Below, one piece after another: positions 1-64,000 of a stretch of DNA of 64,000 bases. The stretch is from IMG/VR virus record IMGVR_UViG_3300025467_000013, positions 1 to 64,000 of that record. One strand, 5' to 3'. Origin of the DNA: a virus. The position numbers and the translations under genes are program-made. Position 1 is the first letter of the stretch; each line of letters begins with the position of its first letter. The notes beneath the pieces were generated by a model, which had not been told where the DNA came from, searched no databases, and saw only the letters and a program-made list of their open reading frames with translations.

Positions 1-259
1 CGTTATAAACATTAAGTTGATGATTGCCTTTATCGTACCATAATTGCCCTTCAAGAGCTTGACCGCCATTTGGTTGATTTTCAGGCGATGCTACGTTTGC
101 AAAATTTTCTAGCAAATGAAGGAAATCTTCTGCAATAATAGGACCGTAACTTGAATAATTTTTACCTACAAATGTAAGATTAGTGGAATTATTAAGTTGT
201 TGATCTTGTATAGTAATCGGTGCATTAGACGGATTTGTTGAAGTAATTGTATAACTCAT
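1..259 (-). CDS. Fiber-like virion protein, N-terminal fragment (cut by window edge)
   Basis: The reading frame opens with MSYTITSTNPSN and stays open for 86 codons to the window edge, so the C-terminus is missing. The visible part contains a block reading LTFVGKNYSSYGP, then an acidic helix, then EGQLWYDKGNHQLNVYN. The last segment matches the GQLWYDxxNxxLxVY motif common at the start of trimeric tail-fiber proteins of T4-like marine phages. It starts 6 nt after the stop of the upstream gene, so it is probably the last visible member of the minus-strand baseplate/fiber block. Only weak ribosome-binding sequence (a GGGG run) precedes the ATG. The family is recognised by N-terminal pattern only; the exact fiber type and receptor role are inference. 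Confidence 0.7.
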   Translation of the reverse strand, partial: MSYTITSTNPSNAPITIQDQQLNNSTNLTFVGKNYSSYGPIIAEDFLHLLENFANVASPENQPNGGQALEGQLWYDKGNHQLNVYN

Positions 260-265
260 ATTGTA

Positions 266-871
266 TTACCCCATTAATCCTGTTAGACTTTGAATTCTTA
301 CAGTATAATCGATTTGTATTAAACGATTTAACGACTTTTGAACTGGGTGGAAAATTACATGTGTTAATAATAATCCAGTACCGTTCAAATTATATGCAAC
401 TAATCCTAATTCATCAAAAACGTAAGAACTATTGTTATTAGTTGTATTGTCAAACGCTAACTGATCTGCAGGCTCACCGTAATCTAATAAACACGTAACA
501 AACACATCAGTGTAAGTTGTTCCAGTAACATGTCTTGTTTCAATAAAGTTTCTAGTAGGATCAGTATTATTACTCGATGTATCATTAACAACTTTAATAT
601 ATGTTTGATTATATAAACTCGCATTTGACCCCGAACTATTCGGCGACAAATACGTAATAATACCTGTTGGATCTACTGCTGTACCTCCATTACCAAACGC
701 CATTTGATATACGAAACTATCTCCGGTATTTGCAATAGATCGAGCTAATGCTATACTCATATTTTCATAATGAATTGCATTCCTTTTATTAACATACGTA
801 ATTTTTTCAACAGGATCATGAATATGAATATGACCTTCAATATGTATGCCTGTTAATTCTCTTTTTTCCAT
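266..871 (-). CDS. Virion structural protein of unknown function
   Basis: A 201-residue protein starting MEKRELTGIHIEGH. It is Thr/Asn-rich and predicted mostly beta. There is no signal peptide or membrane segment and no motif I recognise. Its position between two fiber-like genes, all on the minus strand with short spacing, suggests a baseplate-associated or fiber-associated structural protein. A GATAAATA late-promoter-like site lies 20 nt upstream of the ATG, so it may head its own short late transcript with the next fiber gene. Function is not assigned. Confidence 0.65.
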   Translation of the reverse strand: MEKRELTGIHIEGHIHIHDPVEKITYVNKRNAIHYENMSIALARSIANTGDSFVYQMAFGNGGTAVDPTGIITYLSPNSSGSNASLYNQTYIKVVNDTSSNNTDPTRNFIETRHVTGTTYTDVFVTCLLDYGEPADQLAFDNTTNNNSSYVFDELGLVAYNLNGTGLLLTHVIFHPVQKSLNRLIQIDYTVRIQSLTGLMG

Positions 872-891
872 ACGAAACTCTCTTTATTGTA

Positions 892-899
892 TATTTATC
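892..899 (-). promoter_or_regulatory. Candidate late promoter GATAAATA
   Basis: On the minus strand this reads GATAAATA, one base from the T4 late -10 consensus TATAAATA. It lies in the 47-base gap before the 201-residue structural gene, 20 nt from its start codon. The same octamer recurs at four other gene starts in the window. Confidence 0.5.
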
Positions 900-918
900 A
901 AGCACATTAACTACTAAT

Positions 919-1971
919 TTAATTCAAATTATCCCAACTTGTACCGTTAAAAACCTGTAATTTTAAAGACGAACTATTAAATAGAACTGAACCAGGTACT
1001 ACACCCGTTAAATTATTTCTTTCAATAACAGAATATGACGGAAATACTATAGGTGCTGTCGGAACAATATTACCTCGAATAATACCGTCTGATATAATCG
1101 ACGGAGCTGATATTGTTCTGTTAGAATTTAATTTTAAATTAACAGCATCATATGTTACAATTGCATACGGTGTATTCAACGTAGGTTCTATCAGATTAAT
1201 TTCAGCTACAACTGCATCTAATGTTATTGTATTATTAGAGATGTCAGTTTCATAATCGGAAATTTGTGTCTCATTTGAAATAATTTGGCTGTTAAGTTGA
1301 GCTATATGTGTTGTTCTATTTTGAGAAGGCGGTTGGGCTTGCCAATACGCCAAATCGGTTTGTGCCGAAGCCAATGCTGTTTGTGCTGTTGATAACTGTG
1401 AATTTAAAGTTCCAATATTATCCTCTAATGAACTTTGTTGGTTTAATAAATTTTGATAAAAAGAGTAAGCAGCACTAGCATTTCCGAGCACGTGAATTTG
1501 TGTAGAATCTATATTACCAGTTACATTCCCAGTTACATTCCCAATTATATTACCAGTTACATTCCCAGTTAAGTTACCAGTTACATTCCCAGTTACATTC
1601 CCAGTTACATTCCCAGTTAGCGAATTAACTGAAATCGTTATATTCTTTGTTGTATTATCAGTTGAGATTGTAACATTATCGCCTGCTACAAAAGAAAGAG
1701 TTGTTTCTAAGGAATCAGCAATAACAGTATCGTGCCCTGCAACTTCAATTTTTGATATAGATCCTCGATTCGGTTGGCTATTTGTAATTACAAATCTTCC
1801 TAGCGAGCCTGAGATTGCAATACCTTGCCCGGCTGAAATATTTGTTACGCTATTACTAATTGCTGAATACAGTTCAGTAAAATTAGAATTAACTTTTAAC
1901 GCACCTTGTCTAAGAGTATCTCCGGTTCCATCATTGGGGGTTAATCCGACATTAATTAATTGCTGTGACAT
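919..1971 (-). CDS. Fiber-like virion protein with TGNV repeats and coiled coil
   Basis: 350 residues. The N-terminus (INVGLTPNDGTGDTLRQGA, then NFTELYSAI) is the conserved opening of many phage fiber and structural proteins that anchor to the virion. Residues about 120-155 are a short tandem repeat of TGNV type encoded by 12-bp DNA units. Residues about 165-260 look like a long coiled coil (LNSQLSTAQTALASAQ and following), then a beta C-terminus ending LQVFNGTSWDNLN, a typical fiber tail-end motif. It starts 5 nt after the giant gene ends, so it is probably co-transcribed with it. A trimeric fiber or whisker is inferred. Confidence 0.7.
   Translation of the reverse strand: MSQQLINVGLTPNDGTGDTLRQGALKVNSNFTELYSAISNSVTNISAGQGIAISGSLGRFVITNSQPNRGSISKIEVAGHDTVIADSLETTLSFVAGDNVTISTDNTTKNITISVNSLTGNVTGNVTGNVTGNLTGNVTGNIIGNVTGNVTGNIDSTQIHVLGNASAAYSFYQNLLNQQSSLEDNIGTLNSQLSTAQTALASAQTDLAYWQAQPPSQNRTTHIAQLNSQIISNETQISDYETDISNNTITLDAVVAEINLIEPTLNTPYAIVTYDAVNLKLNSNRTISAPSIISDGIIRGNIVPTAPIVFPSYSVIERNNLTGVVPGSVLFNSSSLKLQVFNGTSWDNLN
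1514..1620 (-). repeat. 12-bp in-frame tandem repeat (about nine units)
   Basis: Nine near-identical 12-bp units, TTCCCAGTTACA with variants TTACCAGTTACA and TTCCCAATTATA as read on the plus strand. They encode repeated Thr-Gly-Asn-Val/Ile. Unit length is a multiple of three, so gain or loss of units keeps the frame and changes fiber length. Confidence 0.85.
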
Positions 1972-1976
1972 CTTTA

Positions 1977-4900
1977 TTATCCTTGGTCAAATGTATTTTT
2001 TGCATTATCAAACGATGCATTATATGTATCTAATGTAACTGTTGTTTTATTACTTTCATATTTATTGATACCGGTATACCAAATACCCGGCGTTTCTTTT
2101 AAGAACAATGCGATTTTGTTATTATCATATAAAATATTAGTTGTAGAATCCCATTCAACGAGTGTTCGTTTGATTACTGTAACTCGTGTACCTACCGCAA
2201 GTAAATTTGTTAATCGAATTTCCTTACTAACCCCATCAACTGCAAAGTCCGCATCAAATCGGATGTCTCCTTCTGGGCTAGTCGGTGCTTGATTAACATT
2301 AAACATGCTATATGGCTCTTTTCTTAACCGTATGTTACCGATAAAGAATGTCCATCGTGTAGAATCATCCCTAAAATATGATGAACTAGTATGTTCACTA
2401 ATGCATCGATAGCTATAAGATCCCACATTAACAATTGTTCCAACTGTATAATGAACGTTTGATGCCCATGTTAATGAATTATCGTATCCGCCAACAAATA
2501 CTTCAATATCATTACATTGCTGATACCCTACCGGAATCGAAGAATACAACTCCCAATATTGGCCATTTGTTGGTACAATAGATGTTGGATTTACTGTACT
2601 AGCAACATATGATAACATGTTGACATAATAGTATCCGTTATACGATACTACATCATTAACCGAATACCCAACGGTGTTACTAAATGAACCCTTTAATGTA
2701 TATCCATAATCAGTAAACCACGAATTGTTAACTGTTAAAGACGGTACAAAATTTATCGGAATTATATGATTATGATTATTAGCATTAGTTATAGTATATT
2801 GTTCAACTATTGTATTATCTGCATACGGAATATTTTCATCTGATCCAATATCTTGTACATACGATCCTGCTTTATGTACAGGAGATACACCGGTACCTAA
2901 TGTGCCTCTTCTTAGTTGTCCTAACACATAAAATATAAGAATACCGTTTTCTCTATGTTCATTTATAGTAAAGTATTCGATGCGTTCTCCTCGAATTTCA
3001 ACTACACCTGGACGATTTTTTGAAGGATTTGGCAGCGTAAAGGTACTAGCATCAACTACTAATATTGTTGTGTCGTTATATAAAAGATCACTATATAATT
3101 TTGAACGTTTATTTAAACTTAATCTCTTATATTGATATCGATTTAACATATCTTTAAACTGCATGTACGATATGCCCGATTCTAATATGTTATCATCAAA
3201 TGTGATTAACGTAAATTCGTCATTAGTATTAGGCGCTGCTGCTAAAGTAACGCTACTTCTGTCGTCATTTAATCTAAAATCAATACTTGGAGTTAAAATC
3301 TTAGAATTCCTAATAATCCAAATATAATCATCGTCAACTACTGTTCGTCCTAATTGTAGTTGTCCATTGAATATTTTTAAATGTGTAAAATAATCAATTG
3401 TATTTGGAGTTAAGGAATTATTAGTCGTTACGTTTATTGCTGTACGATTAATATTTAACACGTCATGTTTATAGAAACTAATAATTTCAACTAATTCATT
3501 ATTATACTCAACATCAAATGTAATCGATGCCACCGACGATGTAGTTGCCGGAGTATAAAAATATCCCGGATGTTGTTTAATACTAATAGTCAACTCGGCA
3601 CCAACATACTTTTTAGCAATAGTTTTTGTAATCTTAATTGACATATTACTGCCGTCGAAAATATAATCAGTATTTGGTTTTAATACCGCTGTTCCACTAA
3701 TAATAACCGAAACATCATTGACGTCGGCGGTGTTAGGTAATGCAGCATCTGATGATATAGTATAAATTAAATCAGCATTAGTAGTTGCTTTCCTAATAGT
3801 GTGATATATGTTATTCGGTCCTTTTAGAATATCTTGACCGACCCGTACAAGCATATTAGATTCATATGGTTTTGAATCACCGATTGTATTCTGCAACGGA
3901 TATACTAGCGATCCGTTAGTCTGGATAGTTTCGGATTCCATTATCGAATATGTTTGATCACTTCCGCTCACAATAATATAACTAATTTGGTCACCGACTG
4001 CTGGAGGAGTATTAAAGTTTATTCCTACTAATTTTGCAAGTTCATATGTGTCATCAGTCTCAAATATTTCATAATTTTTAGAACTTAACATGTTACCGTT
4101 GACAAAAATTGATATGGTTAATAAAGCTAACCAAGGTGCAGTAGTGATATATTGATCTGTCACTCCGTCGCCGACAAACGAGTTAAAGTCTAAAATATTT
4201 GATCCGCTAACCCCAAACGAAGTAATAGAAACAATAGTTCCAGTTATAGGAGGGTCAACTAATACTACTGTTCTAACATTAAATTGATAATCTATAGTGT
4301 ATTCATCCTTAGACAAAATCGTAACATTAGTATATTGGTTAGTAGGATTATCATACCCAGAAATTAATTTAACCAATAATGCTTGTCTGTTATTAGGGTC
4401 TTGTGTAATCTCAAATTCTGTTCGACTACCGTCCCCAATAAATGTATCTGTTTTAATTTTTGCAGAACCGCTAAAAGGACGATCATATACCTTAATTGCA
4501 ACAGTATCAACAACTTGTCCAGGAACAATTTCTTCTGTTGCAGAACTAGTTGTCTGAGTAACGAAGCCATCGCCATCTATAATAATGTCATCCGCTGCAA
4601 GCCCAGTTGCAGTAGTATACACCCCACCGATGTTAGATAATGCTCCGCCATTTATTGCAGTATCATAATCGTCAGGTATAGGAGCCAACGATCCATCACT
4701 TGTACTTTGTCTAAAGATAAATGTATCTCCGATATGTACTGTAAATGTGTTCGGTACGCTAACTGTAGAAGTACGGCCGTCCATTATAATCGGAGGCATT
4801 ATTGCATAAGGGTTATCCCACTGCGCATGTCCTATAAATCCAGGGTTATCTAATCTCACAGCGTTTACTTTATTAGTACCGTTTGGTGCATAATATACAT

Positions 4901-7900
4901 TAATTTCTGTTCCCGAAGCCGGAACATAAGGTAACGTAAAAGTATGTGTAACTGAAGTCAATGTTACAATATAATCTGTAAATGTATCATCTGAACTGTC
5001 CCATCTATCACTAAAATATGGAGAACCGTCCCATCCGTAATACATGTCGAACCCGATTCCATTAACAGTTACCCCGCCGTAATCAACTCCGGACATTAAC
5101 TGATCTAGGTCTTTACCTGTCTCACCTGTTGCAGGATCATAATAATACTGAATTCTGTCCGCTGCATTTAAAACCAACCAATCTTTAATGTAAGTAACTT
5201 CGATAATTGACCCTTTAATTGGGGCAGTATTAAATGTTATTAATCCAGAATATCTTGTATATCCTGATGACTTCGATTTAACAACTGTCAATGTGTAATC
5301 ATCTCTTAATACATTAGAACCATTTACAGTAACTGAAGAATAACCAACACGTACATCAGGAGCCCATGCTAAAGTAAATTGCTTCTTAGATCCAGTTCCA
5401 ATTGCTGTTTCAAGTTCCTGTAATTCTGTTATAAAGTATTTTTGTGTAGTTCTATCAAACTTAATACTAATTAAATTAGAACGTACTACTCCGTTGCCTA
5501 TTTTTGCAATTACTTTAGCAGGAGATCCCGAAGACGACAAACCACCGTTAATTTTAACTGTTGGTACACTTAGATATTTTGAACCGCCATTAATCAGCAC
5601 GATTCTATTTACAGTTCCTTTTGCAATATATGCAATTGCATGTGCGCCCGATCCACTATTACTAGTAATTTCAACAGTCGGTTGGGTGATATATCCGTTA
5701 CCGCCGTCGACTATTACTAATTCAGTAATACTAAATCCAACATTATCTGCCCAAAACTTCCACGGATATGTTTCAGTTATAGTATCATATGACACAATTG
5801 TATCGTTCGAAACTTCTACTAATGCTGGAACTAATTTACCGTTTTCTAATACTGTCGGTAAGTCAAAATCGGTTGCTGCTTGATAGTTAATATCTACTGA
5901 ATTGTAATTACTTACGTATTCTCTAATTTTTGTTCTGTAAGGTTTTACCTCAGACACATATGATTGAAAATCAGCTAAATGATCATTATTGTACGTAACT
6001 TTTTGAATTAAACTACCAACATTGTGTTCAGCTTTGATAAAACTAGTTTTGAATATCCAGTCAACATATAATTGTTCACTAAGGATATATCGTACAGATG
6101 TAAAGAATAAATTTAAGTACTCTTGAACTAAATCACCAACAAAGATATCATACTTAAATGCCTCAAATATGTATCTTAATTCAGTTGATGCATAATCGTC
6201 GTATACTTCTAAATCATACAATGAACTATCATACCCATACACAGTATTATCAAATTCGTACAACGACGAACTAAGTTGAATGGTACCATCCTGTAATCCA
6301 ACAATACTATAACTTTGTGTCCAATCAATACTAGACGAGTCAGCATATTTTTCTAAAAGAACCCATTTACCAGAATTATTAGTTAATACTTTAACTAAAC
6401 TACCAACCAGTGAATATAGATCTTTTAATTCAATAAATGTGTTAACTACAAAATTAACTACTGTAAATTGATTGTAACCAGGGGCATACCAATCAGTATA
6501 ATTCCAGTATTGGGTTGTGTCATATGCCTGGGTATCAACTTTTGACCAAACAGTATTAATCGAATCATAATAATAAATGCTCCACTTATTTTTTGCGGTT
6601 GAATCATTTCTTACTAATGTTGAATACGTTCTAACCGACAATATTGTACTACTATCATATCCAATTCCAGACGATATGATTTCAACTCCATTGATTTGCC
6701 CATACGAATTAATTTTAGTTTTTAAAATTGCACCAGATCCCGATCCAACTATGTCAATAAACGGAGCGTTAATATATCCTTTTCCTGCATCAACAATAAC
6801 TATATCGATTATTCTGCCATTAACGATAGTAGGAACAATCGATGGCATTACAAAATCGCTAATATTAATATAACTTAATTCTTCTACGGTATCAATAACT
6901 GTGTCATACACTCCGTCAACCGTCGTCGGTATTGGTTGTGCTGCCTCTAATCTTGATAAATCATATTGATTAACAATTTGATGTTTAATTAAAACGCGAT
7001 TTGCTTGTTCAATGACTTGCTTTAACGCTTCAAATCGATTAACAACCATACTTTGACGAGGACGATTCTCAACACCATATCGAATTTTCACCGGTAATTG
7101 TAAATCTGGAACGGTACGATTCTTTGCATCAGTACCACATAAACTATCGATCCACTTTTGTTCAATTAATTCAGGTAATTTAGTAGTAGGATCAGTACTA
7201 ATTAATTCCCACTGGCTATGAATATTTTGATCAATCTTGTCAATAATCCAGTATTGTACCGACAATACTATATCGCTACTTTGTAGTAACGGTTTAACAT
7301 TAAATAAACTAAATGAATTAACACCAGTAAAGGCAATAAATTCATACCCGTTACCGCGAGGGTTGCTAATTAAATTAGCAACGTCATTTGCCGAAATATT
7401 TCTATTACTTACATCCGGTACTAATGTTTTATTTTTAACCCAAAAATAATATGTATTAGAAAACACCTCATTCAATTCATCATATTTTGTAATTATTGAG
7501 TATGCACTATTTCCATATAGGCTAGTACCACTAATACCTCTTGCTAGTCCAGCTGCTGTGTCAGTTGTTGCATCCCAATCCGATGGTAAAATTGATGATT
7601 CAACCCATTCATAAATATCGATACTTGCGCCCGGGAATAGTTGATTCCATGTGTTATTTCTATAAACTACATCAGAATCATAACAGTTAAAGAATTTTGC
7701 AGTTCTTAAATCCCACCATAATTGCCCAACTTGTGCAGTCGTCCATGCTTGCCCTGAGCTACTAGGAATGGTGCCATCGCTATTTGAATATACTGCCGGA
7801 TCAAAATAAGATTTGTACGTTAGTTCTTCGTCGGCGACTCCTAAGATTTTACCCTGTAACGGGTCAACGACATCAAGATGTGTGACTATCGTATCTGTTT

Positions 7901-10900
7901 TTTTGTTATATAAAAACGCCTTCTTTATCTTCTTTACATCAACTTTATCAATTTCTTGATTAACGATAGTCCATGTAAATGAATTAATCGGTTTTTTATA
8001 TTCGTACACAATACCCGATCTAACATTAAGATCAAATCCGTATATAGAACTTAGAATAACAGTATCGTCGCCTGTTGATATACTGTATCCATATTGCGAC
8101 TCGTTATCATCTAAATTGTCTAAACTTTCAGTAAATATCCAATACGAACCATATTGATCATAAATGTCAACGCGGCCTTCACCTTTAGTAGCTAAGGAGA
8201 ATATTGTCGATTTTTCATCAAATGTTGTATTGTTTTCATCAAATATAATCGGATCATATCTTACCGAACTACGACTAAAGACCACTAATGTATCAAAATC
8301 ATTCATGAATGAAACGTAACTACCAAAATGCTGAGAAGTTTCGGGAGCTATATTAGTAATCTTTTGATATGGTACATATTGTGTATCTCCATATTCGTAT
8401 ATTTCTACTTTACCTTCATTAATTTTTAAACCGTCATATAATACAGAAGAAATTACAATGTAATCTGCTGCATAAGATACATCAACTCCCTGGCCAAATC
8501 CCAACCCGTCACCTTCTGTATCTGTAATAACTTGTGACAAATAATAACTTATACTATCGTCAGAATTATATACAAATACTCGTCCCGGATTAACAGCACC
8601 TATTATAGATACACCTGCTGAGCATATTAATAACGTCGAAACATCTTTACTCATAGCCATACGATAACCAAAATTACCGCCAATTGCAACATTATTATGA
8701 GTTATCCCTACTTTGTCTTGCCAGGTCCATTGAAGAATAACAAATTCTAATATACCGACCGGCTGACTGTCAGGTTCAACATCAGACTGAATTGTTGTAC
8801 TATCAATTATCCTTGCTACAATTTGCCCGGTTGTAAATCCAGTCCCCACTATACTCATGCCTACTGCAATTTTAGCAGTATTAGAAACTTTAATTATTGT
8901 ACCATTACTTCCAATCGGATTATAATACACACTTGCATAAATCACCGGTTGGTATGTTAATTGATATACTACCCCTTTACCGTTATTGCCGCCTGGAGCA
9001 TTTATAAAAAATGTTCCATTACCAAAGGTTAAATTTGCACCAAATTGTTCGTTCTCAGCAGGCGATGGGCTAATAATGGTATCAACTAATGTAATGATGT
9101 TGTTATCGTTTACTTTATAAAGTGTTACTGCACCTTGCTTCATTAATGACGAATTAGTGCCGCCTGCATCGACTGGAATATATTGTGTAATATTCCAATA
9201 ATCTGCCCAAAGCGTAACTATAACACCATTTGAATTAGTGTCGTTTGTTAATGTAAGTTCGTTACCTTCAAATGTATCAGATACTGTAAATGCAGTATCA
9301 CTTAAAATTCTTGAAACATAATAAACAACATCTGCAATTAAATTGCCAATAGTCTGCTTAAAGATAATAGATTGCCCTGGGTTAGCTGGGCCTGATCCTA
9401 ATTGATTAATAACTCGATTGTTACTAATCGCAGTAACTAAACAAGTCGGAGGATAGTCTTCTGGTACATTTTGTGTTGCCTTATAAAATTCTCCCGAAAT
9501 AGGATCACGTATAATATCCTTAATATTATACGATGATAAATGTTGCCATGCTCCTTTATATCGAGTGCATACATGAGATGCTTGAGGAATACCAACCGCT
9601 ACCCAATTATCTGCTGCTATAATCTCTTGACTCGAAATTGCTAATATATCACCAATATAATGATTAGTAAAATTAGGGTCGGTATAAGTTGATATAAATT
9701 CAGGCGGTACTGTTTGACGAACGAGCCACGATGAATTTAAACTTGCTTTGTCACGGACATAAAGTGTCCCGCTGTTGTCAGTTGTAACCAAAAAATCTGT
9801 TGAATTTGTGGTTGCAATGCTAAGACCGTATTGTGAAAAAGCATGAGGAGAAGTATTAATTATTATTGATTGATTATATACTTTATTGTATTCCCAGGTT
9901 GCCCATTGGCCGTTTCCATTACCATTTTCATCTGTCCACATTAATTCATTAGGTAATAAATTGAGAGAAGTAATCGGCTCTGCAGAATCGATCGAGCTTG
10001 TCCGTTGACTAGTTAAGGTAAACACAACTACATTTGTTTGATCAGTGAACGTAACTGATGCAGGGGTAGACGATGACACTACATTAAACGCATTTAAATT
10101 AACCGATACTACTTTATAAAATCCTGCAAGACTACTATCAACTTGTTCTAAGGCAATTACTGATCCAACTTGTACCGTAACAAGTGCATCTGTAGTAATT
10201 TCGAGTTCTTGCACACCGTTAACAATTACTCCAACAATATCTAATACATTCATATAGGCGCTTGAATACCGATAGACATTCCAATCTTGTTTATCAAACC
10301 CACACCAAATATAATCTCCCATATTAATCAGAGACCATGCAGTTGATGTATCACTCGGTGCAACATTGATATTATCTATCTTTGCAATATAAATTTTATA
10401 TTTTCCGGTATGGTCGGCGGCGTAAGTCACAATATTAGTTGCATAGTATTGAACGCCGCTGTCCCAAACTGTGTTAGTTAATAATGCATCAAGTGTGCCT
10501 ATTGCAACTTTAACATCAGTTAATCTTGCGTACCCTGCAGATCTTAAGTAAGGATTAAAATTTGCTAATACTGGCCACGGTGACGATGTATATCCTAAAG
10601 GCTTTAAATATACATCATTCGGAGTTTGTACTATTGTTAAATTATCAAGCGATGGTGACACAATACCATATGTTAGTGAGAATGCCGCACCTGATCCTAA
10701 ATTGCCGGAAGTATCTGTAATTGTCCCCACTGACGAAAACGATCCAGAATTTACAATTCGATTAATTGCAATAATTTTTCCTGTACTATCTGTTCTAACA
10801 TTAAAGACGCAGGTACCAGTCGACGTTGTTACCGTTAAATTAAACTTTTCGTTACTTTCATATCCCGATCCGCCATTTGTTATTTTTACATCTGTTACTG

Positions 10901-13900
10901 TGTAACTTAATGTTTGATATATTGGCGGTACAGTATCAAGAAGCTCTACACCTTGAGGATTATTATTAAATTTTGCTTCGTCTAATATAAATTCAATTTC
11001 ATTAAATCCAGAATTTGCACCGTATTGGCCGACACGAACTGCCCATTCTTCGTAGAATTTTAAACTTTCTTTTCCTTCTTCTGTTAATACATTAAACAGA
11101 TTATTAAAAACATTTTGTGTCCCTTTATCTCGAATCATACCTTGATAGAACTTAAATTCGGACACATCATCCTGGATGATATTATCAAGATATTGTCTCT
11201 TTTGATAACCAATTAAATGATGCGCCATTGTCTGCTGATTACTATCAAAGTTATCGCTATCTAGACTATAAAAATCAGTAAACTGACCTGCTTTATAGGT
11301 CCAATTTGGTATCAACTTAGGGCTCGGTTTTGACGACAGTTGAGTCCATTCTGATGGAGTAAACGCGCTAGTTCCTGGTAAAAATGAATTTGCACTATAA
11401 TAAAATTGCTGATATTTTACAACATCACCGAGCTGATAATCTTGCCACTCAACCCAATTTTTAAATACTGCTTGATCAAAGATAAATCCAGGGATGTTAA
11501 ATGAACCATCCCAAACCGTACTAACATGCGCAGATACTTTAATTCGTTCTTGTCGATATCCAGTCGCCGGACTATAAATTAAATCATTAAAGATCGTTTT
11601 TTGATCTAACAAAATTATTTGTTCTTTTTGTACTAGATAGAAGGTTGCATTATAAATTCCATCATTCTCTTCCGGTGAGTAGGTAACTGTATTTTCGTTT
11701 CTATAAACATCAATAGTCGACGGATCAATAGGAGTCCCGTCAACTTTAAATATTTCGTAGGTGTAAAACGGATTCGTGATGTCGTCAACTACACAATTGT
11801 TCGTTATAAATGTAAGACTTGCAGCCGCAGGGCTCAAAGAAATCACTGAACTGCCTATTGTACTCAGCCCTTCTAACTTAACAAAATCACTACTATTAAA
11901 ATTACTAGAATTAATCGAACTACGAATCACTCGATAGTAATCACCCTCATATTGAACAATTGTTCCGCCTACAAATTCTATATTAGGTAACCATTGTTTC
12001 CATTTATCTTCACCAGTCGACCAATTCTGTGTTGTCCAGAACATGAATTCTTTAGCACTAGTTGTCCAGTTTGTAACTACACTTAATGAATCGCTAAAAT
12101 TATCAAATCTAAATCCTTGATCTATCAACCATTGTTCATACCCTAATAGAAAATCAACAACATCTTGTATTGTTCTTAACATGGTTCCATAAGACATAAC
12201 AACAGGATTAGTTCTATTCCATCCTGTTCTTAACCGAGCTGAACATCCTCCGATAATCGGTAAGGTTGGTAATTTTTCATAGTATGCAGTATCTAGAGGG
12301 GTACTAGTATTAGTAACTAACACTCGATAAAAATTTTCATTGTATTTTACAATAGTGCCGGCATAATATTCGTTTCCTGCAACCCATGTTGAAAATGTTT
12401 CAGATATCCCGCCTACAGTAACATTAATTCCGGTTACATTCCATTGATAATATGTAAAATACGGATCAACTTGACTATATCCTTTAATCTCAAATCCATT
12501 TGCTAACTTTGTAATAATTACACCACTATATGTAATCTTTTTAACAGGCGAAGAACTATTTAAAATTAATGTATAGTTTTCGTTAGGAACAAATACTCCA
12601 CCTGTTGATAACGGAGATCTCGAATCTAATATTAAATTAAATTGTTCTTTACTACTAAATGCACCTGCTCGATAAGATAACTGTGCATTAATATTGTTCA
12701 AATCATATATGTATTGAGTATATGCAGTTAAATCTAATCCCACAATATAATCAGTAAGATAATTGATAATACCCGAAGTCTGAATTTTAGTTGCGCTAGA
12801 ATAGATACTCGGTATTGCAATGGTAGAAGGGTTAACTCTCAATCCAGTGTCAGAGTATATTAGTTGTCCGGCTAAATTTCTAATGACCCTCGACCGATCT
12901 AATAATGTCCCAAAAGTTTTTGCAGGATGCATTAGCATTGCTGTAATTAAAAAACTAAATGGGTAATCTGAGCTTCTTCTCCATGCCCCTTCTACCGGTC
13001 CTTGATCACCAAAAACAAAATCATCAGCAATTGAAGCTGTCACTGGACCAGTTGCCCATCCAGCTGTTAACGGATCTAATAATGTGCCGTCGCTATCAAC
13101 AGGAATTCGATTGATTAAATCCGGTCTCACAAAGTTAAGAAGTTTGATCGTTGGAACATTTGGTTGCCTAACAACACCGTCTGTTAAATCTTGCCACATG
13201 ATTAAATTATCACTAGTATATGGTGCTGAACCATATACTTGTTCCCACCAAGTCGGTTTATCATTAAACCCTAACATTTCCCACGGTGTTTGATCAGGAC
13301 TATCGGTATCTAGAACATAATTGTAAATTCCTCTCCAATATCCTGGACAACTTGTGCTGTTTGGAAGATCGAAATCTTTATAATTAAATGTTAAACTTAT
13401 AGTACGATCAAATTTAATATTCTGCGTGTAGTCAGCCCCTACGACTTTAACCCATTTATAAAAATTAGGCGCTAATATTTCATTAAATTCAGTTAAGCTA
13501 TATTCGGTTGTTCTATTATAACCAGGAATAATATCGTAGATATCAAAAATACTAGAATCATATTTTACCTTTATATTGTTGTAAATTCTTTTTTCTAATT
13601 CTAATAAAATTGCATCACGGAAATCTGTAAACACTCCATTTACAATTTCACCATACAGCACAGTATGACTGCCGTCGTGCCCTTGAATCATCCATGTTGG
13701 ATTCAATAATGCAGTATCTAAATATGCTCGAGGGTCGTATGTTGGCCATATACCTAACTTCGACGGTGTAGGTGGAACAAAACATCCGTTTGTACTGTCA
13801 TATTCGTTGATGGTTATTATATCGTCGTTATGCAATTCTGCAGATATTATAACAAATCCTTGATCATCAAAAGAATAATCATGTTCATACAACAATTGTG

Positions 13901-16712
13901 TTCCATTCAAATATACTAATACCGCCGTTGTCGATAATGAATCTAAAGAAAAAACGTTGCTTAATGGATAAGATTTAATTCTATAGTCAATTACCGAAAT
14001 CTCAGTTTTGATACTTGGGCCAAATGGAACCATATCACTAAAATAATAAGGATCAGTGTTTGGTCGGTCTTTGGTCATCTTTTGTAGAATTAAATCAACC
14101 ATAGTAGTCGGATTTGTATCTACCCCTAATGATTCAGAAGTTTTTATAAAGTTTCTCTTGAATTTACTATATTCAATTTTTGAATGTTCGATCGCACGAA
14201 CAATATTATTCTGTTCCGATGTAATATGATAAATTGAAAGGCTCAAAGGTGCGCTATGCTGGAGGAACTTAGTACCATATAACGTAATGTTTCCTAAATC
14301 TCGTAAATTATTTGTACCCGGTGATGTACCAACAAACGATATAGTGTTAGGTAAATTATCGACAATCGAATTTACATGATCAATCACTTCTCCTAACGAA
14401 AAATTGGTTATCAACTCATTAAAAGGATTATTTTGTAAATTATACGGAATTTCATAAAACCCGTTGCTATTGATTGCTTGTTTAGAAAACGCTCGCATAG
14501 TCAATACATCACTAAGAGCAATATCATTAACTAGTGTAATTTGTTTGTATAAAGGATTTCTAATTGCAGTTGTATCAGTTGTAAAATTCCAATTAACGGA
14601 ATCAAGACGAATACCGTTAACATAAATTACTAATTTTAAATCATCTAACCCATTAATATTATCAAAAATATCCAGAGGGAAATTGTTAATCCACCCAGAA
14701 TTTTTATAGATTCTAATTGCTGCTTGTGTTGTTGTATTAGCAGAAGTTTGCCAGCCATTAACATAACTCAATACATTATTGTTGTTTGTTTTAACAAGAT
14801 AACCAACATTGATATTTTTTGTAATAATCTTTGAGGTGTCTTTGTAACTAAACGAATCAGTTGCTAAATCAAAATTAAATAATATATCGCCAATGTTGTT
14901 TATATTACCGTAAGACAGAGGAAATCCTAATACAGTATCATCTGATCCTGTTCCTACCTTATATGAAAATAACTTAGTTCCAATAAAGGTCGAACCTGCA
15001 TAGGTAGATTTATTACCATAACTAACATTATTGTCATCAACAATATCGAATAACGGAGTTTGATTTAACTGGTTTTTTTGTTGTGCTATATTCCATGATA
15101 CTCCGTCGTACCAGTACATATATCCTTGAGCACTTTTACCTGATCGAATTAAAACAACATCATTTAGATTAGGTGTTGCATATTCTACTAAATTAATCAA
15201 TCTAACGTTACTAGTTGAATTATGGACTGTAACAAAGTTAACTTGATATATTTTGTTTACAACCTGCATATCAGTATCTGCGGTAACTAAAATCAGTTGG
15301 CCGTCGATTAGGTCTATACCATCAATGTTATATCCAAGTTGTCCTTCGATATTTGAAAAAATATCCGTTGTAAATGAATCAACTAAATCAACATCTGTAA
15401 TTGCATTAGTTCCAAAATTAAACAACTTTAATCCGGTCTCAAATTCGATAATCGGACGAGTCGCTCTTGCCGTTTGATCCAACGATGCTACAGTTCCGTT
15501 TAGTTCTGCACTTTTCTTAATTACGTCAATATGAAACCATCTATTATTACGACTCCATGGATTATGATCATTGCTGCTACGATCAATAACAATATAATCA
15601 GGAGTTTGAGGATATGATGATGCATTACTAAATGGTAGCGAATCAAACGGAGTATCATCAAATAACACCGATTCAGTAACAGTATATGGGCCGATAATTT
15701 CTAATGTAGATTCATTTATTAATCGAATACCTGTGCCTACACCTTCAACATAAAAATGTCCAGTAGCATACTCATTCGGAGTTACTGTACCGATAAAGGA
15801 TACCTTCATTCCATTACTTAAAGATGTACCGTTTTCTAAAGTAAAAGTCTTCTTTCCTATAATTTCTTTTTCAACATCAATAAACGTATTTTCGTTGATC
15901 GAATATATCTCAAAAATACCGCCTACATCCGCATTACTTTCACTTACATAATATAAAGTTTTTGGTGCATTATCCGGTACTGTAAAAGTTATTGTGCCGT
16001 TTTCTACTGCATAACCGTCGACTCCGACATCGGTATACCTATCTAAAAATCCAACAGTTCTTGCAGTTTTAATAGAAAACGGGTTACCTGGACTACTAAT
16101 ATCAAAAATGTATGTTTGACCTTTATATAACTTGATCGTCGGATTCGGCGTTAATCCAAGCACTCCGTTTGGTGAAAATATATAAACGTTATCGCCTAAA
16201 TCATTTTGTATCGATACATCATAAGTGCTTATAATCTTTTGTTGTTGCCCAGAAATCTGAATAGACGATGGGCCATATGGTAACCAATAATAGTGTTGAA
16301 AATTTACAAATTTATCCCAATTAATATGCGGATCCCAACTATAAAACTCTTCAGAATTTAATCTAGCGTGATTTGTAACATTGCTACCGAATACCCCAAG
16401 TTGGTTAATATAGTCTTGGTAATCTTTAAAAAACGTATTGTTACCCGACTCATCATTAATAACTAAGCCCGGCTCTAATTGATAATTTTGTCGTGTCAAA
16501 TCAGCTGCATGAACAAATACATCATTGCCTGTGGTTGATTTAGCATATTCACGACCGATATATCCATTAATCTTTTTAACAGTCCCTGGTTGTATTAATT
16601 GATCAACTGTAGCGTGTAAGAATTTTTTATTTGCATCAGTACGATAATACTGTGGTAAAAATTCTGAACTTATATTTGTATTATTTCCGGTTGGGTTACT
16701 GTTATCAGCCAT
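1977..16712 (-). CDS. Giant multi-domain virion protein, about 4,911 residues
   Basis: The N-terminus (FLPQYYRTDANKKFL, then QPGTVKKINGYIGRE and FYSWDPHINWDKFVNFQHYYW) matches a conserved family of very large structural proteins in aquatic T4-like phages. Visible modules are several carbohydrate-binding-like units (G..V.Y....Y, near residues 1440, 1757, 2394, 4681, 4748). GSGY-type units (VDGGNGYITQP and similar) occur near 1944, 3304 and 3670-3720. Beta-propeller-like FG-GAP repeats occupy about 2550-2900 (FGANLTF, FGYRMAM, FGSYVSF, YGYSIST). I prefer the ATG at 16712 to the in-frame one at 16724, because GGAG lies 6 nt upstream of it. The gene overlaps gp6 by 8 nt. A long fiber or baseplate-periphery adhesin is inferred; no enzyme domain was recognised. 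Confidence 0.85.
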   Translation of the reverse strand: MADNSNPTGNNTNISSEFLPQYYRTDANKKFLHATVDQLIQPGTVKKINGYIGREYAKSTTGNDVFVHAADLTRQNYQLEPGLVINDESGNNTFFKDYQDYINQLGVFGSNVTNHARLNSEEFYSWDPHINWDKFVNFQHYYWLPYGPSSIQISGQQQKIISTYDVSIQNDLGDNVYIFSPNGVLGLTPNPTIKLYKGQTYIFDISSPGNPFSIKTARTVGFLDRYTDVGVDGYAVENGTITFTVPDNAPKTLYYVSESNADVGGIFEIYSINENTFIDVEKEIIGKKTFTLENGTSLSNGMKVSFIGTVTPNEYATGHFYVEGVGTGIRLINESTLEIIGPYTVTESVLFDDTPFDSLPFSNASSYPQTPDYIVIDRSSNDHNPWSRNNRWFHIDVIKKSAELNGTVASLDQTARATRPIIEFETGLKLFNFGTNAITDVDLVDSFTTDIFSNIEGQLGYNIDGIDLIDGQLILVTADTDMQVVNKIYQVNFVTVHNSTSNVRLINLVEYATPNLNDVVLIRSGKSAQGYMYWYDGVSWNIAQQKNQLNQTPLFDIVDDNNVSYGNKSTYAGSTFIGTKLFSYKVGTGSDDTVLGFPLSYGNINNIGDILFNFDLATDSFSYKDTSKIITKNINVGYLVKTNNNNVLSYVNGWQTSANTTTQAAIRIYKNSGWINNFPLDIFDNINGLDDLKLVIYVNGIRLDSVNWNFTTDTTAIRNPLYKQITLVNDIALSDVLTMRAFSKQAINSNGFYEIPYNLQNNPFNELITNFSLGEVIDHVNSIVDNLPNTISFVGTSPGTNNLRDLGNITLYGTKFLQHSAPLSLSIYHITSEQNNIVRAIEHSKIEYSKFKRNFIKTSESLGVDTNPTTMVDLILQKMTKDRPNTDPYYFSDMVPFGPSIKTEISVIDYRIKSYPLSNVFSLDSLSTTAVLVYLNGTQLLYEHDYSFDDQGFVIISAELHNDDIITINEYDSTNGCFVPPTPSKLGIWPTYDPRAYLDTALLNPTWMIQGHDGSHTVLYGEIVNGVFTDFRDAILLELEKRIYNNIKVKYDSSIFDIYDIIPGYNRTTEYSLTEFNEILAPNFYKWVKVVGADYTQNIKFDRTISLTFNYKDFDLPNSTSCPGYWRGIYNYVLDTDSPDQTPWEMLGFNDKPTWWEQVYGSAPYTSDNLIMWQDLTDGVVRQPNVPTIKLLNFVRPDLINRIPVDSDGTLLDPLTAGWATGPVTASIADDFVFGDQGPVEGAWRRSSDYPFSFLITAMLMHPAKTFGTLLDRSRVIRNLAGQLIYSDTGLRVNPSTIAIPSIYSSATKIQTSGIINYLTDYIVGLDLTAYTQYIYDLNNINAQLSYRAGAFSSKEQFNLILDSRSPLSTGGVFVPNENYTLILNSSSPVKKITYSGVIITKLANGFEIKGYSQVDPYFTYYQWNVTGINVTVGGISETFSTWVAGNEYYAGTIVKYNENFYRVLVTNTSTPLDTAYYEKLPTLPIIGGCSARLRTGWNRTNPVVMSYGTMLRTIQDVVDFLLGYEQWLIDQGFRFDNFSDSLSVVTNWTTSAKEFMFWTTQNWSTGEDKWKQWLPNIEFVGGTIVQYEGDYYRVIRSSINSSNFNSSDFVKLEGLSTIGSSVISLSPAAASLTFITNNCVVDDITNPFYTYEIFKVDGTPIDPSTIDVYRNENTVTYSPEENDGIYNATFYLVQKEQIILLDQKTIFNDLIYSPATGYRQERIKVSAHVSTVWDGSFNIPGFIFDQAVFKNWVEWQDYQLGDVVKYQQFYYSANSFLPGTSAFTPSEWTQLSSKPSPKLIPNWTYKAGQFTDFYSLDSDNFDSNQQTMAHHLIGYQKRQYLDNIIQDDVSEFKFYQGMIRDKGTQNVFNNLFNVLTEEGKESLKFYEEWAVRVGQYGANSGFNEIEFILDEAKFNNNPQGVELLDTVPPIYQTLSYTVTDVKITNGGSGYESNEKFNLTVTTSTGTCVFNVRTDSTGKIIAINRIVNSGSFSSVGTITDTSGNLGSGAAFSLTYGIVSPSLDNLTIVQTPNDVYLKPLGYTSSPWPVLANFNPYLRSAGYARLTDVKVAIGTLDALLTNTVWDSGVQYYATNIVTYAADHTGKYKIYIAKIDNINVAPSDTSTAWSLINMGDYIWCGFDKQDWNVYRYSSAYMNVLDIVGVIVNGVQELEITTDALVTVQVGSVIALEQVDSSLAGFYKVVSVNLNAFNVVSSSTPASVTFTDQTNVVVFTLTSQRTSSIDSAEPITSLNLLPNELMWTDENGNGNGQWATWEYNKVYNQSIIINTSPHAFSQYGLSIATTNSTDFLVTTDNSGTLYVRDKASLNSSWLVRQTVPPEFISTYTDPNFTNHYIGDILAISSQEIIAADNWVAVGIPQASHVCTRYKGAWQHLSSYNIKDIIRDPISGEFYKATQNVPEDYPPTCLVTAISNNRVINQLGSGPANPGQSIIFKQTIGNLIADVVYYVSRILSDTAFTVSDTFEGNELTLTNDTNSNGVIVTLWADYWNITQYIPVDAGGTNSSLMKQGAVTLYKVNDNNIITLVDTIISPSPAENEQFGANLTFGNGTFFINAPGGNNGKGVVYQLTYQPVIYASVYYNPIGSNGTIIKVSNTAKIAVGMSIVGTGFTTGQIVARIIDSTTIQSDVEPDSQPVGILEFVILQWTWQDKVGITHNNVAIGGNFGYRMAMSKDVSTLLICSAGVSIIGAVNPGRVFVYNSDDSISYYLSQVITDTEGDGLGFGQGVDVSYAADYIVISSVLYDGLKINEGKVEIYEYGDTQYVPYQKITNIAPETSQHFGSYVSFMNDFDTLVVFSRSSVRYDPIIFDENNTTFDEKSTIFSLATKGEGRVDIYDQYGSYWIFTESLDNLDDNESQYGYSISTGDDTVILSSIYGFDLNVRSGIVYEYKKPINSFTWTIVNQEIDKVDVKKIKKAFLYNKKTDTIVTHLDVVDPLQGKILGVADEELTYKSYFDPAVYSNSDGTIPSSSGQAWTTAQVGQLWWDLRTAKFFNCYDSDVVYRNNTWNQLFPGASIDIYEWVESSILPSDWDATTDTAAGLARGISGTSLYGNSAYSIITKYDELNEVFSNTYYFWVKNKTLVPDVSNRNISANDVANLISNPRGNGYEFIAFTGVNSFSLFNVKPLLQSSDIVLSVQYWIIDKIDQNIHSQWELISTDPTTKLPELIEQKWIDSLCGTDAKNRTVPDLQLPVKIRYGVENRPRQSMVVNRFEALKQVIEQANRVLIKHQIVNQYDLSRLEAAQPIPTTVDGVYDTVIDTVEELSYINISDFVMPSIVPTIVNGRIIDIVIVDAGKGYINAPFIDIVGSGSGAILKTKINSYGQINGVEIISSGIGYDSSTILSVRTYSTLVRNDSTAKNKWSIYYYDSINTVWSKVDTQAYDTTQYWNYTDWYAPGYNQFTVVNFVVNTFIELKDLYSLVGSLVKVLTNNSGKWVLLEKYADSSSIDWTQSYSIVGLQDGTIQLSSSLYEFDNTVYGYDSSLYDLEVYDDYASTELRYIFEAFKYDIFVGDLVQEYLNLFFTSVRYILSEQLYVDWIFKTSFIKAEHNVGSLIQKVTYNNDHLADFQSYVSEVKPYRTKIREYVSNYNSVDINYQAATDFDLPTVLENGKLVPALVEVSNDTIVSYDTITETYPWKFWADNVGFSITELVIVDGGNGYITQPTVEITSNSGSGAHAIAYIAKGTVNRIVLINGGSKYLSVPTVKINGGLSSSGSPAKVIAKIGNGVVRSNLISIKFDRTTQKYFITELQELETAIGTGSKKQFTLAWAPDVRVGYSSVTVNGSNVLRDDYTLTVVKSKSSGYTRYSGLITFNTAPIKGSIIEVTYIKDWLVLNAADRIQYYYDPATGETGKDLDQLMSGVDYGGVTVNGIGFDMYYGWDGSPYFSDRWDSSDDTFTDYIVTLTSVTHTFTLPYVPASGTEINVYYAPNGTNKVNAVRLDNPGFIGHAQWDNPYAIMPPIIMDGRTSTVSVPNTFTVHIGDTFIFRQSTSDGSLAPIPDDYDTAINGGALSNIGGVYTTATGLAADDIIIDGDGFVTQTTSSATEEIVPGQVVDTVAIKVYDRPFSGSAKIKTDTFIGDGSRTEFEITQDPNNRQALLVKLISGYDNPTNQYTNVTILSKDEYTIDYQFNVRTVVLVDPPITGTIVSITSFGVSGSNILDFNSFVGDGVTDQYITTAPWLALLTISIFVNGNMLSSKNYEIFETDDTYELAKLVGINFNTPPAVGDQISYIIVSGSDQTYSIMESETIQTNGSLVYPLQNTIGDSKPYESNMLVRVGQDILKGPNNIYHTIRKATTNADLIYTISSDAALPNTADVNDVSVIISGTAVLKPNTDYIFDGSNMSIKITKTIAKKYVGAELTISIKQHPGYFYTPATTSSVASITFDVEYNNELVEIISFYKHDVLNINRTAINVTTNNSLTPNTIDYFTHLKIFNGQLQLGRTVVDDDYIWIIRNSKILTPSIDFRLNDDRSSVTLAAAPNTNDEFTLITFDDNILESGISYMQFKDMLNRYQYKRLSLNKRSKLYSDLLYNDTTILVVDASTFTLPNPSKNRPGVVEIRGERIEYFTINEHRENGILIFYVLGQLRRGTLGTGVSPVHKAGSYVQDIGSDENIPYADNTIVEQYTITNANNHNHIIPINFVPSLTVNNSWFTDYGYTLKGSFSNTVGYSVNDVVSYNGYYYVNMLSYVASTVNPTSIVPTNGQYWELYSSIPVGYQQCNDIEVFVGGYDNSLTWASNVHYTVGTIVNVGSYSYRCISEHTSSSYFRDDSTRWTFFIGNIRLRKEPYSMFNVNQAPTSPEGDIRFDADFAVDGVSKEIRLTNLLAVGTRVTVIKRTLVEWDSTTNILYDNNKIALFLKETPGIWYTGINKYESNKTTVTLDTYNASFDNAKNTFDQG

Positions 16713-19700
16713 TAGATGCTCCATAAGGTGCGCTTGTTACATTTTGTGATGTAGAAGTATTAGTAGTAGTTCCAGTTATTGCTTTAAGTACTGTTGGGGT
16801 TAATGAAGAAACGATCTCGATATCATTAACTGTTGCGCCATTAACAAATAATTGATCACTAGCAGCAGTGATTTCAAATAGATTGCCAAATCCTATACCG
16901 CCCTGACGAGGAACCACAACAAAACTTGTAATATTCGGTGCCAACTGTTGCATGACATATGCAGCCAGTTCTGAAAAATAAAATGTATCGCCAAAGTCCC
17001 AATTTTCTAACGCAAAGAACTGATTAATTGCAGCTAATACACTTGTTTGTATATAATTATCCGAATTAACTTGAGCTGGATTTTTTACAACTTTAAATGA
17101 TGCTTGTACATCAGGTGTTGCATATGAGCCAAACAGTATTTTGTAAGTTGCCGAATGGTAAACAATCTCGTCAGACATCGACTTAATAAGATTTAACTTT
17201 GGTGCTAAAATATCATATAATTCGTCAGAACCTGGAGGTAATGGTTTTATTATTGTAGACGGAGATGCTAGCCATTTTCTAAATGCAAGGTCATAACTTG
17301 TAGTTAATATATACACATCAACGATATTACTCGGACTTGGATCAATACGCGACTCGTAGTTTGCACTATGTACATACTGGAATTTTAGGTTATCTCGCCC
17401 AACATACACTTTATAGTCCAATGTAGGTTCTAATGTTGCTGTACTTAAATTCAACTTAACTACTGTATCAGTATCGATAAAATAGAAATACTGACTATCG
17501 TTGTAATTTATTAACGGACCCATTGAGCTTTGACTGCTAAGAATCAGTACAATATTCTCCGAATTACTAACGTAGGTATAGTCCTCTTGATCTACATTAA
17601 CAAGGTATTTCTGTTCAACAATATATTTAGAAGTTGGATTTACTGACGGATTAACAATATCAATAAAATACTCTGGGTTGTCAACAACACCATTATTATC
17701 AGAATCAGCAAATGAGATTACTAATTTTGACGGATCAACATATCCATCAGTACCAATGTATTCAGACACGATGTCCCACTTTAAATCAGTAGTAAATGGC
17801 ATTGTAGTATCAGGTTGCGTGTTAATACTAAGAAGAGTAATACTGTCTTTAATTAATTTATTATTAGATACATCGAAAATTCTATGATTGCTATTAAAGT
17901 AAAATCTTATCTGAGCATCACTTTCAAAAATATATTGCTGCTCGCGAGATTTAACCGTATAAACAACATTGTCTGTTGTGAACAGTATTAACCAACTCGA
18001 ATCTTGTTGTTTATTAGTAGTATCGCCTTGATATGCTAAACTAAAATCAGTTGTTAAATTTAAATTCGATTCGTAAACAATTTGCCATGCTTGTGTAGTC
18101 GCATTATAACTTAATCCAAACGGATTATTAGCAAAAATTAAATCAATCATAGTTGTTATAACTGTTGGACTAATAGTAGTAATCCATGCAGGAATAATCT
18201 GATCAATAATAGGATAGATTCCATTTAATGTATCAAATTTTTGATTTAATACAATTGGTCCAAATCCAGATGATAACATTCCGGTCCCGGTTGCTGTTCC
18301 GTCGTCGACTATTGAAACTACCTCTGCCCATACTGATATTTCTGCACCCGGACTCGTTCCATTCCCTAAGACTAATTTATTCGAGTTTAATGTATCAAAA
18401 TAATAACCTGCAGGAGCAGTAAATTTAATTAATGCACCCGGTATAAAGTATTTTAAATCGTTGGTGGTATAATTTCCAACCTTGTATATTGTAGAATTGT
18501 TGTTAGCATCAACAATATATCCGCTAGACATACCGATATCAGTCGTAACACTAATCCAGTTAATTGATAAACTAGCAGTAATATAGTTCAAATATTTTGA
18601 GTAATAATAATTTCGCAGACTAGCTTTCTTTAACACAGGATATAATGCATTGTAAATAACCCCTTCGATATCAGTTCTAGTTTGATATGTAAATGTTATT
18701 TGAGAAATAGTTGGCTGAGAATATATAACTCCGTCGTCTGCAAATAACATAGTAGAACTATATGCACCTGTAGGATCTTTTAAATCAAAGTAACGACTAA
18801 TTCCGCTAGATGTCCTGTTGAGAGATTTAACTTTTACTACTTGTGTACTCGCCGATAACGGACTAATATTATAATCTTCACCTGTAATCATACGATTTTG
18901 TGTATAATAGGTCTGAGGAGCGTTTGTCTTTATGTTGGCATTCGACTCGGTAGTATTAGCATTCGATACACTAGTTTGCAGATTTAATGTAATCGATAAT
19001 TGCTCAAGTTTATTATTACGTGAATAGTAAGGGATAGTAATATTAACACTACGGATATCCTGTGTATTAATCACATACGATAACCCATTACTTACTCTGT
19101 AATAGGTACGAAATGTTCCCAAAGGTAAGTTACCAAAAGTACCGTCACTAAATTGAAGGCTAACCATATCATTAACACGAGAAATAACTTGATAGATTGT
19201 TTGTACATTTTGATTTAAACTATTGTAAATGATATTATTACCGATTAAATTAGGTACTTTTGTCCACAATGTCGATTCTTTACCGTTTGAATCTAATTGA
19301 TATAACCACACATCATTTTCATTAATATTATTTGCATTGATGTCAATAGATTCATTGCTACTTGGTTGGCTAATAGTAAAAGTACCTTGATTTAATGTAC
19401 CTTGTACAAAATTTAAAAAGAAACCTGTCCCGGGGCTTCCGGCACCCATACCGTCGTAACTATAGATACATGCTAATGGATTTCCGAGCGCCGGTGGTTC
19501 TTCGTATATGTAATTTTCACCTTTAAATGTTGTACTTGTAATTTCAAAATTTGTATTATTACCAGAAACTGCTTTTGTAAACGAAAAAACAGGGAGCCCG
19601 GTAATTGCGCTGTTAAATCGATATTGTTCAGTAGGAATCGAATAAATTGTCGCACTATCGGCTGGATTACCAAACTGCTGGGTCGAAGAAAAAGCTGCGT

Positions 19701-20181
19701 TTAGAACTTTTATAAACTGATCATACCAATTGGTATTAGTTGAATCATTCCAGTTAATTGCTTGTCCTGAAAGATTAAGACCGTTACTATCGATTACATT
19801 TTCTGTAGTAATAATTGTACTAAATTTTAATAATCCTTGTGCTGCAATGTTACGAGTAGGATTATAACTGATCATTCTAGCTAATCGTAAAACTGCATCG
19901 GTGCGATCAGCAAGTTCTAAAAAATTATTTCTTGCATTTAAATCAGCACGAAATGCAATGCTTTGGCCCATGTATGCAATAAGGTCGATTAAGGCTAGAT
20001 ATTCCGAGCTTTCAATGTAATCGTTAAAATCTTCGGGAAAATTTATACGAAGATAGTCTATCATAGTCCTTCTCAAATTTTCAAAATCATAACTTTGAAA
20101 ATCTGCGTTCTTAAACGATTGATAAATTTTTTGCCAATCTTCCGAAACAAGAAGATTATTTAAACGATCTGTAGAGCTCAT
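16705..20181 (-). CDS. gp6: Baseplate wedge protein, gp6-like
   Basis: 1,158 residues. The N-terminal 120 residues (YDFENLRRTMIDYLRINFPE, SEYLALIDLIAYMGQSIAFR, NNFLELADRTDAVLRLARMI, YNPTRNIAAQGLL) match the gp6/baseplate J-type wedge family, in which two gp6 chains clamp each other to form the inner baseplate ring. The C-terminal third continues as an extended beta region and ends AYVMQQLAPNITSFVVVPRQ. T4 gp6 is about 660 residues, so this version is much longer, as in cyanophage-type baseplates. Position directly after gp25 on the same strand fits wedge assembly (gp25, gp6, gp53). It is preceded by a GATAAATA site 18 nt upstream of the ATG. Confidence 0.85.
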   Translation of the reverse strand: MSSTDRLNNLLVSEDWQKIYQSFKNADFQSYDFENLRRTMIDYLRINFPEDFNDYIESSEYLALIDLIAYMGQSIAFRADLNARNNFLELADRTDAVLRLARMISYNPTRNIAAQGLLKFSTIITTENVIDSNGLNLSGQAINWNDSTNTNWYDQFIKVLNAAFSSTQQFGNPADSATIYSIPTEQYRFNSAITGLPVFSFTKAVSGNNTNFEITSTTFKGENYIYEEPPALGNPLACIYSYDGMGAGSPGTGFFLNFVQGTLNQGTFTISQPSSNESIDINANNINENDVWLYQLDSNGKESTLWTKVPNLIGNNIIYNSLNQNVQTIYQVISRVNDMVSLQFSDGTFGNLPLGTFRTYYRVSNGLSYVINTQDIRSVNITIPYYSRNNKLEQLSITLNLQTSVSNANTTESNANIKTNAPQTYYTQNRMITGEDYNISPLSASTQVVKVKSLNRTSSGISRYFDLKDPTGAYSSTMLFADDGVIYSQPTISQITFTYQTRTDIEGVIYNALYPVLKKASLRNYYYSKYLNYITASLSINWISVTTDIGMSSGYIVDANNNSTIYKVGNYTTNDLKYFIPGALIKFTAPAGYYFDTLNSNKLVLGNGTSPGAEISVWAEVVSIVDDGTATGTGMLSSGFGPIVLNQKFDTLNGIYPIIDQIIPAWITTISPTVITTMIDLIFANNPFGLSYNATTQAWQIVYESNLNLTTDFSLAYQGDTTNKQQDSSWLILFTTDNVVYTVKSREQQYIFESDAQIRFYFNSNHRIFDVSNNKLIKDSITLLSINTQPDTTMPFTTDLKWDIVSEYIGTDGYVDPSKLVISFADSDNNGVVDNPEYFIDIVNPSVNPTSKYIVEQKYLVNVDQEDYTYVSNSENIVLILSSQSSMGPLINYNDSQYFYFIDTDTVVKLNLSTATLEPTLDYKVYVGRDNLKFQYVHSANYESRIDPSPSNIVDVYILTTSYDLAFRKWLASPSTIIKPLPPGSDELYDILAPKLNLIKSMSDEIVYHSATYKILFGSYATPDVQASFKVVKNPAQVNSDNYIQTSVLAAINQFFALENWDFGDTFYFSELAAYVMQQLAPNITSFVVVPRQGGIGFGNLFEITAASDQLFVNGATVNDIEIVSSLTPTVLKAITGTTTNTSTSQNVTSAPYGASNG
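16719..16722 (-). promoter_or_regulatory. Ribosome-binding site that decides the giant-gene start
   Basis: GGAG on the minus strand with a 6-nt spacer before the ATG at 16712. The alternative ATG at 16724 overlaps this site and has no comparable motif, so the shorter start is favoured. Confidence 0.6.
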
Positions 20182-20199
20182 ATCTTATCCTAATATCAA

Positions 20200-20207
20200 T
20201 ATTTATC
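20200..20207 (-). promoter_or_regulatory. Candidate late promoter GATAAATA before gp6
   Basis: Minus-strand GATAAATA in the 47-base gap between gp25 and gp6, 18 nt from the gp6 ATG. It matches the recurring late-promoter-like octamer of this phage. Confidence 0.5.
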
Positions 20208-20228
20208 GAATAAAATTAAGTGGGTATA

Positions 20229-20678
20229 TTATTGCGCAAAGAATCCATTAGCCTGATCAAATTTCATTTGCAATGTTTGACTAATGTTATATGGCAAATA
20301 TGTTAATATACATTCAATTTGTATACCTGATTCGTATGCAGTTACAATAATGTTCTGGGCACTAATTCGTGGATCATAATTAAGAATTTGATCAACATTT
20401 TTTGTAATAATTGCTTTAAGATCGTCTGTCAACGGATCAAAAAGCAGATCCCATATTACTGTACCAAATGTTGGATTCATTAATCTTTCACCCTGTCGTA
20501 TATGAAAATGGTTTAGCAAATCTTGTTGTATAAGTTCGAAGTCAAATAAACTAAAATTTTCAGTATTAGTACTAACTGTACTAAATCCTCGATACATTTT
20601 AGGTGTAATTGCAGTTGTTTGCACATTTGATGCAGGGTTTAATGTGACTTTATTGTAAAGATTTGATATTGAACTCAT
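20229..20678 (-). CDS. gp25: Baseplate wedge protein gp25 (GPW/gp25 family)
   Basis: 149 residues, close to the usual size (T4: 132). The core has the GPW/gp25 signature: FDFELIQQDLLNHFHIRQGE, then RLMNPTFGTVIWDLLFDPL, and a C-terminal beta sheet. The fold is related to lysozyme-like wedge proteins but is structural. The protein joins gp6 and gp53 in the inner wedge and contacts the sheath initiator. The ATG overlaps the stop of the spike gene by four bases (ATGA), indicating translational coupling. Confidence 0.92.
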   Translation of the reverse strand: MSSISNLYNKVTLNPASNVQTTAITPKMYRGFSTVSTNTENFSLFDFELIQQDLLNHFHIRQGERLMNPTFGTVIWDLLFDPLTDDLKAIITKNVDQILNYDPRISAQNIIVTAYESGIQIECILTYLPYNISQTLQMKFDQANGFFAQ

Positions 20679-22114
20679 GTTGTTGACCTCTTAACCCTTG
20701 AGAATGGGTCTACTTTGGTTGTAGGCTTATTGTAAAATGCTGGCGTTGGCGACGATACCGTACTAGTAGATGCTTGTGTTTTCGATGGTATAAATGATTG
20801 TGGATCAAGATTTTCATGTTGCACCCAAGGTTCTGCCGTTGGAATACGTGCAGGTTTCGGTGCTTCTTCAGCCGGAGTCGGCGACGGTCCGTTCCATCTA
20901 ATTGCCGGTGCTACACCCAAAATTGCTGCTGCGGCCGTAAGACCAATTGTACCTTGTACTGTTATTCGTCCATCCACTTCTGCTTTTACTTGGAAGTTTT
21001 TAGCAGTAGTCATTTTAATATCTTTTGTTGCATTAACATTAAAATTGCCAGCACAAGTAAAATTAATATCACGACCAGCAGTAACATTAAAATCATTCAT
21101 TGTATGCAAACTTACGCTGTCTTGTGCATAGATATCAATCTTACCATTACTAGTCAATTCGATCCATGTTGTACCTCTAGCATTTCCGATATAAATTAAA
21201 TCTTCACTATTATGTAATAATATTTGATGGCCGGTTCTTGTACGTATTCTAACTAATTCATTATGCGGAATTGTAGGTTGGCCTCCAGTTTCACCTTGTG
21301 CTACAGATGCATAGTCGGGCGGACCTTTTCCTGCTGGTGTTTTACGAAGAAACTTATCATCTCCATCATCCATTACAAATGTTGTTCCACCTAATCGACT
21401 AACAAATACGTTATTAGCACTACTTTCTTTTTTTCCAACAGTTCCTGTTTTTGCACCAGGGCGTTTGTCAACCGGACCGGGCGTTGATATACCAAATACT
21501 GCACTCGGCACTTCTCGTCTTGAACTACTAGTTGTAATTCCTCTGATATCATCTTTAATTAATCCCTGGCCTGATAATATATCAGTTAGGGGATGTTTTG
21601 GTTTGTTAATTTTAGTTTCGTCATTAACAATTTTGTCGTTAACTTTTTTATTATATTCTGCTACCGGGTATCTACCGCCATCACCACCAGTTGTATATTG
21701 CGTTGCTGCAATGCCCGGTACCATAAAGTTCATTGCTTCATCCGGTACGCATCCGATCCAGTATCCTCGCTTTGGATCTCCGTCGATAAAAATAACCATC
21801 ACCGTTGACCCAACATCCGGAGGAACAAACCACATACCGTAACTCTTTTGAGTATTGTTGTAGTCGTCTTGATTCCCTACATAATCTAAATCTGTACATC
21901 CGTAAAACGGAGTCATCATTTTTACTTGATGCAACTGCCCTCCTGCGCGAGTTTGATTACCTACCGGTCTAAGTAACTCTACTTCAAGTGTTCCCATGTA
22001 TGTAGGATCAAGATGACTTACAATTGTTGCTAGATACGGGCCAGGGCGCGAACCTATACCAGCGGCATCGCTAGGAGAATAATCAATATTTTTATCTACA
22101 TTTTTATCTATCAT
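20675..22114 (-). CDS. gp5: gp5-type central spike protein (OB fold plus beta-helix, no lysozyme domain)
   Basis: 479 residues. The OB-fold domain at about 20-125 reads GPYLATIVSHLDPTYMGTLE, then YGMWFVPPDVGSTVMVIFID. A linker with RREVPSAVFGISTPGP and GGTTFVMDDGD follows, typical of cyanophage gp5. Residues about 275-400 form a VgrG-like triple beta-helix (VRIRTRTGHQILLHNSEDLI, DINFTCAGNFNVNATKDIKM). The muramidase domain that T4 gp5 carries between the OB fold and the helix is absent, so peptidoglycan digestion must come from elsewhere. The protein should form the membrane-piercing needle at the baseplate centre. It is followed by gp25 with a 4-nt overlap and preceded by the hub-like gene. 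Confidence 0.88.
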   Translation of the reverse strand: MIDKNVDKNIDYSPSDAAGIGSRPGPYLATIVSHLDPTYMGTLEVELLRPVGNQTRAGGQLHQVKMMTPFYGCTDLDYVGNQDDYNNTQKSYGMWFVPPDVGSTVMVIFIDGDPKRGYWIGCVPDEAMNFMVPGIAATQYTTGGDGGRYPVAEYNKKVNDKIVNDETKINKPKHPLTDILSGQGLIKDDIRGITTSSSRREVPSAVFGISTPGPVDKRPGAKTGTVGKKESSANNVFVSRLGGTTFVMDDGDDKFLRKTPAGKGPPDYASVAQGETGGQPTIPHNELVRIRTRTGHQILLHNSEDLIYIGNARGTTWIELTSNGKIDIYAQDSVSLHTMNDFNVTAGRDINFTCAGNFNVNATKDIKMTTAKNFQVKAEVDGRITVQGTIGLTAAAAILGVAPAIRWNGPSPTPAEEAPKPARIPTAEPWVQHENLDPQSFIPSKTQASTSTVSSPTPAFYNKPTTKVDPFSRVKRSTT

Positions 22115-22115
22115 A

Positions 22116-24263
22116 TTAACTAAAAAGATTTTTAACGTTAAACATTACATCTGGTCCACCTTTATTTGGATTTTCTTGTTGGGGTCTTCTCATACCATGT
22201 AACTCTTGAGTGAATTTACCATCTTTGAGACGACTCACTACTTTTGTAACTTTATAGATCCCACTAAAATGAATTACAGGAGCAACTTTGCTATTGCCTC
22301 CGAAATCATATAAACCAGTTGCTTGATTTAAATCTAAAGGTGAACGAAAATTAACTTCAATATCAACTTCACTGCTTTGATAATTCACAGACATATCAGA
22401 ATTTAAATCTTTATATTGTGTCGGTGTAGATGTATAATTTCCCATTCCGCTGTGAGGTATCCAATACGGATCTCCTAAAATTTTCATATCTAAATTTACC
22501 ATTTCCATTGGGTTTGTAAGAGCGTCTAAAAAGGTTCGACCTGCTCTGTTTCCTTGATTTTCTTGACCACCACCACCTTGATGATCAGTAGTAGTTGTAG
22601 TATTGGTGTATCTAACTTGAGATGGTAGGACTCCTGGTTCAGATGACGGTGCTAATCCAGAAAATAACGGCTTAACGAACGAAAATAGAGAACTTAACCA
22701 ATCAATTGCTTCCATAACCCCGGCTCCAAACTCTGCGGCAGTTAATACATCCTGCGATCTTGCTAAATTATCTGCGGGCATTAATCGAGCAAATGAGTTA
22801 CTAAAGTCAATGTTAAATTCCAATACTTCGGTGTTATTTCCAGTATAGATATAATCGTATCTTTTAATAATCTCTGATTGAATTTTATCGTATCCCGGTG
22901 GACGTACATTCGGCGCAGATAATACGCCGCCGTGTGCTTTATACGGCATTATTCTATAAACAATCACTTTTGGTGTTGTACCTGTTTTTGCTAAGTTAGC
23001 ATCGTCTTTAATAAAATATGTTTGTGTATCTAAAACCCACCATTGACGCATACCTTTTTCGTCTATCGCATCCATGCCGAGTGCAGTTTTAGGATATTCA
23101 CTTTGCAATATTACATTATTAATAATCTGCTCGATGTACTGAGTTGATGCATATGTGTGAGTACTATCAGCTGGATCAAATTGAACATTACCATTATTCC
23201 AAATTTTAGCAGTTTCGTCATATACTTTATTTTCATCATTAACTGACGCAGATGCTTTTCTATCCGACGAAACCATTTTTGCTTGACCAATAGCATTAGT
23301 AGTCACATTTGATCCTGTTGACGAAGTTGCACCCATTCCTAATACCGAACTTAAATCTCCGCCATTGATTACAGCAGATGGTGATACTGTAGAAGTTAGT
23401 GCTGAAGTTATGCTAGAGTTTTGCGACGATGTCTGTGGCTTATCAGGAAACATAATAACGTATTTCGTTGGCGTAGATTCTATACCGTCGTCGACTAACT
23501 GTTTAGCTCTTGCATTTAACACCGCTTGCAAACTTTTTTCCCCAGTTTGCAATATTTCTTGAACTGTTTTTCCTTTAATTGTTGTATCGCTTTTTGTTTT
23601 TGCATGTTCGGTAGAATGTGCCTTGCCGTTAGTAACCAATGCTTCACAATTATATGTTGTTCCTTTCTCACTTGCTTTAATTCCAAAATGTTTAAAATGT
23701 ATCGGAATATATCGGGTGGTACTAGGAATATTTACAGGTGCACCGTTTTGTTGCCATCCTCTAAACTCAATCGTTATTAGATAAGGAGCTTCCATCCAAT
23801 TTTTCCACCCTGCATCATTTGCTGCTTTTTGAACTGCTAATACAAACATTCCCATACTGTAAGGTTCGTAAATATCAAAAGTTGCATTTGATGTGTAACT
23901 ATTGTGATGTTGAAAACCAATAATGCTATCTAATGTTAAATTATCGATAAAGAAATCAAACTGACCATATTGAGTTTGCACTCTATTTGCAGGATCAGCA
24001 CTAGCCGATTTACATATTAACTCAATACGCTGTCCTATCATGTACGTACTGTCTGGGTTATTAAATTGATCGTGTGTTAAAACACCTAATCCTAAAATAT
24101 AATCGTGAGTTGCATAATTTGATAATTCATTAGGAAGTGGTAAATTAAGATTTCCTATAGTATTAATAATGCCGTTAGAAAAAGACGAAACTGCATTAGA
24201 AACACTCGAAGTTAGTGAAGAAATATCTGTTATTACTGCCGATGTTGAATCGAAAATACTCAT
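22116..24263 (-). CDS. Baseplate hub-like structural protein (possible gp27 analogue)
   Basis: 715 residues. An N-terminal Ser-rich segment precedes a domain with YMIGQRIELICKSASA and YGQFDFFIDNLTLDSIIGFQ. The middle contains ITIEFRGWQQNG. The C-terminal part (IHFSGIYKVTKVVSRLKDGK followed by FTQELHGMRR) resembles the end of hub proteins, where a G.Y.V..V.......F.Q.L pattern is common. It sits directly before the spike gene (1 nt gap) and after gp53, the place expected for a hub protein that holds the spike. No sheath, tube or enzyme motif was seen. The gp27 equivalence rests on position and this weak pattern, not on clear homology. Confidence 0.6.
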   Translation of the reverse strand: MSIFDSTSAVITDISSLTSSVSNAVSSFSNGIINTIGNLNLPLPNELSNYATHDYILGLGVLTHDQFNNPDSTYMIGQRIELICKSASADPANRVQTQYGQFDFFIDNLTLDSIIGFQHHNSYTSNATFDIYEPYSMGMFVLAVQKAANDAGWKNWMEAPYLITIEFRGWQQNGAPVNIPSTTRYIPIHFKHFGIKASEKGTTYNCEALVTNGKAHSTEHAKTKSDTTIKGKTVQEILQTGEKSLQAVLNARAKQLVDDGIESTPTKYVIMFPDKPQTSSQNSSITSALTSTVSPSAVINGGDLSSVLGMGATSSTGSNVTTNAIGQAKMVSSDRKASASVNDENKVYDETAKIWNNGNVQFDPADSTHTYASTQYIEQIINNVILQSEYPKTALGMDAIDEKGMRQWWVLDTQTYFIKDDANLAKTGTTPKVIVYRIMPYKAHGGVLSAPNVRPPGYDKIQSEIIKRYDYIYTGNNTEVLEFNIDFSNSFARLMPADNLARSQDVLTAAEFGAGVMEAIDWLSSLFSFVKPLFSGLAPSSEPGVLPSQVRYTNTTTTTDHQGGGGQENQGNRAGRTFLDALTNPMEMVNLDMKILGDPYWIPHSGMGNYTSTPTQYKDLNSDMSVNYQSSEVDIEVNFRSPLDLNQATGLYDFGGNSKVAPVIHFSGIYKVTKVVSRLKDGKFTQELHGMRRPQQENPNKGGPDVMFNVKNLFS

Positions 24264-24264
24264 T

Positions 24265-24564
24265 TTATATTCCTAAAACTGTTTTTAAACTGCTGCCTTT
24301 TGGAATGTATATCGATACTCCTGGAACAAAATCAAATATAGGATCTTGTAACACATTTAAATTTCGTTGAATAAAAACCCACCATAGTTGAGGAGACCCG
24401 TATAAATCGTATGCTAACAAGTCTGGCCTATATGTGTATTGTGCCTCAATGGTATAAAGGAAATCATCCGGTTCTGCACTAACTGGCCTGATCGATAATA
24501 TATCAAGATAGTTATTAGTGATAGGTGTTGTATACCAAGGACTAGTATTACTATAAGTTGCCAT
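24265..24564 (-). CDS. gp53: Baseplate wedge protein gp53
   Basis: 99 residues. The segment YRPDLLAYDLYGSPQLWWVF is the core signature of the gp53 family, followed by QRNLNVLQDPIFDFVPG and a short LysM-like end (IYIPKGSSLKTVLGI). T4 gp53 is about 196 residues, so this is the compact version seen in distant T4-like phages. gp53 joins adjacent wedges into the baseplate ring with gp6 and gp25, whose genes lie in the same block. Start and upstream stop overlap as TAATG. Confidence 0.88.
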   Translation of the reverse strand: MATYSNTSPWYTTPITNNYLDILSIRPVSAEPDDFLYTIEAQYTYRPDLLAYDLYGSPQLWWVFIQRNLNVLQDPIFDFVPGVSIYIPKGSSLKTVLGI

Positions 24565-25577
24565 TACATATACCCAAAATAATTATTAATATATCCGCCT
24601 GAGACAAATTGATCTAAACTAAATTGTCTAATACTTGTCCTACTATATACTGCTCGAACACTTATTGTAAATGTGCTTGCAGTTGGGACATATGCTAACC
24701 CGCCGCTAACTGTCCCTCCGATATTATATGCACTTAACATGCTAGAAACTTGTCCAACTCCTCCAGCAATTCCGTTAACTAATCCGGTGATGCCTGACAG
24801 GCCTGGTATAGCTGAGCCGACGGTGTTTGCAACATTACCGATTGCATTAGAAATATTAGCAATGTTACCTGCTTCTGTACCAACAACAGGAGTACTAATG
24901 TAATCACAATCTTTTGGGAGAGTAACATCAACTGTTTCAACTACAACCGGGATGTTTTTAAACACATAATTTCCGTACCCATTTAAAAACACAACCGGAG
25001 GAGGATTACCAGCAAGCGCATCATATCCCATAAACATCTTAGTTATTGATCTAAAATAATGTAAAGATGCTAACCAATATAATGCCTGTGTCGGATCTTC
25101 AACATTCATCGGTGCAGTGATTTGAATTTTTTGAGGTTCGGAAAATTTAAAATAATTAATAGAAAAATTATTATGCATAGTCGGTTCGTGCCCATACGTT
25201 GCAACAGATTGCATTGTTATTTCAGGTGTATATGGAAATATCATGCCTCCTGCATCACGTAATGGTTTAAGAACTGGGCTATCAATAAAACTAATCCAAT
25301 TAGGAAGACTTAATCTTACACGAAAATCATTAGGATTGTCATTGTTAGAAAACATCGATACTGCACTAACTACACTACCGACTGCTTCCCCTGCGGCAGG
25401 CAAGTTGATACTTCTAATGGCGCTTGAAATATCGCCCGACTGTAGTGCTGAACTAATTGCAGATCCTAATCTACCTGCGGTTCCTACTGCATTGGCTACA
25501 GAACCGAATACTGCACCCGAAGTTGCAATAGTTGAGGTACTTGATTGACCAGTATTAAATTGTTGAAGTGTAGTCAT
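24564..25577 (-). CDS. Tail-tube/baseplate junction protein (gp48/gp54-like)
   Basis: 337 residues. The Gly/Ala/Ser-rich first 80 residues contain small-residue hydrophobic stretches. The central part (MIFPYTPEITMQSVATYGHE, then LYWLASLHYFRSITKMFMGY, PPPVVFLNGYGNYVFKNIPV) matches a family of tube-initiator-like virion proteins in large myoviruses. The C-terminus returns to Gly/Ala repeats and ends in an FTISVRAVYSRTSIRQFSLD strand. It is the first gene of the minus block, with AGGA 7 nt before the ATG and a candidate late promoter at 25598-25605. The role of joining the inner tube to the baseplate is inferred from family resemblance and from gp53 next to it. Confidence 0.6.
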   Translation of the reverse strand: MTTLQQFNTGQSSTSTIATSGAVFGSVANAVGTAGRLGSAISSALQSGDISSAIRSINLPAAGEAVGSVVSAVSMFSNNDNPNDFRVRLSLPNWISFIDSPVLKPLRDAGGMIFPYTPEITMQSVATYGHEPTMHNNFSINYFKFSEPQKIQITAPMNVEDPTQALYWLASLHYFRSITKMFMGYDALAGNPPPVVFLNGYGNYVFKNIPVVVETVDVTLPKDCDYISTPVVGTEAGNIANISNAIGNVANTVGSAIPGLSGITGLVNGIAGGVGQVSSMLSAYNIGGTVSGGLAYVPTASTFTISVRAVYSRTSIRQFSLDQFVSGGYINNYFGYM

Positions 25578-25597
25578 TTTTCGTCCTTTTGGTATAA

Positions 25598-25605
25598 TAT
25601 TTAGT
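25598..25605 (-). promoter_or_regulatory. Candidate late promoter ACTAAATA for the minus baseplate block
   Basis: The minus strand reads ACTAAATA 20 nt before the first gene of the baseplate block, two bases from TATAAATA. It overlaps by one base the -35 box of the divergent sigma70 promoter. It is a weaker match than the other late sites. Confidence 0.35.
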
Positions 25606-25633
25606 TGACTTTTTAATGTGCGTATATTATAAT
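25605..25633 (+). promoter_or_regulatory. Sigma70-type promoter of the gp55-gp47-gp46 operon
   Basis: TTGACT (25605-25610), a 17-base spacer and TATAAT (25628-25633) give a near-consensus host-type promoter 23 nt before the gp55 start codon. A second TATAAT with an extended TGG (25590-25598) lies just upstream and may be an alternative -10. The start codon is served by GGAG at 25643-25646. Confidence 0.8.
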
Positions 25634-25656
25634 TTTAGTAATGGAGAAACAAATTA

Positions 25657-26484
25657 ATGTTACAAAAAGTAAATTATCTCAATAACAAGGATATGTTATT
25701 AGAGATACATAGATCAAAGACATCATATTGTAGTTTTATAAAACCAGAATATCACCAATACGATATTATCTTACCTAGTTTAGATAAGATTAATATTAGA
25801 ACTGTTGCTGATGCAAAACGAAATCAAGCAAAAAGGCTCGGTGAAGCAGAGTATATTCGTCGCAAAACAGCCGGCGAAAAAGTCAAACAAGCAGAGTGCG
25901 AAGTAGATTATAAAAAAATCGCAAAAACTGACTTGATCTTTAGAATAATGTCGTTTGACCATATTCCTACCAATTCTATCCGCAAGAAAAATCCAAAAAG
26001 TGTTGCAGACAGACACGAAAAAGTTAATTTTCCCCCGTTTCAACATTGGCGATTTAATGATAACGATGAATTAGAATGTGTAGGCAAGAGTCATTGGCGC
26101 GGTGATTTGTTGACTGGCGAATTTGACAAAAATAGAGGAAAAATCACGGACAATTTAGCTCGCATGATGATTAAATTATGTGAACGATACGCTACTAGAG
26201 GCAATGTTCGCGGGTATACTTACAACGACGAAATGCGCGGGCAAGCAATCTTACAATTAACACAAATCGGTTTACAATTTGATGAAAGTAAATCCGATAA
26301 TCCATTTGCTTACTTCACAGCAGCCGTTACTAATAGTTTTGTTCGTGTTATTAATATCGAAAAGCGTAATCAAAATATTCGAGACGATATTTTAGAAATG
26401 AACGGGATGAATCCAAGTTATACTCGTACAGGAGATGCAGAATATGAATATGCACTTAAAAGATACAACGAGGACCAAGAATGA
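25657..26484 (+). CDS. gp55: Late-transcription sigma factor, gp55-like
   Basis: 275 residues. Residues about 165-250 carry the gp55 core: LARMMIKLCERYATRGNVRG, YTYNDEMRGQAILQLTQIGL, FDESKSDNPFAYFTAAVTNS, FVRVINIEKRNQ. This is the sigma region 2-like part that binds RNA polymerase and the late -10 element TATAAATA. T4 gp55 is 185 residues; here about 120-140 extra residues precede the core, with a charged helix (DAKRNQAKRLGEAEYIRRKT) reminiscent of other gp55 relatives but longer. No obvious hydrophobic clamp-binding tail is seen at the C-terminus (ALKRYNEDQE). It is transcribed from the sigma70 promoter, so it is made before late genes. The stop overlaps the next start (ATGA). Confidence 0.85.
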   Translation: MLQKVNYLNNKDMLLEIHRSKTSYCSFIKPEYHQYDIILPSLDKINIRTVADAKRNQAKRLGEAEYIRRKTAGEKVKQAECEVDYKKIAKTDLIFRIMSFDHIPTNSIRKKNPKSVADRHEKVNFPPFQHWRFNDNDELECVGKSHWRGDLLTGEFDKNRGKITDNLARMMIKLCERYATRGNVRGYTYNDEMRGQAILQLTQIGLQFDESKSDNPFAYFTAAVTNSFVRVINIEKRNQNIRDDILEMNGMNPSYTRTGDAEYEYALKRYNEDQE

Positions 26485-26708
26485 TAATTGATTTAAAAGA
26501 TCCAAGAGTTAATAAAGCAATCGAACTGGTACAAGATAAGCATAATGTTCCTTTTGGGAGAGAATTTGAAAGAATCTTCGAAGAACAGTATCATTGTAAA
26601 ATAGTCCCAGAACCGGGTGATTGGTCATGTACTAGAGGGTCGTTATATATTTCCGAAGACAAATATGCAAATTGGTTTGTATTACAATTTGGGCATGGTG
26701 GAAAATGA
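26481..26708 (+). CDS. Small conserved-looking protein, unknown function (first of a related pair)
   Basis: 75 residues, starting MIIDLKDPRVNKAIELVQDK. It has an N-terminal helix, FERIFEEQYHCKIVPEPG, and a C-terminal strand ending YANWFVLQFGHGGK. The ATG overlaps the gp55 stop by four bases, and its own stop overlaps the next ATG, so all three are translationally coupled. The end resembles the next protein (RNWFALKWG), suggesting an old duplication. No known domain was recognised. Position between gp55 and gp47 suggests a role in transcription or DNA metabolism, but this is only context. Confidence 0.7.
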   Translation: MIIDLKDPRVNKAIELVQDKHNVPFGREFERIFEEQYHCKIVPEPGDWSCTRGSLYISEDKYANWFVLQFGHGGK

Positions 26709-26944
26709 AATTTAAAATCGACGAATTAGAAGAATTATATAACAAATACTTATTTGCAACAGCCGATGTTCCAACTATGAATGCTATTATGATGGAACTT
26801 AGACAACTTGAAGAAAAGTATAACTATAGGTTTACTATCACTGCGGTTCCTAAAGAACACGACAGCGAACTATCATTTCAACTGTCATTCAAAACACCTG
26901 CAGATAGAAATTGGTTTGCATTAAAGTGGGGTGTAAGTGAGTAA
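26705..26944 (+). CDS. Small protein related to its upstream neighbour, unknown function
   Basis: 79 residues from the ATG at 26705, chosen over an in-frame ATG at 26672 because it overlaps the previous stop as ATGA and avoids a long overlap. The sequence starts MKFKIDELEELYNKY, then ELRQLEEKYNYRFTI, and ends PADRNWFALKWGVSE. The layout (helix, charged helix, strand, NWF.L..G end) parallels the preceding protein. It overlaps gp47 by 8 nt. Function unknown. Confidence 0.7.
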   Translation: MKFKIDELEELYNKYLFATADVPTMNAIMMELRQLEEKYNYRFTITAVPKEHDSELSFQLSFKTPADRNWFALKWGVSE

Positions 26945-27950
26945 CTTATTCAAAAAAGTAGCCTGTTTTACCGATATTCATTTTGGATTAAAGTCAAACA
27001 GCGCGGTACATAATCAAGATTGTGAAGATTTTGTTGATTGGTATATTAAAAAAGCAAAAGAGGAAGATTGTGATACAGGAATCTTTCTCGGTGACTGGCA
27101 TCATAATCGTAATAGTTTGAATATTACAACAATGACTTCTAGTCTACGTGCTTTAGAAAAGTTAGGTCAAGCATTTGATCAATTTTTCTTTTTTCCAGGT
27201 AATCACGATTTATACTATAAGGATAAGAGAGATATCCACAGCGTAGAGTTCGGCAAACATGTACCGGGAATTACAATTGTAGATAAACCTACTACCATTG
27301 GCGATGTAACCCTTTGTCCGTGGTTAGTAGGTGACGAATGGAAATCTATAGGCAAAAAGCCTAGCAAATACTTGTTTGGGCATTTTGAATTACCACACTT
27401 CTTTATGAACGCTATGGTACAAATGCCCGATCATGGAGAAATGCAACCGGATCAGTTAACTAGATATGAAAAAGTTTTTAGCGGCCACTTTCACAAAAGA
27501 CAAAATAATAATAATATTCACTATATTGGCAATGCTTTCCCACATAATTATTCAGATACTTGGGATGATGCCCGGGGAATGATGGTAATGGAATGGGGCA
27601 GTGAACCAGAATTCTTTACTTGGGATAATCAACCCACGTTTAGAACTGTTAAACTAAGCCAACTAATCGACGATGCGGATAATTTACTCAAGGCTAAGCA
27701 ACATTTAAGAGTCAATCTTGATATCGATATTAGTTTCGAAGAAGCAAGTTTTATTAAAGAAAATTTTATTACCAATTATAATTTAAGAGAATTAACTTTG
27801 ATCACAGAACGGCGAGCAGTTGAATTAACTGAAGAATTTGATGTACAATCATTCGAATCAGTGGATCAAATTGTTACCAATCAGCTTGTAAGTATTCAAT
27901 CTGACAAGTATAATACTAACACACTACTAGATATCTATAATAATTTATGA
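26937..27950 (+). CDS. gp47: Recombination endonuclease subunit gp47 (Mre11/SbcD-like)
   Basis: 337 residues with a GTG start overlapping the previous gene by 8 nt. The calcineurin-like phosphoesterase motifs are in order: FTDIHFG (D13, H15), LGDWHHNR (D53), FPGNHDLYY (N89, H90, D91), FGHFEL and SGHFHKR. These residues bind two metal ions. With gp46 the protein forms the 5'-3' resection nuclease that prepares DNA ends for strand invasion and recombination-dependent replication. The length is that of T4 gp47 (339). The stop overlaps the gp46 ATG by four bases. Confidence 0.95.
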   Translation: MSNLFKKVACFTDIHFGLKSNSAVHNQDCEDFVDWYIKKAKEEDCDTGIFLGDWHHNRNSLNITTMTSSLRALEKLGQAFDQFFFFPGNHDLYYKDKRDIHSVEFGKHVPGITIVDKPTTIGDVTLCPWLVGDEWKSIGKKPSKYLFGHFELPHFFMNAMVQMPDHGEMQPDQLTRYEKVFSGHFHKRQNNNNIHYIGNAFPHNYSDTWDDARGMMVMEWGSEPEFFTWDNQPTFRTVKLSQLIDDADNLLKAKQHLRVNLDIDISFEEASFIKENFITNYNLRELTLITERRAVELTEEFDVQSFESVDQIVTNQLVSIQSDKYNTNTLLDIYNNL

Positions 27951-29725
27951 CTCTCCTTAAGACATTAACTGTTAAAAACTTTATGAGCGTGGGTAATCAA
28001 ACCCAAGCAGTACGACTTGACTCTGAACATCTTACACTTGTATTAGGTGAAAACTTAGATATGGGTGGCGATGATTCGGGGTCTCGTAACGGTACAGGTA
28101 AAACTACAATTCTTAACGCTTTGAGTTACGCATTATACGGTACTGCTCTAACAAACATTAAAAAAGATAACTTGATTAACAAAATTAACAATAAAAATAT
28201 GTTAGTTACGTTAACTTTTGAAAAAGATGGTAACAAATATCGAATCGAACGCGGCAGAAAACCCAATATTCTTAAGTTCTATGTCAATGATGAAGAACAA
28301 TCTAGTAACGACAATGACGAAGCACAAGGCGATAGCAGGGAAACACAAAAAGATTTTCATATCTTATTCGGTATGAAGCATCTAATGTTTAAGCATATCG
28401 TAGGGCTTAACACATACACCGAACCGTTCTTATCGATGCGGGCAAACGATCAAAGAGAAATTATTGAAGAACTGCTCGGGATCACATTGCTTTCTGAAAA
28501 GGCTGAAGCACTTAAACTTCTAACCAAAGAAGTTAAAGACGAGATCATGCGAGAAACTGCTAACATTGAAGCAATTAAAAAGGCAAATGAAAAGATCGAC
28601 CTTAGTATTAGTAGTTTGAAAACTAAACAGTCTGCATGGAATAATCAAAACCAAGATGCAATTAATAAGATCGCACTCGCTATTGCCGACCTACAAGATG
28701 TAGATATCGAAAAAGAACTTGAATTACATGCAAAACAATCAACATATGACGATGTAAAAAAGCAAATTACCAGTCTTAATAAAGAAAAAGCCACCCTTGA
28801 ATCGGCATTAGTACAAGCACAACGTAGTGTTGATCGTTATACAAAGGAATTAGAAACACTTAGTAATCACAAATGCCACGCATGTGAACAAGACTTGCAA
28901 GATCATAAGCAAGTTGAATTATTTTCTATTGCAAATAAGAATTTACTTGAATCATTTAATTATCTTGACGAAGTAAGCGCACAATATGCAACTATTAAGA
29001 CAGAACTTGATAAAATTGGCGAGATTGGCATGCGACCCGAGACATATTACGATACTTTAGAGCAAGCTATGTCGCATCAAAATAATTTATCGGTATTAGA
29101 GAACCAATTAGAAACAAAACTTAACGAAACTGATCCGTATCAAGAACAAATTGATGAGTTAACTAATACTGCATTGCAAGATGTTTCGTGGACCGAGGTT
29201 AATACCTTAACGGAAATGAAAGATCACCAAGAATTTTTGTTAAAGCTATTAACTAACAAAGATTCGTTTATCCGTAAGAAGATTATTGATCAAAATCTTG
29301 CGTATTTGAATAATCGATTAAGTTATTATCTAGATAGAATGGGATTACCACACCTTGTTGTATTTCAAAACGACTTAACTGTCGAAATTACCCAGTTAGG
29401 ACAAGATTTAGACTTTGATAACTTGTCTAGAGGAGAAAGAAATCGACTTATCCTTGGATTATCATGGGCGTTTCGCGATGTATGGGAAAGTTTGTACCAA
29501 GGTATTAATTTAATGTTCGTAGACGAGCTTATTGACAATGGATTAGATGCAATTGGCGTTGAAAATGCGTTATCTGTACTCAAGCAAATGGGCAGAGAAC
29601 GTAACAAGAACATATTTTTGATTAGTCATAAGGATGAACTAGTCGGAAGAGTTAATAACGTATTAAAGGTTATTAAAGAAAATGGGTTTACTTCGTACAG
29701 TAACGATATTGATGTAATAGAATGA
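27947..29725 (+). CDS. gp46: Recombination endonuclease subunit gp46 (Rad50/SbcC-like)
   Basis: 592 residues, slightly longer than T4 gp46 (560). Walker A is GSRNGTGKTT (45-54, K52). Two long coiled-coil arms flank a zinc-hook CHAC (C310, C313). The ABC signature LSRGERNR starts at about 493, Walker B is LMFVDELID near 523, and the switch is FLISHKDEL near 563. The ATPase drives and controls the gp47 nuclease and tethers DNA ends. The gene is coupled to gp47 and to the next small gene by ATGA overlaps. Confidence 0.95.
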   Translation: MTLLKTLTVKNFMSVGNQTQAVRLDSEHLTLVLGENLDMGGDDSGSRNGTGKTTILNALSYALYGTALTNIKKDNLINKINNKNMLVTLTFEKDGNKYRIERGRKPNILKFYVNDEEQSSNDNDEAQGDSRETQKDFHILFGMKHLMFKHIVGLNTYTEPFLSMRANDQREIIEELLGITLLSEKAEALKLLTKEVKDEIMRETANIEAIKKANEKIDLSISSLKTKQSAWNNQNQDAINKIALAIADLQDVDIEKELELHAKQSTYDDVKKQITSLNKEKATLESALVQAQRSVDRYTKELETLSNHKCHACEQDLQDHKQVELFSIANKNLLESFNYLDEVSAQYATIKTELDKIGEIGMRPETYYDTLEQAMSHQNNLSVLENQLETKLNETDPYQEQIDELTNTALQDVSWTEVNTLTEMKDHQEFLLKLLTNKDSFIRKKIIDQNLAYLNNRLSYYLDRMGLPHLVVFQNDLTVEITQLGQDLDFDNLSRGERNRLILGLSWAFRDVWESLYQGINLMFVDELIDNGLDAIGVENALSVLKQMGRERNKNIFLISHKDELVGRVNNVLKVIKENGFTSYSNDIDVIE

Positions 29726-29976
29726 AATTAAGCGACGACGATGTTCATGATGAGCTAATGGATGCTATTAGAGCTTACTATAAAGCGCATCATGAGTGGG
29801 TTAATAAAGGCACAAGACAGGCAGGAAAGCGAACTAGATGGTGGCTTTCCGAAATTAGGCGTATAGCAAAGGCACAACGTAAGGTCATCATGGATTGGCG
29901 TTACGATATAGACGAGAAAAAGCGAATTAAAAAGGCTCAAAAACAACAGGCACAGGGAAAGAACGATGATAATTAG
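29722..29976 (+). CDS. Small basic helical protein, unknown function
   Basis: 84 residues, strongly basic and helical: AYYKAHHEWVNKGTRQAGKR, TRWWLSEIRRIAKAQRKVI, then a Lys-rich tail ending AQGKNDDN. The K.G...AG...R..LSEI..IAK pattern occurs in many small phage proteins of unknown role found near DNA-metabolism genes. It could bind nucleic acid, but nothing here proves this. It overlaps the gp46 stop by four bases, so it is made with gp46. Confidence 0.75.
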   Translation: MKLSDDDVHDELMDAIRAYYKAHHEWVNKGTRQAGKRTRWWLSEIRRIAKAQRKVIMDWRYDIDEKKRIKKAQKQQAQGKNDDN

Positions 29977-29979
29977 TTC

Positions 29980-30405
29980 GTGTCATGGTATTATAAGAAA
30001 AAACTTGTCAAAGAACTACCGCAAGATTGCGTAGGCTTTGTCTATCTCATCACGAATAATATCACTGGTCGGAAGTATATCGGAAAAAAATTAGCGCAAT
30101 TCTCTAAAACAACTTATAAAACAGTGACACTTAAAAACGGCACAAAAAAGAAAAAGAGAATTAAAACTAAGATAGAATCCGACTGGAGAGATTATTACGG
30201 TTCAAATGACCAACTAAACAAAGACGTTCAACAGTTAGGCGCAGACAAATTCACAAGAGAAATACTTTTTTATTGCAAATCTAAGGCAGAATGTAGTTAT
30301 GTAGAGGCTCGAGAACAATTTAGTAGACGAGTACTGGAATCAAACGACTATTATAATGGTCATATCCAGGTTCGGGTCCACGGTTCTCATATTTTAAAAT
30401 CATAA
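29980..30405 (+). CDS. GIY-YIG endonuclease-like protein (SegE-type)
   Basis: 141 residues from a GTG start, 3 nt after the previous stop. The GIY-YIG signature appears as GFVYLITN (18-25) and GRKYIGKK (29-36), followed by a basic loop (KNGTKKKKRIKTK), then SDWRDYYGSNDQL and a helix with a candidate catalytic Glu (YVEAREQF). The conserved end is ESNDYYNGHIQVRVHGSHI. This family includes SegE-like nucleases of T4-like phages. It contains only the nuclease domain plus a short tail, with no separate DNA-binding repeats, so it may be a resident phage nuclease rather than an active homing enzyme. It ends the early operon; the gene-free region follows. Confidence 0.8.
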   Translation: MSWYYKKKLVKELPQDCVGFVYLITNNITGRKYIGKKLAQFSKTTYKTVTLKNGTKKKKRIKTKIESDWRDYYGSNDQLNKDVQQLGADKFTREILFYCKSKAECSYVEAREQFSRRVLESNDYYNGHIQVRVHGSHILKS

Positions 30406-30507
30406 CAGGCATTAACTCTACCAATTAAGCTCGCACTGGCGTCAATAAAGTGCCCTTTAAGTTGGACCTCGGGTCTCAATGACGGAATTCCTTGTTTGGT
30501 AGCGGGG

Positions 30508-30570
30508 TTATAAGTCAGTATCCTTAACAGGACCACGATCGGATGCGCCTTTAACCGGTTTGACTTATAA
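30508..30570 (+). ncRNA. Candidate structured RNA closed by a perfect 10-bp stem
   Basis: TTATAAGTCA (30508-30517) and TGACTTATAA (30561-30570) are perfect reverse complements 43 bases apart. Inside are a small hairpin TCCT-TAAC-AGGA (30521-30532) and a palindrome AACCGGTT (30554-30561 region). The result would be a multi-branched RNA. The strand is uncertain. A tRNA was tested for and rejected. Confidence 0.4.
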
Positions 30571-30596
30571 GAAAAAGTTTTACACAGGCTAAAAGA

Positions 30597-30645
30597 GAGG
30601 CTAGCAGCCTCACGACTGCACTGATGTTAGTGTATTTTTGCAGTC
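30597..30645 (+). other. Two adjacent hairpins
   Basis: GAGGCT-AGC-AGCCTC (30597-30611) is a perfect 6-bp hairpin. It is followed by GACTGCA (30614-30620) pairing with TGCAGTC (30639-30645), which encloses an alternative CACT/AGTG stem. A short T-run (30635-30639) lies inside the second loop, not after it, so it is not a standard terminator. Confidence 0.45.
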
Positions 30646-30770
30646 CGCCGTCATTATGAAAACAGAATGAGTAGGTACCGGATGACCGCCTACGGAATGT
30701 ATTATAAAGATGACAAAAATTAAATTTATTGTTATTTTTATAGTGCATTGTAGTTCTAACACTAAGTGAT

Positions 30771-30834
30771 ATTGTTCAACTCGGATAATGTCTTGTAGTT
30801 TCGCTCGGCAACGGGCGAAATGTGATTGAACAAT
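30771..30834 (+). ncRNA. Candidate structured RNA with nested stems
   Basis: The outer stem ATTGTTCAA (30771-30779) with TTGAACAAT (30826-30834) is a perfect 9-bp pair. The inner stem TTTCGCTC (30799-30806) with GGGCGAAA (30813-30820) is 8 bp with one G-U and a six-base loop. A near-direct repeat (CGGATAATGTC and TGGATAATATC) flanks the arms. Confidence 0.45.
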
Positions 30835-30902
30835 CTGGATAATATCTAAAAGTGCTTCGCACAATCATTATAAAAATAATAGTTCGAGCGATAGCGAAGA
30901 AC

Positions 30903-30921
30903 AGATGAACGTAGTTCATCT
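30903..30921 (+). promoter_or_regulatory. Perfect hairpin just upstream of a late promoter
   Basis: AGATGAAC-GTA-GTTCATCT is an 8-bp perfect palindrome that ends 9 bases before TATAAATA. There is no U-run, so it could be an operator or an RNA 3' end rather than an intrinsic terminator. Confidence 0.45.
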
Positions 30922-30930
30922 TAACACTGT

Positions 30931-30938
30931 TATAAATA
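30931..30938 (+). promoter_or_regulatory. Late promoter, exact T4 consensus TATAAATA
   Basis: An exact match to the T4 late -10 element, 20 bases before the ATG at 30959. AGGA (30948-30951) serves as the ribosome-binding site. gp55, the factor that reads this element, is encoded in the window. Confidence 0.75.
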
Positions 30939-30958
30939 ATTAATGTTAGGAAATACGT

Positions 30959-31687
30959 ATGCATCTTAGAGAAATAACAAACATTAATGCCCCGAATAAA
31001 GATCTCGAAGAAGGAATATTCTCGTTATTTGGCTTCATGAGAGGAATAATAATGACTCTTGGTGTAGGACAACCATTATACGATGCATATAAAAATATTC
31101 AATCTGCAAAACAACAATACCCCGAAGGTAATGAGCAGAATAGAATAATCGATCATGAACTAACTGCATGTGCTTTAAAGATCGCAGGCATCTTAGCAGC
31201 AAGTAAATTGTTTGCGTCGATAGCTGATTTCGTAAAAATATCAAAATTATTTCCTAGACGATCGGTTATTGCAGGATTCATTGACTTTGTGTTGTCACTT
31301 CCGATCGGCGCAGCACAAACAACTGCATTAGGATTGCTTTATAGGTTATTAAACACCCAATCAGGACAAACTTTCCTTGGACAATACATTACAGGGTTAG
31401 CGTTGAGCAGCCAAATTCCTGAAAATACACCGATGTACGAGAAGTTTATCGGTGGATCAATACGACAAGCAGCTGAGTTTATTAATAAATCACTTAAAAA
31501 CTCCACTGGAGTTGATTTAGGTGCATCATCTGGTATAAGCAAATCCGAACCTCAAGGAGGACAACCAGCTCCAGAACCCGAAGTTACTCCGAAGCCAAGA
31601 GTCGCTAATCCAAATGAACCAGTACCGACTACGACCGGTAATGTGTTTACACGGGATCCTGCAACTGGTGAATTGATGTTTAAGTAA
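30959..31687 (+). CDS. Late protein with hydrophobic helices, unknown function
   Basis: 242 residues starting MHLREITNINAP. Two or three hydrophobic stretches are visible: SLFGFMRGIIMTLGVG (about 22-37), CALKIAGILAASKLFASIAD (about 71-90) and a segment with FVLSLPIGAAQTTALGLLYR (about 110-130). The C-terminal 70 residues are Pro/Glu-rich and disordered-looking, ending TRDPATGELMFK. The MxLRE opening is shared with two head-assembly genes in the window (starting MILREL and MLHLREN). A perfect late promoter lies upstream, so it is probably a virion or internal-head protein, possibly membrane-interacting during infection. Its stop lies 6 nt from the end of the convergent frameshift product. Confidence 0.7.
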   Translation: MHLREITNINAPNKDLEEGIFSLFGFMRGIIMTLGVGQPLYDAYKNIQSAKQQYPEGNEQNRIIDHELTACALKIAGILAASKLFASIADFVKISKLFPRRSVIAGFIDFVLSLPIGAAQTTALGLLYRLLNTQSGQTFLGQYITGLALSSQIPENTPMYEKFIGGSIRQAAEFINKSLKNSTGVDLGASSGISKSEPQGGQPAPEPEVTPKPRVANPNEPVPTTTGNVFTRDPATGELMFK

Positions 31688-31693
31688 TGTTGA

Positions 31694-31932
31694 TTACAGT
31701 AATGGTAGTTGACTTTTAACAGTTGTATCAATATTTTCCTTAACAACTTCGTACATTGCTTCGCGATCATCGGGGCCATATACATGAAGAAGCTCGTAAA
31801 AAGTAACACCGCCTCTCATATACCAGCTTAATCTAGCTAATTCTTCTTTGAATTCTTTTAATTCTGTATCTAACCTAACTAGATAGCCGTTAATTTCCGA
31901 CGATGCTAATCTAATTAGGTGCGAACGAAAAA
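31694..31932 (-). CDS. Frameshift-only C-terminal extension of the gp26-like protein
   Basis: Reading in the -1 phase from the slippery site gives 77 residues (RSHLIRLASSEINGYL, then KEFKEELARLSWYMRGGVTF, YELLHVYGPDDREAMYEVVK, ending KSQLPLL). There is no ATG, GTG or TTG start before an internal ATG that would leave only 41 residues, and that ATG has no ribosome-binding site. The frame is open back through the slippery heptamer to a stop further upstream. The product would be a 349-residue fusion (272 + 77). The WYMRGGVTFYELL segment resembles C-terminal parts of tail-assembly chaperones in composition. The stop sits 6 nt from the convergent neighbour, leaving no wasted sequence, which supports real coding. 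Confidence 0.75.
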
Positions 31933-31933
31933 A
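31874..31933 (-). promoter_or_regulatory. Programmed -1 ribosomal frameshift signal
   Basis: The minus strand carries T_TTT_TTC (31927-31933) in the frame of the gp26-like gene (AAT TTT TTC). Phe-tRNA can re-pair at both sites after a -1 slip. A 7-nt spacer (31920-31926) is followed by a 9-bp stem: CCTAATTAG (31911-31919) with CTAGTTAGG (31874-31882), one G-U. It is continued inward by TAGC/GCTA (31905-31908, 31884-31887) and CGT/ACG (31900-31902, 31888-31890). Slippery type, spacing and stem are those of known -1 signals. Confidence 0.8.
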
Positions 31934-32742
31934 TTCGATTGGTCCATTTCGATAATAATAGTATTTGTTGATTCACATTCTACGCATACTACGGATTTTT
32001 GAGGTGCGCTCCATAAAGATTGATTACTTTGCAAATGAGTTTTAAGTGTAAGTATTGTTTCGGAGTCGATATTTTCTAACCATTCTTTAATATAAGCCTG
32101 TTCTACTACGGTAGTTGTACTAGTCTTAACAGATTCGATTGAAAAAGCGTAGATTTCGTTTTGTAAATCTGATAATTCTGAGAAAATTCTAGTTAATTCT
32201 TTACCTCTTTCGACTTCGTCGGCGATATCAGGTACTTGTTTTAACTGTTGTTGTATTTGAAAGTTAGAAACTGAAATATTTGTTGACTGTCTATAGTTTA
32301 ACGGGCGGGTATTAATAACTAAATCTTTTATAATTAATCGATTATTATATGATTTTGCCTTATAATCGTCGATTAATGATGGTAACTCGATGTCATATTC
32401 ATTTTCTGCTTTGCATGAAGGACATACATGTGATACTGGGTAAGTAGTACCAAACGATGCAATCTTAATAGCAATTAGTAAAGTATTAAGATCTAACATG
32501 TTCACATCCCAAGCATCCTTAATTGTTGGGCAGCAACTCTCGATAACTTTCACTACCGACTCGCCTATTAACAATGCATCGGGCGTCTTTAGTAGCATTT
32601 CATCCATTCCGGTCATGCTATACACTGGCATATTTTCGATAGCTCCGTGAATAGTATCTTTATTGTAATAAAGACCATGTGAAGGCAAATCAATAAAAAT
32701 TTTTGGCTGTCTAAAATACTGTTGTAATGGATTTTGGCTCAT
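31915..32742 (-). CDS. gp26: gp26-like T4 baseplate family protein; likely tail-assembly chaperone (short form)
   Basis: 275 residues. The motif line KIFIDLPSHGLYY, MTGMDEMLLKTPDALLIGES, LDLNTLLIAIKIASFG, CPSCKAENEYDIEL matches the T4 baseplate (gp26/gp51-type) family, annotated as hub or hub-assembly proteins. Two CxxC pairs (C107/C110, C253/C256) could form a zinc site. The ATG has GGAG 5 nt upstream and a perfect late promoter 29 nt upstream. The zero-frame ends NFFVRT just after a slippery sequence; -1 slipping adds 77 residues. The gene is divergent from the tape-measure gene 62 bases away, comparable to T4, where genes 51 and 26 diverge from the 27-28-29 group. The chaperone role is inferred from the frameshift and this neighbour. 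Confidence 0.8.
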   Translation of the reverse strand: MSQNPLQQYFRQPKIFIDLPSHGLYYNKDTIHGAIENMPVYSMTGMDEMLLKTPDALLIGESVVKVIESCCPTIKDAWDVNMLDLNTLLIAIKIASFGTTYPVSHVCPSCKAENEYDIELPSLIDDYKAKSYNNRLIIKDLVINTRPLNYRQSTNISVSNFQIQQQLKQVPDIADEVERGKELTRIFSELSDLQNEIYAFSIESVKTSTTTVVEQAYIKEWLENIDSETILTLKTHLQSNQSLWSAPQKSVVCVECESTNTIIIEMDQSNFFVRT

Positions 32743-32752
32743 TCTATCTCCA

Positions 32753-32760
32753 GCTAAATA
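32753..32760 (+). promoter_or_regulatory. Weak candidate late promoter GCTAAATA for the tape-measure gene
   Basis: GCTAAATA, two bases from consensus, lies 44 nt before the tape-measure ATG and sits back to back with the minus-strand TATAAATA. No better plus-strand promoter is visible in this gap. AGGA (32791-32794) is the likely ribosome-binding site. Confidence 0.3.
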
Positions 32761-32771
32761 TACAATATTCG

Positions 32772-32779
32772 TATTTATA
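32772..32779 (-). promoter_or_regulatory. Late promoter TATAAATA for the gp26-like gene
   Basis: Exact T4 late consensus on the minus strand, 29 nt before the gp26-like start codon. Confidence 0.7.
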
Positions 32780-32804
32780 TGCGCATTTTTAGGATTTTTT
32801 ACTT

Positions 32805-35078
32805 ATGGCAAATGAATTAACTCCAGAAAGTTTACGTAACGTACTGTTAGATGTAATAGGTATGTCGGGAACAAGTGGTAGAACCGCCCCTGATGTGAAA
32901 GGAGACTTAGACTGGACTAATCTACAAGATGGCATTGGAAAAACTGCTGGAGCAGCAGGAGTATTGGGTGCAGGCCTGATTAGCGGTAGTAACGCACTTG
33001 GAAAGATTGTACAAGGCTCGTATAGTGCAGGCGATGCGTTAGGTGACATGAATGGAATTGTTGGTGCAGTTGGTGGTAGACTTGGCGAATTTGGTACAGG
33101 ATTAGCAAATGGGCTGAAGAACATTAGTACCACCGCAGTAGAAGTAAACAACAACCTTAAAAAACTTTCTAACAATGGTGTTTATTTTGCAAATGACTTA
33201 GGGAAGTACAGCCAATTAGTTACTGGTGCTAGAACAAGCATGGATCATTTTAATGATCTAGTTACAAAGAACGGTTCTAGTCTAGGGTCGTTTGGCGGTA
33301 ACATGGATCAAGCTGCTGAAAATTATTTAAAATTAGCGCGAGATTTACAACAAAATCCTATAGCAAGTCAACTTGAAAAGACCGGGATGGATATTGACGA
33401 ACTAGGTGATACGTTATTAGCAATCACTGTTCGCTCGAGGAATCTTAATTTGCAAGATGATGCTGCTAAAAGACGGGCAATCGAAGCCTCGTTGAGTCTC
33501 TCGGTCGAAATGGATAATATGTCTCGACTAACAGGTATCAGTCGTCGTGAAATGGAAGACAAGATGCAAAAAGATCGAGAGTCAGCCGCGGCAAAGATTG
33601 CAGAAGCAAGGATGACGCCTGAACAACGTGCAGCGTACGAAAAAGTAAAAGCAGATGCTCTCGCAGCCGGCGGCGATAAAGCTATGACAGTAGCAGCAGA
33701 AGCATTTAGGAATCAAATTTTTGGATTCGGAGGTACAATCGCATCGAAAGCAGGTACAGAAGCAATGCAAGCAGCACCTGAACAGATGGCAATGTATCAA
33801 AACATTGGTATTATGCAAGCCCAAGGGCAAGATACTAACAGACAATTAGCTAAAGTAATAACATCGCAAGAAAACTTATTACAAAGTCAAGATGCTGCGG
33901 TTGCCGCAGCAGGTATGAGTGATTCAGAAAGAACTGCATACTTAGGAGACATTGCATCGCGAGGCGCACTTGCTGAAAAAGTAAAAGAAGCACAAGGTGA
34001 TCCTCAAAGACTAGCTGAATTAATTGCAGCAGAAACTAAAAAAGCATCTGATCAGCGAAAAGAAAATGTTCCGGGACAAAAACCCGAAGATGCATCTGCA
34101 CTGAGCAATGCTATTAATATGGCTGATCGAAGTGTTAGAGACTTTGGTGCAGCAATTGGCACTATGATGCCGGACCTTAATAAATCAGTTGGACAATCTG
34201 TAAATGAGTTTAATTTGCTTACTAAAGCGATACAATTAGCAAGATCGAGTCCCGAAGAAGTTAAGAAGACTGCGGGACTGGGCAACGTTGAAAATATTTT
34301 TAAGGGTGAAACCGAAGGAAGGGCTAATGGATCTTTAGGATCTACTGGTAACTGGATTGAAGACTTTGGTGCAGGCACATTAATGGAACTGCATGGTAAA
34401 GAAGGTGTTGTAACTGAAGGACAATTTAATAATCTAAAAGAACAAATTGAAAGTATTATGACTAGTAACGGAGTAGTACCAACCGTTAGTAATTTTAGTA
34501 CTGACGATTTTCTTTCGCAGATTAAAACTGCAACTAATCCATTACCTATAAACGATAGCGGAATATTTAACGATTTCCTCTCTCAAGTTAAAACTACAAA
34601 TAATGAATCACCTAAGGAAGAAAACGGGTTCTTTAATGATATTACTAACATGTTTTATGATGTTGGTAATATTGCAGGTAAAATGTTCGACGAAGTTACT
34701 ACTACAACAAAAACTCTAGGAGACAATGTTAAGTACCAACCAACAAAAAACGAGTTAACTCCTGCTGAACAAGAAGCAAAACTTCGCGCATTAAACACTC
34801 CGGAAAAAATTGCAGAAAAACGAGCTGCTCTAGAAAAAGAACAAGCAAATAAAAAAATCGAAGAACAAAAAGCAAAAGCGCAGAAAAATCGCGAAAATGC
34901 CAACCCGGAAGAATCTAAAAAAGAACCAGTGCCGGCAAATGTATCCCTAAACGATCTTCGAGATCAATTGATTGAATTAAATAAAAATGTAAAAGACCTA
35001 ATTACTCATACTGATCGTGTTGCAGACCATACTGGAAGGCAACTTACTGAGACGCGGAAAGGCGGCAGTAGAATATAA
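32805..35078 (+). CDS. Tape-measure protein
   Basis: 757 residues. The Gly/Ala-rich amphipathic helical N-terminal part (KTAGAAGVLGAGLISGSNAL) is followed by long Ala/Glu/Lys helices (about 200-460), a conserved tape-measure-like patch (WIEDFGAGTLMELHGKEGVV near 515-535), and a Lys/Glu coiled tail (about 650-710). The FGAGT...LHGKEGVV patch recurs in tape-measure proteins of large myoviruses. By the usual rule of about 1.5 angstrom per residue it would set a tail of roughly 110 nm, which is an estimate only. It is the functional counterpart of T4 gp29. It lies next to the frameshifted gp26-like gene (divergent) and before the portal gene. Confidence 0.75.
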   Translation: MANELTPESLRNVLLDVIGMSGTSGRTAPDVKGDLDWTNLQDGIGKTAGAAGVLGAGLISGSNALGKIVQGSYSAGDALGDMNGIVGAVGGRLGEFGTGLANGLKNISTTAVEVNNNLKKLSNNGVYFANDLGKYSQLVTGARTSMDHFNDLVTKNGSSLGSFGGNMDQAAENYLKLARDLQQNPIASQLEKTGMDIDELGDTLLAITVRSRNLNLQDDAAKRRAIEASLSLSVEMDNMSRLTGISRREMEDKMQKDRESAAAKIAEARMTPEQRAAYEKVKADALAAGGDKAMTVAAEAFRNQIFGFGGTIASKAGTEAMQAAPEQMAMYQNIGIMQAQGQDTNRQLAKVITSQENLLQSQDAAVAAAGMSDSERTAYLGDIASRGALAEKVKEAQGDPQRLAELIAAETKKASDQRKENVPGQKPEDASALSNAINMADRSVRDFGAAIGTMMPDLNKSVGQSVNEFNLLTKAIQLARSSPEEVKKTAGLGNVENIFKGETEGRANGSLGSTGNWIEDFGAGTLMELHGKEGVVTEGQFNNLKEQIESIMTSNGVVPTVSNFSTDDFLSQIKTATNPLPINDSGIFNDFLSQVKTTNNESPKEENGFFNDITNMFYDVGNIAGKMFDEVTTTTKTLGDNVKYQPTKNELTPAEQEAKLRALNTPEKIAEKRAALEKEQANKKIEEQKAKAQKNRENANPEESKKEPVPANVSLNDLRDQLIELNKNVKDLITHTDRVADHTGRQLTETRKGGSRI

Positions 35079-35098
35079 ATTAGGATAAGGAATAATAA

Positions 35099-36853
35099 AT
35101 GTCTTGGAAAAAATACTTCTCACCGGTGTCTACTAGCGAATATCTGAGCCCAATTGCTGGCAATTCAACAGCAAAAAGTGGTCCCGCAAAAACGAATTTT
35201 TCGAGCTATCTGCCAGATGTGTACACGGGTAGCCCTAACCGTATTGAAAGATATCAGCAATACGAAGTTATGGACAGTGACCCAGAAGTAAATGCAGCAT
35301 TAGATATTCTTGCTGAATTCTGTACACAAAAATTAAAAGATGGTAAAACTCCGTTTAGTGTTCAATGGCGACATAAAGCAACTAATAGTGAAGTTAGAAT
35401 ACTATCTGAATATCTACAGCAGTGGACAAAATTACAAAAATTCGATGTTCGTATCTTTAGAATTATGCGTAACGTCTTTAAGTACGGTGATGTATTCTTT
35501 ATTCGAGATCCAGAGAATCAAAAATGGAGTTACGTTGATCCTACTAAAGTTACAAAAATTATTGTAAATGAAAGCGATGGAAAGAAGCCGGAGCAGTATA
35601 TTATCAAAGACCTTGCTCCTAATTTTGTCGATTTAGTTGCAACACAAATTACACCGAATATTACTACAAATCAGTCAAATGGCGCAGTAATTACTGCTAG
35701 TGCATACATTGGTGCAGGTGGCCAAAGCAGAGGCGGTTCCGGTGCGTATCCTCAATCTAATTCAGGATCTAGATTTGGCTTAGGCGATACAGAAAATGCA
35801 ATCGATTCTGAACATGTTGTACATTTAAGTCTATCAGAAGGATTAGATAATAACTACCCGTTTGGTAATAGTTTACTGGAAAACATCTTTAAAGTCTACA
35901 AACAAAAAGAATTATTAGAAGATGCAATCTTAATTTATCGTATTCAACGTGCTCCGGAACGTAGAGTATTCCATATCGACGTTGGGAATATGCCAGGGCA
36001 CATGGCAATGGCATTTGTTGAACGAGTTAAAAACGAAATTCACCAACGCCGTATTCCAAGTCAAACAGGAGGCGGCGCAAATGTTATTGATAGCGCATAC
36101 AATCCATTATCGATCAATGAAGATTACTTCTTCCCGCAAACCGCTGAAGGACGCGGATCTAAAGTAGAAACATTACCGGGCGGTACTAACCTAGGCGAAA
36201 TCGACGACTTGAAGTATTTTACAAATAAATTATTCCGTGGATTAAGAATTCCTAGTTCTTATTTGCCTACTGGTGCAGACGACAGTCAAACAAATTATAA
36301 TGATGGCCGTGTAGGAACAGCATACATTCAAGAATTACGTTTTAACAAGTATTGCGAACGCCTACAAGCCCTTGTAACAGCAGTTTTTGACGAAGAGTTC
36401 AAAATGTATATGTATACAAGAGGTGTAAACATTGATGCTAATCTATTCGAATTAAAATTTAATCCACCATTGAATTTTGCAAGTACAAGACAAAGTCAAC
36501 TTGATAGTGAACGAATTAATACATTTAATACTATTCAAGCAATTCCGTTTATGAGTAAGAGATTTGCATTAAAACGATTCTTAGGCATGACTGACGAAGA
36601 AGTTGCGGAAAACGAACGTTATTGGGCAGAAGAAAACGGTAAAGGCGCGCCGACATATACTGATGCAGCAGGAGAAATGCGTAGCGCAGGATTATCGGCT
36701 GCTGGAATCGAAGGTGATATGGGAGAAGCAAGTGATTTAGAACCACCTGAAGACATGGAAGGTATGGAAGGAGCCGGAGAGCAAGGTGGGGCACCTGGTG
36801 GCGCATCACCGTTGGGCGGAGCAGGGGCACCGCCAGTTGCGCCAGGAGCATAA
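35099..36853 (+). CDS. gp20: Portal protein gp20
   Basis: 584 residues (T4: 524). Conserved portal segments are YEVMDSDPEVNAALDILAEF, FRIMRNVFKYGDVFFIRDPE, VVHLSLSEGLDNNYPFGNSL, RIQRAPERRVFHIDVGNMPG and FNKYCERLQALVTAVFDEEF. The last 80 residues are a Gly/Pro/Met-rich, probably disordered tail ending PPVAPGA. Twelve copies form the head vertex through which DNA is packaged and to which the tail attaches. The gene follows the tape-measure gene by 20 nt; a TATAAATT sequence (35074-35081) in between is one base from the late consensus. Confidence 0.93.
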   Translation: MSWKKYFSPVSTSEYLSPIAGNSTAKSGPAKTNFSSYLPDVYTGSPNRIERYQQYEVMDSDPEVNAALDILAEFCTQKLKDGKTPFSVQWRHKATNSEVRILSEYLQQWTKLQKFDVRIFRIMRNVFKYGDVFFIRDPENQKWSYVDPTKVTKIIVNESDGKKPEQYIIKDLAPNFVDLVATQITPNITTNQSNGAVITASAYIGAGGQSRGGSGAYPQSNSGSRFGLGDTENAIDSEHVVHLSLSEGLDNNYPFGNSLLENIFKVYKQKELLEDAILIYRIQRAPERRVFHIDVGNMPGHMAMAFVERVKNEIHQRRIPSQTGGGANVIDSAYNPLSINEDYFFPQTAEGRGSKVETLPGGTNLGEIDDLKYFTNKLFRGLRIPSSYLPTGADDSQTNYNDGRVGTAYIQELRFNKYCERLQALVTAVFDEEFKMYMYTRGVNIDANLFELKFNPPLNFASTRQSQLDSERINTFNTIQAIPFMSKRFALKRFLGMTDEEVAENERYWAEENGKGAPTYTDAAGEMRSAGLSAAGIEGDMGEASDLEPPEDMEGMEGAGEQGGAPGGASPLGGAGAPPVAPGA

Positions 36854-36861
36854 ATAAAACT

Positions 36862-37101
36862 ATGATACTTCGAGAGTTATTTTATATCGATCCGGATACA
36901 CGCAGAACTGCAAACGACCTTCGTTATGATGCAGGTCGAGATCTCACCACTATGCGCCGCAAAGATACACGTAAGACCCGATTAACTTTGCGTCAGCTAA
37001 ACGAGTTACGTAAATCCAATGAAGCACACATTCTTGAACAGGAAGCAGAATTAGAATTTATTCATAGCATGTACGGTATGCCACCTGCCCCTGCGGCATA
37101 A
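36862..37101 (+). CDS. Small prohead core-type protein
   Basis: 79 residues starting MILRELFYIDPDTR, then highly charged (DLRYDAGRDLTTMRRKDTRK, LTLRQLNELRKSNEAHILEQ) and ending MYGMPPAPAA. It is helical, with a possible short coiled coil at 50-70. It sits between portal and acidic core genes, the place of T4 genes 67/68, whose small products line the prohead core. No clear sequence match to T4 gp68 is visible, so the assignment is by position and by resemblance to small core proteins of aquatic T4-like phages. Confidence 0.7.
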   Translation: MILRELFYIDPDTRRTANDLRYDAGRDLTTMRRKDTRKTRLTLRQLNELRKSNEAHILEQEAELEFIHSMYGMPPAPAA

Positions 37102-37104
37102 ATA
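37097..37104 (+). promoter_or_regulatory. Possible late promoter CATAAATA before the acidic core gene
   Basis: One base from TATAAATA, 104 nt before the ATG at 37209. It partly coincides with the stop codon of the previous gene, so chance is possible. The leader that follows holds an AAAACG-ACAT-CGTTTT hairpin (37120-37135). Confidence 0.35.
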
Positions 37105-37208
37105 ATCCATATTTTTGATAAAACGACATCGTTTTAGGCTATATTGTCTACATTTTTTAAATTAAATGTAAATAATATTACAGCCTTGTAACTAACAGGA
37201 GAATTATT

Positions 37209-38129
37209 ATGACTGATCGTGCTCAATTTGAAGCAATGCTTAATGCGCTCATCAACGAGGATGAGGCCGCAGCAAAAGAAATTTTCCACAACATTGTGGT
37301 AGCAAAATCTCGTGAGATTTATGAAGAACTTCTAGAATCAGACTTCGGCCGTGAAGAGGAAGAAGAAGGGGAAGAAGAGGAAGAAGAAGAGGAAGGTGGT
37401 GAAGAGGAAGAAGAAGGATCTGATGATATCGGCGGTGATGCAACTGACGACTTCGTTGGCGATGTTTCTGACGATGAAACCGATTCTGATGCAGGCGAAG
37501 GTGAAGGCGATTTAGAAGATCGTGTTTTAGACCTTGAAGACGCTTTAGAAGAATTAAAAGCTGAATTTGATTCATTAATGGCTGACGAAGCTAACGAACC
37601 AGAACACAATGATGGTGTTGATGATCCAGACTTCGGTGGCGAAGATGACTTTGGTGGCGAAGAAGAACCTGCGTTCGGTGACGAAGAAGGTTCAGATGAG
37701 TTCGGCGGCGAAGAAGAAGAAATGGAAGGTGCAAAAGAAATTCACCACTATCATCACGACGGTGACAAAATGCCACAAGACGAATTCCAAGCATTTATGG
37801 AATACGTTCATAAAGTAGCATTACCGAAACACGGTGACAATGGTGTAAACACTAAGAGTGTTGTTGACAACATGAAGAATGATATGGGCGGTACTAACGC
37901 TAATATCTTAAACGGTGGTACAAGCACTTCGGGCGGTACTAAAGGCGGATTGTTAACTCCATCGACAGATGATTTAACAAAAGGTTTAGGTACAATTCAA
38001 AATCGTCCAGACTCAAAAGCTGGTAAGACTGCGTTCACTAAGAGAGAACCAGGACACGGACCAGAAAAGAAAGGTTCGGGTGAAAAGGCTGATAATACTA
38101 AGAGTATGATCGGCAAGAGAGTAAGATAA
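37209..38129 (+). CDS. Acidic prohead core protein (gp67-like)
   Basis: 306 residues with an extremely acidic middle: two poly-Glu blocks (about 53-75) followed by Gly/Asp repeats (about 78-185), then a His patch (IHHYHHDGDKM) and a basic Gly/Lys-rich end. The N-terminus (FEAMLNALINEDEAAAKEIF, then SREIYEELLESDF) resembles core proteins of T4-like phages and contains a protease-type site LLE43/S44. T4 gp67 is a much smaller acidic core protein. Position between portal and protease supports a role in the internal scaffold that is degraded on maturation. It starts with AGGAG 7 nt upstream. Confidence 0.7.
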   Translation: MTDRAQFEAMLNALINEDEAAAKEIFHNIVVAKSREIYEELLESDFGREEEEEGEEEEEEEEGGEEEEEGSDDIGGDATDDFVGDVSDDETDSDAGEGEGDLEDRVLDLEDALEELKAEFDSLMADEANEPEHNDGVDDPDFGGEDDFGGEEEPAFGDEEGSDEFGGEEEEMEGAKEIHHYHHDGDKMPQDEFQAFMEYVHKVALPKHGDNGVNTKSVVDNMKNDMGGTNANILNGGTSTSGGTKGGLLTPSTDDLTKGLGTIQNRPDSKAGKTAFTKREPGHGPEKKGSGEKADNTKSMIGKRVR

Positions 38130-38133
38130 TATA

Positions 38134-38760
38134 ATGTTACATCTCCGAGAAAATCTAAGTTTCAACGAAGCAAAAATGGTCGTTGAATCTGATGAAAAGG
38201 AAGGCAAAAACTTGTATATGAGCGGTATTTGTATACAAGGGGGCATACGTAATGCAAATCAACGTGTGTATCCTGTTAGCGAGATCGGAAAGGCTGTAAA
38301 GACTCTTAACGATCAGATTCAAAACGGCTACTCAGTACTCGGAGAAGTAGATCATCCAGACGATTTAAAAATTAATTTAGATCGTGTGAGCCATATGATA
38401 GTAAACATGTGGATGGATGGTCCAAACGGTTATGGTAAGTTGAAAATCTTACCTACACCAATGGGACAATTAATTAAAACTATGCTGGAAAGCGGAGTTA
38501 AATTAGGCGTATCAAGTCGCGGATCCGGAAACGTCAAAGAAGACGGTTCTGGTGAAGTGTCAGATTTTGAGATTATCACAGTAGATATGGTAGCTCAACC
38601 TAGTGCCCCAGGGGCGTACCCTACACCAATCTATGAACATCTTATGAATAATAAAGGTGGGTATAGTGCCTTACGCATAGCGCAAGAGGTTAAAGGTGAC
38701 CCAAAAGCACAAAAATATCTCAAAGAGAGCTTATTAGGAATAATAAGCAAACTCCAATAA
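38134..38760 (+). CDS. gp21: Prohead protease gp21
   Basis: 208 residues (T4: 212). The catalytic His lies in LGEVDHPDD (H74) and the catalytic Ser in GVSSRGSGNV (S127 or S128), followed by DFEIITVDMVAQPSAPGA, the family's typical third block. The serine protease becomes active inside the prohead and cuts scaffold, core and capsid proteins after Glu in (L/I)xE/(A,G,S) sites. Such sites occur in three neighbours in this window. It lies 4 nt after the core gene and before the scaffold gene, in T4 order. Confidence 0.93.
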   Translation: MLHLRENLSFNEAKMVVESDEKEGKNLYMSGICIQGGIRNANQRVYPVSEIGKAVKTLNDQIQNGYSVLGEVDHPDDLKINLDRVSHMIVNMWMDGPNGYGKLKILPTPMGQLIKTMLESGVKLGVSSRGSGNVKEDGSGEVSDFEIITVDMVAQPSAPGAYPTPIYEHLMNNKGGYSALRIAQEVKGDPKAQKYLKESLLGIISKLQ

Positions 38761-38773
38761 TAAGGAGAATCAC

Positions 38774-39868
38774 ATGTTGGATGCATTAAAATCATTATTT
38801 GAGAACAATGTGATTTCTGAAGATATTCAAGAGTCAATTCAAAAGGCTTGGGATGCGAAGATCAATGAAAATCGCGAACAAGTTGCACAACAATTGCGTG
38901 AAGAATTTGCGCAAAAATACGACCACGACAAGAACGTCATGATCGAAGCAGTTGATCGCATGATCACTGACGGCATCACTGGCGAAATTGCCGAATTCAT
39001 CGATGATCGTCATCAATTAGCAGAAATGAAAGTTAAGTATGCTAAGAAAATGTCAACTGATTCAAAGATGATGAAGGAATTTATTACACGCCAACTAGCA
39101 TCTGAAGTTCGTGAATTACACGAAGATCAAGTTGTTATGGCTAATAAATTTGGTAAATTAGAACAATTTGTTGTTGAAGCTCTTGCTCAAGAAATTACTG
39201 AGTTTTATAAAGATAAGCAGGATCTTGCTGAAACTAAGGTCCGTTTAGTACGCGAAGGACGCGAACAACTTAAAAAGGTTAAGGAACAATTTGTACAACG
39301 TGCAGCAAAGATGGTTGATTCAGTAGTAAGTGAAAGTTTACACAATGAATTAACAAGTTTAAAAGAAGACATTGATGCAGCTCGTCGTAACGACTTTGGT
39401 CGTAAGTTATTCGAAGCATTTGCTTCTGAATATACAACAAGTTACTTAAACGAAAAATCAGAAACTGCAAAATTACTCAAAGTTATAGACTTGAAAAATC
39501 TTGAATTAGCAGAAGCACAACAATTTGCTTCAAAAGCTAAGTCGATTTTAGAAAGTAAACAAGCAGAGATTAACATGCTTAAAGAAGCACAAGATCGCAA
39601 AGCAATCATGAGTGAATTACTTGCTCCATTAAACACAGAGCAACGTGAGATTATGAGTGAATTAATGGAGAGTGTGAAAACATCTAAACTCAATGAAAGT
39701 TTTGATAAGTATCTCCCAGCGGTCGTTGCTGGCAAAGCTCCGCAGAAGAAACAGGCACTATTAGAGGCAAAAGAAATTACAGGAAACAAAGTTTCCAACA
39801 GCAATCGTAGCAGCGAGGAAGACAATAATATTGTTGATATCCGTCGCCTTGCTGGACTTAAAATTTAA
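38774..39868 (+). CDS. gp22: Prohead scaffold protein gp22
   Basis: 364 residues, nearly all helical and highly charged (HEDQVVMANKFGKLEQFVVE, KSILESKQAEINMLKEAQDR), as expected for the T4 gp22 core scaffold. The end ALLEAKEITGNKV has a protease-type site LLE331/A332, followed by a basic tail ending IRRLAGLKI that probably binds the shell protein. It directly precedes the major capsid gene with AAGGAG upstream of that gene. The length is larger than T4 gp22 (269) but similar to aquatic relatives. Confidence 0.9.
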   Translation: MLDALKSLFENNVISEDIQESIQKAWDAKINENREQVAQQLREEFAQKYDHDKNVMIEAVDRMITDGITGEIAEFIDDRHQLAEMKVKYAKKMSTDSKMMKEFITRQLASEVRELHEDQVVMANKFGKLEQFVVEALAQEITEFYKDKQDLAETKVRLVREGREQLKKVKEQFVQRAAKMVDSVVSESLHNELTSLKEDIDAARRNDFGRKLFEAFASEYTTSYLNEKSETAKLLKVIDLKNLELAEAQQFASKAKSILESKQAEINMLKEAQDRKAIMSELLAPLNTEQREIMSELMESVKTSKLNESFDKYLPAVVAGKAPQKKQALLEAKEITGNKVSNSNRSSEEDNNIVDIRRLAGLKI

Positions 39869-39880
39869 GGAGAAATTTAA

Positions 39881-41044
39881 ATGTCAGAACTACTTAACGG
39901 CCGTTGGGCAGAAACTAAAGAAGCTCTTTTAGAAGGCCTACAAGGCACAAAGAGATCAGTAATGGGCGTGACACTTGAAAATACACGTAAGTATCTTTCA
40001 GAATCCGCTACTGCTGGAGGAACTACTGCCGGCAACGTTGCCACATTAAATCGCGTTATTTTACCAGTTATCCGTCGTGTAATGCCGACTGTTATCGCTA
40101 ATGAATTAGTTGGCGTTCAACCAATGACTGGCCCAGTTGGACAAATTCATACATTACGTGTTCGCTATGCAGACAACGGTAATGGTGTTGTAGCAGGTGA
40201 AGAAGCACTTAGCCCATTCAAGATCGCAGCAGGTTATTCTGGTAACGATCAAGATCCAGGTTCAAAAGCAACTTCTACAGCAACACTTGAAGGTGCAGCT
40301 GGCAAGAGAATGTCAATCCAAATCTTAAAGCAAACTGTTGAAGCAAAGACTCGTAAGTTATCAGCTCGCTGGACTTTCGAAGCTGCACAAGATGCTCAAG
40401 CACAACAAGGTATTGACATCGAAGCAGAAGTAATGGCTGCTCTTGCACAAGAAATTACTGCTGAAATCGACCAGGAAATCCTTGGTTCATTATTATCATT
40501 AGCAGGTTCTGCTACTGAACAATTCGACCAATCTGCTGTATCTGGTACAGCTACATTCGTCGGTGACGAACATGCTGCATTAGCAGTTCAAATGAATCGT
40601 GTTTCTAACTTAATTGCACAACGTACACGTCGTGGTGCAGGTAACTGGGCAGTTGTTAGCCCATTTGCGTTAACAATCCTTCAATCAGCAACTACTTCAG
40701 CATTCGCTCGTACAACTGAAGGTACTTTTGAAGCTCCAACTAACACTAAGTTTGTCGGTACTTTAAACAGCGCAATGAAAGTTTATGTTAACACATATGC
40801 TAACGATTCAACAGACATTCTTATCGGATATAAGGGTGCTAGCGAATCAGACGCAGCAGCATTCTATTGCCCATATATTCCATTAATGAGCAGTGGTGTT
40901 GTTCTTGATCCGTCTACCTTCGAACCAGTAGTTAGCTTCATGACACGTTATGGTTATGTTGAGCTTTCTAACACAGCGTCATCTTTAGGTAACGCTGCTG
41001 ACTACTTAGGTCGCGTATCTTTAGCGAACGTTTCTTTCAAGTAA
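39881..41044 (+). CDS. gp23: Major capsid protein gp23
   Basis: 387 residues, shorter than T4 gp23 (521), as in distant T4-like lineages. The HK97-fold core is recognisable: LNRVILPVIRRVMPTVIANE, LVGVQPMTGPVGQIHTLRVR, KLSARWTFEAAQDAQAQQGI, EITAEIDQEILGSLLSLAGS and the end VSFMTRYGYVELSN. Candidate N-terminal cleavage points for gp21 are LLE18/G19 and LSE41/S42. It ends the head gene cluster and is followed 24 bases later by a strong terminator, consistent with very high expression. Confidence 0.95.
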   Translation: MSELLNGRWAETKEALLEGLQGTKRSVMGVTLENTRKYLSESATAGGTTAGNVATLNRVILPVIRRVMPTVIANELVGVQPMTGPVGQIHTLRVRYADNGNGVVAGEEALSPFKIAAGYSGNDQDPGSKATSTATLEGAAGKRMSIQILKQTVEAKTRKLSARWTFEAAQDAQAQQGIDIEAEVMAALAQEITAEIDQEILGSLLSLAGSATEQFDQSAVSGTATFVGDEHAALAVQMNRVSNLIAQRTRRGAGNWAVVSPFALTILQSATTSAFARTTEGTFEAPTNTKFVGTLNSAMKVYVNTYANDSTDILIGYKGASESDAAAFYCPYIPLMSSGVVLDPSTFEPVVSFMTRYGYVELSNTASSLGNAADYLGRVSLANVSFK

Positions 41045-41068
41045 GAAATTACTTTTTGAAGCATTTAA

Positions 41069-41095
41069 GAAAGGCTCTTCGGAGCCTTTCTTTTT
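41069..41095 (+). terminator. Intrinsic terminator after gp23
   Basis: A perfect 9-bp stem GAAAGGCTC/GAGCCTTTC with a TTCG tetraloop, followed by TTTTT. Strong and unambiguous. Confidence 0.93.
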
Positions 41096-41100
41096 GATCG

Positions 41101-41108
41101 AATAAATA
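41101..41108 (+). promoter_or_regulatory. Candidate late promoter AATAAATA
   Basis: One base from TATAAATA, placed just after the gp23 terminator and 86 nt before the next ATG. It gives the virion-surface gene its own transcript. Confidence 0.45.
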
Positions 41109-41145
41109 CATTATCATAAAGTGAGCTGTCTCTTAATGAACAGTT

Positions 41146-41165
41146 TATGCGGTACCCACCGCGTA
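41146..41165 (+). promoter_or_regulatory. Leader hairpin
   Basis: TATGCGGT (41146-41153) pairs with ACCGCGTA (41158-41165), with one G-U and a four-base loop, in the untranslated leader. The ribosome-binding site AAGGAG follows at 41182-41187. Confidence 0.5.
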
Positions 41166-41194
41166 TGATTTAAAAAATCTTAAGGAGAAAACAA

Positions 41195-42904
41195 ATGGGA
41201 CGTCCATTAAATAAGAAATATTTCGGTAACCGTAACTTAGGTGCCGACGGAAATGACGGTAAATTAAATACCGCAGGTGACGCAGGATTAGGCGGCGAAG
41301 GTATTGCTAGCGTAACAGTTAGTACCGCAGGTAGCTTTACTTCTGCTCCTACTATTACAGTTCCAAAACCAGTATTAAGTGGTGACGGTGCAGTTACAGC
41401 AACCGTTACACCAACATATAAAGCAGTTAGTGCGACTATCGGCGGAACACAAGCAACTGCATATGCAGCAGGCACCGGAACAATTACATCATACGGTGCA
41501 ACTTGGACACCAACATTAACAACTTATAGTGGTTTCAGTATTGCTAGTATTACATCAGGTGGTGTAATGACATTAACTGGTGGTACAATTACTGCGGTTG
41601 CTGGTACAAGCGTTACATTCAATGCAGGATTAACTGGTTCAACTGGATTAACAGCTGGCGCAACTTACTATGTAGTAGCAAGTGTAACATCTAGTACAAC
41701 TGTAACATTGAGTTCAACTTATGGTGGTAATGCAATTGCAATTACTGGCGGTACACCAACTGGTACATTAACATTAACAATTGGTACAACTTTTGCTTCA
41801 GTAGCAAGTGTTGCTGTTGCTAACGGCGGATCTTACACAACATTACCGAGCGGTGCTCAAGCTACTACAGCAACTTCGGGTTCTGGTTTAACATTAACAA
41901 TTACATCAGGTATTGCTTCTATCGCAGTTAATAATAAAGGTACTGGTTACTTTGCAGCATCGACTGGTTCAACAACTATTACTGCTACCACTGCAACTAG
42001 CACAGCAACAAGTATTACTTCTACTATTGCTAACAATGTTTTGACAGTTACAGCAGTTACTGGTACAATTACTAATGGTATGGTATTAACAGGCGGTACA
42101 GTTACAGCTGGCGCTTACATTGTTAACCAAGTTACTCCATTAACATCAGGCGAAGCAACTGGCGGTATTGGTCGTTATTACATTGAAAAGTTCGGTGGTG
42201 GTGCAATTACAGGAACTCCAACAACTAGTACATTAAACCCTATTACTGTTTCTTCAACAGTTGATATCGTTCCAGGTATGACATTTACTGTTGCATCGAA
42301 CGTCGGCGGATTAACAACTAGCGGTAACCCTTATTATGTAATGACAGTATCAGGACCAAACACTATCCAAGTGTCGTCAACTTACGGCGGTACTTCTGCT
42401 GTTTCAACTAGCACAACAACAAGTCAAAGTGTTGCAGCAACTTTTGGCCAAAACTTAGTGTTAGCGTTCTCAGCAGGCGGTTCGGCAGCTACTTTAGTTC
42501 CGGCAACAACTGCAAGCGCAAGCGGCAAAGTTGGTCTTACAAGTGTTAACTTATTCAAAGCTATTCAAGTTACTGCATTTATTCCTGCTGCAAACGGCGG
42601 AAAGGCAGCACGACAAGATAGTGATATTGTTGCACAAAAAGGTAGTCACCGTTACAAAGTTGAAAATCAAGACGGCACCGGTGTTATCAAGTTAGTTGCA
42701 GGTGCAATTACTGCTGGTACTGGCATTATCACAGCAACTGATTATAATGGAAGTACCTATTATGTAACAAAACTTACAGCTCATAAAGCATTGTTAACAC
42801 AAAAAACAGTTAGCGGTAGCTTCCAATTTGCATCTGGTAAGCAAGTTCCATGGACATTTGGTTCAGCAGTTACTGGCTATTCAGTTCAAATTGACAGCAA
42901 GTAA
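41195..42904 (+). CDS. Virion surface/structural protein (MxRPLNKKYFG family)
   Basis: 569 residues. MGRPLNKKYFGNRNLG is the fixed opening of an abundant virion protein of aquatic T4-like phages. The middle is Thr/Ser/Gly-rich beta repeats (ASVTVSTAGSFTSAPTITVP; TYYVVASVTSSTTVTLSSTY). The C-terminal domain (DSDIVAQKGSHRYKVENQDG, then YYVTKLTAHKALLTQK) is the conserved part of the family. It is bounded by terminators on both sides and has its own promoter-like site, so it is probably a highly expressed single-gene unit right after the capsid gene. Head decoration is possible; tail location cannot be excluded. Confidence 0.75.
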   Translation: MGRPLNKKYFGNRNLGADGNDGKLNTAGDAGLGGEGIASVTVSTAGSFTSAPTITVPKPVLSGDGAVTATVTPTYKAVSATIGGTQATAYAAGTGTITSYGATWTPTLTTYSGFSIASITSGGVMTLTGGTITAVAGTSVTFNAGLTGSTGLTAGATYYVVASVTSSTTVTLSSTYGGNAIAITGGTPTGTLTLTIGTTFASVASVAVANGGSYTTLPSGAQATTATSGSGLTLTITSGIASIAVNNKGTGYFAASTGSTTITATTATSTATSITSTIANNVLTVTAVTGTITNGMVLTGGTVTAGAYIVNQVTPLTSGEATGGIGRYYIEKFGGGAITGTPTTSTLNPITVSSTVDIVPGMTFTVASNVGGLTTSGNPYYVMTVSGPNTIQVSSTYGGTSAVSTSTTTSQSVAATFGQNLVLAFSAGGSAATLVPATTASASGKVGLTSVNLFKAIQVTAFIPAANGGKAARQDSDIVAQKGSHRYKVENQDGTGVIKLVAGAITAGTGIITATDYNGSTYYVTKLTAHKALLTQKTVSGSFQFASGKQVPWTFGSAVTGYSVQIDSK

Positions 42905-42915
42905 TTTGCTATTAT

Positions 42916-42940
42916 GGAGGGCAGAAATGCCCTCCTTTTT
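42916..42940 (+). terminator. Intrinsic terminator
   Basis: GGAGGGCA pairs with TGCCCTCC around a GAAA tetraloop, followed by TTTTT. It ends the 41195-42904 unit. Confidence 0.93.
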
Positions 42941-42951
42941 AAGGATTAAAC

Positions 42952-43983
42952 ATGTCTAGAATAGTAAAAGTTAGTGAAGATAACTATAGATTAAAAGTTC
43001 AAGTAGGCGGTACAATAACATTGGATACTGGTGATTCTTATGGAAATCCTACCGGAACTATTGTTGTTATCGGAAATCTTGATGTAAAAGGCACAACAAC
43101 AACTGTGGAATCTTCAAATACTACTGTTAAAGACAATATCCTACAATTGAATTACGGGCAAACTGGAAATGGTATTTCCAGTACGCTAAACTACGAGGCT
43201 GGATTACAATTTGGCCGAGGTAATTATTCTGATGCGATGTTTGTTTTTGATGATAGTGTATCACATTATGATCCGTATGCTCCGAACAATGCGTTAACCG
43301 GCACGTTTGTCATGAAAACAGCGAACGGCAACTTGAGCGGACTACAATTAACAACTATCACTTCGGATGGTACACATAACTTACAAATCGATTTACATAA
43401 TTCTACATCGAATGTAGTTGAACTAGTGAATGTAGATCCGACTGTTTATTCAAATTTAATTTTCGGTACTGATCCGATGCCTAGCTCATATCCTGATGAA
43501 ACTAGCACAGATAATGTATTAGTTAATAAACGATATGTACAAGCATATATTAGTTCGGGTTTAGTTACTCCAGGAATGGCCGACGTTGATAAAATCCATT
43601 TAGGAACAAACAAAGCACAGGTTTTAGCCTCGAGTATTAATTTCTATATCAATAATGCTCAACGTGCAATCATTACTTCTGCCGGTGTAACTGTTGATAA
43701 CATTAACGCATATCAAAATACAATTACTAATATCTCAACAAACAATCTAGTACTGTCATCGTTTAATAATATAGTTGAAATGAGTGCAGTAATGGAATTA
43801 GATGACCAAGTTTCGGCACAATCAGCACCGCTAGGAAATGCAACAAAATTGTACTCGATGCAGAATCTAACACCAAAGTTGAGTCAATATCCAGGAAAAA
43901 CTGGTATTTTCTTTGCAAATAGTGTTAATTCGGATGAATTAGTTTCTAAAAACAGAGCAGTATTATTCAGTATATTATTTTAA
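42952..43983 (+). CDS. Fiber-like virion protein
   Basis: 343 residues. The stretch GTIVVIGNLDVKGTTTTVES followed by NTTVKDNILQLNYGQ is a common module of fiber proteins in T4-like aquatic phages. It is followed by a beta-rich region (GLQFGRGNYSDAMFVFDDSV) and a C-terminal part with VNKRYVQAYISSGL. No chaperone or peptidase domain is visible. It starts 11 nt after the terminator T-run with AAGGA upstream, so transcription must come from read-through or an unseen promoter. A role as a short fiber or collar part is inferred. Confidence 0.65.
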   Translation: MSRIVKVSEDNYRLKVQVGGTITLDTGDSYGNPTGTIVVIGNLDVKGTTTTVESSNTTVKDNILQLNYGQTGNGISSTLNYEAGLQFGRGNYSDAMFVFDDSVSHYDPYAPNNALTGTFVMKTANGNLSGLQLTTITSDGTHNLQIDLHNSTSNVVELVNVDPTVYSNLIFGTDPMPSSYPDETSTDNVLVNKRYVQAYISSGLVTPGMADVDKIHLGTNKAQVLASSINFYINNAQRAIITSAGVTVDNINAYQNTITNISTNNLVLSSFNNIVEMSAVMELDDQVSAQSAPLGNATKLYSMQNLTPKLSQYPGKTGIFFANSVNSDELVSKNRAVLFSILF

Positions 43984-43992
43984 GGACATAAC

Positions 43993-44334
43993 ATGGCAAT
44001 TACAAATGCAACTATAGGATCATCGACTGCTGCAATTTACACAAGCAGCGGTAATAATGCAATTACAACTGTTATTGTTTGTAATACCACTGCATTTGAT
44101 CCAAATAATCCTACAACAGGGCAAACAAATTTATATATGTATGCCGTGCCAAGTGGCGGAAATCCTAGTTCACCGGCAACAAATACTATTATTGTTAACG
44201 GATTACCAATTCCAGCAGGTGAAACAGTTTCATTCGATCAAGAAAAGATGGTATTAGCAAATGGTGACATGTTGGTTGCTAAAAGCGATAGTCCTACAAA
44301 TTTAGTAGTAACCATTAGTACATTGGCAGTATAA
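43993..44334 (+). CDS. Small beta-rich virion protein
   Basis: 113 residues, predicted all-beta (TTVIVCNTTAFDPN; GLPIPAGETVSFDQEKMVLA; NLVVTISTLAV). The pattern 'PAGETVSF..E..VLANGD.L.A' is typical of small decoration-like domains on phage fibers. It lies 9 nt after the fiber gene and 1 nt before the next, all in one operon. Probably a virion accessory or cap protein; exact role unknown. Confidence 0.6.
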   Translation: MAITNATIGSSTAAIYTSSGNNAITTVIVCNTTAFDPNNPTTGQTNLYMYAVPSGGNPSSPATNTIIVNGLPIPAGETVSFDQEKMVLANGDMLVAKSDSPTNLVVTISTLAV

Positions 44335-44335
44335 T

Positions 44336-45367
44336 ATGAGATACTTAAGAAAACAAGTTATTAATCGAAGAGTTCCGAACGATGCTCGTCTTGATGTAGA
44401 TATTAATAACAATATCCTTATGACAAGCCCGGCAGCGGTACAAGTTCCGGCCGGTTCTACTGCTCAACGTCCTATTGTTGCTAACAGATACGGAACTAGC
44501 ACACCTGGTGATTTGTCAGGAATGATTCGATACAACACTTCTACAAATCAGTTAGAAGGTTACCAAGCAGGTACTTGGAGAGCATTTAGGTTTAAAGAAT
44601 CTACACAGATTACACAACAAAATTTAGGTGCGGGTGATAGTAGTACTGTTTATTTTGGACCGTTAAATCCTATTCCACCGTCAGTTGTTCAGAGCGGTGC
44701 AACGTGGGGAGGACAAAATTTATTAGTATTAGTAGAAAATGTACTTCAAATTTCTAATACAAATTATACAATTGTTCAAAATCCGACTATTACTGGTGAA
44801 ATATATTCAGGACTAACTAGTTCAGTGACATTAGTTGGCGCATCAATAATTAATTTTTCAACGAGTTTAGTAGTTTCCAATGCAGCAGGCAACGGATCAA
44901 CGGTAACATTAACATTTGCTACTCAATCATCAAATCCATTTGCAATTGGACAATCTATTACAGTTACTGGATTAAGCAATATAGGATATAACGGAGTGTA
45001 TACTGTTACCGGAGTTACTACTAGCACAGTATCTTATGCAAATAGCACAACCGGTAGCATTATCGGAGACGGTATGGTTATAAGTAACAGCGCAATTTAT
45101 CCGGCAATTTCTCTTGTTGGTGCAATAGTTACCGGCCATTCTAGTATTCCGTCAAATACTGCAATTTTATCTTATGTTACAGATCCGATAACAGATGCAT
45201 TAGTAAGTATTACTGTTAATAAAACAATTACAACTGCATTAATTCCAGTATCTACTTCATTAACGATAACAGAATCGACCACAACAGGTAGCGGATACTA
45301 CATTCAGTTTAGCAGCCCTCCTCCATATGGTAAACCTGTAACAGTATTATCGGGGTTTGATCAGTAA
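44336..45367 (+). CDS. Fiber-like virion protein with one repeat module
   Basis: 343 residues. The N-terminal part (MRYLRKQVINRRVPNDARLD) leads to GMIRYNTSTNQLEGYQAGTW, the widespread 'MIRYNT...EGY..G.W' motif of fiber C-terminal or shaft domains. Residues about 190-250 (SNPFAIGQSITVTGLSNIGY, NGVYTVTGVTTSTVSYANST) form one copy of the FCCH-like beta repeat that is massively expanded in the 2,487-residue gene. The start follows the previous stop by one base, and the end overlaps the next ATG as TAATG. Confidence 0.65.
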   Translation: MRYLRKQVINRRVPNDARLDVDINNNILMTSPAAVQVPAGSTAQRPIVANRYGTSTPGDLSGMIRYNTSTNQLEGYQAGTWRAFRFKESTQITQQNLGAGDSSTVYFGPLNPIPPSVVQSGATWGGQNLLVLVENVLQISNTNYTIVQNPTITGEIYSGLTSSVTLVGASIINFSTSLVVSNAAGNGSTVTLTFATQSSNPFAIGQSITVTGLSNIGYNGVYTVTGVTTSTVSYANSTTGSIIGDGMVISNSAIYPAISLVGAIVTGHSSIPSNTAILSYVTDPITDALVSITVNKTITTALIPVSTSLTITESTTTGSGYYIQFSSPPPYGKPVTVLSGFDQ

Positions 45368-47136
45368 TGTCAATCGGGTCAATTTCTGGTAATCTGTTAT
45401 CACAAAACTTACTTAGAAATGGCGAAAATCTAGCATTTGAAACAAAGTTACTATATCTTGATGTAGTAAATGGTCGTGTAGGGTTTAATAATTCTGCTCC
45501 AGTTAGGGAATTAACAACTAACTGGCTTACAACTGATTATCTAATTACCGATAATTTTACGGTTGGGAATATCTCGTTCTCACCGGATACGATTCAAGAT
45601 TTTGTAAGTCCGGTATATATTACACCTGATCAAACATCTAATCCTCAAATTATTGCTACTGGATTCGGAGTTTCTGGCTTTTCGATTAATAATACTTCTA
45701 TTCTCGGTAATCTTAATCACGATATAATATTTCAAGCAGATGCGTTAGGTAACGTACAACTTAATACAACACAATTATTGGTAAATGCCAACTTACATGC
45801 AACCGGAATTATAACTGCTGATGGTAGTATACAGCTTGGTAATAATAGCAGTGATACAATTGCGTTCGTAGCAGATGTTAATAGTGATATAACTCCTAAC
45901 CAGAACAAATATTACAACTTAGGTACTAGCTTACTTAGATGGAAGAATATATACGGACAAAATATTGATGTTAATGGTGTTACGCAAATTACCGGTAATA
46001 CCATCTCGACTAGCCCAAATTTAGTTCTTACTTCAAACGGTGGAGTTGTTAGAGCAGCATCTAATGTCGTTATTAATAGTACTTTAACAGCACCAACATT
46101 AGTATTAAACAGTACGCAAGTTAATGGATTACTAACAGTTAATAACAATATTTCAAGAACCGGCACAACGCAGTTAACGGGTAATATTATTCAAACTGGT
46201 AATACATCTGTTACTGGTTCAATGAATATTTCTAACTTAGTAACAAACCAAAGTAGTCTTATTCAAACCGGCGACTATCAAATATCTAACAATACTCTCA
46301 GCACGATTAACACTAATGAAAATGTTGTTTTAAATTCAACCGGTAATGTTTCGATTTTTAATACAATACAATTTAATAATAACCAAATTATCAATACCTT
46401 AACTGGATCACATACTGATAACGAAAAGAGTATTATTTTTAATCCGTCTGGTACTGGAAATGTTGTTATCAATACTACAAAACCATTACAAATACCTTAC
46501 AATAATGATTCAACATACTTGTTGTCGCACACCGGCCAGATAAGACAAAACAGTACAACAAATTTTTATGAAGGGTGGGCACCGTCTGGTACTGTTAGTT
46601 TTTATCAGTTATATTCAAGTGACCGAAAATCATACATTATTCCCGAACTCACACCGTATTCGGGCGACAATATTCTTCGATTTGCTGTTAATAATGTTGT
46701 TACAACTACAATAGATACTTCGAAAATTTATAATACTGCGGCCACTTTTGGTAATGTTAGTATTAATCAAAATAGTATTTCTAATGTAACTCCATCGATT
46801 GATATAACTATTAATCCTGTAAGTAGTAGTAATTCAATTTATGTTAATGGATTGCCGTTTAACCAAAATACAATACTTAATCCAACTAATGGTGTGCTAA
46901 CATTAGCTACAACTGGCACAGGTTACGTTAAATTTGGGGGCACATTTGGTGTTGTACTTCCTAACGGTACCACAAGTCAACAACCGTCAAGTCCGGATGT
47001 AGGAACCATGCGATTTAACACAAATTCTCAAGTTGAGGAAGTGTGGAATGGCACAGCATGGGTAGGAAGTTCGGCTCATATCACACTTGACCAAGTTACT
47101 GATATCATGGATATTTGGTCCATCATCCTTGGATAA
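45367..47136 (+). CDS. Fiber-like protein, first of a tandem pair
   Basis: 589 residues. The N-terminus SISGNLLSQNLLRNGENLAF and LLYLDVVNGRVGFN are nearly repeated in the next large gene. The shaft is made of Asn/Thr-rich beta-helix-like repeats (NSTGNVSIFNTIQF, LTTNLLVNANLHATGIITAD). The end includes GTMRFNTNSQVEEVWNGTAW and a short hydrophobic finish (IMDIWSIILG). It likely forms a trimeric fiber, and together with its paralogue could give two fiber variants. It is the last gene of this operon before a new promoter-like site. Confidence 0.65.
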   Translation: MSIGSISGNLLSQNLLRNGENLAFETKLLYLDVVNGRVGFNNSAPVRELTTNWLTTDYLITDNFTVGNISFSPDTIQDFVSPVYITPDQTSNPQIIATGFGVSGFSINNTSILGNLNHDIIFQADALGNVQLNTTQLLVNANLHATGIITADGSIQLGNNSSDTIAFVADVNSDITPNQNKYYNLGTSLLRWKNIYGQNIDVNGVTQITGNTISTSPNLVLTSNGGVVRAASNVVINSTLTAPTLVLNSTQVNGLLTVNNNISRTGTTQLTGNIIQTGNTSVTGSMNISNLVTNQSSLIQTGDYQISNNTLSTINTNENVVLNSTGNVSIFNTIQFNNNQIINTLTGSHTDNEKSIIFNPSGTGNVVINTTKPLQIPYNNDSTYLLSHTGQIRQNSTTNFYEGWAPSGTVSFYQLYSSDRKSYIIPELTPYSGDNILRFAVNNVVTTTIDTSKIYNTAATFGNVSINQNSISNVTPSIDITINPVSSSNSIYVNGLPFNQNTILNPTNGVLTLATTGTGYVKFGGTFGVVLPNGTTSQQPSSPDVGTMRFNTNSQVEEVWNGTAWVGSSAHITLDQVTDIMDIWSIILG

Positions 47137-47147
47137 TTTCAATATTA

Positions 47148-47155
47148 GATAAATA
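47148..47155 (+). promoter_or_regulatory. Candidate late promoter GATAAATA
   Basis: The recurring octamer, 102 nt upstream of the paralogous fiber gene. It gives that gene a long structured leader. Confidence 0.5.
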
Positions 47156-47162
47156 ATTTTAA

Positions 47163-47252
47163 CTGCAAGATAAGACCATTTTTGCAGGGACAAACAGTGG
47201 TAAACCCGCTATGCAAGGTGGTTATCCGTGAAACACGGTGGCGAATAAGGAG
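47163..47252 (+). promoter_or_regulatory. Structured mRNA leader
   Basis: Hairpin CTGCAA (47163-47168) pairs with TTGCAG (47182-47187). A second nested structure pairs CGCTA (47207-47211) with TGGCG (47239-47243), enclosing CCGTG-AAA-CACGG (47226-47238). The ribosome-binding site AAGGAG (47247-47252) follows directly, so the fold could control its exposure. No known riboswitch class was recognised. Confidence 0.45.
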
Positions 47253-47257
47253 CAAAA

Positions 47258-49024
47258 ATGGCTGTCGGTCGTATATCCGGTCCGCTCTTAAAGTCGAATT
47301 TACTTCGCAACGGTGTAAATTTAGCTTTCGAGACGAACCTTCTCTATCTTGATGTAGTAAATGGCCGAGTTGGTATTAAAACAACTACTCCATCGCACGA
47401 ATTACAAGTTGTTGGTACTACCCGAACAACTACTCTTGAAATTTCTAGTAACACGATTACTATCGGCAATATTACTATTGCTGGCAATTCTCTATCTAGT
47501 AATAACTCTATAATTAACATAAATCCTACTGGCACTAACGCAGTAGTTTATCAAGGTACACTTGTTACCGGAAATTTAACACTTTCTAATAACACTATCC
47601 AAGCAACTAATTTTGGCGGTAATATTAACATTACTACCCAAGGAACTGGGCAAGTTGTTTCTAATTCTGATGTTTTAATTAACGGTAACTTACATGCAAC
47701 GGGCAACATTACCGCTGATGGAAATATACAACTTGGTAATCAGTCTAGTGATACTGTAACATTCACAGCAGAAGTTAACAGCGATATCGCCCCTAGCCAA
47801 AATAATTATTACAATTTAGGTACTAGTTCTCTTAGATGGAATACTGTATTCACTAACAGTATTGATACTAATGGCGTAGTAATTAACAATAACAATATTA
47901 CAACGTCGAACAATACTGATTTAATATTATCAGCAAATGGTACCGGTGTTGTTTCTATACCTTCTAATAATGTTAATTTAGGACAACAGTTAACAGTTGT
48001 TGGATTAGCTACATTTGGTGCAACAACAATTAACGGAACTGTTACACAAAATAGTAACACTATTCAAACTGGTAATATTACACAGACTGGTAATATTACA
48101 CAGACTGGTACATATAATCTTACTGGAACACTTACAGTATCAAATACTATTAATATATCTGGATATTTGCAATTACCGGGTATAACTTTTAATAACAATA
48201 TTATCACATCTACGGTTTCAGGGACTGACTTAGTATTAAGCGCAAACGGTTCTGGCAATGTAGTAATGCAAGGATTTACAATCCATAACAACGTTATTCA
48301 ACCAACGGCTACAAACACTAACATTGTTTTAACACCGTCTGGAACTGGAAGCGTGGTTATTAATAATGGATTAATCATCCCTGTCGGCAATACTGCTAGT
48401 CGACCAAGCCCTGCATCCAATGGAATGATTCGATATAACACCGATCTTTCAAGATATGAAGGATATAGTAATCCAAATTGGTTACCATTAGGCGGCATTT
48501 CCGATGCTGCTGGCTATACATACATTACACCAGAATCGAGTCCGGGCGCTGGCGATAACGTGCTTCGTTTTTATGTCAATAGCACTTTAATGTCGTACAT
48601 AGATGCTACTAAGTGGTGGTCATCAAGATTTGAAACTAATCAACTTGCAATATACGGTAACACAATCACAACTGTTTCTTCTGGTACTGATATTAATTTT
48701 ACTACCAGTGGATCAGGTGGCATTACACTAGGCTATCTTAAAATCAACAACAGTAGTATTACAAATACTGTAGCAAACTCTGTGACTACATTTAATGAAT
48801 CAGGAACTGGATATGTTAAATTTAATGGAACAAATGGTGTTGTAATTCCATCAGGCAACGGAAGCAGCGATCGCCCATCGGTTAAGGAAGTTGGTATGAT
48901 GAGATTTAATACCGACGATTCGCTTATCGAGGTATGGAACGGTTCGGTATGGTCTAGTGGTACAGGTGTGTCAGCATATGATGCTATAGATATCGGTATA
49001 CAAATGGTATTAACATTAGGATAA
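47258..49024 (+). CDS. Fiber-like protein, second of the tandem pair
   Basis: 588 residues, almost the same length as its upstream paralogue. Shared parts are the start (RISGPLLKSNLLRNGVNLAF, LLYLDVVNGRVGIK), the shaft segment (NGNLHATGNITADGNIQLGN, YYNLGTSSLRWNTVF) and the end (MMRFNTDDSLIEVWNGSVW). It has an extra MIRYNTDLSRYEGYSNPNW motif and an 18-bp DNA repeat giving QTGNIT units. It probably arose by tandem duplication. It has its own promoter-like site and leader, so the two copies may be expressed at different levels. Confidence 0.65.
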   Translation: MAVGRISGPLLKSNLLRNGVNLAFETNLLYLDVVNGRVGIKTTTPSHELQVVGTTRTTTLEISSNTITIGNITIAGNSLSSNNSIININPTGTNAVVYQGTLVTGNLTLSNNTIQATNFGGNINITTQGTGQVVSNSDVLINGNLHATGNITADGNIQLGNQSSDTVTFTAEVNSDIAPSQNNYYNLGTSSLRWNTVFTNSIDTNGVVINNNNITTSNNTDLILSANGTGVVSIPSNNVNLGQQLTVVGLATFGATTINGTVTQNSNTIQTGNITQTGNITQTGTYNLTGTLTVSNTINISGYLQLPGITFNNNIITSTVSGTDLVLSANGSGNVVMQGFTIHNNVIQPTATNTNIVLTPSGTGSVVINNGLIIPVGNTASRPSPASNGMIRYNTDLSRYEGYSNPNWLPLGGISDAAGYTYITPESSPGAGDNVLRFYVNSTLMSYIDATKWWSSRFETNQLAIYGNTITTVSSGTDINFTTSGSGGITLGYLKINNSSITNTVANSVTTFNESGTGYVKFNGTNGVVIPSGNGSSDRPSVKEVGMMRFNTDDSLIEVWNGSVWSSGTGVSAYDAIDIGIQMVLTLG

Positions 49025-49027
49025 TAA

Positions 49028-49357
49028 ATGTCTACACTTTTTCAAACAAAAATTATTAATAATGTAGGAACAGCACCTACTACTGCGGTAACTGCACCGT
49101 CAAATGGTACCGTAACGGTCTTAGGATTAAGTCTTGCAAATTTAACAAACGATAACATTTATGCAAGCGTAAAAGTTGCTGATAATTTGAGTAATTCAGC
49201 ATACTACGCATATAATTTGTTAGTACCGCCAAATTCGAGTTTAAGAGTTTTAAATGGCGGCGAAAGACTTACATTAGCATCGCAGTATTCATTAACCGTG
49301 TCGGCTAGCGAAGATAACGGGTTTGATGCAGTGATAAGTTACGTAGTAATACAATAA
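49028..49357 (+). CDS. Small beta-rich fiber-tip-like protein
   Basis: 109 residues, all-beta: TVTVLGLSLANLTNDNIYAS, then YNLLVPPNSSLRVLNGGERL and YSLTVSASEDNGFDAVISYV. The LVPPNxxLxV...SxxxVSA pattern also forms the last 60 residues of the 2,487-residue protein, so this is a free-standing copy of that end domain. It lies 3 nt after the fiber gene. A cap or decoration role is inferred. Confidence 0.6.
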   Translation: MSTLFQTKIINNVGTAPTTAVTAPSNGTVTVLGLSLANLTNDNIYASVKVADNLSNSAYYAYNLLVPPNSSLRVLNGGERLTLASQYSLTVSASEDNGFDAVISYVVIQ

Positions 49358-49367
49358 GGAAACGGCC

Positions 49368-49727
49368 ATGTCATACAATTATGTTGGACAATCATACGAT
49401 AATATTGCAGGACAATATCAACCGAGGTATTTCTATGCATTAAGAAGAACCGATGCTGGTGATTTATATTTTGCAAGAGTAGATCAATTACAAAATACTG
49501 ACAGTATTACACTCAATAATCCCGGTAATACGTCTGATAATTATGATAACTTTGAACTCGGTTCGGATTTTTTTGAAGGGCGGGATGTAACTCATAACTT
49601 AGTTTATCCTAACTTAAATTATGAACAGTGGCGATGGGACGAACGGTCAGTTTACTATTATATTGATAGTAATGGTAATTTAGTTGCAAGAATTGGACAA
49701 GGATATAGTTACCCGTCAGGTTTATAA
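49368..49727 (+). CDS. Conserved T4-like virion protein, unknown role
   Basis: 119 residues. The segments YFYALRRTDAGDLYFARVDQ, then DSITLNNPGNTSDNYDNFEL and DFFEGRDVTHNLVYPNLNYE, are recognisable from a conserved small structural protein of cyanophage-type T4-like phages. It is aromatic-rich and acidic, with no membrane segment. It lies between fiber-tip-like and adhesin genes with AAGGAAA upstream. Function is not known. Confidence 0.7.
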   Translation: MSYNYVGQSYDNIAGQYQPRYFYALRRTDAGDLYFARVDQLQNTDSITLNNPGNTSDNYDNFELGSDFFEGRDVTHNLVYPNLNYEQWRWDERSVYYYIDSNGNLVARIGQGYSYPSGL

Positions 49728-49737
49728 TAATTGGTAG

Positions 49738-49745
49738 GATAAATA
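49738..49745 (+). promoter_or_regulatory. Candidate late promoter GATAAATA
   Basis: The recurring octamer, 27 nt before the ATG of the large adhesin-like gene. Confidence 0.55.
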
Positions 49746-49772
49746 ATAAAAACTTAAATTTAAGGAATTACG

Positions 49773-52700
49773 ATGGCAGAATTTAAACTAGGACGATTAA
49801 AATTTGTATGGCAAGGTGCATGGGTTACTGGTACCGCTTACGTTAAAGACGATGTTGTAAGATATGGCGGTAAAACGTATGTGTGTGTAACCGGCCATAC
49901 TGCAAATGCAAACTTCTATACCGATCTCGGAACTTCTTATTGGAGTTTAATGGGAGATGGTATTGCATGGGTAGGTACATGGACTGGATCAACATTTTAT
50001 AAAGTTGGCGACATTGTTAAGAATGGTGGACAATCATATATTTGTACCACTGGCCATACTTCGGTATCAACATTTGCTAGCGATTCATCAAACTGGACTT
50101 TAATTTCAGGCGGTTTTGCATGGAGAGGATCGTGGCAACAAAGCACATTATATAATGTTAACGATGTTGTAATGTTTGGTGCAGTTACATACATTTGTAC
50201 TACTGCAAATACCAGTTCGTCGGATTTTGCAACTGATCAAAGCAGCAAATGGCAAGTTTTTGTTCAAGGTACACAGTTTATTAATACTTGGAATAATTCC
50301 ACTGAATATTCTGCAGGTTCTATTGTAACATATGGTGGTTATTCATATGTTTCAACACAAACCAATACCGGGCAAGTTCCATCGTCTAGCCCATCTTACT
50401 GGAACGTATACACAACCGGTTATAGCAATCAAGGAACATTTAGCTACGGCACAACATATAAAGTTGGTAGTGTAGTTCAATATGGCGGTAACACATATGT
50501 TGCTATTCTTGATAATACTAACCAATATCCGTCAAACGCAACGTATTGGTCAATTGTTGCATATGGTATTAAAGTAAATGGTCCATATGTCGGTGGTACA
50601 ACTTACAATCTTAATGATGTTGTAACTTATGGCGGTTCTGCATATAGAGCATTACAAACAAACACTAGCATTGCTCCGTCGGCGCTTTCGCCTAATTGGC
50701 AAGTTTTATCTGTAGGTTTAGTAAATCAAGGCGTTTGGTCAGGTTCAACAAACTATAAATTAAATGACTTAGTACAATACGGTGCAAATATCTATATTGC
50801 AATCCAAGACAATGTAGCGCAAACTCCAAGTACTGCTGCATCTTACTGGTCGGTATTTAATTATGGTTACAATTATCAAGGTACATGGTCTAGTGCAACT
50901 AACTACACTATTGGCCAAGTTGTAACATACGGTGGATCATTATTCCAAGCAAAATCCGACAACAATAATGTAAACCCAACTACAACTGCAACATGGAATA
51001 AATTATCATACGGTGTTAAAAATCGCGGCACATGGACAACTTCGACTGCATATAATATTGACGAATTAGTAACACATGGTGCAAACACATATATTTCATT
51101 AATTCCACATACTTCGGGTACTTTCTCTTCAGATTTATCGACAGCAAAATGGCAATTAATGTCGAGCGGATTGCAATATAGAGGTGTATGGGCAGGATCT
51201 ACAAGTTATTATGTTAACGATATTGTTCAAGGCCCAACAGGATCTGTATATGTTGCATTACTAGATCATACATCGGGTGGTGATTTTCCAACTGATTTAG
51301 CAGCAAGCAAATGGACATTATTCATTGCATATAGCTCTACAACACTTCCTTCATTACCAAGTCCGGCTGTAGGCAAGTCTTTAACTGTTTCAAGTAACGG
51401 TTCTACACTTTCTTGGTTAAACACTACAGGATCTGCTAACGTTCTTTATGTTGGACCAGGCGGCTCCGACGCATCAAATCAAGGAACAAGTTTAGCAACA
51501 CCGTTTGCTACAATTAAGTACGCATGTTCGGTAGCAACATCGGGTAATGTAATTTATGTTAAAAGTGGTACATACTCAGAACAGCTTCCGATCACAGTTC
51601 CTGCAGGGGTGTCGATTGTAGGCGATAGTTATAGAACAGTTACAGTTCAACCAACAAGTGGACTTAGTGATGATGCTGTGACTCCGAACAACCAAGCAAC
51701 TATGTGGAAATTAAGCGATGGTACTAATCTTTCAGAAATGACCTTTGCAAATATGACCGGTTGGGTTCCAGGAAGTACTACTTCGGATATTTCAACATCT
51801 ACACCAAAAGGCGTGTATGTTGCATTTAATTCGGCATCAGTTATTACTAGACCTCCGAGTGTTTCAAACTGCACTACGAGTTCATCATCTGGTGCAATTG
51901 GTGCATACTTAGACGGCTCGTTACATGGGTCGGGGCAAAAAACAATGGCATTCCGCTATTACAATATTACTTCAGATACTGGTGTAGGGTTCTGGGCTAC
52001 GAATAATGCAAAATTAGATCTTACAACTTGTACATCTTCATATTGCTATTTTGGGTTTGCAACATCAGCAGGTGGAACTATTCGATCTGATAACGGTACT
52101 GCAAAATGGGGTACTTATGGCGGAACTTCGGTTGGTTATTCATCATTAGAAACTGCTGCAACTGGAAATATTGTCGGTCAACAGTTAAACTTTTCTTATA
52201 ATACCGGTACAATTGCAGTAGGTGATACTGTAACTTCGATCACTAGCGGCGGTACTGCTACTGTTATTGGGGTCCAAACTGCATATAACAAAGTATTTGT
52301 GTCAAGTGTTACTGGATCGTTCTTAACAGGTGATGCGTTATCATTTACTAGTGGTGGATCTGGTATAGTAACTACAGGTGTTACTAATCAAACAGGTGCA
52401 GTATTAGCATTAAACACACTAGCAGCATTACCAACAGCAGGCGGTGTTGTTACTATCGGAAGTGATAGTTATATTATTCAATCTGTAAGTGGTGCGTATG
52501 TTAACTCAGCTAGTGTTATTACTGTATTTTTAACAAGTGCAGCAACTAACTTATACGCAAATGCAGCAGCAGTAACTATTCGTTATCAAACATCACAGAC
52601 TCGTTTATCAGGTCATGATTTCTATAATGTTGGCACCGGCGGTGTAACTAATACAAATTATCCAGGTACGCCATTATCTGGACCGTTCTCTGCACAAGAA

Positions 52701-54164
52701 ATACAACAAATTCTACCCGGTAGAGTATATTATAGTGCATCTAGCCAAGACGGTCGTTTTGCAGTTGGTAATTACTTAACAATCAACCAATCAACTGGTA
52801 CTGCTACACTTAATCCAGCTGCATTTACTGTAACTGGTAATTCAGCATTAACACTTGGTGCAATTGGTACGTTGACCGGTGCTACAATTAATAAGTTCTC
52901 AACAGACGGAACATTAATTAATAACAGTAATACTAGTGTACCGACAGAAAATGCCGTTAAGACTTATGTTGATAATGCACGTACACAAGCATTAGAACCA
53001 ACCGGCTTTAATCTTAACAACCTTAACAGCATCGGTATTATTGAAATTTCTAACGACGGTGTTAACATTGTTAAAATCGATCAAAATGGCGCAGTAACTA
53101 CTAGAGCTGATAGTACATTTGGTACAGGAACTGTTTATTCGAGAGCAGCAAGTGCTAGAACTATTGCAATATATCCAGTAAGCGGACAAACATCAGTTAG
53201 TGTATGGATAAGTGGAATTCAATACACCTACACAAAGATGCAAACTACAACATATTCAAGTTTAAGCAATCTTAACTATGCATTCTTCAACGCTAGCGGT
53301 ATTGTTGTGTATACATCGGGAACAGTAACTGATACTATTTTCCAAACATTTGCACAATTATTAACATTTACAGGTACTGATAGTACTAATACATTTGCTA
53401 TAACTTCTGCTAAGAGATGTGGTATTAACATGCCGGGACAAGTACAAAATTACTTGTCAAATAGTGTTGGCGCCGCGTATAAAACAGGATTAGGTGTTAC
53501 TGGTGTTGTTGCAAGTGCTACAGCATATACTAATACTGTGGCAGGTACTACACAAGTTCAAGATTTAACACACACATTTGCATCATTATCGACAAACTAT
53601 TGGTTATATAACGTCGGCGGTGTGTGGACAGTATCAGGAAGTGCAGATAATAATTTCAGTTATTTGTCTACCGGTACTGCACAATATAACGGTTCTGGTG
53701 CATTAACTACACTTTCATCAGGACAATATACAGTTACATACTTCATTGCTACTAGTGATAAGGTACGCGGTGGTGTTATGAAACTTGTAGGACAAAGAGT
53801 GTTCACAACATTAGCGGCTGCAAGACAGTCTGCACAATCTGAACCGAGAGATACAAGTCTTGTTGGTCTACCATTCCAAGATTTTGTATGGATCGGTGCA
53901 GTAGTTGTTAACTCAACAGGCGCTGTACAAACATTAGATAACGGATTAACTTATATTGATTTACGTTACCAAATTATTAGTGCAGGAACTAACGCATTAG
54001 GTAACTATCTAGTTAATGCATCGGCAGCAGATTTATATTATAACAACTCAGCATTTCCAAGTGCAGGCACAAATGTACAGTCTGCAATTGATACTGCCGC
54101 AGCAAGTTTATCAAGAGCTAGAACAATTTTATCACTAAATACATTATGGACAAATGCCTGGTAA
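49773..54164 (+). CDS. Large adhesin/tail-fiber protein with ten carbohydrate-binding-like repeats
   Basis: 1,463 residues. Residues about 12-515 are ten tandem units of about 50 residues with pattern 'G.W...T.Y...D.V.Y.G..Y........T..W' (for example GTWTGSTFYKVGDIVKNGGQ), resembling CBM5/12-type chitin-binding modules. A right-handed beta-helix region follows from about 555 (VLYVGPGGSDASNQGTSLAT, GTYSEQLPITVPAGVSIVGD), with GxGGT-type beta modules near 800-940. A classic fiber shaft/neck is next (FSTDGTLINNSNTSVPTENA, VKTYVDNARTQ near 1055-1080), then a C-terminal beta domain. It is a strong candidate for a receptor-binding or surface-polysaccharide-binding fiber. It has its own late-promoter-like site. 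Confidence 0.75.
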   Translation: MAEFKLGRLKFVWQGAWVTGTAYVKDDVVRYGGKTYVCVTGHTANANFYTDLGTSYWSLMGDGIAWVGTWTGSTFYKVGDIVKNGGQSYICTTGHTSVSTFASDSSNWTLISGGFAWRGSWQQSTLYNVNDVVMFGAVTYICTTANTSSSDFATDQSSKWQVFVQGTQFINTWNNSTEYSAGSIVTYGGYSYVSTQTNTGQVPSSSPSYWNVYTTGYSNQGTFSYGTTYKVGSVVQYGGNTYVAILDNTNQYPSNATYWSIVAYGIKVNGPYVGGTTYNLNDVVTYGGSAYRALQTNTSIAPSALSPNWQVLSVGLVNQGVWSGSTNYKLNDLVQYGANIYIAIQDNVAQTPSTAASYWSVFNYGYNYQGTWSSATNYTIGQVVTYGGSLFQAKSDNNNVNPTTTATWNKLSYGVKNRGTWTTSTAYNIDELVTHGANTYISLIPHTSGTFSSDLSTAKWQLMSSGLQYRGVWAGSTSYYVNDIVQGPTGSVYVALLDHTSGGDFPTDLAASKWTLFIAYSSTTLPSLPSPAVGKSLTVSSNGSTLSWLNTTGSANVLYVGPGGSDASNQGTSLATPFATIKYACSVATSGNVIYVKSGTYSEQLPITVPAGVSIVGDSYRTVTVQPTSGLSDDAVTPNNQATMWKLSDGTNLSEMTFANMTGWVPGSTTSDISTSTPKGVYVAFNSASVITRPPSVSNCTTSSSSGAIGAYLDGSLHGSGQKTMAFRYYNITSDTGVGFWATNNAKLDLTTCTSSYCYFGFATSAGGTIRSDNGTAKWGTYGGTSVGYSSLETAATGNIVGQQLNFSYNTGTIAVGDTVTSITSGGTATVIGVQTAYNKVFVSSVTGSFLTGDALSFTSGGSGIVTTGVTNQTGAVLALNTLAALPTAGGVVTIGSDSYIIQSVSGAYVNSASVITVFLTSAATNLYANAAAVTIRYQTSQTRLSGHDFYNVGTGGVTNTNYPGTPLSGPFSAQEIQQILPGRVYYSASSQDGRFAVGNYLTINQSTGTATLNPAAFTVTGNSALTLGAIGTLTGATINKFSTDGTLINNSNTSVPTENAVKTYVDNARTQALEPTGFNLNNLNSIGIIEISNDGVNIVKIDQNGAVTTRADSTFGTGTVYSRAASARTIAIYPVSGQTSVSVWISGIQYTYTKMQTTTYSSLSNLNYAFFNASGIVVYTSGTVTDTIFQTFAQLLTFTGTDSTNTFAITSAKRCGINMPGQVQNYLSNSVGAAYKTGLGVTGVVASATAYTNTVAGTTQVQDLTHTFASLSTNYWLYNVGGVWTVSGSADNNFSYLSTGTAQYNGSGALTTLSSGQYTVTYFIATSDKVRGGVMKLVGQRVFTTLAAARQSAQSEPRDTSLVGLPFQDFVWIGAVVVNSTGAVQTLDNGLTYIDLRYQIISAGTNALGNYLVNASAADLYYNNSAFPSAGTNVQSAIDTAAASLSRARTILSLNTLWTNAW

Positions 54165-54195
54165 TAAGGCGAAAAGGATATTAGGAGTACAATAA

Positions 54196-57100
54196 ATGAC
54201 AACCGCAGCAAAATACGGCGCACAAGACTTAAATGGTAATCCGTTCAATTACCAACAGTTAGTTCCGCTACCAAGTACTAATCCAGGTACTACAAACACC
54301 GTAGTTAATACTACTTTTACTAACAGAGCAGCATATGACGCAAGGGTAAGAATGGCATTGACCAACACCCCAATCGGCTCACAAGTAGTTTCAAACGTTC
54401 ACGGGACACAGTCGTTTACAGCACAACAAAGTGCAGCATCGACATTAGTTGAAACACAGCAGGTATTAACAATTGATACTGCATCAGCAACAACAAATGC
54501 GTTTACAACCGCATCATATATTGTTACTGCAACCACTGAAAACACAAACCTTATTACTGTTTCAAGCACAACTACTTTTGCAGTCGGACAGCCGGTTGTA
54601 TTCAGTGCATCAGCAGGTAACTTAACAGCTGGTACAGTTTATTATATCCTAACTATTAACAGTTCAACAACATTTACAGTTTCACCAATCTGGAACGGAC
54701 CTGTACAATTGTTAACAACTAGTGCATTCCCAATGATTGTACAACAAACTGTTAGTAACCTTTCAGTCGGTATACCAATTAACTTCCACGGTGCAACATT
54801 TGGTTATGCATTCTACAACATGAACTTTTATGTTGCAAGTTTACCGGGCGGTGCAAGCGGTACTACATTTACTATTAGTGCATATCCAGGCGGTCCAACT
54901 ATTCCGCTAGCTTCTGCAATTGGTACAATGTCAGCTGTTCCTGTAGTTACTCCTGTTGCTAATCCTGCTACTGCACAGTATCCAACAGCAATGGCATCGG
55001 CACTTGCACTTGGTACAACAGCACAAGCAGGGTACTACAACACATTACAAGGTGTTACTGTTACTGCATCAACTGCAACTACTAATATCTTAACTACTGC
55101 ATCATTTGCAATTACTGCAACTACTGCAACCACTGGATTATCAGGTTTTGCATATGTTACTACTTCAGGTTCTACTAACTTATTAACCGTTGGTCAGCCA
55201 GTTGTATTCAACGCAGCAATTTCAGGTTCTGCGGTTTATGCTGGTATTACATACTATATTCATTCGATTATTTCGTCTACAACATTTAGTATTTCAACCT
55301 CATTTAATGGTACACCAATTTCATTAGGTACAAACGGTTCTGTATCTGGCGTTACTATGTACCTAGCAACAACTTACTTGCAAACAAACCAACAGGTAAT
55401 TTTCACCGGTACAACTTTCGGTAATATCATTCCTAATATTCCGTATTACATCGCAACTGTACCGTCAACAAATACATTTACTGTTTCAACAGCACCAAGT
55501 GGCCCGATTGCAACATTAGCTACTACTACAGGTACTATGGTTGTATCGGCATTTGTACCTCCAACTGTTCCACAATTAGTTGTAGGTAGTTCACAAGCAG
55601 GTGTAACAATCAGTGTAACTGGATCAACAACCAGCGTAATCAACTGCGTAAGCACAACTGGATTGGCTGCTAACCAACCGATTGTATTCAGTGCTAGCTT
55701 CGGTGGACTTACTTTAGGTACAACTTATTATGTTGTTTCGGGGTTTACTTCGAATACATTCCAAGTAAGTTCAACGGTAGGCGGTTCTGCGATCACGTTA
55801 ATTGCAAGCACAGGTACATTAAATGCTCAAGCATTACCGTACTTTAATACATATGCGACTACTGTAACTGCAACAACAGTAAGCACTAACTTAATTACTG
55901 TTACAAATACTTCGAACTTTGTTCCAGGACAACCAGTTGTATTCAGTGGTGCAATTGGCGGACTTTCTGCTAACACCGTTTACTATGTTTTAAACGTTTA
56001 TAGCACTACCCAGATAGTTGTTTCTGCAACACAAGGTGGCGTTGCGTTCCCATTAATTACTGCAACTGGTTCTGTAACTATGTCGCAAGCAACTACAGGA
56101 TTAGCAGTTAACCAACCATTCCAGATCAGCAGCGTAATTATTCAGGTAACTGCAACATCAACATCAGGAAACCTTGTAACTTGTAATAATACAGTTAACC
56201 TTGTTGCTAACCAACCGATTATATTCAGCGGTGCAATGGGTAACATTGTTGCAAATACTGTTTATTATGTTTCAACAATTGCAAGTAACACAACATTTAC
56301 AATCAGCCAAACACAAGGCGGCGGTGTATTTGGACAAGCAAATGGTTCGGGTTCAATCGTTGGACAGCAAGCACCATTTGGCGGTGTTGTTCCTGGACAG
56401 GTTTACTACGTTTACAATGTAACATCACTTACATCGTTTGCAATTTCAAGCATTCATGGTGCACCAAGTGCATTAGCACTAACAACTGTTGCAGCAGGTG
56501 CACAACTTGCAGGATTCCAGTCAATTGTTCCTACAGTTTCATTAGGTACTTCAACAGCAACTGGTTCAATTTATGCTCTAAACAATACGTATACTACATC
56601 GACTGTTACTGCATCAAGCAACACAACTACAGATATTACACTTAGCTCTGTTGCAACTTTTGCAGTCGGACAACCGATTACATTCTTGTTTAACAGCGGT
56701 GCAAATGCAACTACAAACAACATTTTCAGTTTTGTTAGCGTAACTGGTACTACAACTGGTACTAATACTATTAGTATTTCAGGTAACACAACCGGACTTG
56801 CTATTGGACAAGCGATTGTTTTTAACGGCACATTAGGTGGACTTACATACGGTACTGTTTATTATATTGCAAGTATTCCAAGTACTTCAACATTTACAGT
56901 TTCATTAGTTCCATACGGTACAGCAGTTTCTTTAAATACTGCAAGCGGTACTATTACTGGTTACTTAACATATTATATCACTTATGTTAATGTCGGTGCA
57001 ACAACAATCCAGATTTCACCAACATTTAACGGTCCAACTTATGCATTATCAGCAGGTTCGATTGTTTCAAATAGCACAGTACAACATGCAACCACTAACT

Positions 57101-60100
57101 TAAATCCAGGACAACCGATTCTCGTAACTGGTACAGCGTTCGGTGGTACTACAACTAACACAACTTACTATGTAAGAACTGTTCCAACTCAATCGCAGTT
57201 TACTATTTCAACTTCGCCGTTTGGACAGATCTTTACTTTAAGTAGCACATCCGGTGCAATGCCAACCTTAATTGGCCCAAGACCAGTGTTAACAATCTTG
57301 CAGTCTACTAGTTCAAACCAAATGCAGACACAGACTTATGCGGTTACAGCAACTACTGCTACAACCAACTTAATTACTGTTAATAATACATTTGGATTCA
57401 CAGTTGGTATGCCGGTTGTATTCAGTGGTGCATTAGGTAACTTAGTTTCAGGTATGATTTACTATGTTTCATCTATTCCGACTGCAACAGTATTCGCAGT
57501 TTCTCCAACATTAGGCGGACAGAACTATGCACTTGCTACAGCAACTGGATCAGTGAACGCACAGCAAGCAACTGCAAACTTGTATCTAAACCAACCGATC
57601 CAGTTCCAAGGTTCAACAAGCATTGGTTCACCTTATACCGGTGTTACTTCTGGTACAACATACTACATTAGAAGTATTGATTCGGCTGTATTGTTTACTA
57701 TTTCGTCAGCATTAAGCGTTCCGGGTACTACATCAACCGCTGCTACATTAACTGGTGGTGGTCAGATTATTGCTAACCCGATCGTTAATAACATTGTTGA
57801 CGCATTTGCTTATTACACACCGTTGATTACTGTAAGTGCTACATCTGCAACTAGCCCAACATACTATTTGACTGTATCTAGCACAGCAAACTTAGCAGTA
57901 GGACAACCGATTGTATTCACTGGTATTTCATTACTTGGTGGCGTTAGTGCAAATACTGTTTACTATGTTAATGCAATTGCAAGTACCACACAGTTTAATA
58001 TTTCAACAACATATGGCGGACCGATTGTTGCATTAACTTCTGGTTCAGGTACAATGTATGTTCAACAATCAACATCAGCATACTCGCTCAACCAAACAGT
58101 TATTTTAAACTCGCCAACTGTTATCGTAACTAGCACAGCAGCTACTTCTAACATTATTACTTGCAACAGCACAACAAACTTAATTGCTGGACAGCCGATT
58201 GTATTTGGTAACATGACTTATCCGACAAGTAACATTGGTAACATTGTTGCTGGTACAGTTTACTATGTACTAACCGTGTTAAGTACGACTACATTTACAA
58301 TTTCTGCAACACCAGGCGGTAGCCAGTTTGCATTAACTAGCACAACTACACAGTTTGCAGCACAGCAAGGTATCTTTGGACAGCAATACGGTGTTAACGG
58401 ACAGAACTATGTTGTTCAAAACACACCAAATGCTACTTCATTAGTTCTTGCAAGAGCAGGTGCAAGCATTAGTCCAGCTGGTTTAGGATTGTTCCCAATG
58501 CCAACAGTTGCACCGATTCAGGTAACTGCTACAGCAGGTTCTGGTTCTTATGCAATTACTGTTCCAAGTACTGCACAATTAACTGTTAACCAACCAGTTA
58601 TCTTTATTGGTACAGCAATTGGTGGTCTTACTGCTACTGTTAACCAACTTATTAACCCGACTGTTTACTATGTAAGTTCGATCTTAACTAGTACAACATT
58701 TAACGTTTCTAGTTCATTAGGCGGCGGTGTTCAGGTCTTATCAGGCGCAACAGCAAACACAATGGCTGTACTTCCATTAAGTGCAACAGGTATTGCAACT
58801 GCATATTCGTTCAACTCAACACCGGCACTTACAATCGGTGCAACTACTACAAGTACTAACGTAATAACTACACTTGGTTACAGCGTAAGTGGTAATAGTG
58901 CAACTACTGCTAACTTGTTAACTGCAAGCTCAACTGTAATATTTGTAGTTGGTCAAGCAGTAACATTTAGTGCTGCGTTCTGCGGACTTAACACAGGTGT
59001 TACTTACTACGTTGCATCAGTACAGTCAAGTACAACATTTACAGTATCAGCATTTTGGGGCGGTCCAGACGTTATCTTAAGTGGTAGCGGTAGTGCAACA
59101 ATGAGTGAAACAACAACATTCTTACAGCTCAATCAACCTGTAACATTTGTTGCTGCATCATATATTGGTGGGTTAACTGCTGGTTCAAACTACGGTGTAA
59201 CTTATTATGTTACTAATATTGGTAGTTCGACTACATTTATTGTTAGTACAGTACCGGGTGCATCAGGTAACCAATTAGCATTAACAACTACATCGGGCCA
59301 GATGACTGCACAGGTTGGTTGCTACAGAGCATTAAGTTTCAACTCAACAAATAACGGTACCTCGGTTCTTCAAACACAAACATTTGCTGTATCTGCTACT
59401 GCTGCGGTTAACGGTACTATGTTAGTTACTGCAACTAATACGTTCGCTATGTATCCAGGTATGGCAATAGCATTTAGTGGTTCACTAGGCTTCTTAGCTG
59501 CGAACACTATCTACTATGTGTTATTTGTTTACGATGAAAAGAGATTTGCAGTTACTACAGCACCGGTTAACTCATTAGGTATTGCAACTAACGGCACAAC
59601 TGTTCTACAGACTCTTAATGGTGCATTGTTAACACATCAAACAACTACTGGTTCGATTACAGTTACACAAAGTCCGGCAAGATTACAGCAGAACCAAGCA
59701 GTTGTGTTCTATAGCACAATCGGTGGTGCTGTACTCGGTGGTGTTACACAAGGTACAATTTACTATGTACAGGCTGTTAACCCAGTATCTGGTACAATTG
59801 CTATTTCAACTACACCAGGTGGTTCGGCATTTACATTATCGGCAGTTAACAATACTGGTACAACACAGTCGATGATGATGGTTCCGTTAACAACATGGGC
59901 TCCTGTAACTAACGTATTGATTACACAACCAATGCCAATTTACAGCGGTACTAACTCATCGAATGTATTAACTACTGGAAATATTGCACTTGTAACTAAC
60001 ACATCATATGGTACTAACTATATTACATGTCTTACTACATCAGCATTAGCAGTAGGTATGCCGATTGTATTCGGTAGTGCAATTGGTTCGTTAGCATCGG

Positions 60101-61659
60101 GTGTTACTTATTATGTTGCACAGATTATTAATGCAACACAGTTTACAGTATCATTAGTATGGGGCGGCCAGGTTGCAATCCTAACACAAGGTACTGGTGC
60201 TATTACTGTTCAGCAATCAACTGCATTGATGTCAATTGGTCAACCAGTGTTTATTTCAGGTACTGCGTTTGTTCCAACATCAGCAAACAGTGTTGGATCA
60301 TACACCACATACTATGTTGCTACAATTCCGAGCGTAACAACATTTACATTAGCAACATCTTTAGCGAACGCAATTGCAGGTACAGCGATTACACTTGGTA
60401 CAACAACATACGGTTATATGACATTAACTGCGTCAAACGCAAATGCATTAACTAATATGTCGAACGTAATTGGTCCTTCATTACCATTTGCATTCACAGG
60501 TGCGCAGATTAACATCACCGCAATTACTGGTAGCAACTTATATACTCCAAACGGTACAGCATTGCTAAGTGCTAACCAAGCAGTAGTATTCACAGGTTAC
60601 GGATATACTAACCAAACAAGCGGTACTATCCAACCTGGTACAACATACTACATTAAGGCAGTATTAGATAATAACACATTCACTTTAAGTTCAACTCCAA
60701 GTGGTGCTACATTATCGTGGGTTACTGAAACTAACGTGTTAACTATGCAGTTAGTAAGTTCATTAGGTTCATCATTAACACCTTACTCGACTTACTTTGT
60801 ATTAGCAACACCTACACCAAACACCTTCCAGATTGCAACAACGACTGCAACTGTAAGTGGTTTAACATTAACAGTGCCGACTCCAGTTACACAAGCAGCT
60901 GGTAATACACTTGTTAAGATTGATAGTAACATTATTACACTTGCACAAGCACAGGGTGCTACTAATACATTCTTTGTTCCAAATACTCCTGTAACATTCA
61001 CAGCAGTAAGCGGTACAACATTTGGTGTTAGTGCAACAGCAGCGGCAGGTACATACAACGGTGCTCCAACATATGGTACTCCGTTCATTGTAACAGCAGT
61101 TGCTACAAACGGTAACATTACAATCAACACTAGTGCAACAAACTTACTAGTAGTAGGTCAACCGATTATGTTTACTAACCCATTATCACCATTGACTACT
61201 ACAAGTGGTTTAGTACCATTCCAGACATATTATGTGTTAACTGTTTCTAGTACAACTATTACAGTGGCGTCAAGTTGGCCAAGTGCTACCGCAGTGACAT
61301 TTGCTGCTGCATGGTCATCACAAACAACAGTTGGTGGTTTCTACGCTGTACCAATGTACTATGTTAAGGCAGTACTCGATAGCAGAAGACTTATGCTTTC
61401 GGCTACATTAAACGGTGCTACATGGCCTATTACAAATGCATCAGGTACTGTTCCAGGTAACTATACCGCTGGTACAAACATTATGGTAATTAACTCACAA
61501 CCATCGTTCACTGACTTCATTGAACATGATGTTACATTATCACCAAATGGTACATTTGAAAGAACTGGTATATTAGTTCCGCCAAACACTTACTTGTATG
61601 TTTCTAGTAACCAATCACAAGTTAGTGCAGTAGCAACAGGTATTCAAGAAGCAGTATAA
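54196..61659 (+). CDS. Giant repeat fiber/adhesin with about 25 FCCH-like modules
   Basis: 2,487 residues. After a short head (AAKYGAQDLNGNPFNYQQLV) almost the whole protein is built of 70-100-residue beta modules with core 'F..GQPVVFSG..G.L..GTVYYV..I.S.TTFTVS...GG'. Such repeats are commonly annotated as E1 FCCH-like in phage proteins; this does not imply ubiquitin chemistry. Two versions alternate: one led by 'ATTATTNLITV' and one by 'QQATTNLYLNQP'. The end (FIEHDVTLSPNGTFERTGIL, VPPNTYLYVSSNQ) equals the small 109-residue protein encoded at 49028-49357. It probably forms a long flexible surface fiber. The gene ends with a hairpin; AGGAG precedes its ATG. Confidence 0.75.
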   Translation: MTTAAKYGAQDLNGNPFNYQQLVPLPSTNPGTTNTVVNTTFTNRAAYDARVRMALTNTPIGSQVVSNVHGTQSFTAQQSAASTLVETQQVLTIDTASATTNAFTTASYIVTATTENTNLITVSSTTTFAVGQPVVFSASAGNLTAGTVYYILTINSSTTFTVSPIWNGPVQLLTTSAFPMIVQQTVSNLSVGIPINFHGATFGYAFYNMNFYVASLPGGASGTTFTISAYPGGPTIPLASAIGTMSAVPVVTPVANPATAQYPTAMASALALGTTAQAGYYNTLQGVTVTASTATTNILTTASFAITATTATTGLSGFAYVTTSGSTNLLTVGQPVVFNAAISGSAVYAGITYYIHSIISSTTFSISTSFNGTPISLGTNGSVSGVTMYLATTYLQTNQQVIFTGTTFGNIIPNIPYYIATVPSTNTFTVSTAPSGPIATLATTTGTMVVSAFVPPTVPQLVVGSSQAGVTISVTGSTTSVINCVSTTGLAANQPIVFSASFGGLTLGTTYYVVSGFTSNTFQVSSTVGGSAITLIASTGTLNAQALPYFNTYATTVTATTVSTNLITVTNTSNFVPGQPVVFSGAIGGLSANTVYYVLNVYSTTQIVVSATQGGVAFPLITATGSVTMSQATTGLAVNQPFQISSVIIQVTATSTSGNLVTCNNTVNLVANQPIIFSGAMGNIVANTVYYVSTIASNTTFTISQTQGGGVFGQANGSGSIVGQQAPFGGVVPGQVYYVYNVTSLTSFAISSIHGAPSALALTTVAAGAQLAGFQSIVPTVSLGTSTATGSIYALNNTYTTSTVTASSNTTTDITLSSVATFAVGQPITFLFNSGANATTNNIFSFVSVTGTTTGTNTISISGNTTGLAIGQAIVFNGTLGGLTYGTVYYIASIPSTSTFTVSLVPYGTAVSLNTASGTITGYLTYYITYVNVGATTIQISPTFNGPTYALSAGSIVSNSTVQHATTNLNPGQPILVTGTAFGGTTTNTTYYVRTVPTQSQFTISTSPFGQIFTLSSTSGAMPTLIGPRPVLTILQSTSSNQMQTQTYAVTATTATTNLITVNNTFGFTVGMPVVFSGALGNLVSGMIYYVSSIPTATVFAVSPTLGGQNYALATATGSVNAQQATANLYLNQPIQFQGSTSIGSPYTGVTSGTTYYIRSIDSAVLFTISSALSVPGTTSTAATLTGGGQIIANPIVNNIVDAFAYYTPLITVSATSATSPTYYLTVSSTANLAVGQPIVFTGISLLGGVSANTVYYVNAIASTTQFNISTTYGGPIVALTSGSGTMYVQQSTSAYSLNQTVILNSPTVIVTSTAATSNIITCNSTTNLIAGQPIVFGNMTYPTSNIGNIVAGTVYYVLTVLSTTTFTISATPGGSQFALTSTTTQFAAQQGIFGQQYGVNGQNYVVQNTPNATSLVLARAGASISPAGLGLFPMPTVAPIQVTATAGSGSYAITVPSTAQLTVNQPVIFIGTAIGGLTATVNQLINPTVYYVSSILTSTTFNVSSSLGGGVQVLSGATANTMAVLPLSATGIATAYSFNSTPALTIGATTTSTNVITTLGYSVSGNSATTANLLTASSTVIFVVGQAVTFSAAFCGLNTGVTYYVASVQSSTTFTVSAFWGGPDVILSGSGSATMSETTTFLQLNQPVTFVAASYIGGLTAGSNYGVTYYVTNIGSSTTFIVSTVPGASGNQLALTTTSGQMTAQVGCYRALSFNSTNNGTSVLQTQTFAVSATAAVNGTMLVTATNTFAMYPGMAIAFSGSLGFLAANTIYYVLFVYDEKRFAVTTAPVNSLGIATNGTTVLQTLNGALLTHQTTTGSITVTQSPARLQQNQAVVFYSTIGGAVLGGVTQGTIYYVQAVNPVSGTIAISTTPGGSAFTLSAVNNTGTTQSMMMVPLTTWAPVTNVLITQPMPIYSGTNSSNVLTTGNIALVTNTSYGTNYITCLTTSALAVGMPIVFGSAIGSLASGVTYYVAQIINATQFTVSLVWGGQVAILTQGTGAITVQQSTALMSIGQPVFISGTAFVPTSANSVGSYTTYYVATIPSVTTFTLATSLANAIAGTAITLGTTTYGYMTLTASNANALTNMSNVIGPSLPFAFTGAQINITAITGSNLYTPNGTALLSANQAVVFTGYGYTNQTSGTIQPGTTYYIKAVLDNNTFTLSSTPSGATLSWVTETNVLTMQLVSSLGSSLTPYSTYFVLATPTPNTFQIATTTATVSGLTLTVPTPVTQAAGNTLVKIDSNIITLAQAQGATNTFFVPNTPVTFTAVSGTTFGVSATAAAGTYNGAPTYGTPFIVTAVATNGNITINTSATNLLVVGQPIMFTNPLSPLTTTSGLVPFQTYYVLTVSSTTITVASSWPSATAVTFAAAWSSQTTVGGFYAVPMYYVKAVLDSRRLMLSATLNGATWPITNASGTVPGNYTAGTNIMVINSQPSFTDFIEHDVTLSPNGTFERTGILVPPNTYLYVSSNQSQVSAVATGIQEAV

Positions 61660-61668
61660 TAAATTAGA

Positions 61669-61693
61669 TTGTGGGGGACTAGTTCCCCCACAA
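61669..61693 (+). terminator. Strong hairpin after the giant repeat gene (no U-run)
   Basis: TTGTGGGGGA pairs with TCCCCCACAA, a 10-bp GC-rich stem around a five-base loop. The sequence after it (CACTAATTG) has no U-run, so intrinsic termination is doubtful. RNA protection or processing is equally possible. Confidence 0.5.
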
Positions 61694-61715
61694 CACTAAT
61701 TGAATAGGAGACACA

Positions 61716-62123
61716 ATGAGAAAACAACCTAGAATTAGTTCGGCATCGATTATACAGCTACCAGCAATTCAACAAGGATACTATTATTATCCACTAGCAG
61801 CGCCAGGTAACGGTACATATGCGACTATTCCTATTAATACTGTAGGAACGTTAATCCAAATGGCTAACGCCCCAACTGCAAATACTTGGTACTTAGATTT
61901 TACTGGTGTAATTTTGTCAGTTAACTACACATTAACTATTACTATTTTAATACCACAAGGTGCGTCAGCATATAACCCATCGGTATTAGTAAATGGTATC
62001 GCTCCTACATTAATCGGAGCAGGTAATGGTGGTGCAACATCTAGAACTAATGCTTACTATTACACAATTATCTGTACTGCACCAAATCAGTATTCTTATA
62101 CTGTGTGGGTAGCAGCAATTTAA
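61716..62123 (+). CDS. Small virion protein, paralogue without insertion
   Basis: 135 residues. The N-terminus RKQPRISSASIIQLPAIQQG and the end YNPSVLVNGIAPTLIGAGNG plus CTAPNQYSYTVWVAAI are shared with the next gene. It is beta-rich with no membrane segment, and AGGAG lies upstream. The pair lies between the giant repeat gene and the last fiber gene, so it probably encodes small parts of the fiber or its tip. Function unknown. Confidence 0.65.
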   Translation: MRKQPRISSASIIQLPAIQQGYYYYPLAAPGNGTYATIPINTVGTLIQMANAPTANTWYLDFTGVILSVNYTLTITILIPQGASAYNPSVLVNGIAPTLIGAGNGGATSRTNAYYYTIICTAPNQYSYTVWVAAI

Positions 62124-62135
62124 TAGGCGATTATA

Positions 62136-62789
62136 ATGAGAAGATTACCTAGAATTAGTTCAGCACCAAACTTACAGTTACCAGCAATACAACAGGCTGT
62201 ATTTACTGAAAATTTATCGATCGGTGGTAACTTTGTTACTGTTCCAGTTAATAGTTTGGGCACATTTATTAATTTAGCCAGTTATTATGTAAGTTATACT
62301 GGCACAGTTGGTAGTATTAGTGGAACAGGTCCGTGGACTGCAACAATTACTGGTATGACTTCAACTTCGGGTCTAGTAGCAAATCAGGTAATACTTGCTG
62401 TAGCAGGTTCTGGATCAATAGGTACTGGTACAATTACCGTAACAAGTATAGTAAGTTCAACTTCTATTACAATTACAGCAACTGGCGGTACAACTCCGGT
62501 CGCAGGAACTGTAACGAACATAATAACCGCCGGAAGTGTTGTTAGTTCAGCTTGGACATTAGATCTTACTGGTATTTCACTATCAGTTAATTATGCATTA
62601 CCGATAACTGTATTAATTCCAGTAGGTGGCACAGCATACAACCCGACCGTATTAGTTAACGGTATTACAGCAACACTTATCGGAGCCGGACCTTCACCGA
62701 CTACTAGCAGAACAAATCAATATTTTTATACAATTGTTTGTACTGCACCAAATCAGTATTCGTACTTCGCATACGCAAACGCAGTTTAG
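62136..62789 (+). CDS. Small virion protein, paralogue with an inserted beta module
   Basis: 217 residues. The ends match the previous gene (RRLPRISSAPNLQLPAIQQA; YNPTVLVNGITATLIGAGPS; CTAPNQYSYFAYANAV). Residues about 50-132 (SYTGTVGSISGTGPWTATIT, GTITVTSIVSSTSITITATG) have no counterpart there and look like an extra beta repeat module placed between GTFINLAS and SAWTLDLTG. The duplication is recent enough that the 5' ends are alike at DNA level. A terminator follows the stop. Confidence 0.7.
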   Translation: MRRLPRISSAPNLQLPAIQQAVFTENLSIGGNFVTVPVNSLGTFINLASYYVSYTGTVGSISGTGPWTATITGMTSTSGLVANQVILAVAGSGSIGTGTITVTSIVSSTSITITATGGTTPVAGTVTNIITAGSVVSSAWTLDLTGISLSVNYALPITVLIPVGGTAYNPTVLVNGITATLIGAGPSPTTSRTNQYFYTIVCTAPNQYSYFAYANAV

Positions 62790-62793
62790 TATT

Positions 62794-62823
62794 AAAGCGT
62801 ATAGAGATATACGCTTTATTTTT
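62794..62823 (+). terminator. Intrinsic terminator
   Basis: A perfect 10-bp stem AAAGCGTATA/TATACGCTTT with a GAGA tetraloop, followed by ATTTTT. Confidence 0.93.
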
Positions 62824-62857
62824 ATCCAAAACACCGTCTTTTTAAACTTCTTTTCTC

Positions 62858-62865
62858 GATAAATA
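62858..62865 (+). promoter_or_regulatory. Candidate late promoter GATAAATA
   Basis: The recurring octamer between a terminator and the next fiber gene, 17 nt before its ATG. GAGGA (62871-62875) serves as the ribosome-binding site. Confidence 0.6.
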
Positions 62866-62882
62866 TATTAGAGGAATGAATC

Positions 62883-64000
62883 ATGCTTAATATAACTAAT
62901 TACATCACGCAGGGACAACGTAACACGATTAAACTGCAAAAAGATTTATCATTCAAAAACCCTTGGATTCAAGTTCACAACAATACAACTATAGACCAAT
63001 GGCATGTAGGTGATTTTTCGAGCGCATCATATTTTGTTACTGTTGAGTACGATTCAAATTCAAAAGAAACTATGCAGATTTTGGTAGTTGCTAGACCTGG
63101 ACAAGCAACGTTATCGATATTTGGTAGAACGACTATCCAAGATCCTCTAGTCACGTTAACTGCAACTGTAACAAACAGTATATTAACAATGGCTGCGACA
63201 GCAAACACAGGCTATACGGGTGCCAAATTAACCTATGTTGCTTCTTATATTGAGACAATTCAACCATTAACTACTCCAACCATTGTACCGTCAGTTCCTT
63301 CGGGTACAGCAGTTATTTCACCACTTGTACCAACCCCTACTTCATTTGGTATAGTTAATTCTGCAGGACAGCCGACTCTTACAGCAGGTGCAGCAGGCGA
63401 TACGCTTACTTTTATTGCAGGTTCAGGAATCGGATTAACAACTAATGCTAGTTCAAATTCTTTAACAATTAGTTCATCATTTCCGTTTTATAGTAATATA
63501 CAAGTTACAGGGCAAACTACGTTAGTACCAACAAGTCCGACTAGCAATTTAACTTTTACACCGGCAAATGGTATTACTTTAACAACTAACGGAACAACAA
63601 ATACTATTACTGTTGGAATCGGCACAGTACCGGGATTAACATCATCGAGTACTATTACTGCACCGCTTTTTTCAGGATCAGGAGCAAGTTTAACTTCATT
63701 AAATGCTTCTAATTTAGTAACTGGCACAGTATCTTCAAGTTTATTACCAATAGCAACTACAAATAACTTAGGTGCTATAAAGGTCGACGGTTCTAGTATC
63801 ACTATCAATAATAGTGTTATTAGTGCAACACAATATACATTACCGTCTGCAAGTACAAGTTCATTAGGCGGTGTAATTATTCCAACGGTTACTACAAGCG
63901 GTATTACTAATTCAAGTGGCACTATTGGATTAGCTACTGCAAGCACAACACAATTAGGCGGTGTATTAGTTGACGGAACTAGTATTTCTATTAATAACGG
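62883..64000 (+). CDS. Tail-fiber protein, N-terminal part (cut by window edge)
   Basis: At least 372 residues, open to the window end. It starts MLNITNYITQGQRNTIKLQK and has a beta domain (PWIQVHNNTTIDQWHVGDFS), then a shaft with two copies of the classic fiber unit 'LGGV.VDG.SI.INN' (LGAIKVDGSSITINN, LGGVLVDGTSISINN) separated by ATASTTQ-type linkers. These units are typical of trimeric T4-like fiber shafts and usually continue to a C-terminal receptor-binding or chaperone domain, which lies beyond the window. It has its own promoter-like site after a terminator. Confidence 0.8.
   Translation, partial: MLNITNYITQGQRNTIKLQKDLSFKNPWIQVHNNTTIDQWHVGDFSSASYFVTVEYDSNSKETMQILVVARPGQATLSIFGRTTIQDPLVTLTATVTNSILTMAATANTGYTGAKLTYVASYIETIQPLTTPTIVPSVPSGTAVISPLVPTPTSFGIVNSAGQPTLTAGAAGDTLTFIAGSGIGLTTNASSNSLTISSSFPFYSNIQVTGQTTLVPTSPTSNLTFTPANGITLTTNGTTNTITVGIGTVPGLTSSSTITAPLFSGSGASLTSLNASNLVTGTVSSSLLPIATTNNLGAIKVDGSSITINNSVISATQYTLPSASTSSLGGVIIPTVTTSGITNSSGTIGLATASTTQLGGVLVDGTSISINN

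Follow-up and report, generated by a model that had tools for sequence, protein, structure and literature searches.

In phage lambda, one tail assembly chaperone is made in two lengths, gpG being the short form and gpGT a minor long form that arises by a -1 frameshift (reviewed in PMC5009743). In T4, assembly requires gp51, yet the finished particle lacks it (PMC3004832), a pattern that fits a chaperone. Tail assembly chaperones were identified in T4-like phages in a 2022 study (Vladimirov, Gautam and Davidson, Virology 566:9-15), which we take as it is described in PMC10885494 and PMC12846349. According to the first of these, the PRFect paper, some T4-like phages dispense with frameshifting and instead carry a short gene plus a longer fusion gene; the second (2025) cites the same study for poly-T -1 slippery sequences in the TAC-N genes of T4-like phages. 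An earlier note on the DNA described here suggested that a -1 signal might be new to the gp26/gp51 family. Because poly-T slippery sites in T4-like TAC-N genes are cited in this way to the 2022 study, a signal of this kind is already published and the present locus is a further example. No earlier description of the frameshift in jumbo phages or cyanophages was found in the open library of papers that was searched.

The DNA analysed (the window) is a stretch of 64,000 nucleotides belonging to a 75.6-kb IMG/VR virus record, which encodes a T4-type portal, prohead protease and major head protein. Three features on its minus strand define the locus.

31915 to 32742, minus strand: zero-frame ORF of 275 residues, a gp26-like short tail assembly chaperone (PF12322, phrog_150)
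31927 to 31933, minus strand: slippery heptamer T_TTT_TTC in the zero frame, conserved in relatives
31694 to 31927, minus strand: -1 frame extension of 77 codons and a stop, a conserved helical domain with a WYMRGG motif, identified by its open frame and conservation

The 275-residue product matches the Pfam profile PF12322 with 46 bits against a curated cut-off of 24.5 (E = 6.5e-12) and the PHROG family phrog_150 with E = 3.7e-15, and it ends ...SNFFVRT. The gene had been called a gp26-like T4 baseplate gene; the family is correct, but 'baseplate' is an older name, and the gene is better described as a tail assembly chaperone. The heptamer is phased T (31933), TTT (31932-31930) and TTC (31929-31927), within the codons AAT TTT TTC near the end of the gene, and so lies in the frame that had been claimed for it. 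It is a conserved zero-frame heptamer of the X_XXY_YYZ form found at canonical -1 sites, and in the 19,879 codons of the window's main ORFs an in-frame T_TTT_TTC occurs only here. No Rfam element scored above its cut-off at the slip site, the sole match being to U6 and far below its cut-off.

Beyond the slip, the -1 frame reads RSHLIR...LPLL for 77 codons to a TAA at 31696-31694, giving a fusion of 349 residues. Both the length of this open frame and the pairing of a 349-residue fusion with a 275-residue form agree with the earlier note, as does the lack of a start proper to the extension: in the window, the first ATG, GTG or TTG that the -1 frame meets past the slip is an internal ATG, 37 codons in, which sits within the conserved WYMRGG motif. 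At the level of sequence, the gene has the G/GT arrangement, in which a -1 shift near the 3' end would yield a short product nested within a long one. Among 15 aligned loci, tail residues R1, K27, W35, M37, R38, G39, N65 and T69 are invariant. Over 27 divergent loci, 34, 21 and 44% of the differences fall at -1 codon positions 1, 2 and 3, respectively, and there are no stops in the -1 frame compared with 186 and 269 in the other two frames. Judged from these codon-position differences and the stop-free frame, the -1 tail is evolving under selection at the protein level. Searched alone, the tail has no match in Pfam and only a weak one in PHROG (E = 0.078).

In some records (L005, L028 and L030) the -1 ORF is annotated as a separate small gene, which would suit two independent genes, translation of the second either beginning at a start codon of its own or depending on reinitiation once the short gene has ended. 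We regard this as very unlikely, since the window offers no start after the slip before the ATG described above, the first post-slip residue is an invariant arginine in the aligned tails and T4-type gp51 spans the equivalent junction as one unbroken protein. An independent small gene was rejected for lack of an early start.

Downstream of the heptamer, a putative stimulatory stem can be drawn as follows.

31921 to 31926, minus strand: 6-nt spacer between the heptamer and the stem
31909 to 31920, minus strand: 5' arm of the 12-bp stem, containing the zero-frame stop TAA (31917-31915)
31873 to 31884, minus strand: 3' arm of the stem, with compensatory changes at five of the 12 pairs among 20 loci

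The earlier note had placed a 9-bp stem here after a 7-nt spacer. A stem is indeed present, but it consists of 12 contiguous pairs (31920-31909 with 31884-31873) and starts 6 nt after the heptamer. The 65 nt 3' of the heptamer have a mean folding z of -1.9 relative to shuffles, compared with -0.3 and -0.5 for control stretches. The test for compensatory changes covered the window's own clade only (20 loci), in which 90.8% of cells are paired, the covariation score was reached by none of 500 shuffles and the pairing collapses on sliding by one base; RNAalifold recovers the identical helix unprompted in this clade. A covarying stem a few nucleotides past the heptamer, as at canonical -1 sites, is thus present in the window clade. 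Sister clades often have a different stem at similar spacing, and in some relatives it is weak or absent.

The earlier note had proposed an alignment of homologues as a check, and in this comparison both the heptamer and the -1 frame proved to be conserved. The heptamer is present in all 82 window-type IMG/VR loci (80 from a profile scan together with L011 and L012) and in all 80 cyanophage-type loci from a second IMG/VR scan started from a cyanophage gene, although many loci in both sets are closely related and the counts do not represent independent events. One window-type locus, L011, shows no difference from the window over 1,800 bases and, for this reason, is taken to be the same or a nearly identical virus. 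The heptamer and open -1 frame were scored by script in 81 of the 82 window-type loci, in two or three of which the contig runs out within the tail or just where the tail finishes. In the remaining locus, L044, both are also present, behind an early stop; this in-frame stop interrupts the short form (3180-3330), with the heptamer and -1 tail intact downstream of it, and reflects either a sequencing error or a broken copy.

A single-base sequencing or assembly error in one long gene would likewise split the frame. The chance that such an error accounts for the arrangement is negligible, because the same split and heptamer recur throughout the window-type (82 loci) and cyanophage-type (80 loci) sets and also in isolates that were sequenced independently. 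The comparative evidence confirms the slip signal as real, far beyond chance. A chance slip site was ruled out by its uniqueness in the window together with the fixed heptamer in relatives: the Phe-Phe pair at the slip position is encoded as T_TTT_TTC in 81 of 81 relatives, whereas of 19 further Phe-Phe pairs elsewhere in these genes not one is.

The conserved homopolymer run at the site could also be read as a substrate for RNA polymerase, with the long form arising from polymerase slippage on the six T rather than from ribosomal slippage. Several observations make this improbable. Scoring by script found the site phased as X_XXY_YYZ, in the form T_TTT_TTC, in 161 of 161 loci. Slippage by the polymerase would be favoured by a seventh T, but none is ever seen at the site, although TTT is the commoner phenylalanine codon in the relatives' chaperone genes (690 TTT versus 168 TTC). 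Polymerases generally slip poorly on runs of only six, and the covarying downstream stem suits a slip by the ribosome.

Ribosomal slippage at this site is further supported by its conservation across very distant phage lineages, which bears out the earlier proposal of a programmed -1 site in the gp26-like family analogous to lambda G/GT. All eight of the named jumbo phages compared (Atu_ph07, Phosso, PA5oct, XaC1, 121Q, Munch, CBB and BF) have an in-frame TTTTTTC and an open -1 frame, with short forms sharing 25-30% protein identity with that of the window. The heptamer is also found in Aeromonas phiAS5, Vibrio VH7D, Synechococcus Sf-FS3 and Bellamy, and Rhizobium IC12; in RL38J1 the site reads TTTTTTG. 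A separate observation concerns L113 and L116 (Ackermannviridae), L115 (Vibrio K369) and L030 (Pseudomonas Cygsa01), which keep the -1 extension with a site reading ATT_TTC or CTT_TTC at the end of the gp26-like gene. These are not classic X_XXY_YYZ sites, and such lineages may slip on one tRNA or by another mechanism.

The AlphaFold2 model of the short form is confident (pLDDT 88) and that of the tail is helical (pLDDT 87). No PDB entry matched at E <= 0.001 in the search for a solved tail assembly chaperone fold (best E = 0.88), and the best-matching predicted viral proteins are T4-like (gp26-type) baseplate hub proteins of phages. In BFVD, the short form also resembles predicted proteins of phiEaH2, RSF1, RP12, phiRSL1 and PaBG (about 315-690 residues, no function named), which may be unrecognised tail assembly chaperones.

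The chaperone gene adjoins a divergent reading frame.

32805 to 35078, plus strand: divergent ORF of 757 residues, compared with neighbour annotation in jumbo phages

This neighbour has no Pfam, PHROG or phage match and no relative in named phages. At the matching position, several jumbo phages have an ORF annotated as a structural protein. A tape measure gene was not identified within the window, and the 757-residue protein could be the tape measure protein.

In our view, the gene very probably encodes one tail assembly chaperone in two lengths by means of a -1 slip on T_TTT_TTC, an interpretation drawn from comparative sequence data. Most ribosomes would stop after residue 275 to give the short form, in the role of lambda gpG and T4 gp26, and some would slip back by one base on the heptamer, aided by the stem 6 nt downstream. 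The slip would add 77 residues, giving a long form of 349 residues in the role of lambda gpGT and T4 gp51, presumably as the minor product. The short form would cover the tape measure protein, and tail tube subunits would be recruited by the long form through its helical tail. One frameshifting gene would do the work of T4's gp26 (short) and gp51 (long).

Comparison with the T4 proteins indicates how the two arrangements may correspond. PF12322 is present in one copy in the window record and in one copy in each of the eight jumbo genomes, compared with two in T4 (gp26 and gp51). At the corresponding Phe-Phe, T4 gp26 terminates with KEFFELL and has no slippery heptamer, and T4 gp51 runs on into a tail. 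The cyanophage-type fusion (gene 26 plus the -1 tail) aligns with the T4-type gp51 family with an hhalign probability of 98.8% (E = 5e-17), and this alignment spans the slip junction and the tail. For the jumbo-type fusion the alignment also runs through the tail but is weak (probability 8%, E = 0.0043). Given the alignment of the cyanophage-type fusion across the junction, the most fitting reading is that the 'gp51' annotated on its own in cyanophages represents the frameshift tail and that T4 gp51 is the long form encoded directly. We would suggest, tentatively and as a single proposal, that the frameshift of the jumbo lineage typified by Atu_ph07, 121Q and PA5oct and of uncultured relatives of that lineage, in which the stems are clade-specific, is undescribed and that a single frameshifting gene is ancestral, T4 gp26 and gp51 having arisen by duplication and loss of the slip site. 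Evolution would then have run from one frameshifting gene to T4's two genes.

These comparisons allow annotations to be corrected in many T4-related phages, where the extension now appears as a hypothetical protein of its own, goes by the name 'gp51' or is left out; the roles of T4 gp26 and gp51 also become testable as those of short and long chaperone forms. Among known systems, T4 gp26/gp51 shares with the window gene the PF12322 family and the pairing of short and long forms, with gp26 ending near the slip-site Phe-Phe and gp51 carrying the tail. It differs in having two genes without the heptamer where the window has one gene with a -1 site, and in the length of the short form (208 residues in T4 and 275 in the window). 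The Vandenendeviridae and Andersonviridae chaperone genes (PMC12846349) are likewise myovirus genes with a poly-T slip site at the 3' end and an uninterrupted -1 frame, but belong to other phage families and use the motif GTTTTT rather than T_TTT_TTC. Lambda gpG/gpGT is alike in that a -1 shift gives one chaperone in two lengths. The likeness lies in the gene scheme; the lambda heptamer differs from T_TTT_TTC, and the window gene adjoins the divergent 757-residue ORF.

Follow-up and report, generated by a model that had tools for sequence, protein, structure and literature searches.

The genes related to T4 gene 26 are usually labelled as baseplate hub or hub assembly genes, and the question raised by the locus described here is whether such a gene encodes the tail assembly chaperone of the T4-related phages. 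The locus is found in a stretch of virus DNA of 64,000 nucleotides (hereafter, the window), which is a part of the 75.6-kb IMG/VR virus record IMGVR_UViG_3300025467_000013, and it consists of a gp26-like gene with a putative -1 frameshift near its 3' end and a large gene transcribed away from it. The first-pass annotation had proposed a chaperone role for the family from the two-form expression and from this position. On the evidence discussed below, it is quite likely that the gp26-like gene makes a two-form tail assembly chaperone of T4-related phages; the earlier idea is supported, with chaperone activity and tape-measure binding remaining inferences. The features of the locus are as follows.

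31915..32742, minus strand: short form, a gp26-like core protein of 275 aa (PF12322, phrog_150)
31927..31933, minus strand: slippery heptamer T TTT TTC in -1 frameshift phase (codons AAT TTT TTC), the sole in-phase copy
31694..31927, minus strand: -1 frame extension of 77 aa plus stop, joined at residue 272 to give a long form of 349 aa
31873..31920, minus strand: downstream RNA stem of 11 bp (31920..31910 with 31883..31873), a probable frameshift stimulator
32743..32804: divergent intergenic gap of 62 bp, near-constant in relatives (mostly 54-76 bp)
32805..35078, plus strand: helix-biased protein of 757 aa, a probable tape measure, with homologues of 619-1382 aa in the same place
35099..36853, plus strand: portal protein, T4 gp20-like (PF07230, 7e-109), which marks the conserved gene order

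The window gp26-like protein matches PF12322 T4_baseplate at 8e-12 with 45.7 bits (the Pfam curated cut-off is 24.5) and phrog_150 'baseplate hub' at 4e-15. A record search finds this one PF12322 gene and no other in its own 75.6-kb record. Two CxxC pairs, C107/C110 and C253/C256, are invariant across 56 aligned sequences. The gene had been described as frameshifted, and indeed a -1 shift at 31933..31927 gives a product of exactly 349 aa ending at 31694; no ATG, GTG or TTG is present near the overlap of core and extension in this gene.

A survey of gp26-like genes for a downstream -1 extension, which had been named as a way of checking the idea, comprises 171 related genes from jumbo phages, Kyanoviridae, KVP40-like phages, ZPAH1 and PhiW-14, which fall into 45 groups at <60% amino acid identity. 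Both the in-phase heptamer (TTTTTTC in 170 genes, TTTTTTT in one) and the -1 extension are present in 171/171. Among them, PA5oct, Phosso, Atu_ph07, RaK2 and 121Q have in-phase TTTTTTC and an open -1 extension of 64-75 aa, while the window protein is only 27-30% identical to these five counterparts; CBB and Vibrio phage 2.275 likewise have in-phase TTTTTTC with a -1 extension, and so do all the jumbo IMG/VR loci with respect to heptamer and extension (80/80). Beyond the jumbo phages the heptamer is found in S-RIM8, PhiW-14, VH1_2019 (KVP40-like) and ZPAH1, and as TTTTTTT in Melnitz-1. In the Kyanoviridae-type loci it is located exactly 10 nt before the stop in 80 of 80, two of the 80 extensions being shorter (13 and 40 aa). 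The codon ahead of the heptamer is variable (AGT, AAT, TCT, GAT, GCT, CAT, GGT, CGT), and its third position is always T. Under a codon null that conditions on the FF dipeptide and on each gene's own codon usage, and that assumes independent groups, TTT TTC with a preceding third-position T would arise by chance over the 45 groups with a probability of about 10^-52, by which a chance heptamer is ruled out.

Some junctions have a different arrangement. In Stenotrophomonas phage RAS14 (L191, 3959-4813) the only heptamer is a TTTTTTT 40 nt ahead of the stop; the overlap is longer there, and a -1 extension is present. Another locus (L084) is like RAS14 in having the heptamer 43 nt upstream. In the Ackermannviridae (L090, L092, L193-L210) the -1 extension is conserved and the heptamer is not: the junction of the T765 type reads GAR ATT TTC ATY TAA, and that of VAP7 reads CAC GTT TTT CGC TAA with an overlapping ATG.

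The sequence downstream of the heptamer also carries a conserved element. The 11-bp stem in the window begins 6 nt past the heptamer and has a folding z of -3.35. In a stem alignment of 33 sequences, 93.4% of the cells are paired and 6 pairs are altered on both sides, the covariation score is reached by 0 of 500 shuffles, and sliding the stem partner to a shifted position abolishes the pairing; an independent consensus fold recovers the same stem. Over the 45 groups, the 60 nt downstream of the heptamer fold better than shuffles, with a mean z of -2.4. The 11-bp stem is therefore a probable frameshift stimulator. An upstream Shine-Dalgarno-like element was seen in 10 of the 45 groups against 2.9 expected; it is weak and is not relied on. 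Taken at the level of sequence, these comparisons establish that a putative programmed -1 frameshift signal is conserved across the family, and that one gene is laid out to give a short form and a -1 extended form through a 3' slippery site; translation of the extension, frameshifting in vivo and the ratio of the two forms are inferred.

T4 itself has no such frameshift, and to this extent the earlier picture does not apply to it: the long form of T4 is encoded by a separate gene, 51. T4 gp26 and gp51 match PF12322 at 9e-64 and 4e-52, respectively, and each other at E 1.6e-20 in a profile comparison, and gp51 consists of the core plus about 50 additional C-terminal residues. The frameshift extension of the Kyanoviridae matches this gp51 C-terminus (residues about 200-250) at E 3e-9, and that of KVP40/ZPAH1/PhiW-14 matches it at E 9e-7; the entire Kyanoviridae frameshift product is collinear with gp51 (E 4e-15), whereas profile comparison of the frameshift extension with gp26 gives no match. 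The extension of the jumbo phages, the window included, matches the gp51 C-terminus only weakly (E 0.01) and the Kyanoviridae extension weakly as well (E 0.0015). Independently of these comparisons, phrog_634 ('hub assembly catalyst', gp51) matches the -1 ORF of S-RIM8, Melnitz-1, VH1, ZPAH1, PhiW-14 and T765 in addition to the gp51 C-terminus in T4 and avDM5, and the -1 ORF of S-RIM8 is already annotated as a separate gene, 'baseplate hub assembly catalyst'. Consequently, so far as profile similarity can tell, gp26 and gp51 are paralogues and the gp51 C-terminus is homologous to the Kyanoviridae and KVP40-like extensions; homology of the jumbo extension with the gp51 C-terminus is an inference, since the sequence similarity is weak.

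Whole-record searches divide the reference phages into two kinds. Two PF12322 genes are present in T4, avDM5, RB43, Aes508, phiP4-3 and SFHK24, and a T-run heptamer is absent from the 3' end of either gene in 6/6 of these phages. Exactly one is present in 15 other reference phages, all of which have the -1 extension (15/15) and 13 of which have the T-run heptamer, RAS14 being counted with its TTTTTTT 40 nt upstream; the remaining two are Ackermannviridae, which keep the -1 extension with a different, non-canonical junction. As judged from these records, the heptamer and a second family gene are mutually exclusive, and the putative frameshift has been replaced by two genes in T4-type phages. 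In a tree of the cores all gp51 proteins are in one clade with a support of 100/100, and the timing of the duplication is unresolved (support 43-52). In RB43 the two family genes lie side by side and run in the same direction; in T4, phiP4-3 and SFHK24 they are divergent. From the conserved signal, the paralogy of gp26 and gp51 and the exclusivity of the heptamer, it follows that the family produces two forms, one short and one long, either by a frameshift or by two genes. It is reasonably likely that T4 is no exception in this respect, that is, that in its lineage a duplicated pair took the place of an ancestral chaperone gene with a frameshift, gene 26 supplying the short and gene 51 the long form, and that the two hub factors are these two forms.

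The second part of the question concerns the large neighbour. A divergent large ORF lies beside the gp26-like gene in 70 of the 70 testable jumbo loci (the range of 619-1382 aa given above refers to complete copies in jumbo loci only), and a frame of at least 300 codons opens no more than 60 nt after the extension stop in 71/72 testable Kyanoviridae-type loci. VH1 and ZPAH1 also have a tape-measure candidate beside the gp26-like gene, and the gene order in T4 is 51-27-28-29. The linkage is not universal, however, being missing in Atu_ph07, PhiW-14 and the Ackermannviridae; in Atu_ph07 the neighbour homologue is ~178 kb from the gp26-like gene on the circular map (record positions 469 kb and 157 kb). 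Phosso keeps the gp26-like and tape-measure-like genes together, and its relative Atu_ph07 has the Phosso-type homologue far off.

The tape-measure label of the neighbour is an inference from indirect evidence without sequence homology, and it is probable on that basis. The 757-aa protein has a helix bias like that of T4 gp29, which sets it apart from the window's remaining long tail proteins (one of these, of 1158 aa, is a baseplate wedge protein); both the 757-aa protein and gp29 are encoded near genes of the gp26/gp51 type. No tape-measure model in Pfam or PHROGs matches it, and no sequence or profile similarity to PF25671 or T4 gp29 is detectable, so it is called tape-measure-like here and not a member of the gp29 family. 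The jumbo, Kyanoviridae and T4 gp29 tape-measure candidates do not match one another, either. In CBB the neighbour is a protein of 722 aa which is well detected in the virion with 29 peptides, and 722 residues x 0.15 nm give 108.3 nm, the same as the tail of 123.0 nm minus the baseplate of 14.7 nm; this agreement in length rests on a single phage, and the collar is counted in the tail figure. The first-pass description of a gene divergent from a tape-measure gene at a distance of 62 bases is thus right in gap and orientation, while the identity of the tape measure lacks a model match.

Elsewhere in the window, CBM5/12 carbohydrate-binding modules are found in a virion structural protein of 4915 aa (1977-16724, minus strand) and, in six stretches, in a protein of 1463 aa (49773-54164, plus strand). 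A 141-aa ORF (29980-30405, plus strand), which begins in a GIY-YIG-like manner (VYLITNNITGRKYIGKK) and may encode a homing endonuclease, is located beside an intergenic stretch of roughly 550 bp (30406-30958).

The chaperone idea would have been refuted if both forms were stoichiometric parts of mature virions, and this is not seen; nor is the link with the tape-measure candidate lacking in other genomes, which was the other refuting condition. The gp26-like protein is not in the mass-spectrometry list of CBB (PMC5259590), and in the PA5oct record it is not flagged as detected, whereas its neighbours, including the tape-measure-like protein, are flagged; low-copy proteins can escape virion mass spectrometry. 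In addition, the PDB has no chain for T4 gp26 or gp51, while T4 gp29 is solved. These absences are consistent with assembly factors and are not proof. Structure models were made of the 275-aa core and of gp51 from L175 as a naturally occurring long form: the core model has a pLDDT of 88.5 and a pTM of 0.83, and the gp51 model is acceptable, its helical C-terminal region being less confidently predicted. A PDB fold search with the core model and the T4-type gp51 model gave no match, and a BFVD search gave gp26-like proteins and remote uncharacterised phage proteins. The remote matches are in Bacillus SP-15 and BCD7, Leptospira LE4 and large jumbo phages such as Ralstonia RP12; judging from predicted models, unannotated proteins of the Ralstonia RP12/RSF1-type jumbo phages, Leptospira LE4 and Bacillus BCD7 may be unrecognised gp26-like counterparts.

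The most serious alternative to the chaperone reading is that the two forms serve in the assembly of the baseplate hub (gp27/gp5) alone, without acting on the tape measure, and that the frameshift sets their ratio as hub factors. Leiman et al. 2010 list gp26 and gp51 as hub assembly chaperones, that is, they put both in hub assembly, and also cite contradictory genetic data in which gp26 is assigned to the T4 hub itself (PMC3004832). Gene 51 of T4 is directly ahead of 27 and 28 as well as of 29, and in Ackermannvirus T765 the gene adjoins a gp5-like hub lysozyme gene. However, the constant partner in the jumbo phages, Kyanoviridae, KVP40-like phages and ZPAH1 is a large helix-biased protein, not gp27 or gp5, and the short/long anatomy fits tape-measure chaperones, so a role confined to the hub is considered rather unlikely. 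The hub view and the tape-measure view overlap in any case, because T4 gp29 itself is counted as a hub component (PMC3004832).

The remaining doubts concern the extension. It might be made separately by termination-reinitiation as a free gp51-like peptide with no fusion, since a start codon overlaps the stop and separate ORFs are annotated in phages such as 121Q, PhiW-14, VH1 and VAP7. A start codon near the stop is present, however, in only 14 of the 45 groups and not in the window, and because the start codons are missing, separate translation is rejected for most groups; furthermore, the heptamer and the stem are kept regardless of start codons, and in T4 gp51 the core and the extension are naturally fused, all of which makes reinitiation very improbable. 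It is true that translation cannot be shown by sequence alone, so the 3' overlap could in principle be incidental, due to a sequencing error or a decayed gene. This is scarcely conceivable for 171 genes from separate assemblies and isolates with an invariant heptamer, a conserved extension and a covarying stem, and the incidental overlap is refuted by this conservation.

The preferred reading, a two-form tail assembly chaperone, can be modelled on lambda gpG/gpGT, in which one gene near the tape-measure gene likewise gives a short protein and a -1 frameshifted long form. Most ribosomes would end at the stop of the gp26-like frame to give the short form, and a minority, helped by the stem, would slip -1 at T TTT TTC and add a short C-terminal domain to give the long form. 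By analogy with gpG/gpGT, it is inferred that the tape measure, probably the divergent 757-aa protein, is the target of both forms: many copies of the short form would coat it, a few copies of the long form would recruit tube or hub subunits, and both forms would depart before the virion matures, as lambda-type gpG/gpGT chaperones are described as absent from mature virions (PMC5009743). In T4-type phages a pair of paralogues would stand in for the frameshift, gene 26 for the short form and gene 51 for the long one.

No relationship to lambda gpG/gpGT is detected in sequence or fold. Unlike gpG/gpGT, the gp26-like core has 230-285 aa with CxxC pairs, the jumbo gene is divergent from its tape-measure candidate, and the two forms come from separate genes in T4-type phages. 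The proteins gp26 and gp51 of T4 (PF12322, phrog_150, phrog_634) belong to the same family, gp26 being the counterpart of the short form and gp51 that of the long form with its extension, but they are two paralogous genes, divergent in T4, without the slippery heptamer. P1 PmgB is also a proposed tape-measure chaperone; its gene is an essential morphogenesis gene which adjoins the tape measure, and the protein is absent from the virion proteome, with no frameshift reported (PMC9024508). A relationship is only suggested by a weak match of phrog_1854 'PmgB-like' to the Phosso relative. In the open-access literature no statement tying gp26 or gp51 to a frameshift was found (subscription papers were outside the search), and the GenBank record of Acinetobacter phage Octan names gp26 'tape measure protein assembly chaperone'.

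A 2016 review described G-T frameshifting as conserved in long-tailed phages 'except T4' (PMC5009743). The evidence from the family suggests that the wider family of T4 does use a frameshift, and it offers an explanation for the T4 'exception', namely a recoding event swapped for a pair of genes. It would also assign a definite function to two hub factors of T4 whose role has long been unclear. As for annotation, the 'hub assembly catalyst' ORF of cyanophage S-RIM8 and its relatives most probably encodes the terminal part of a fusion protein and is not a separate gene.
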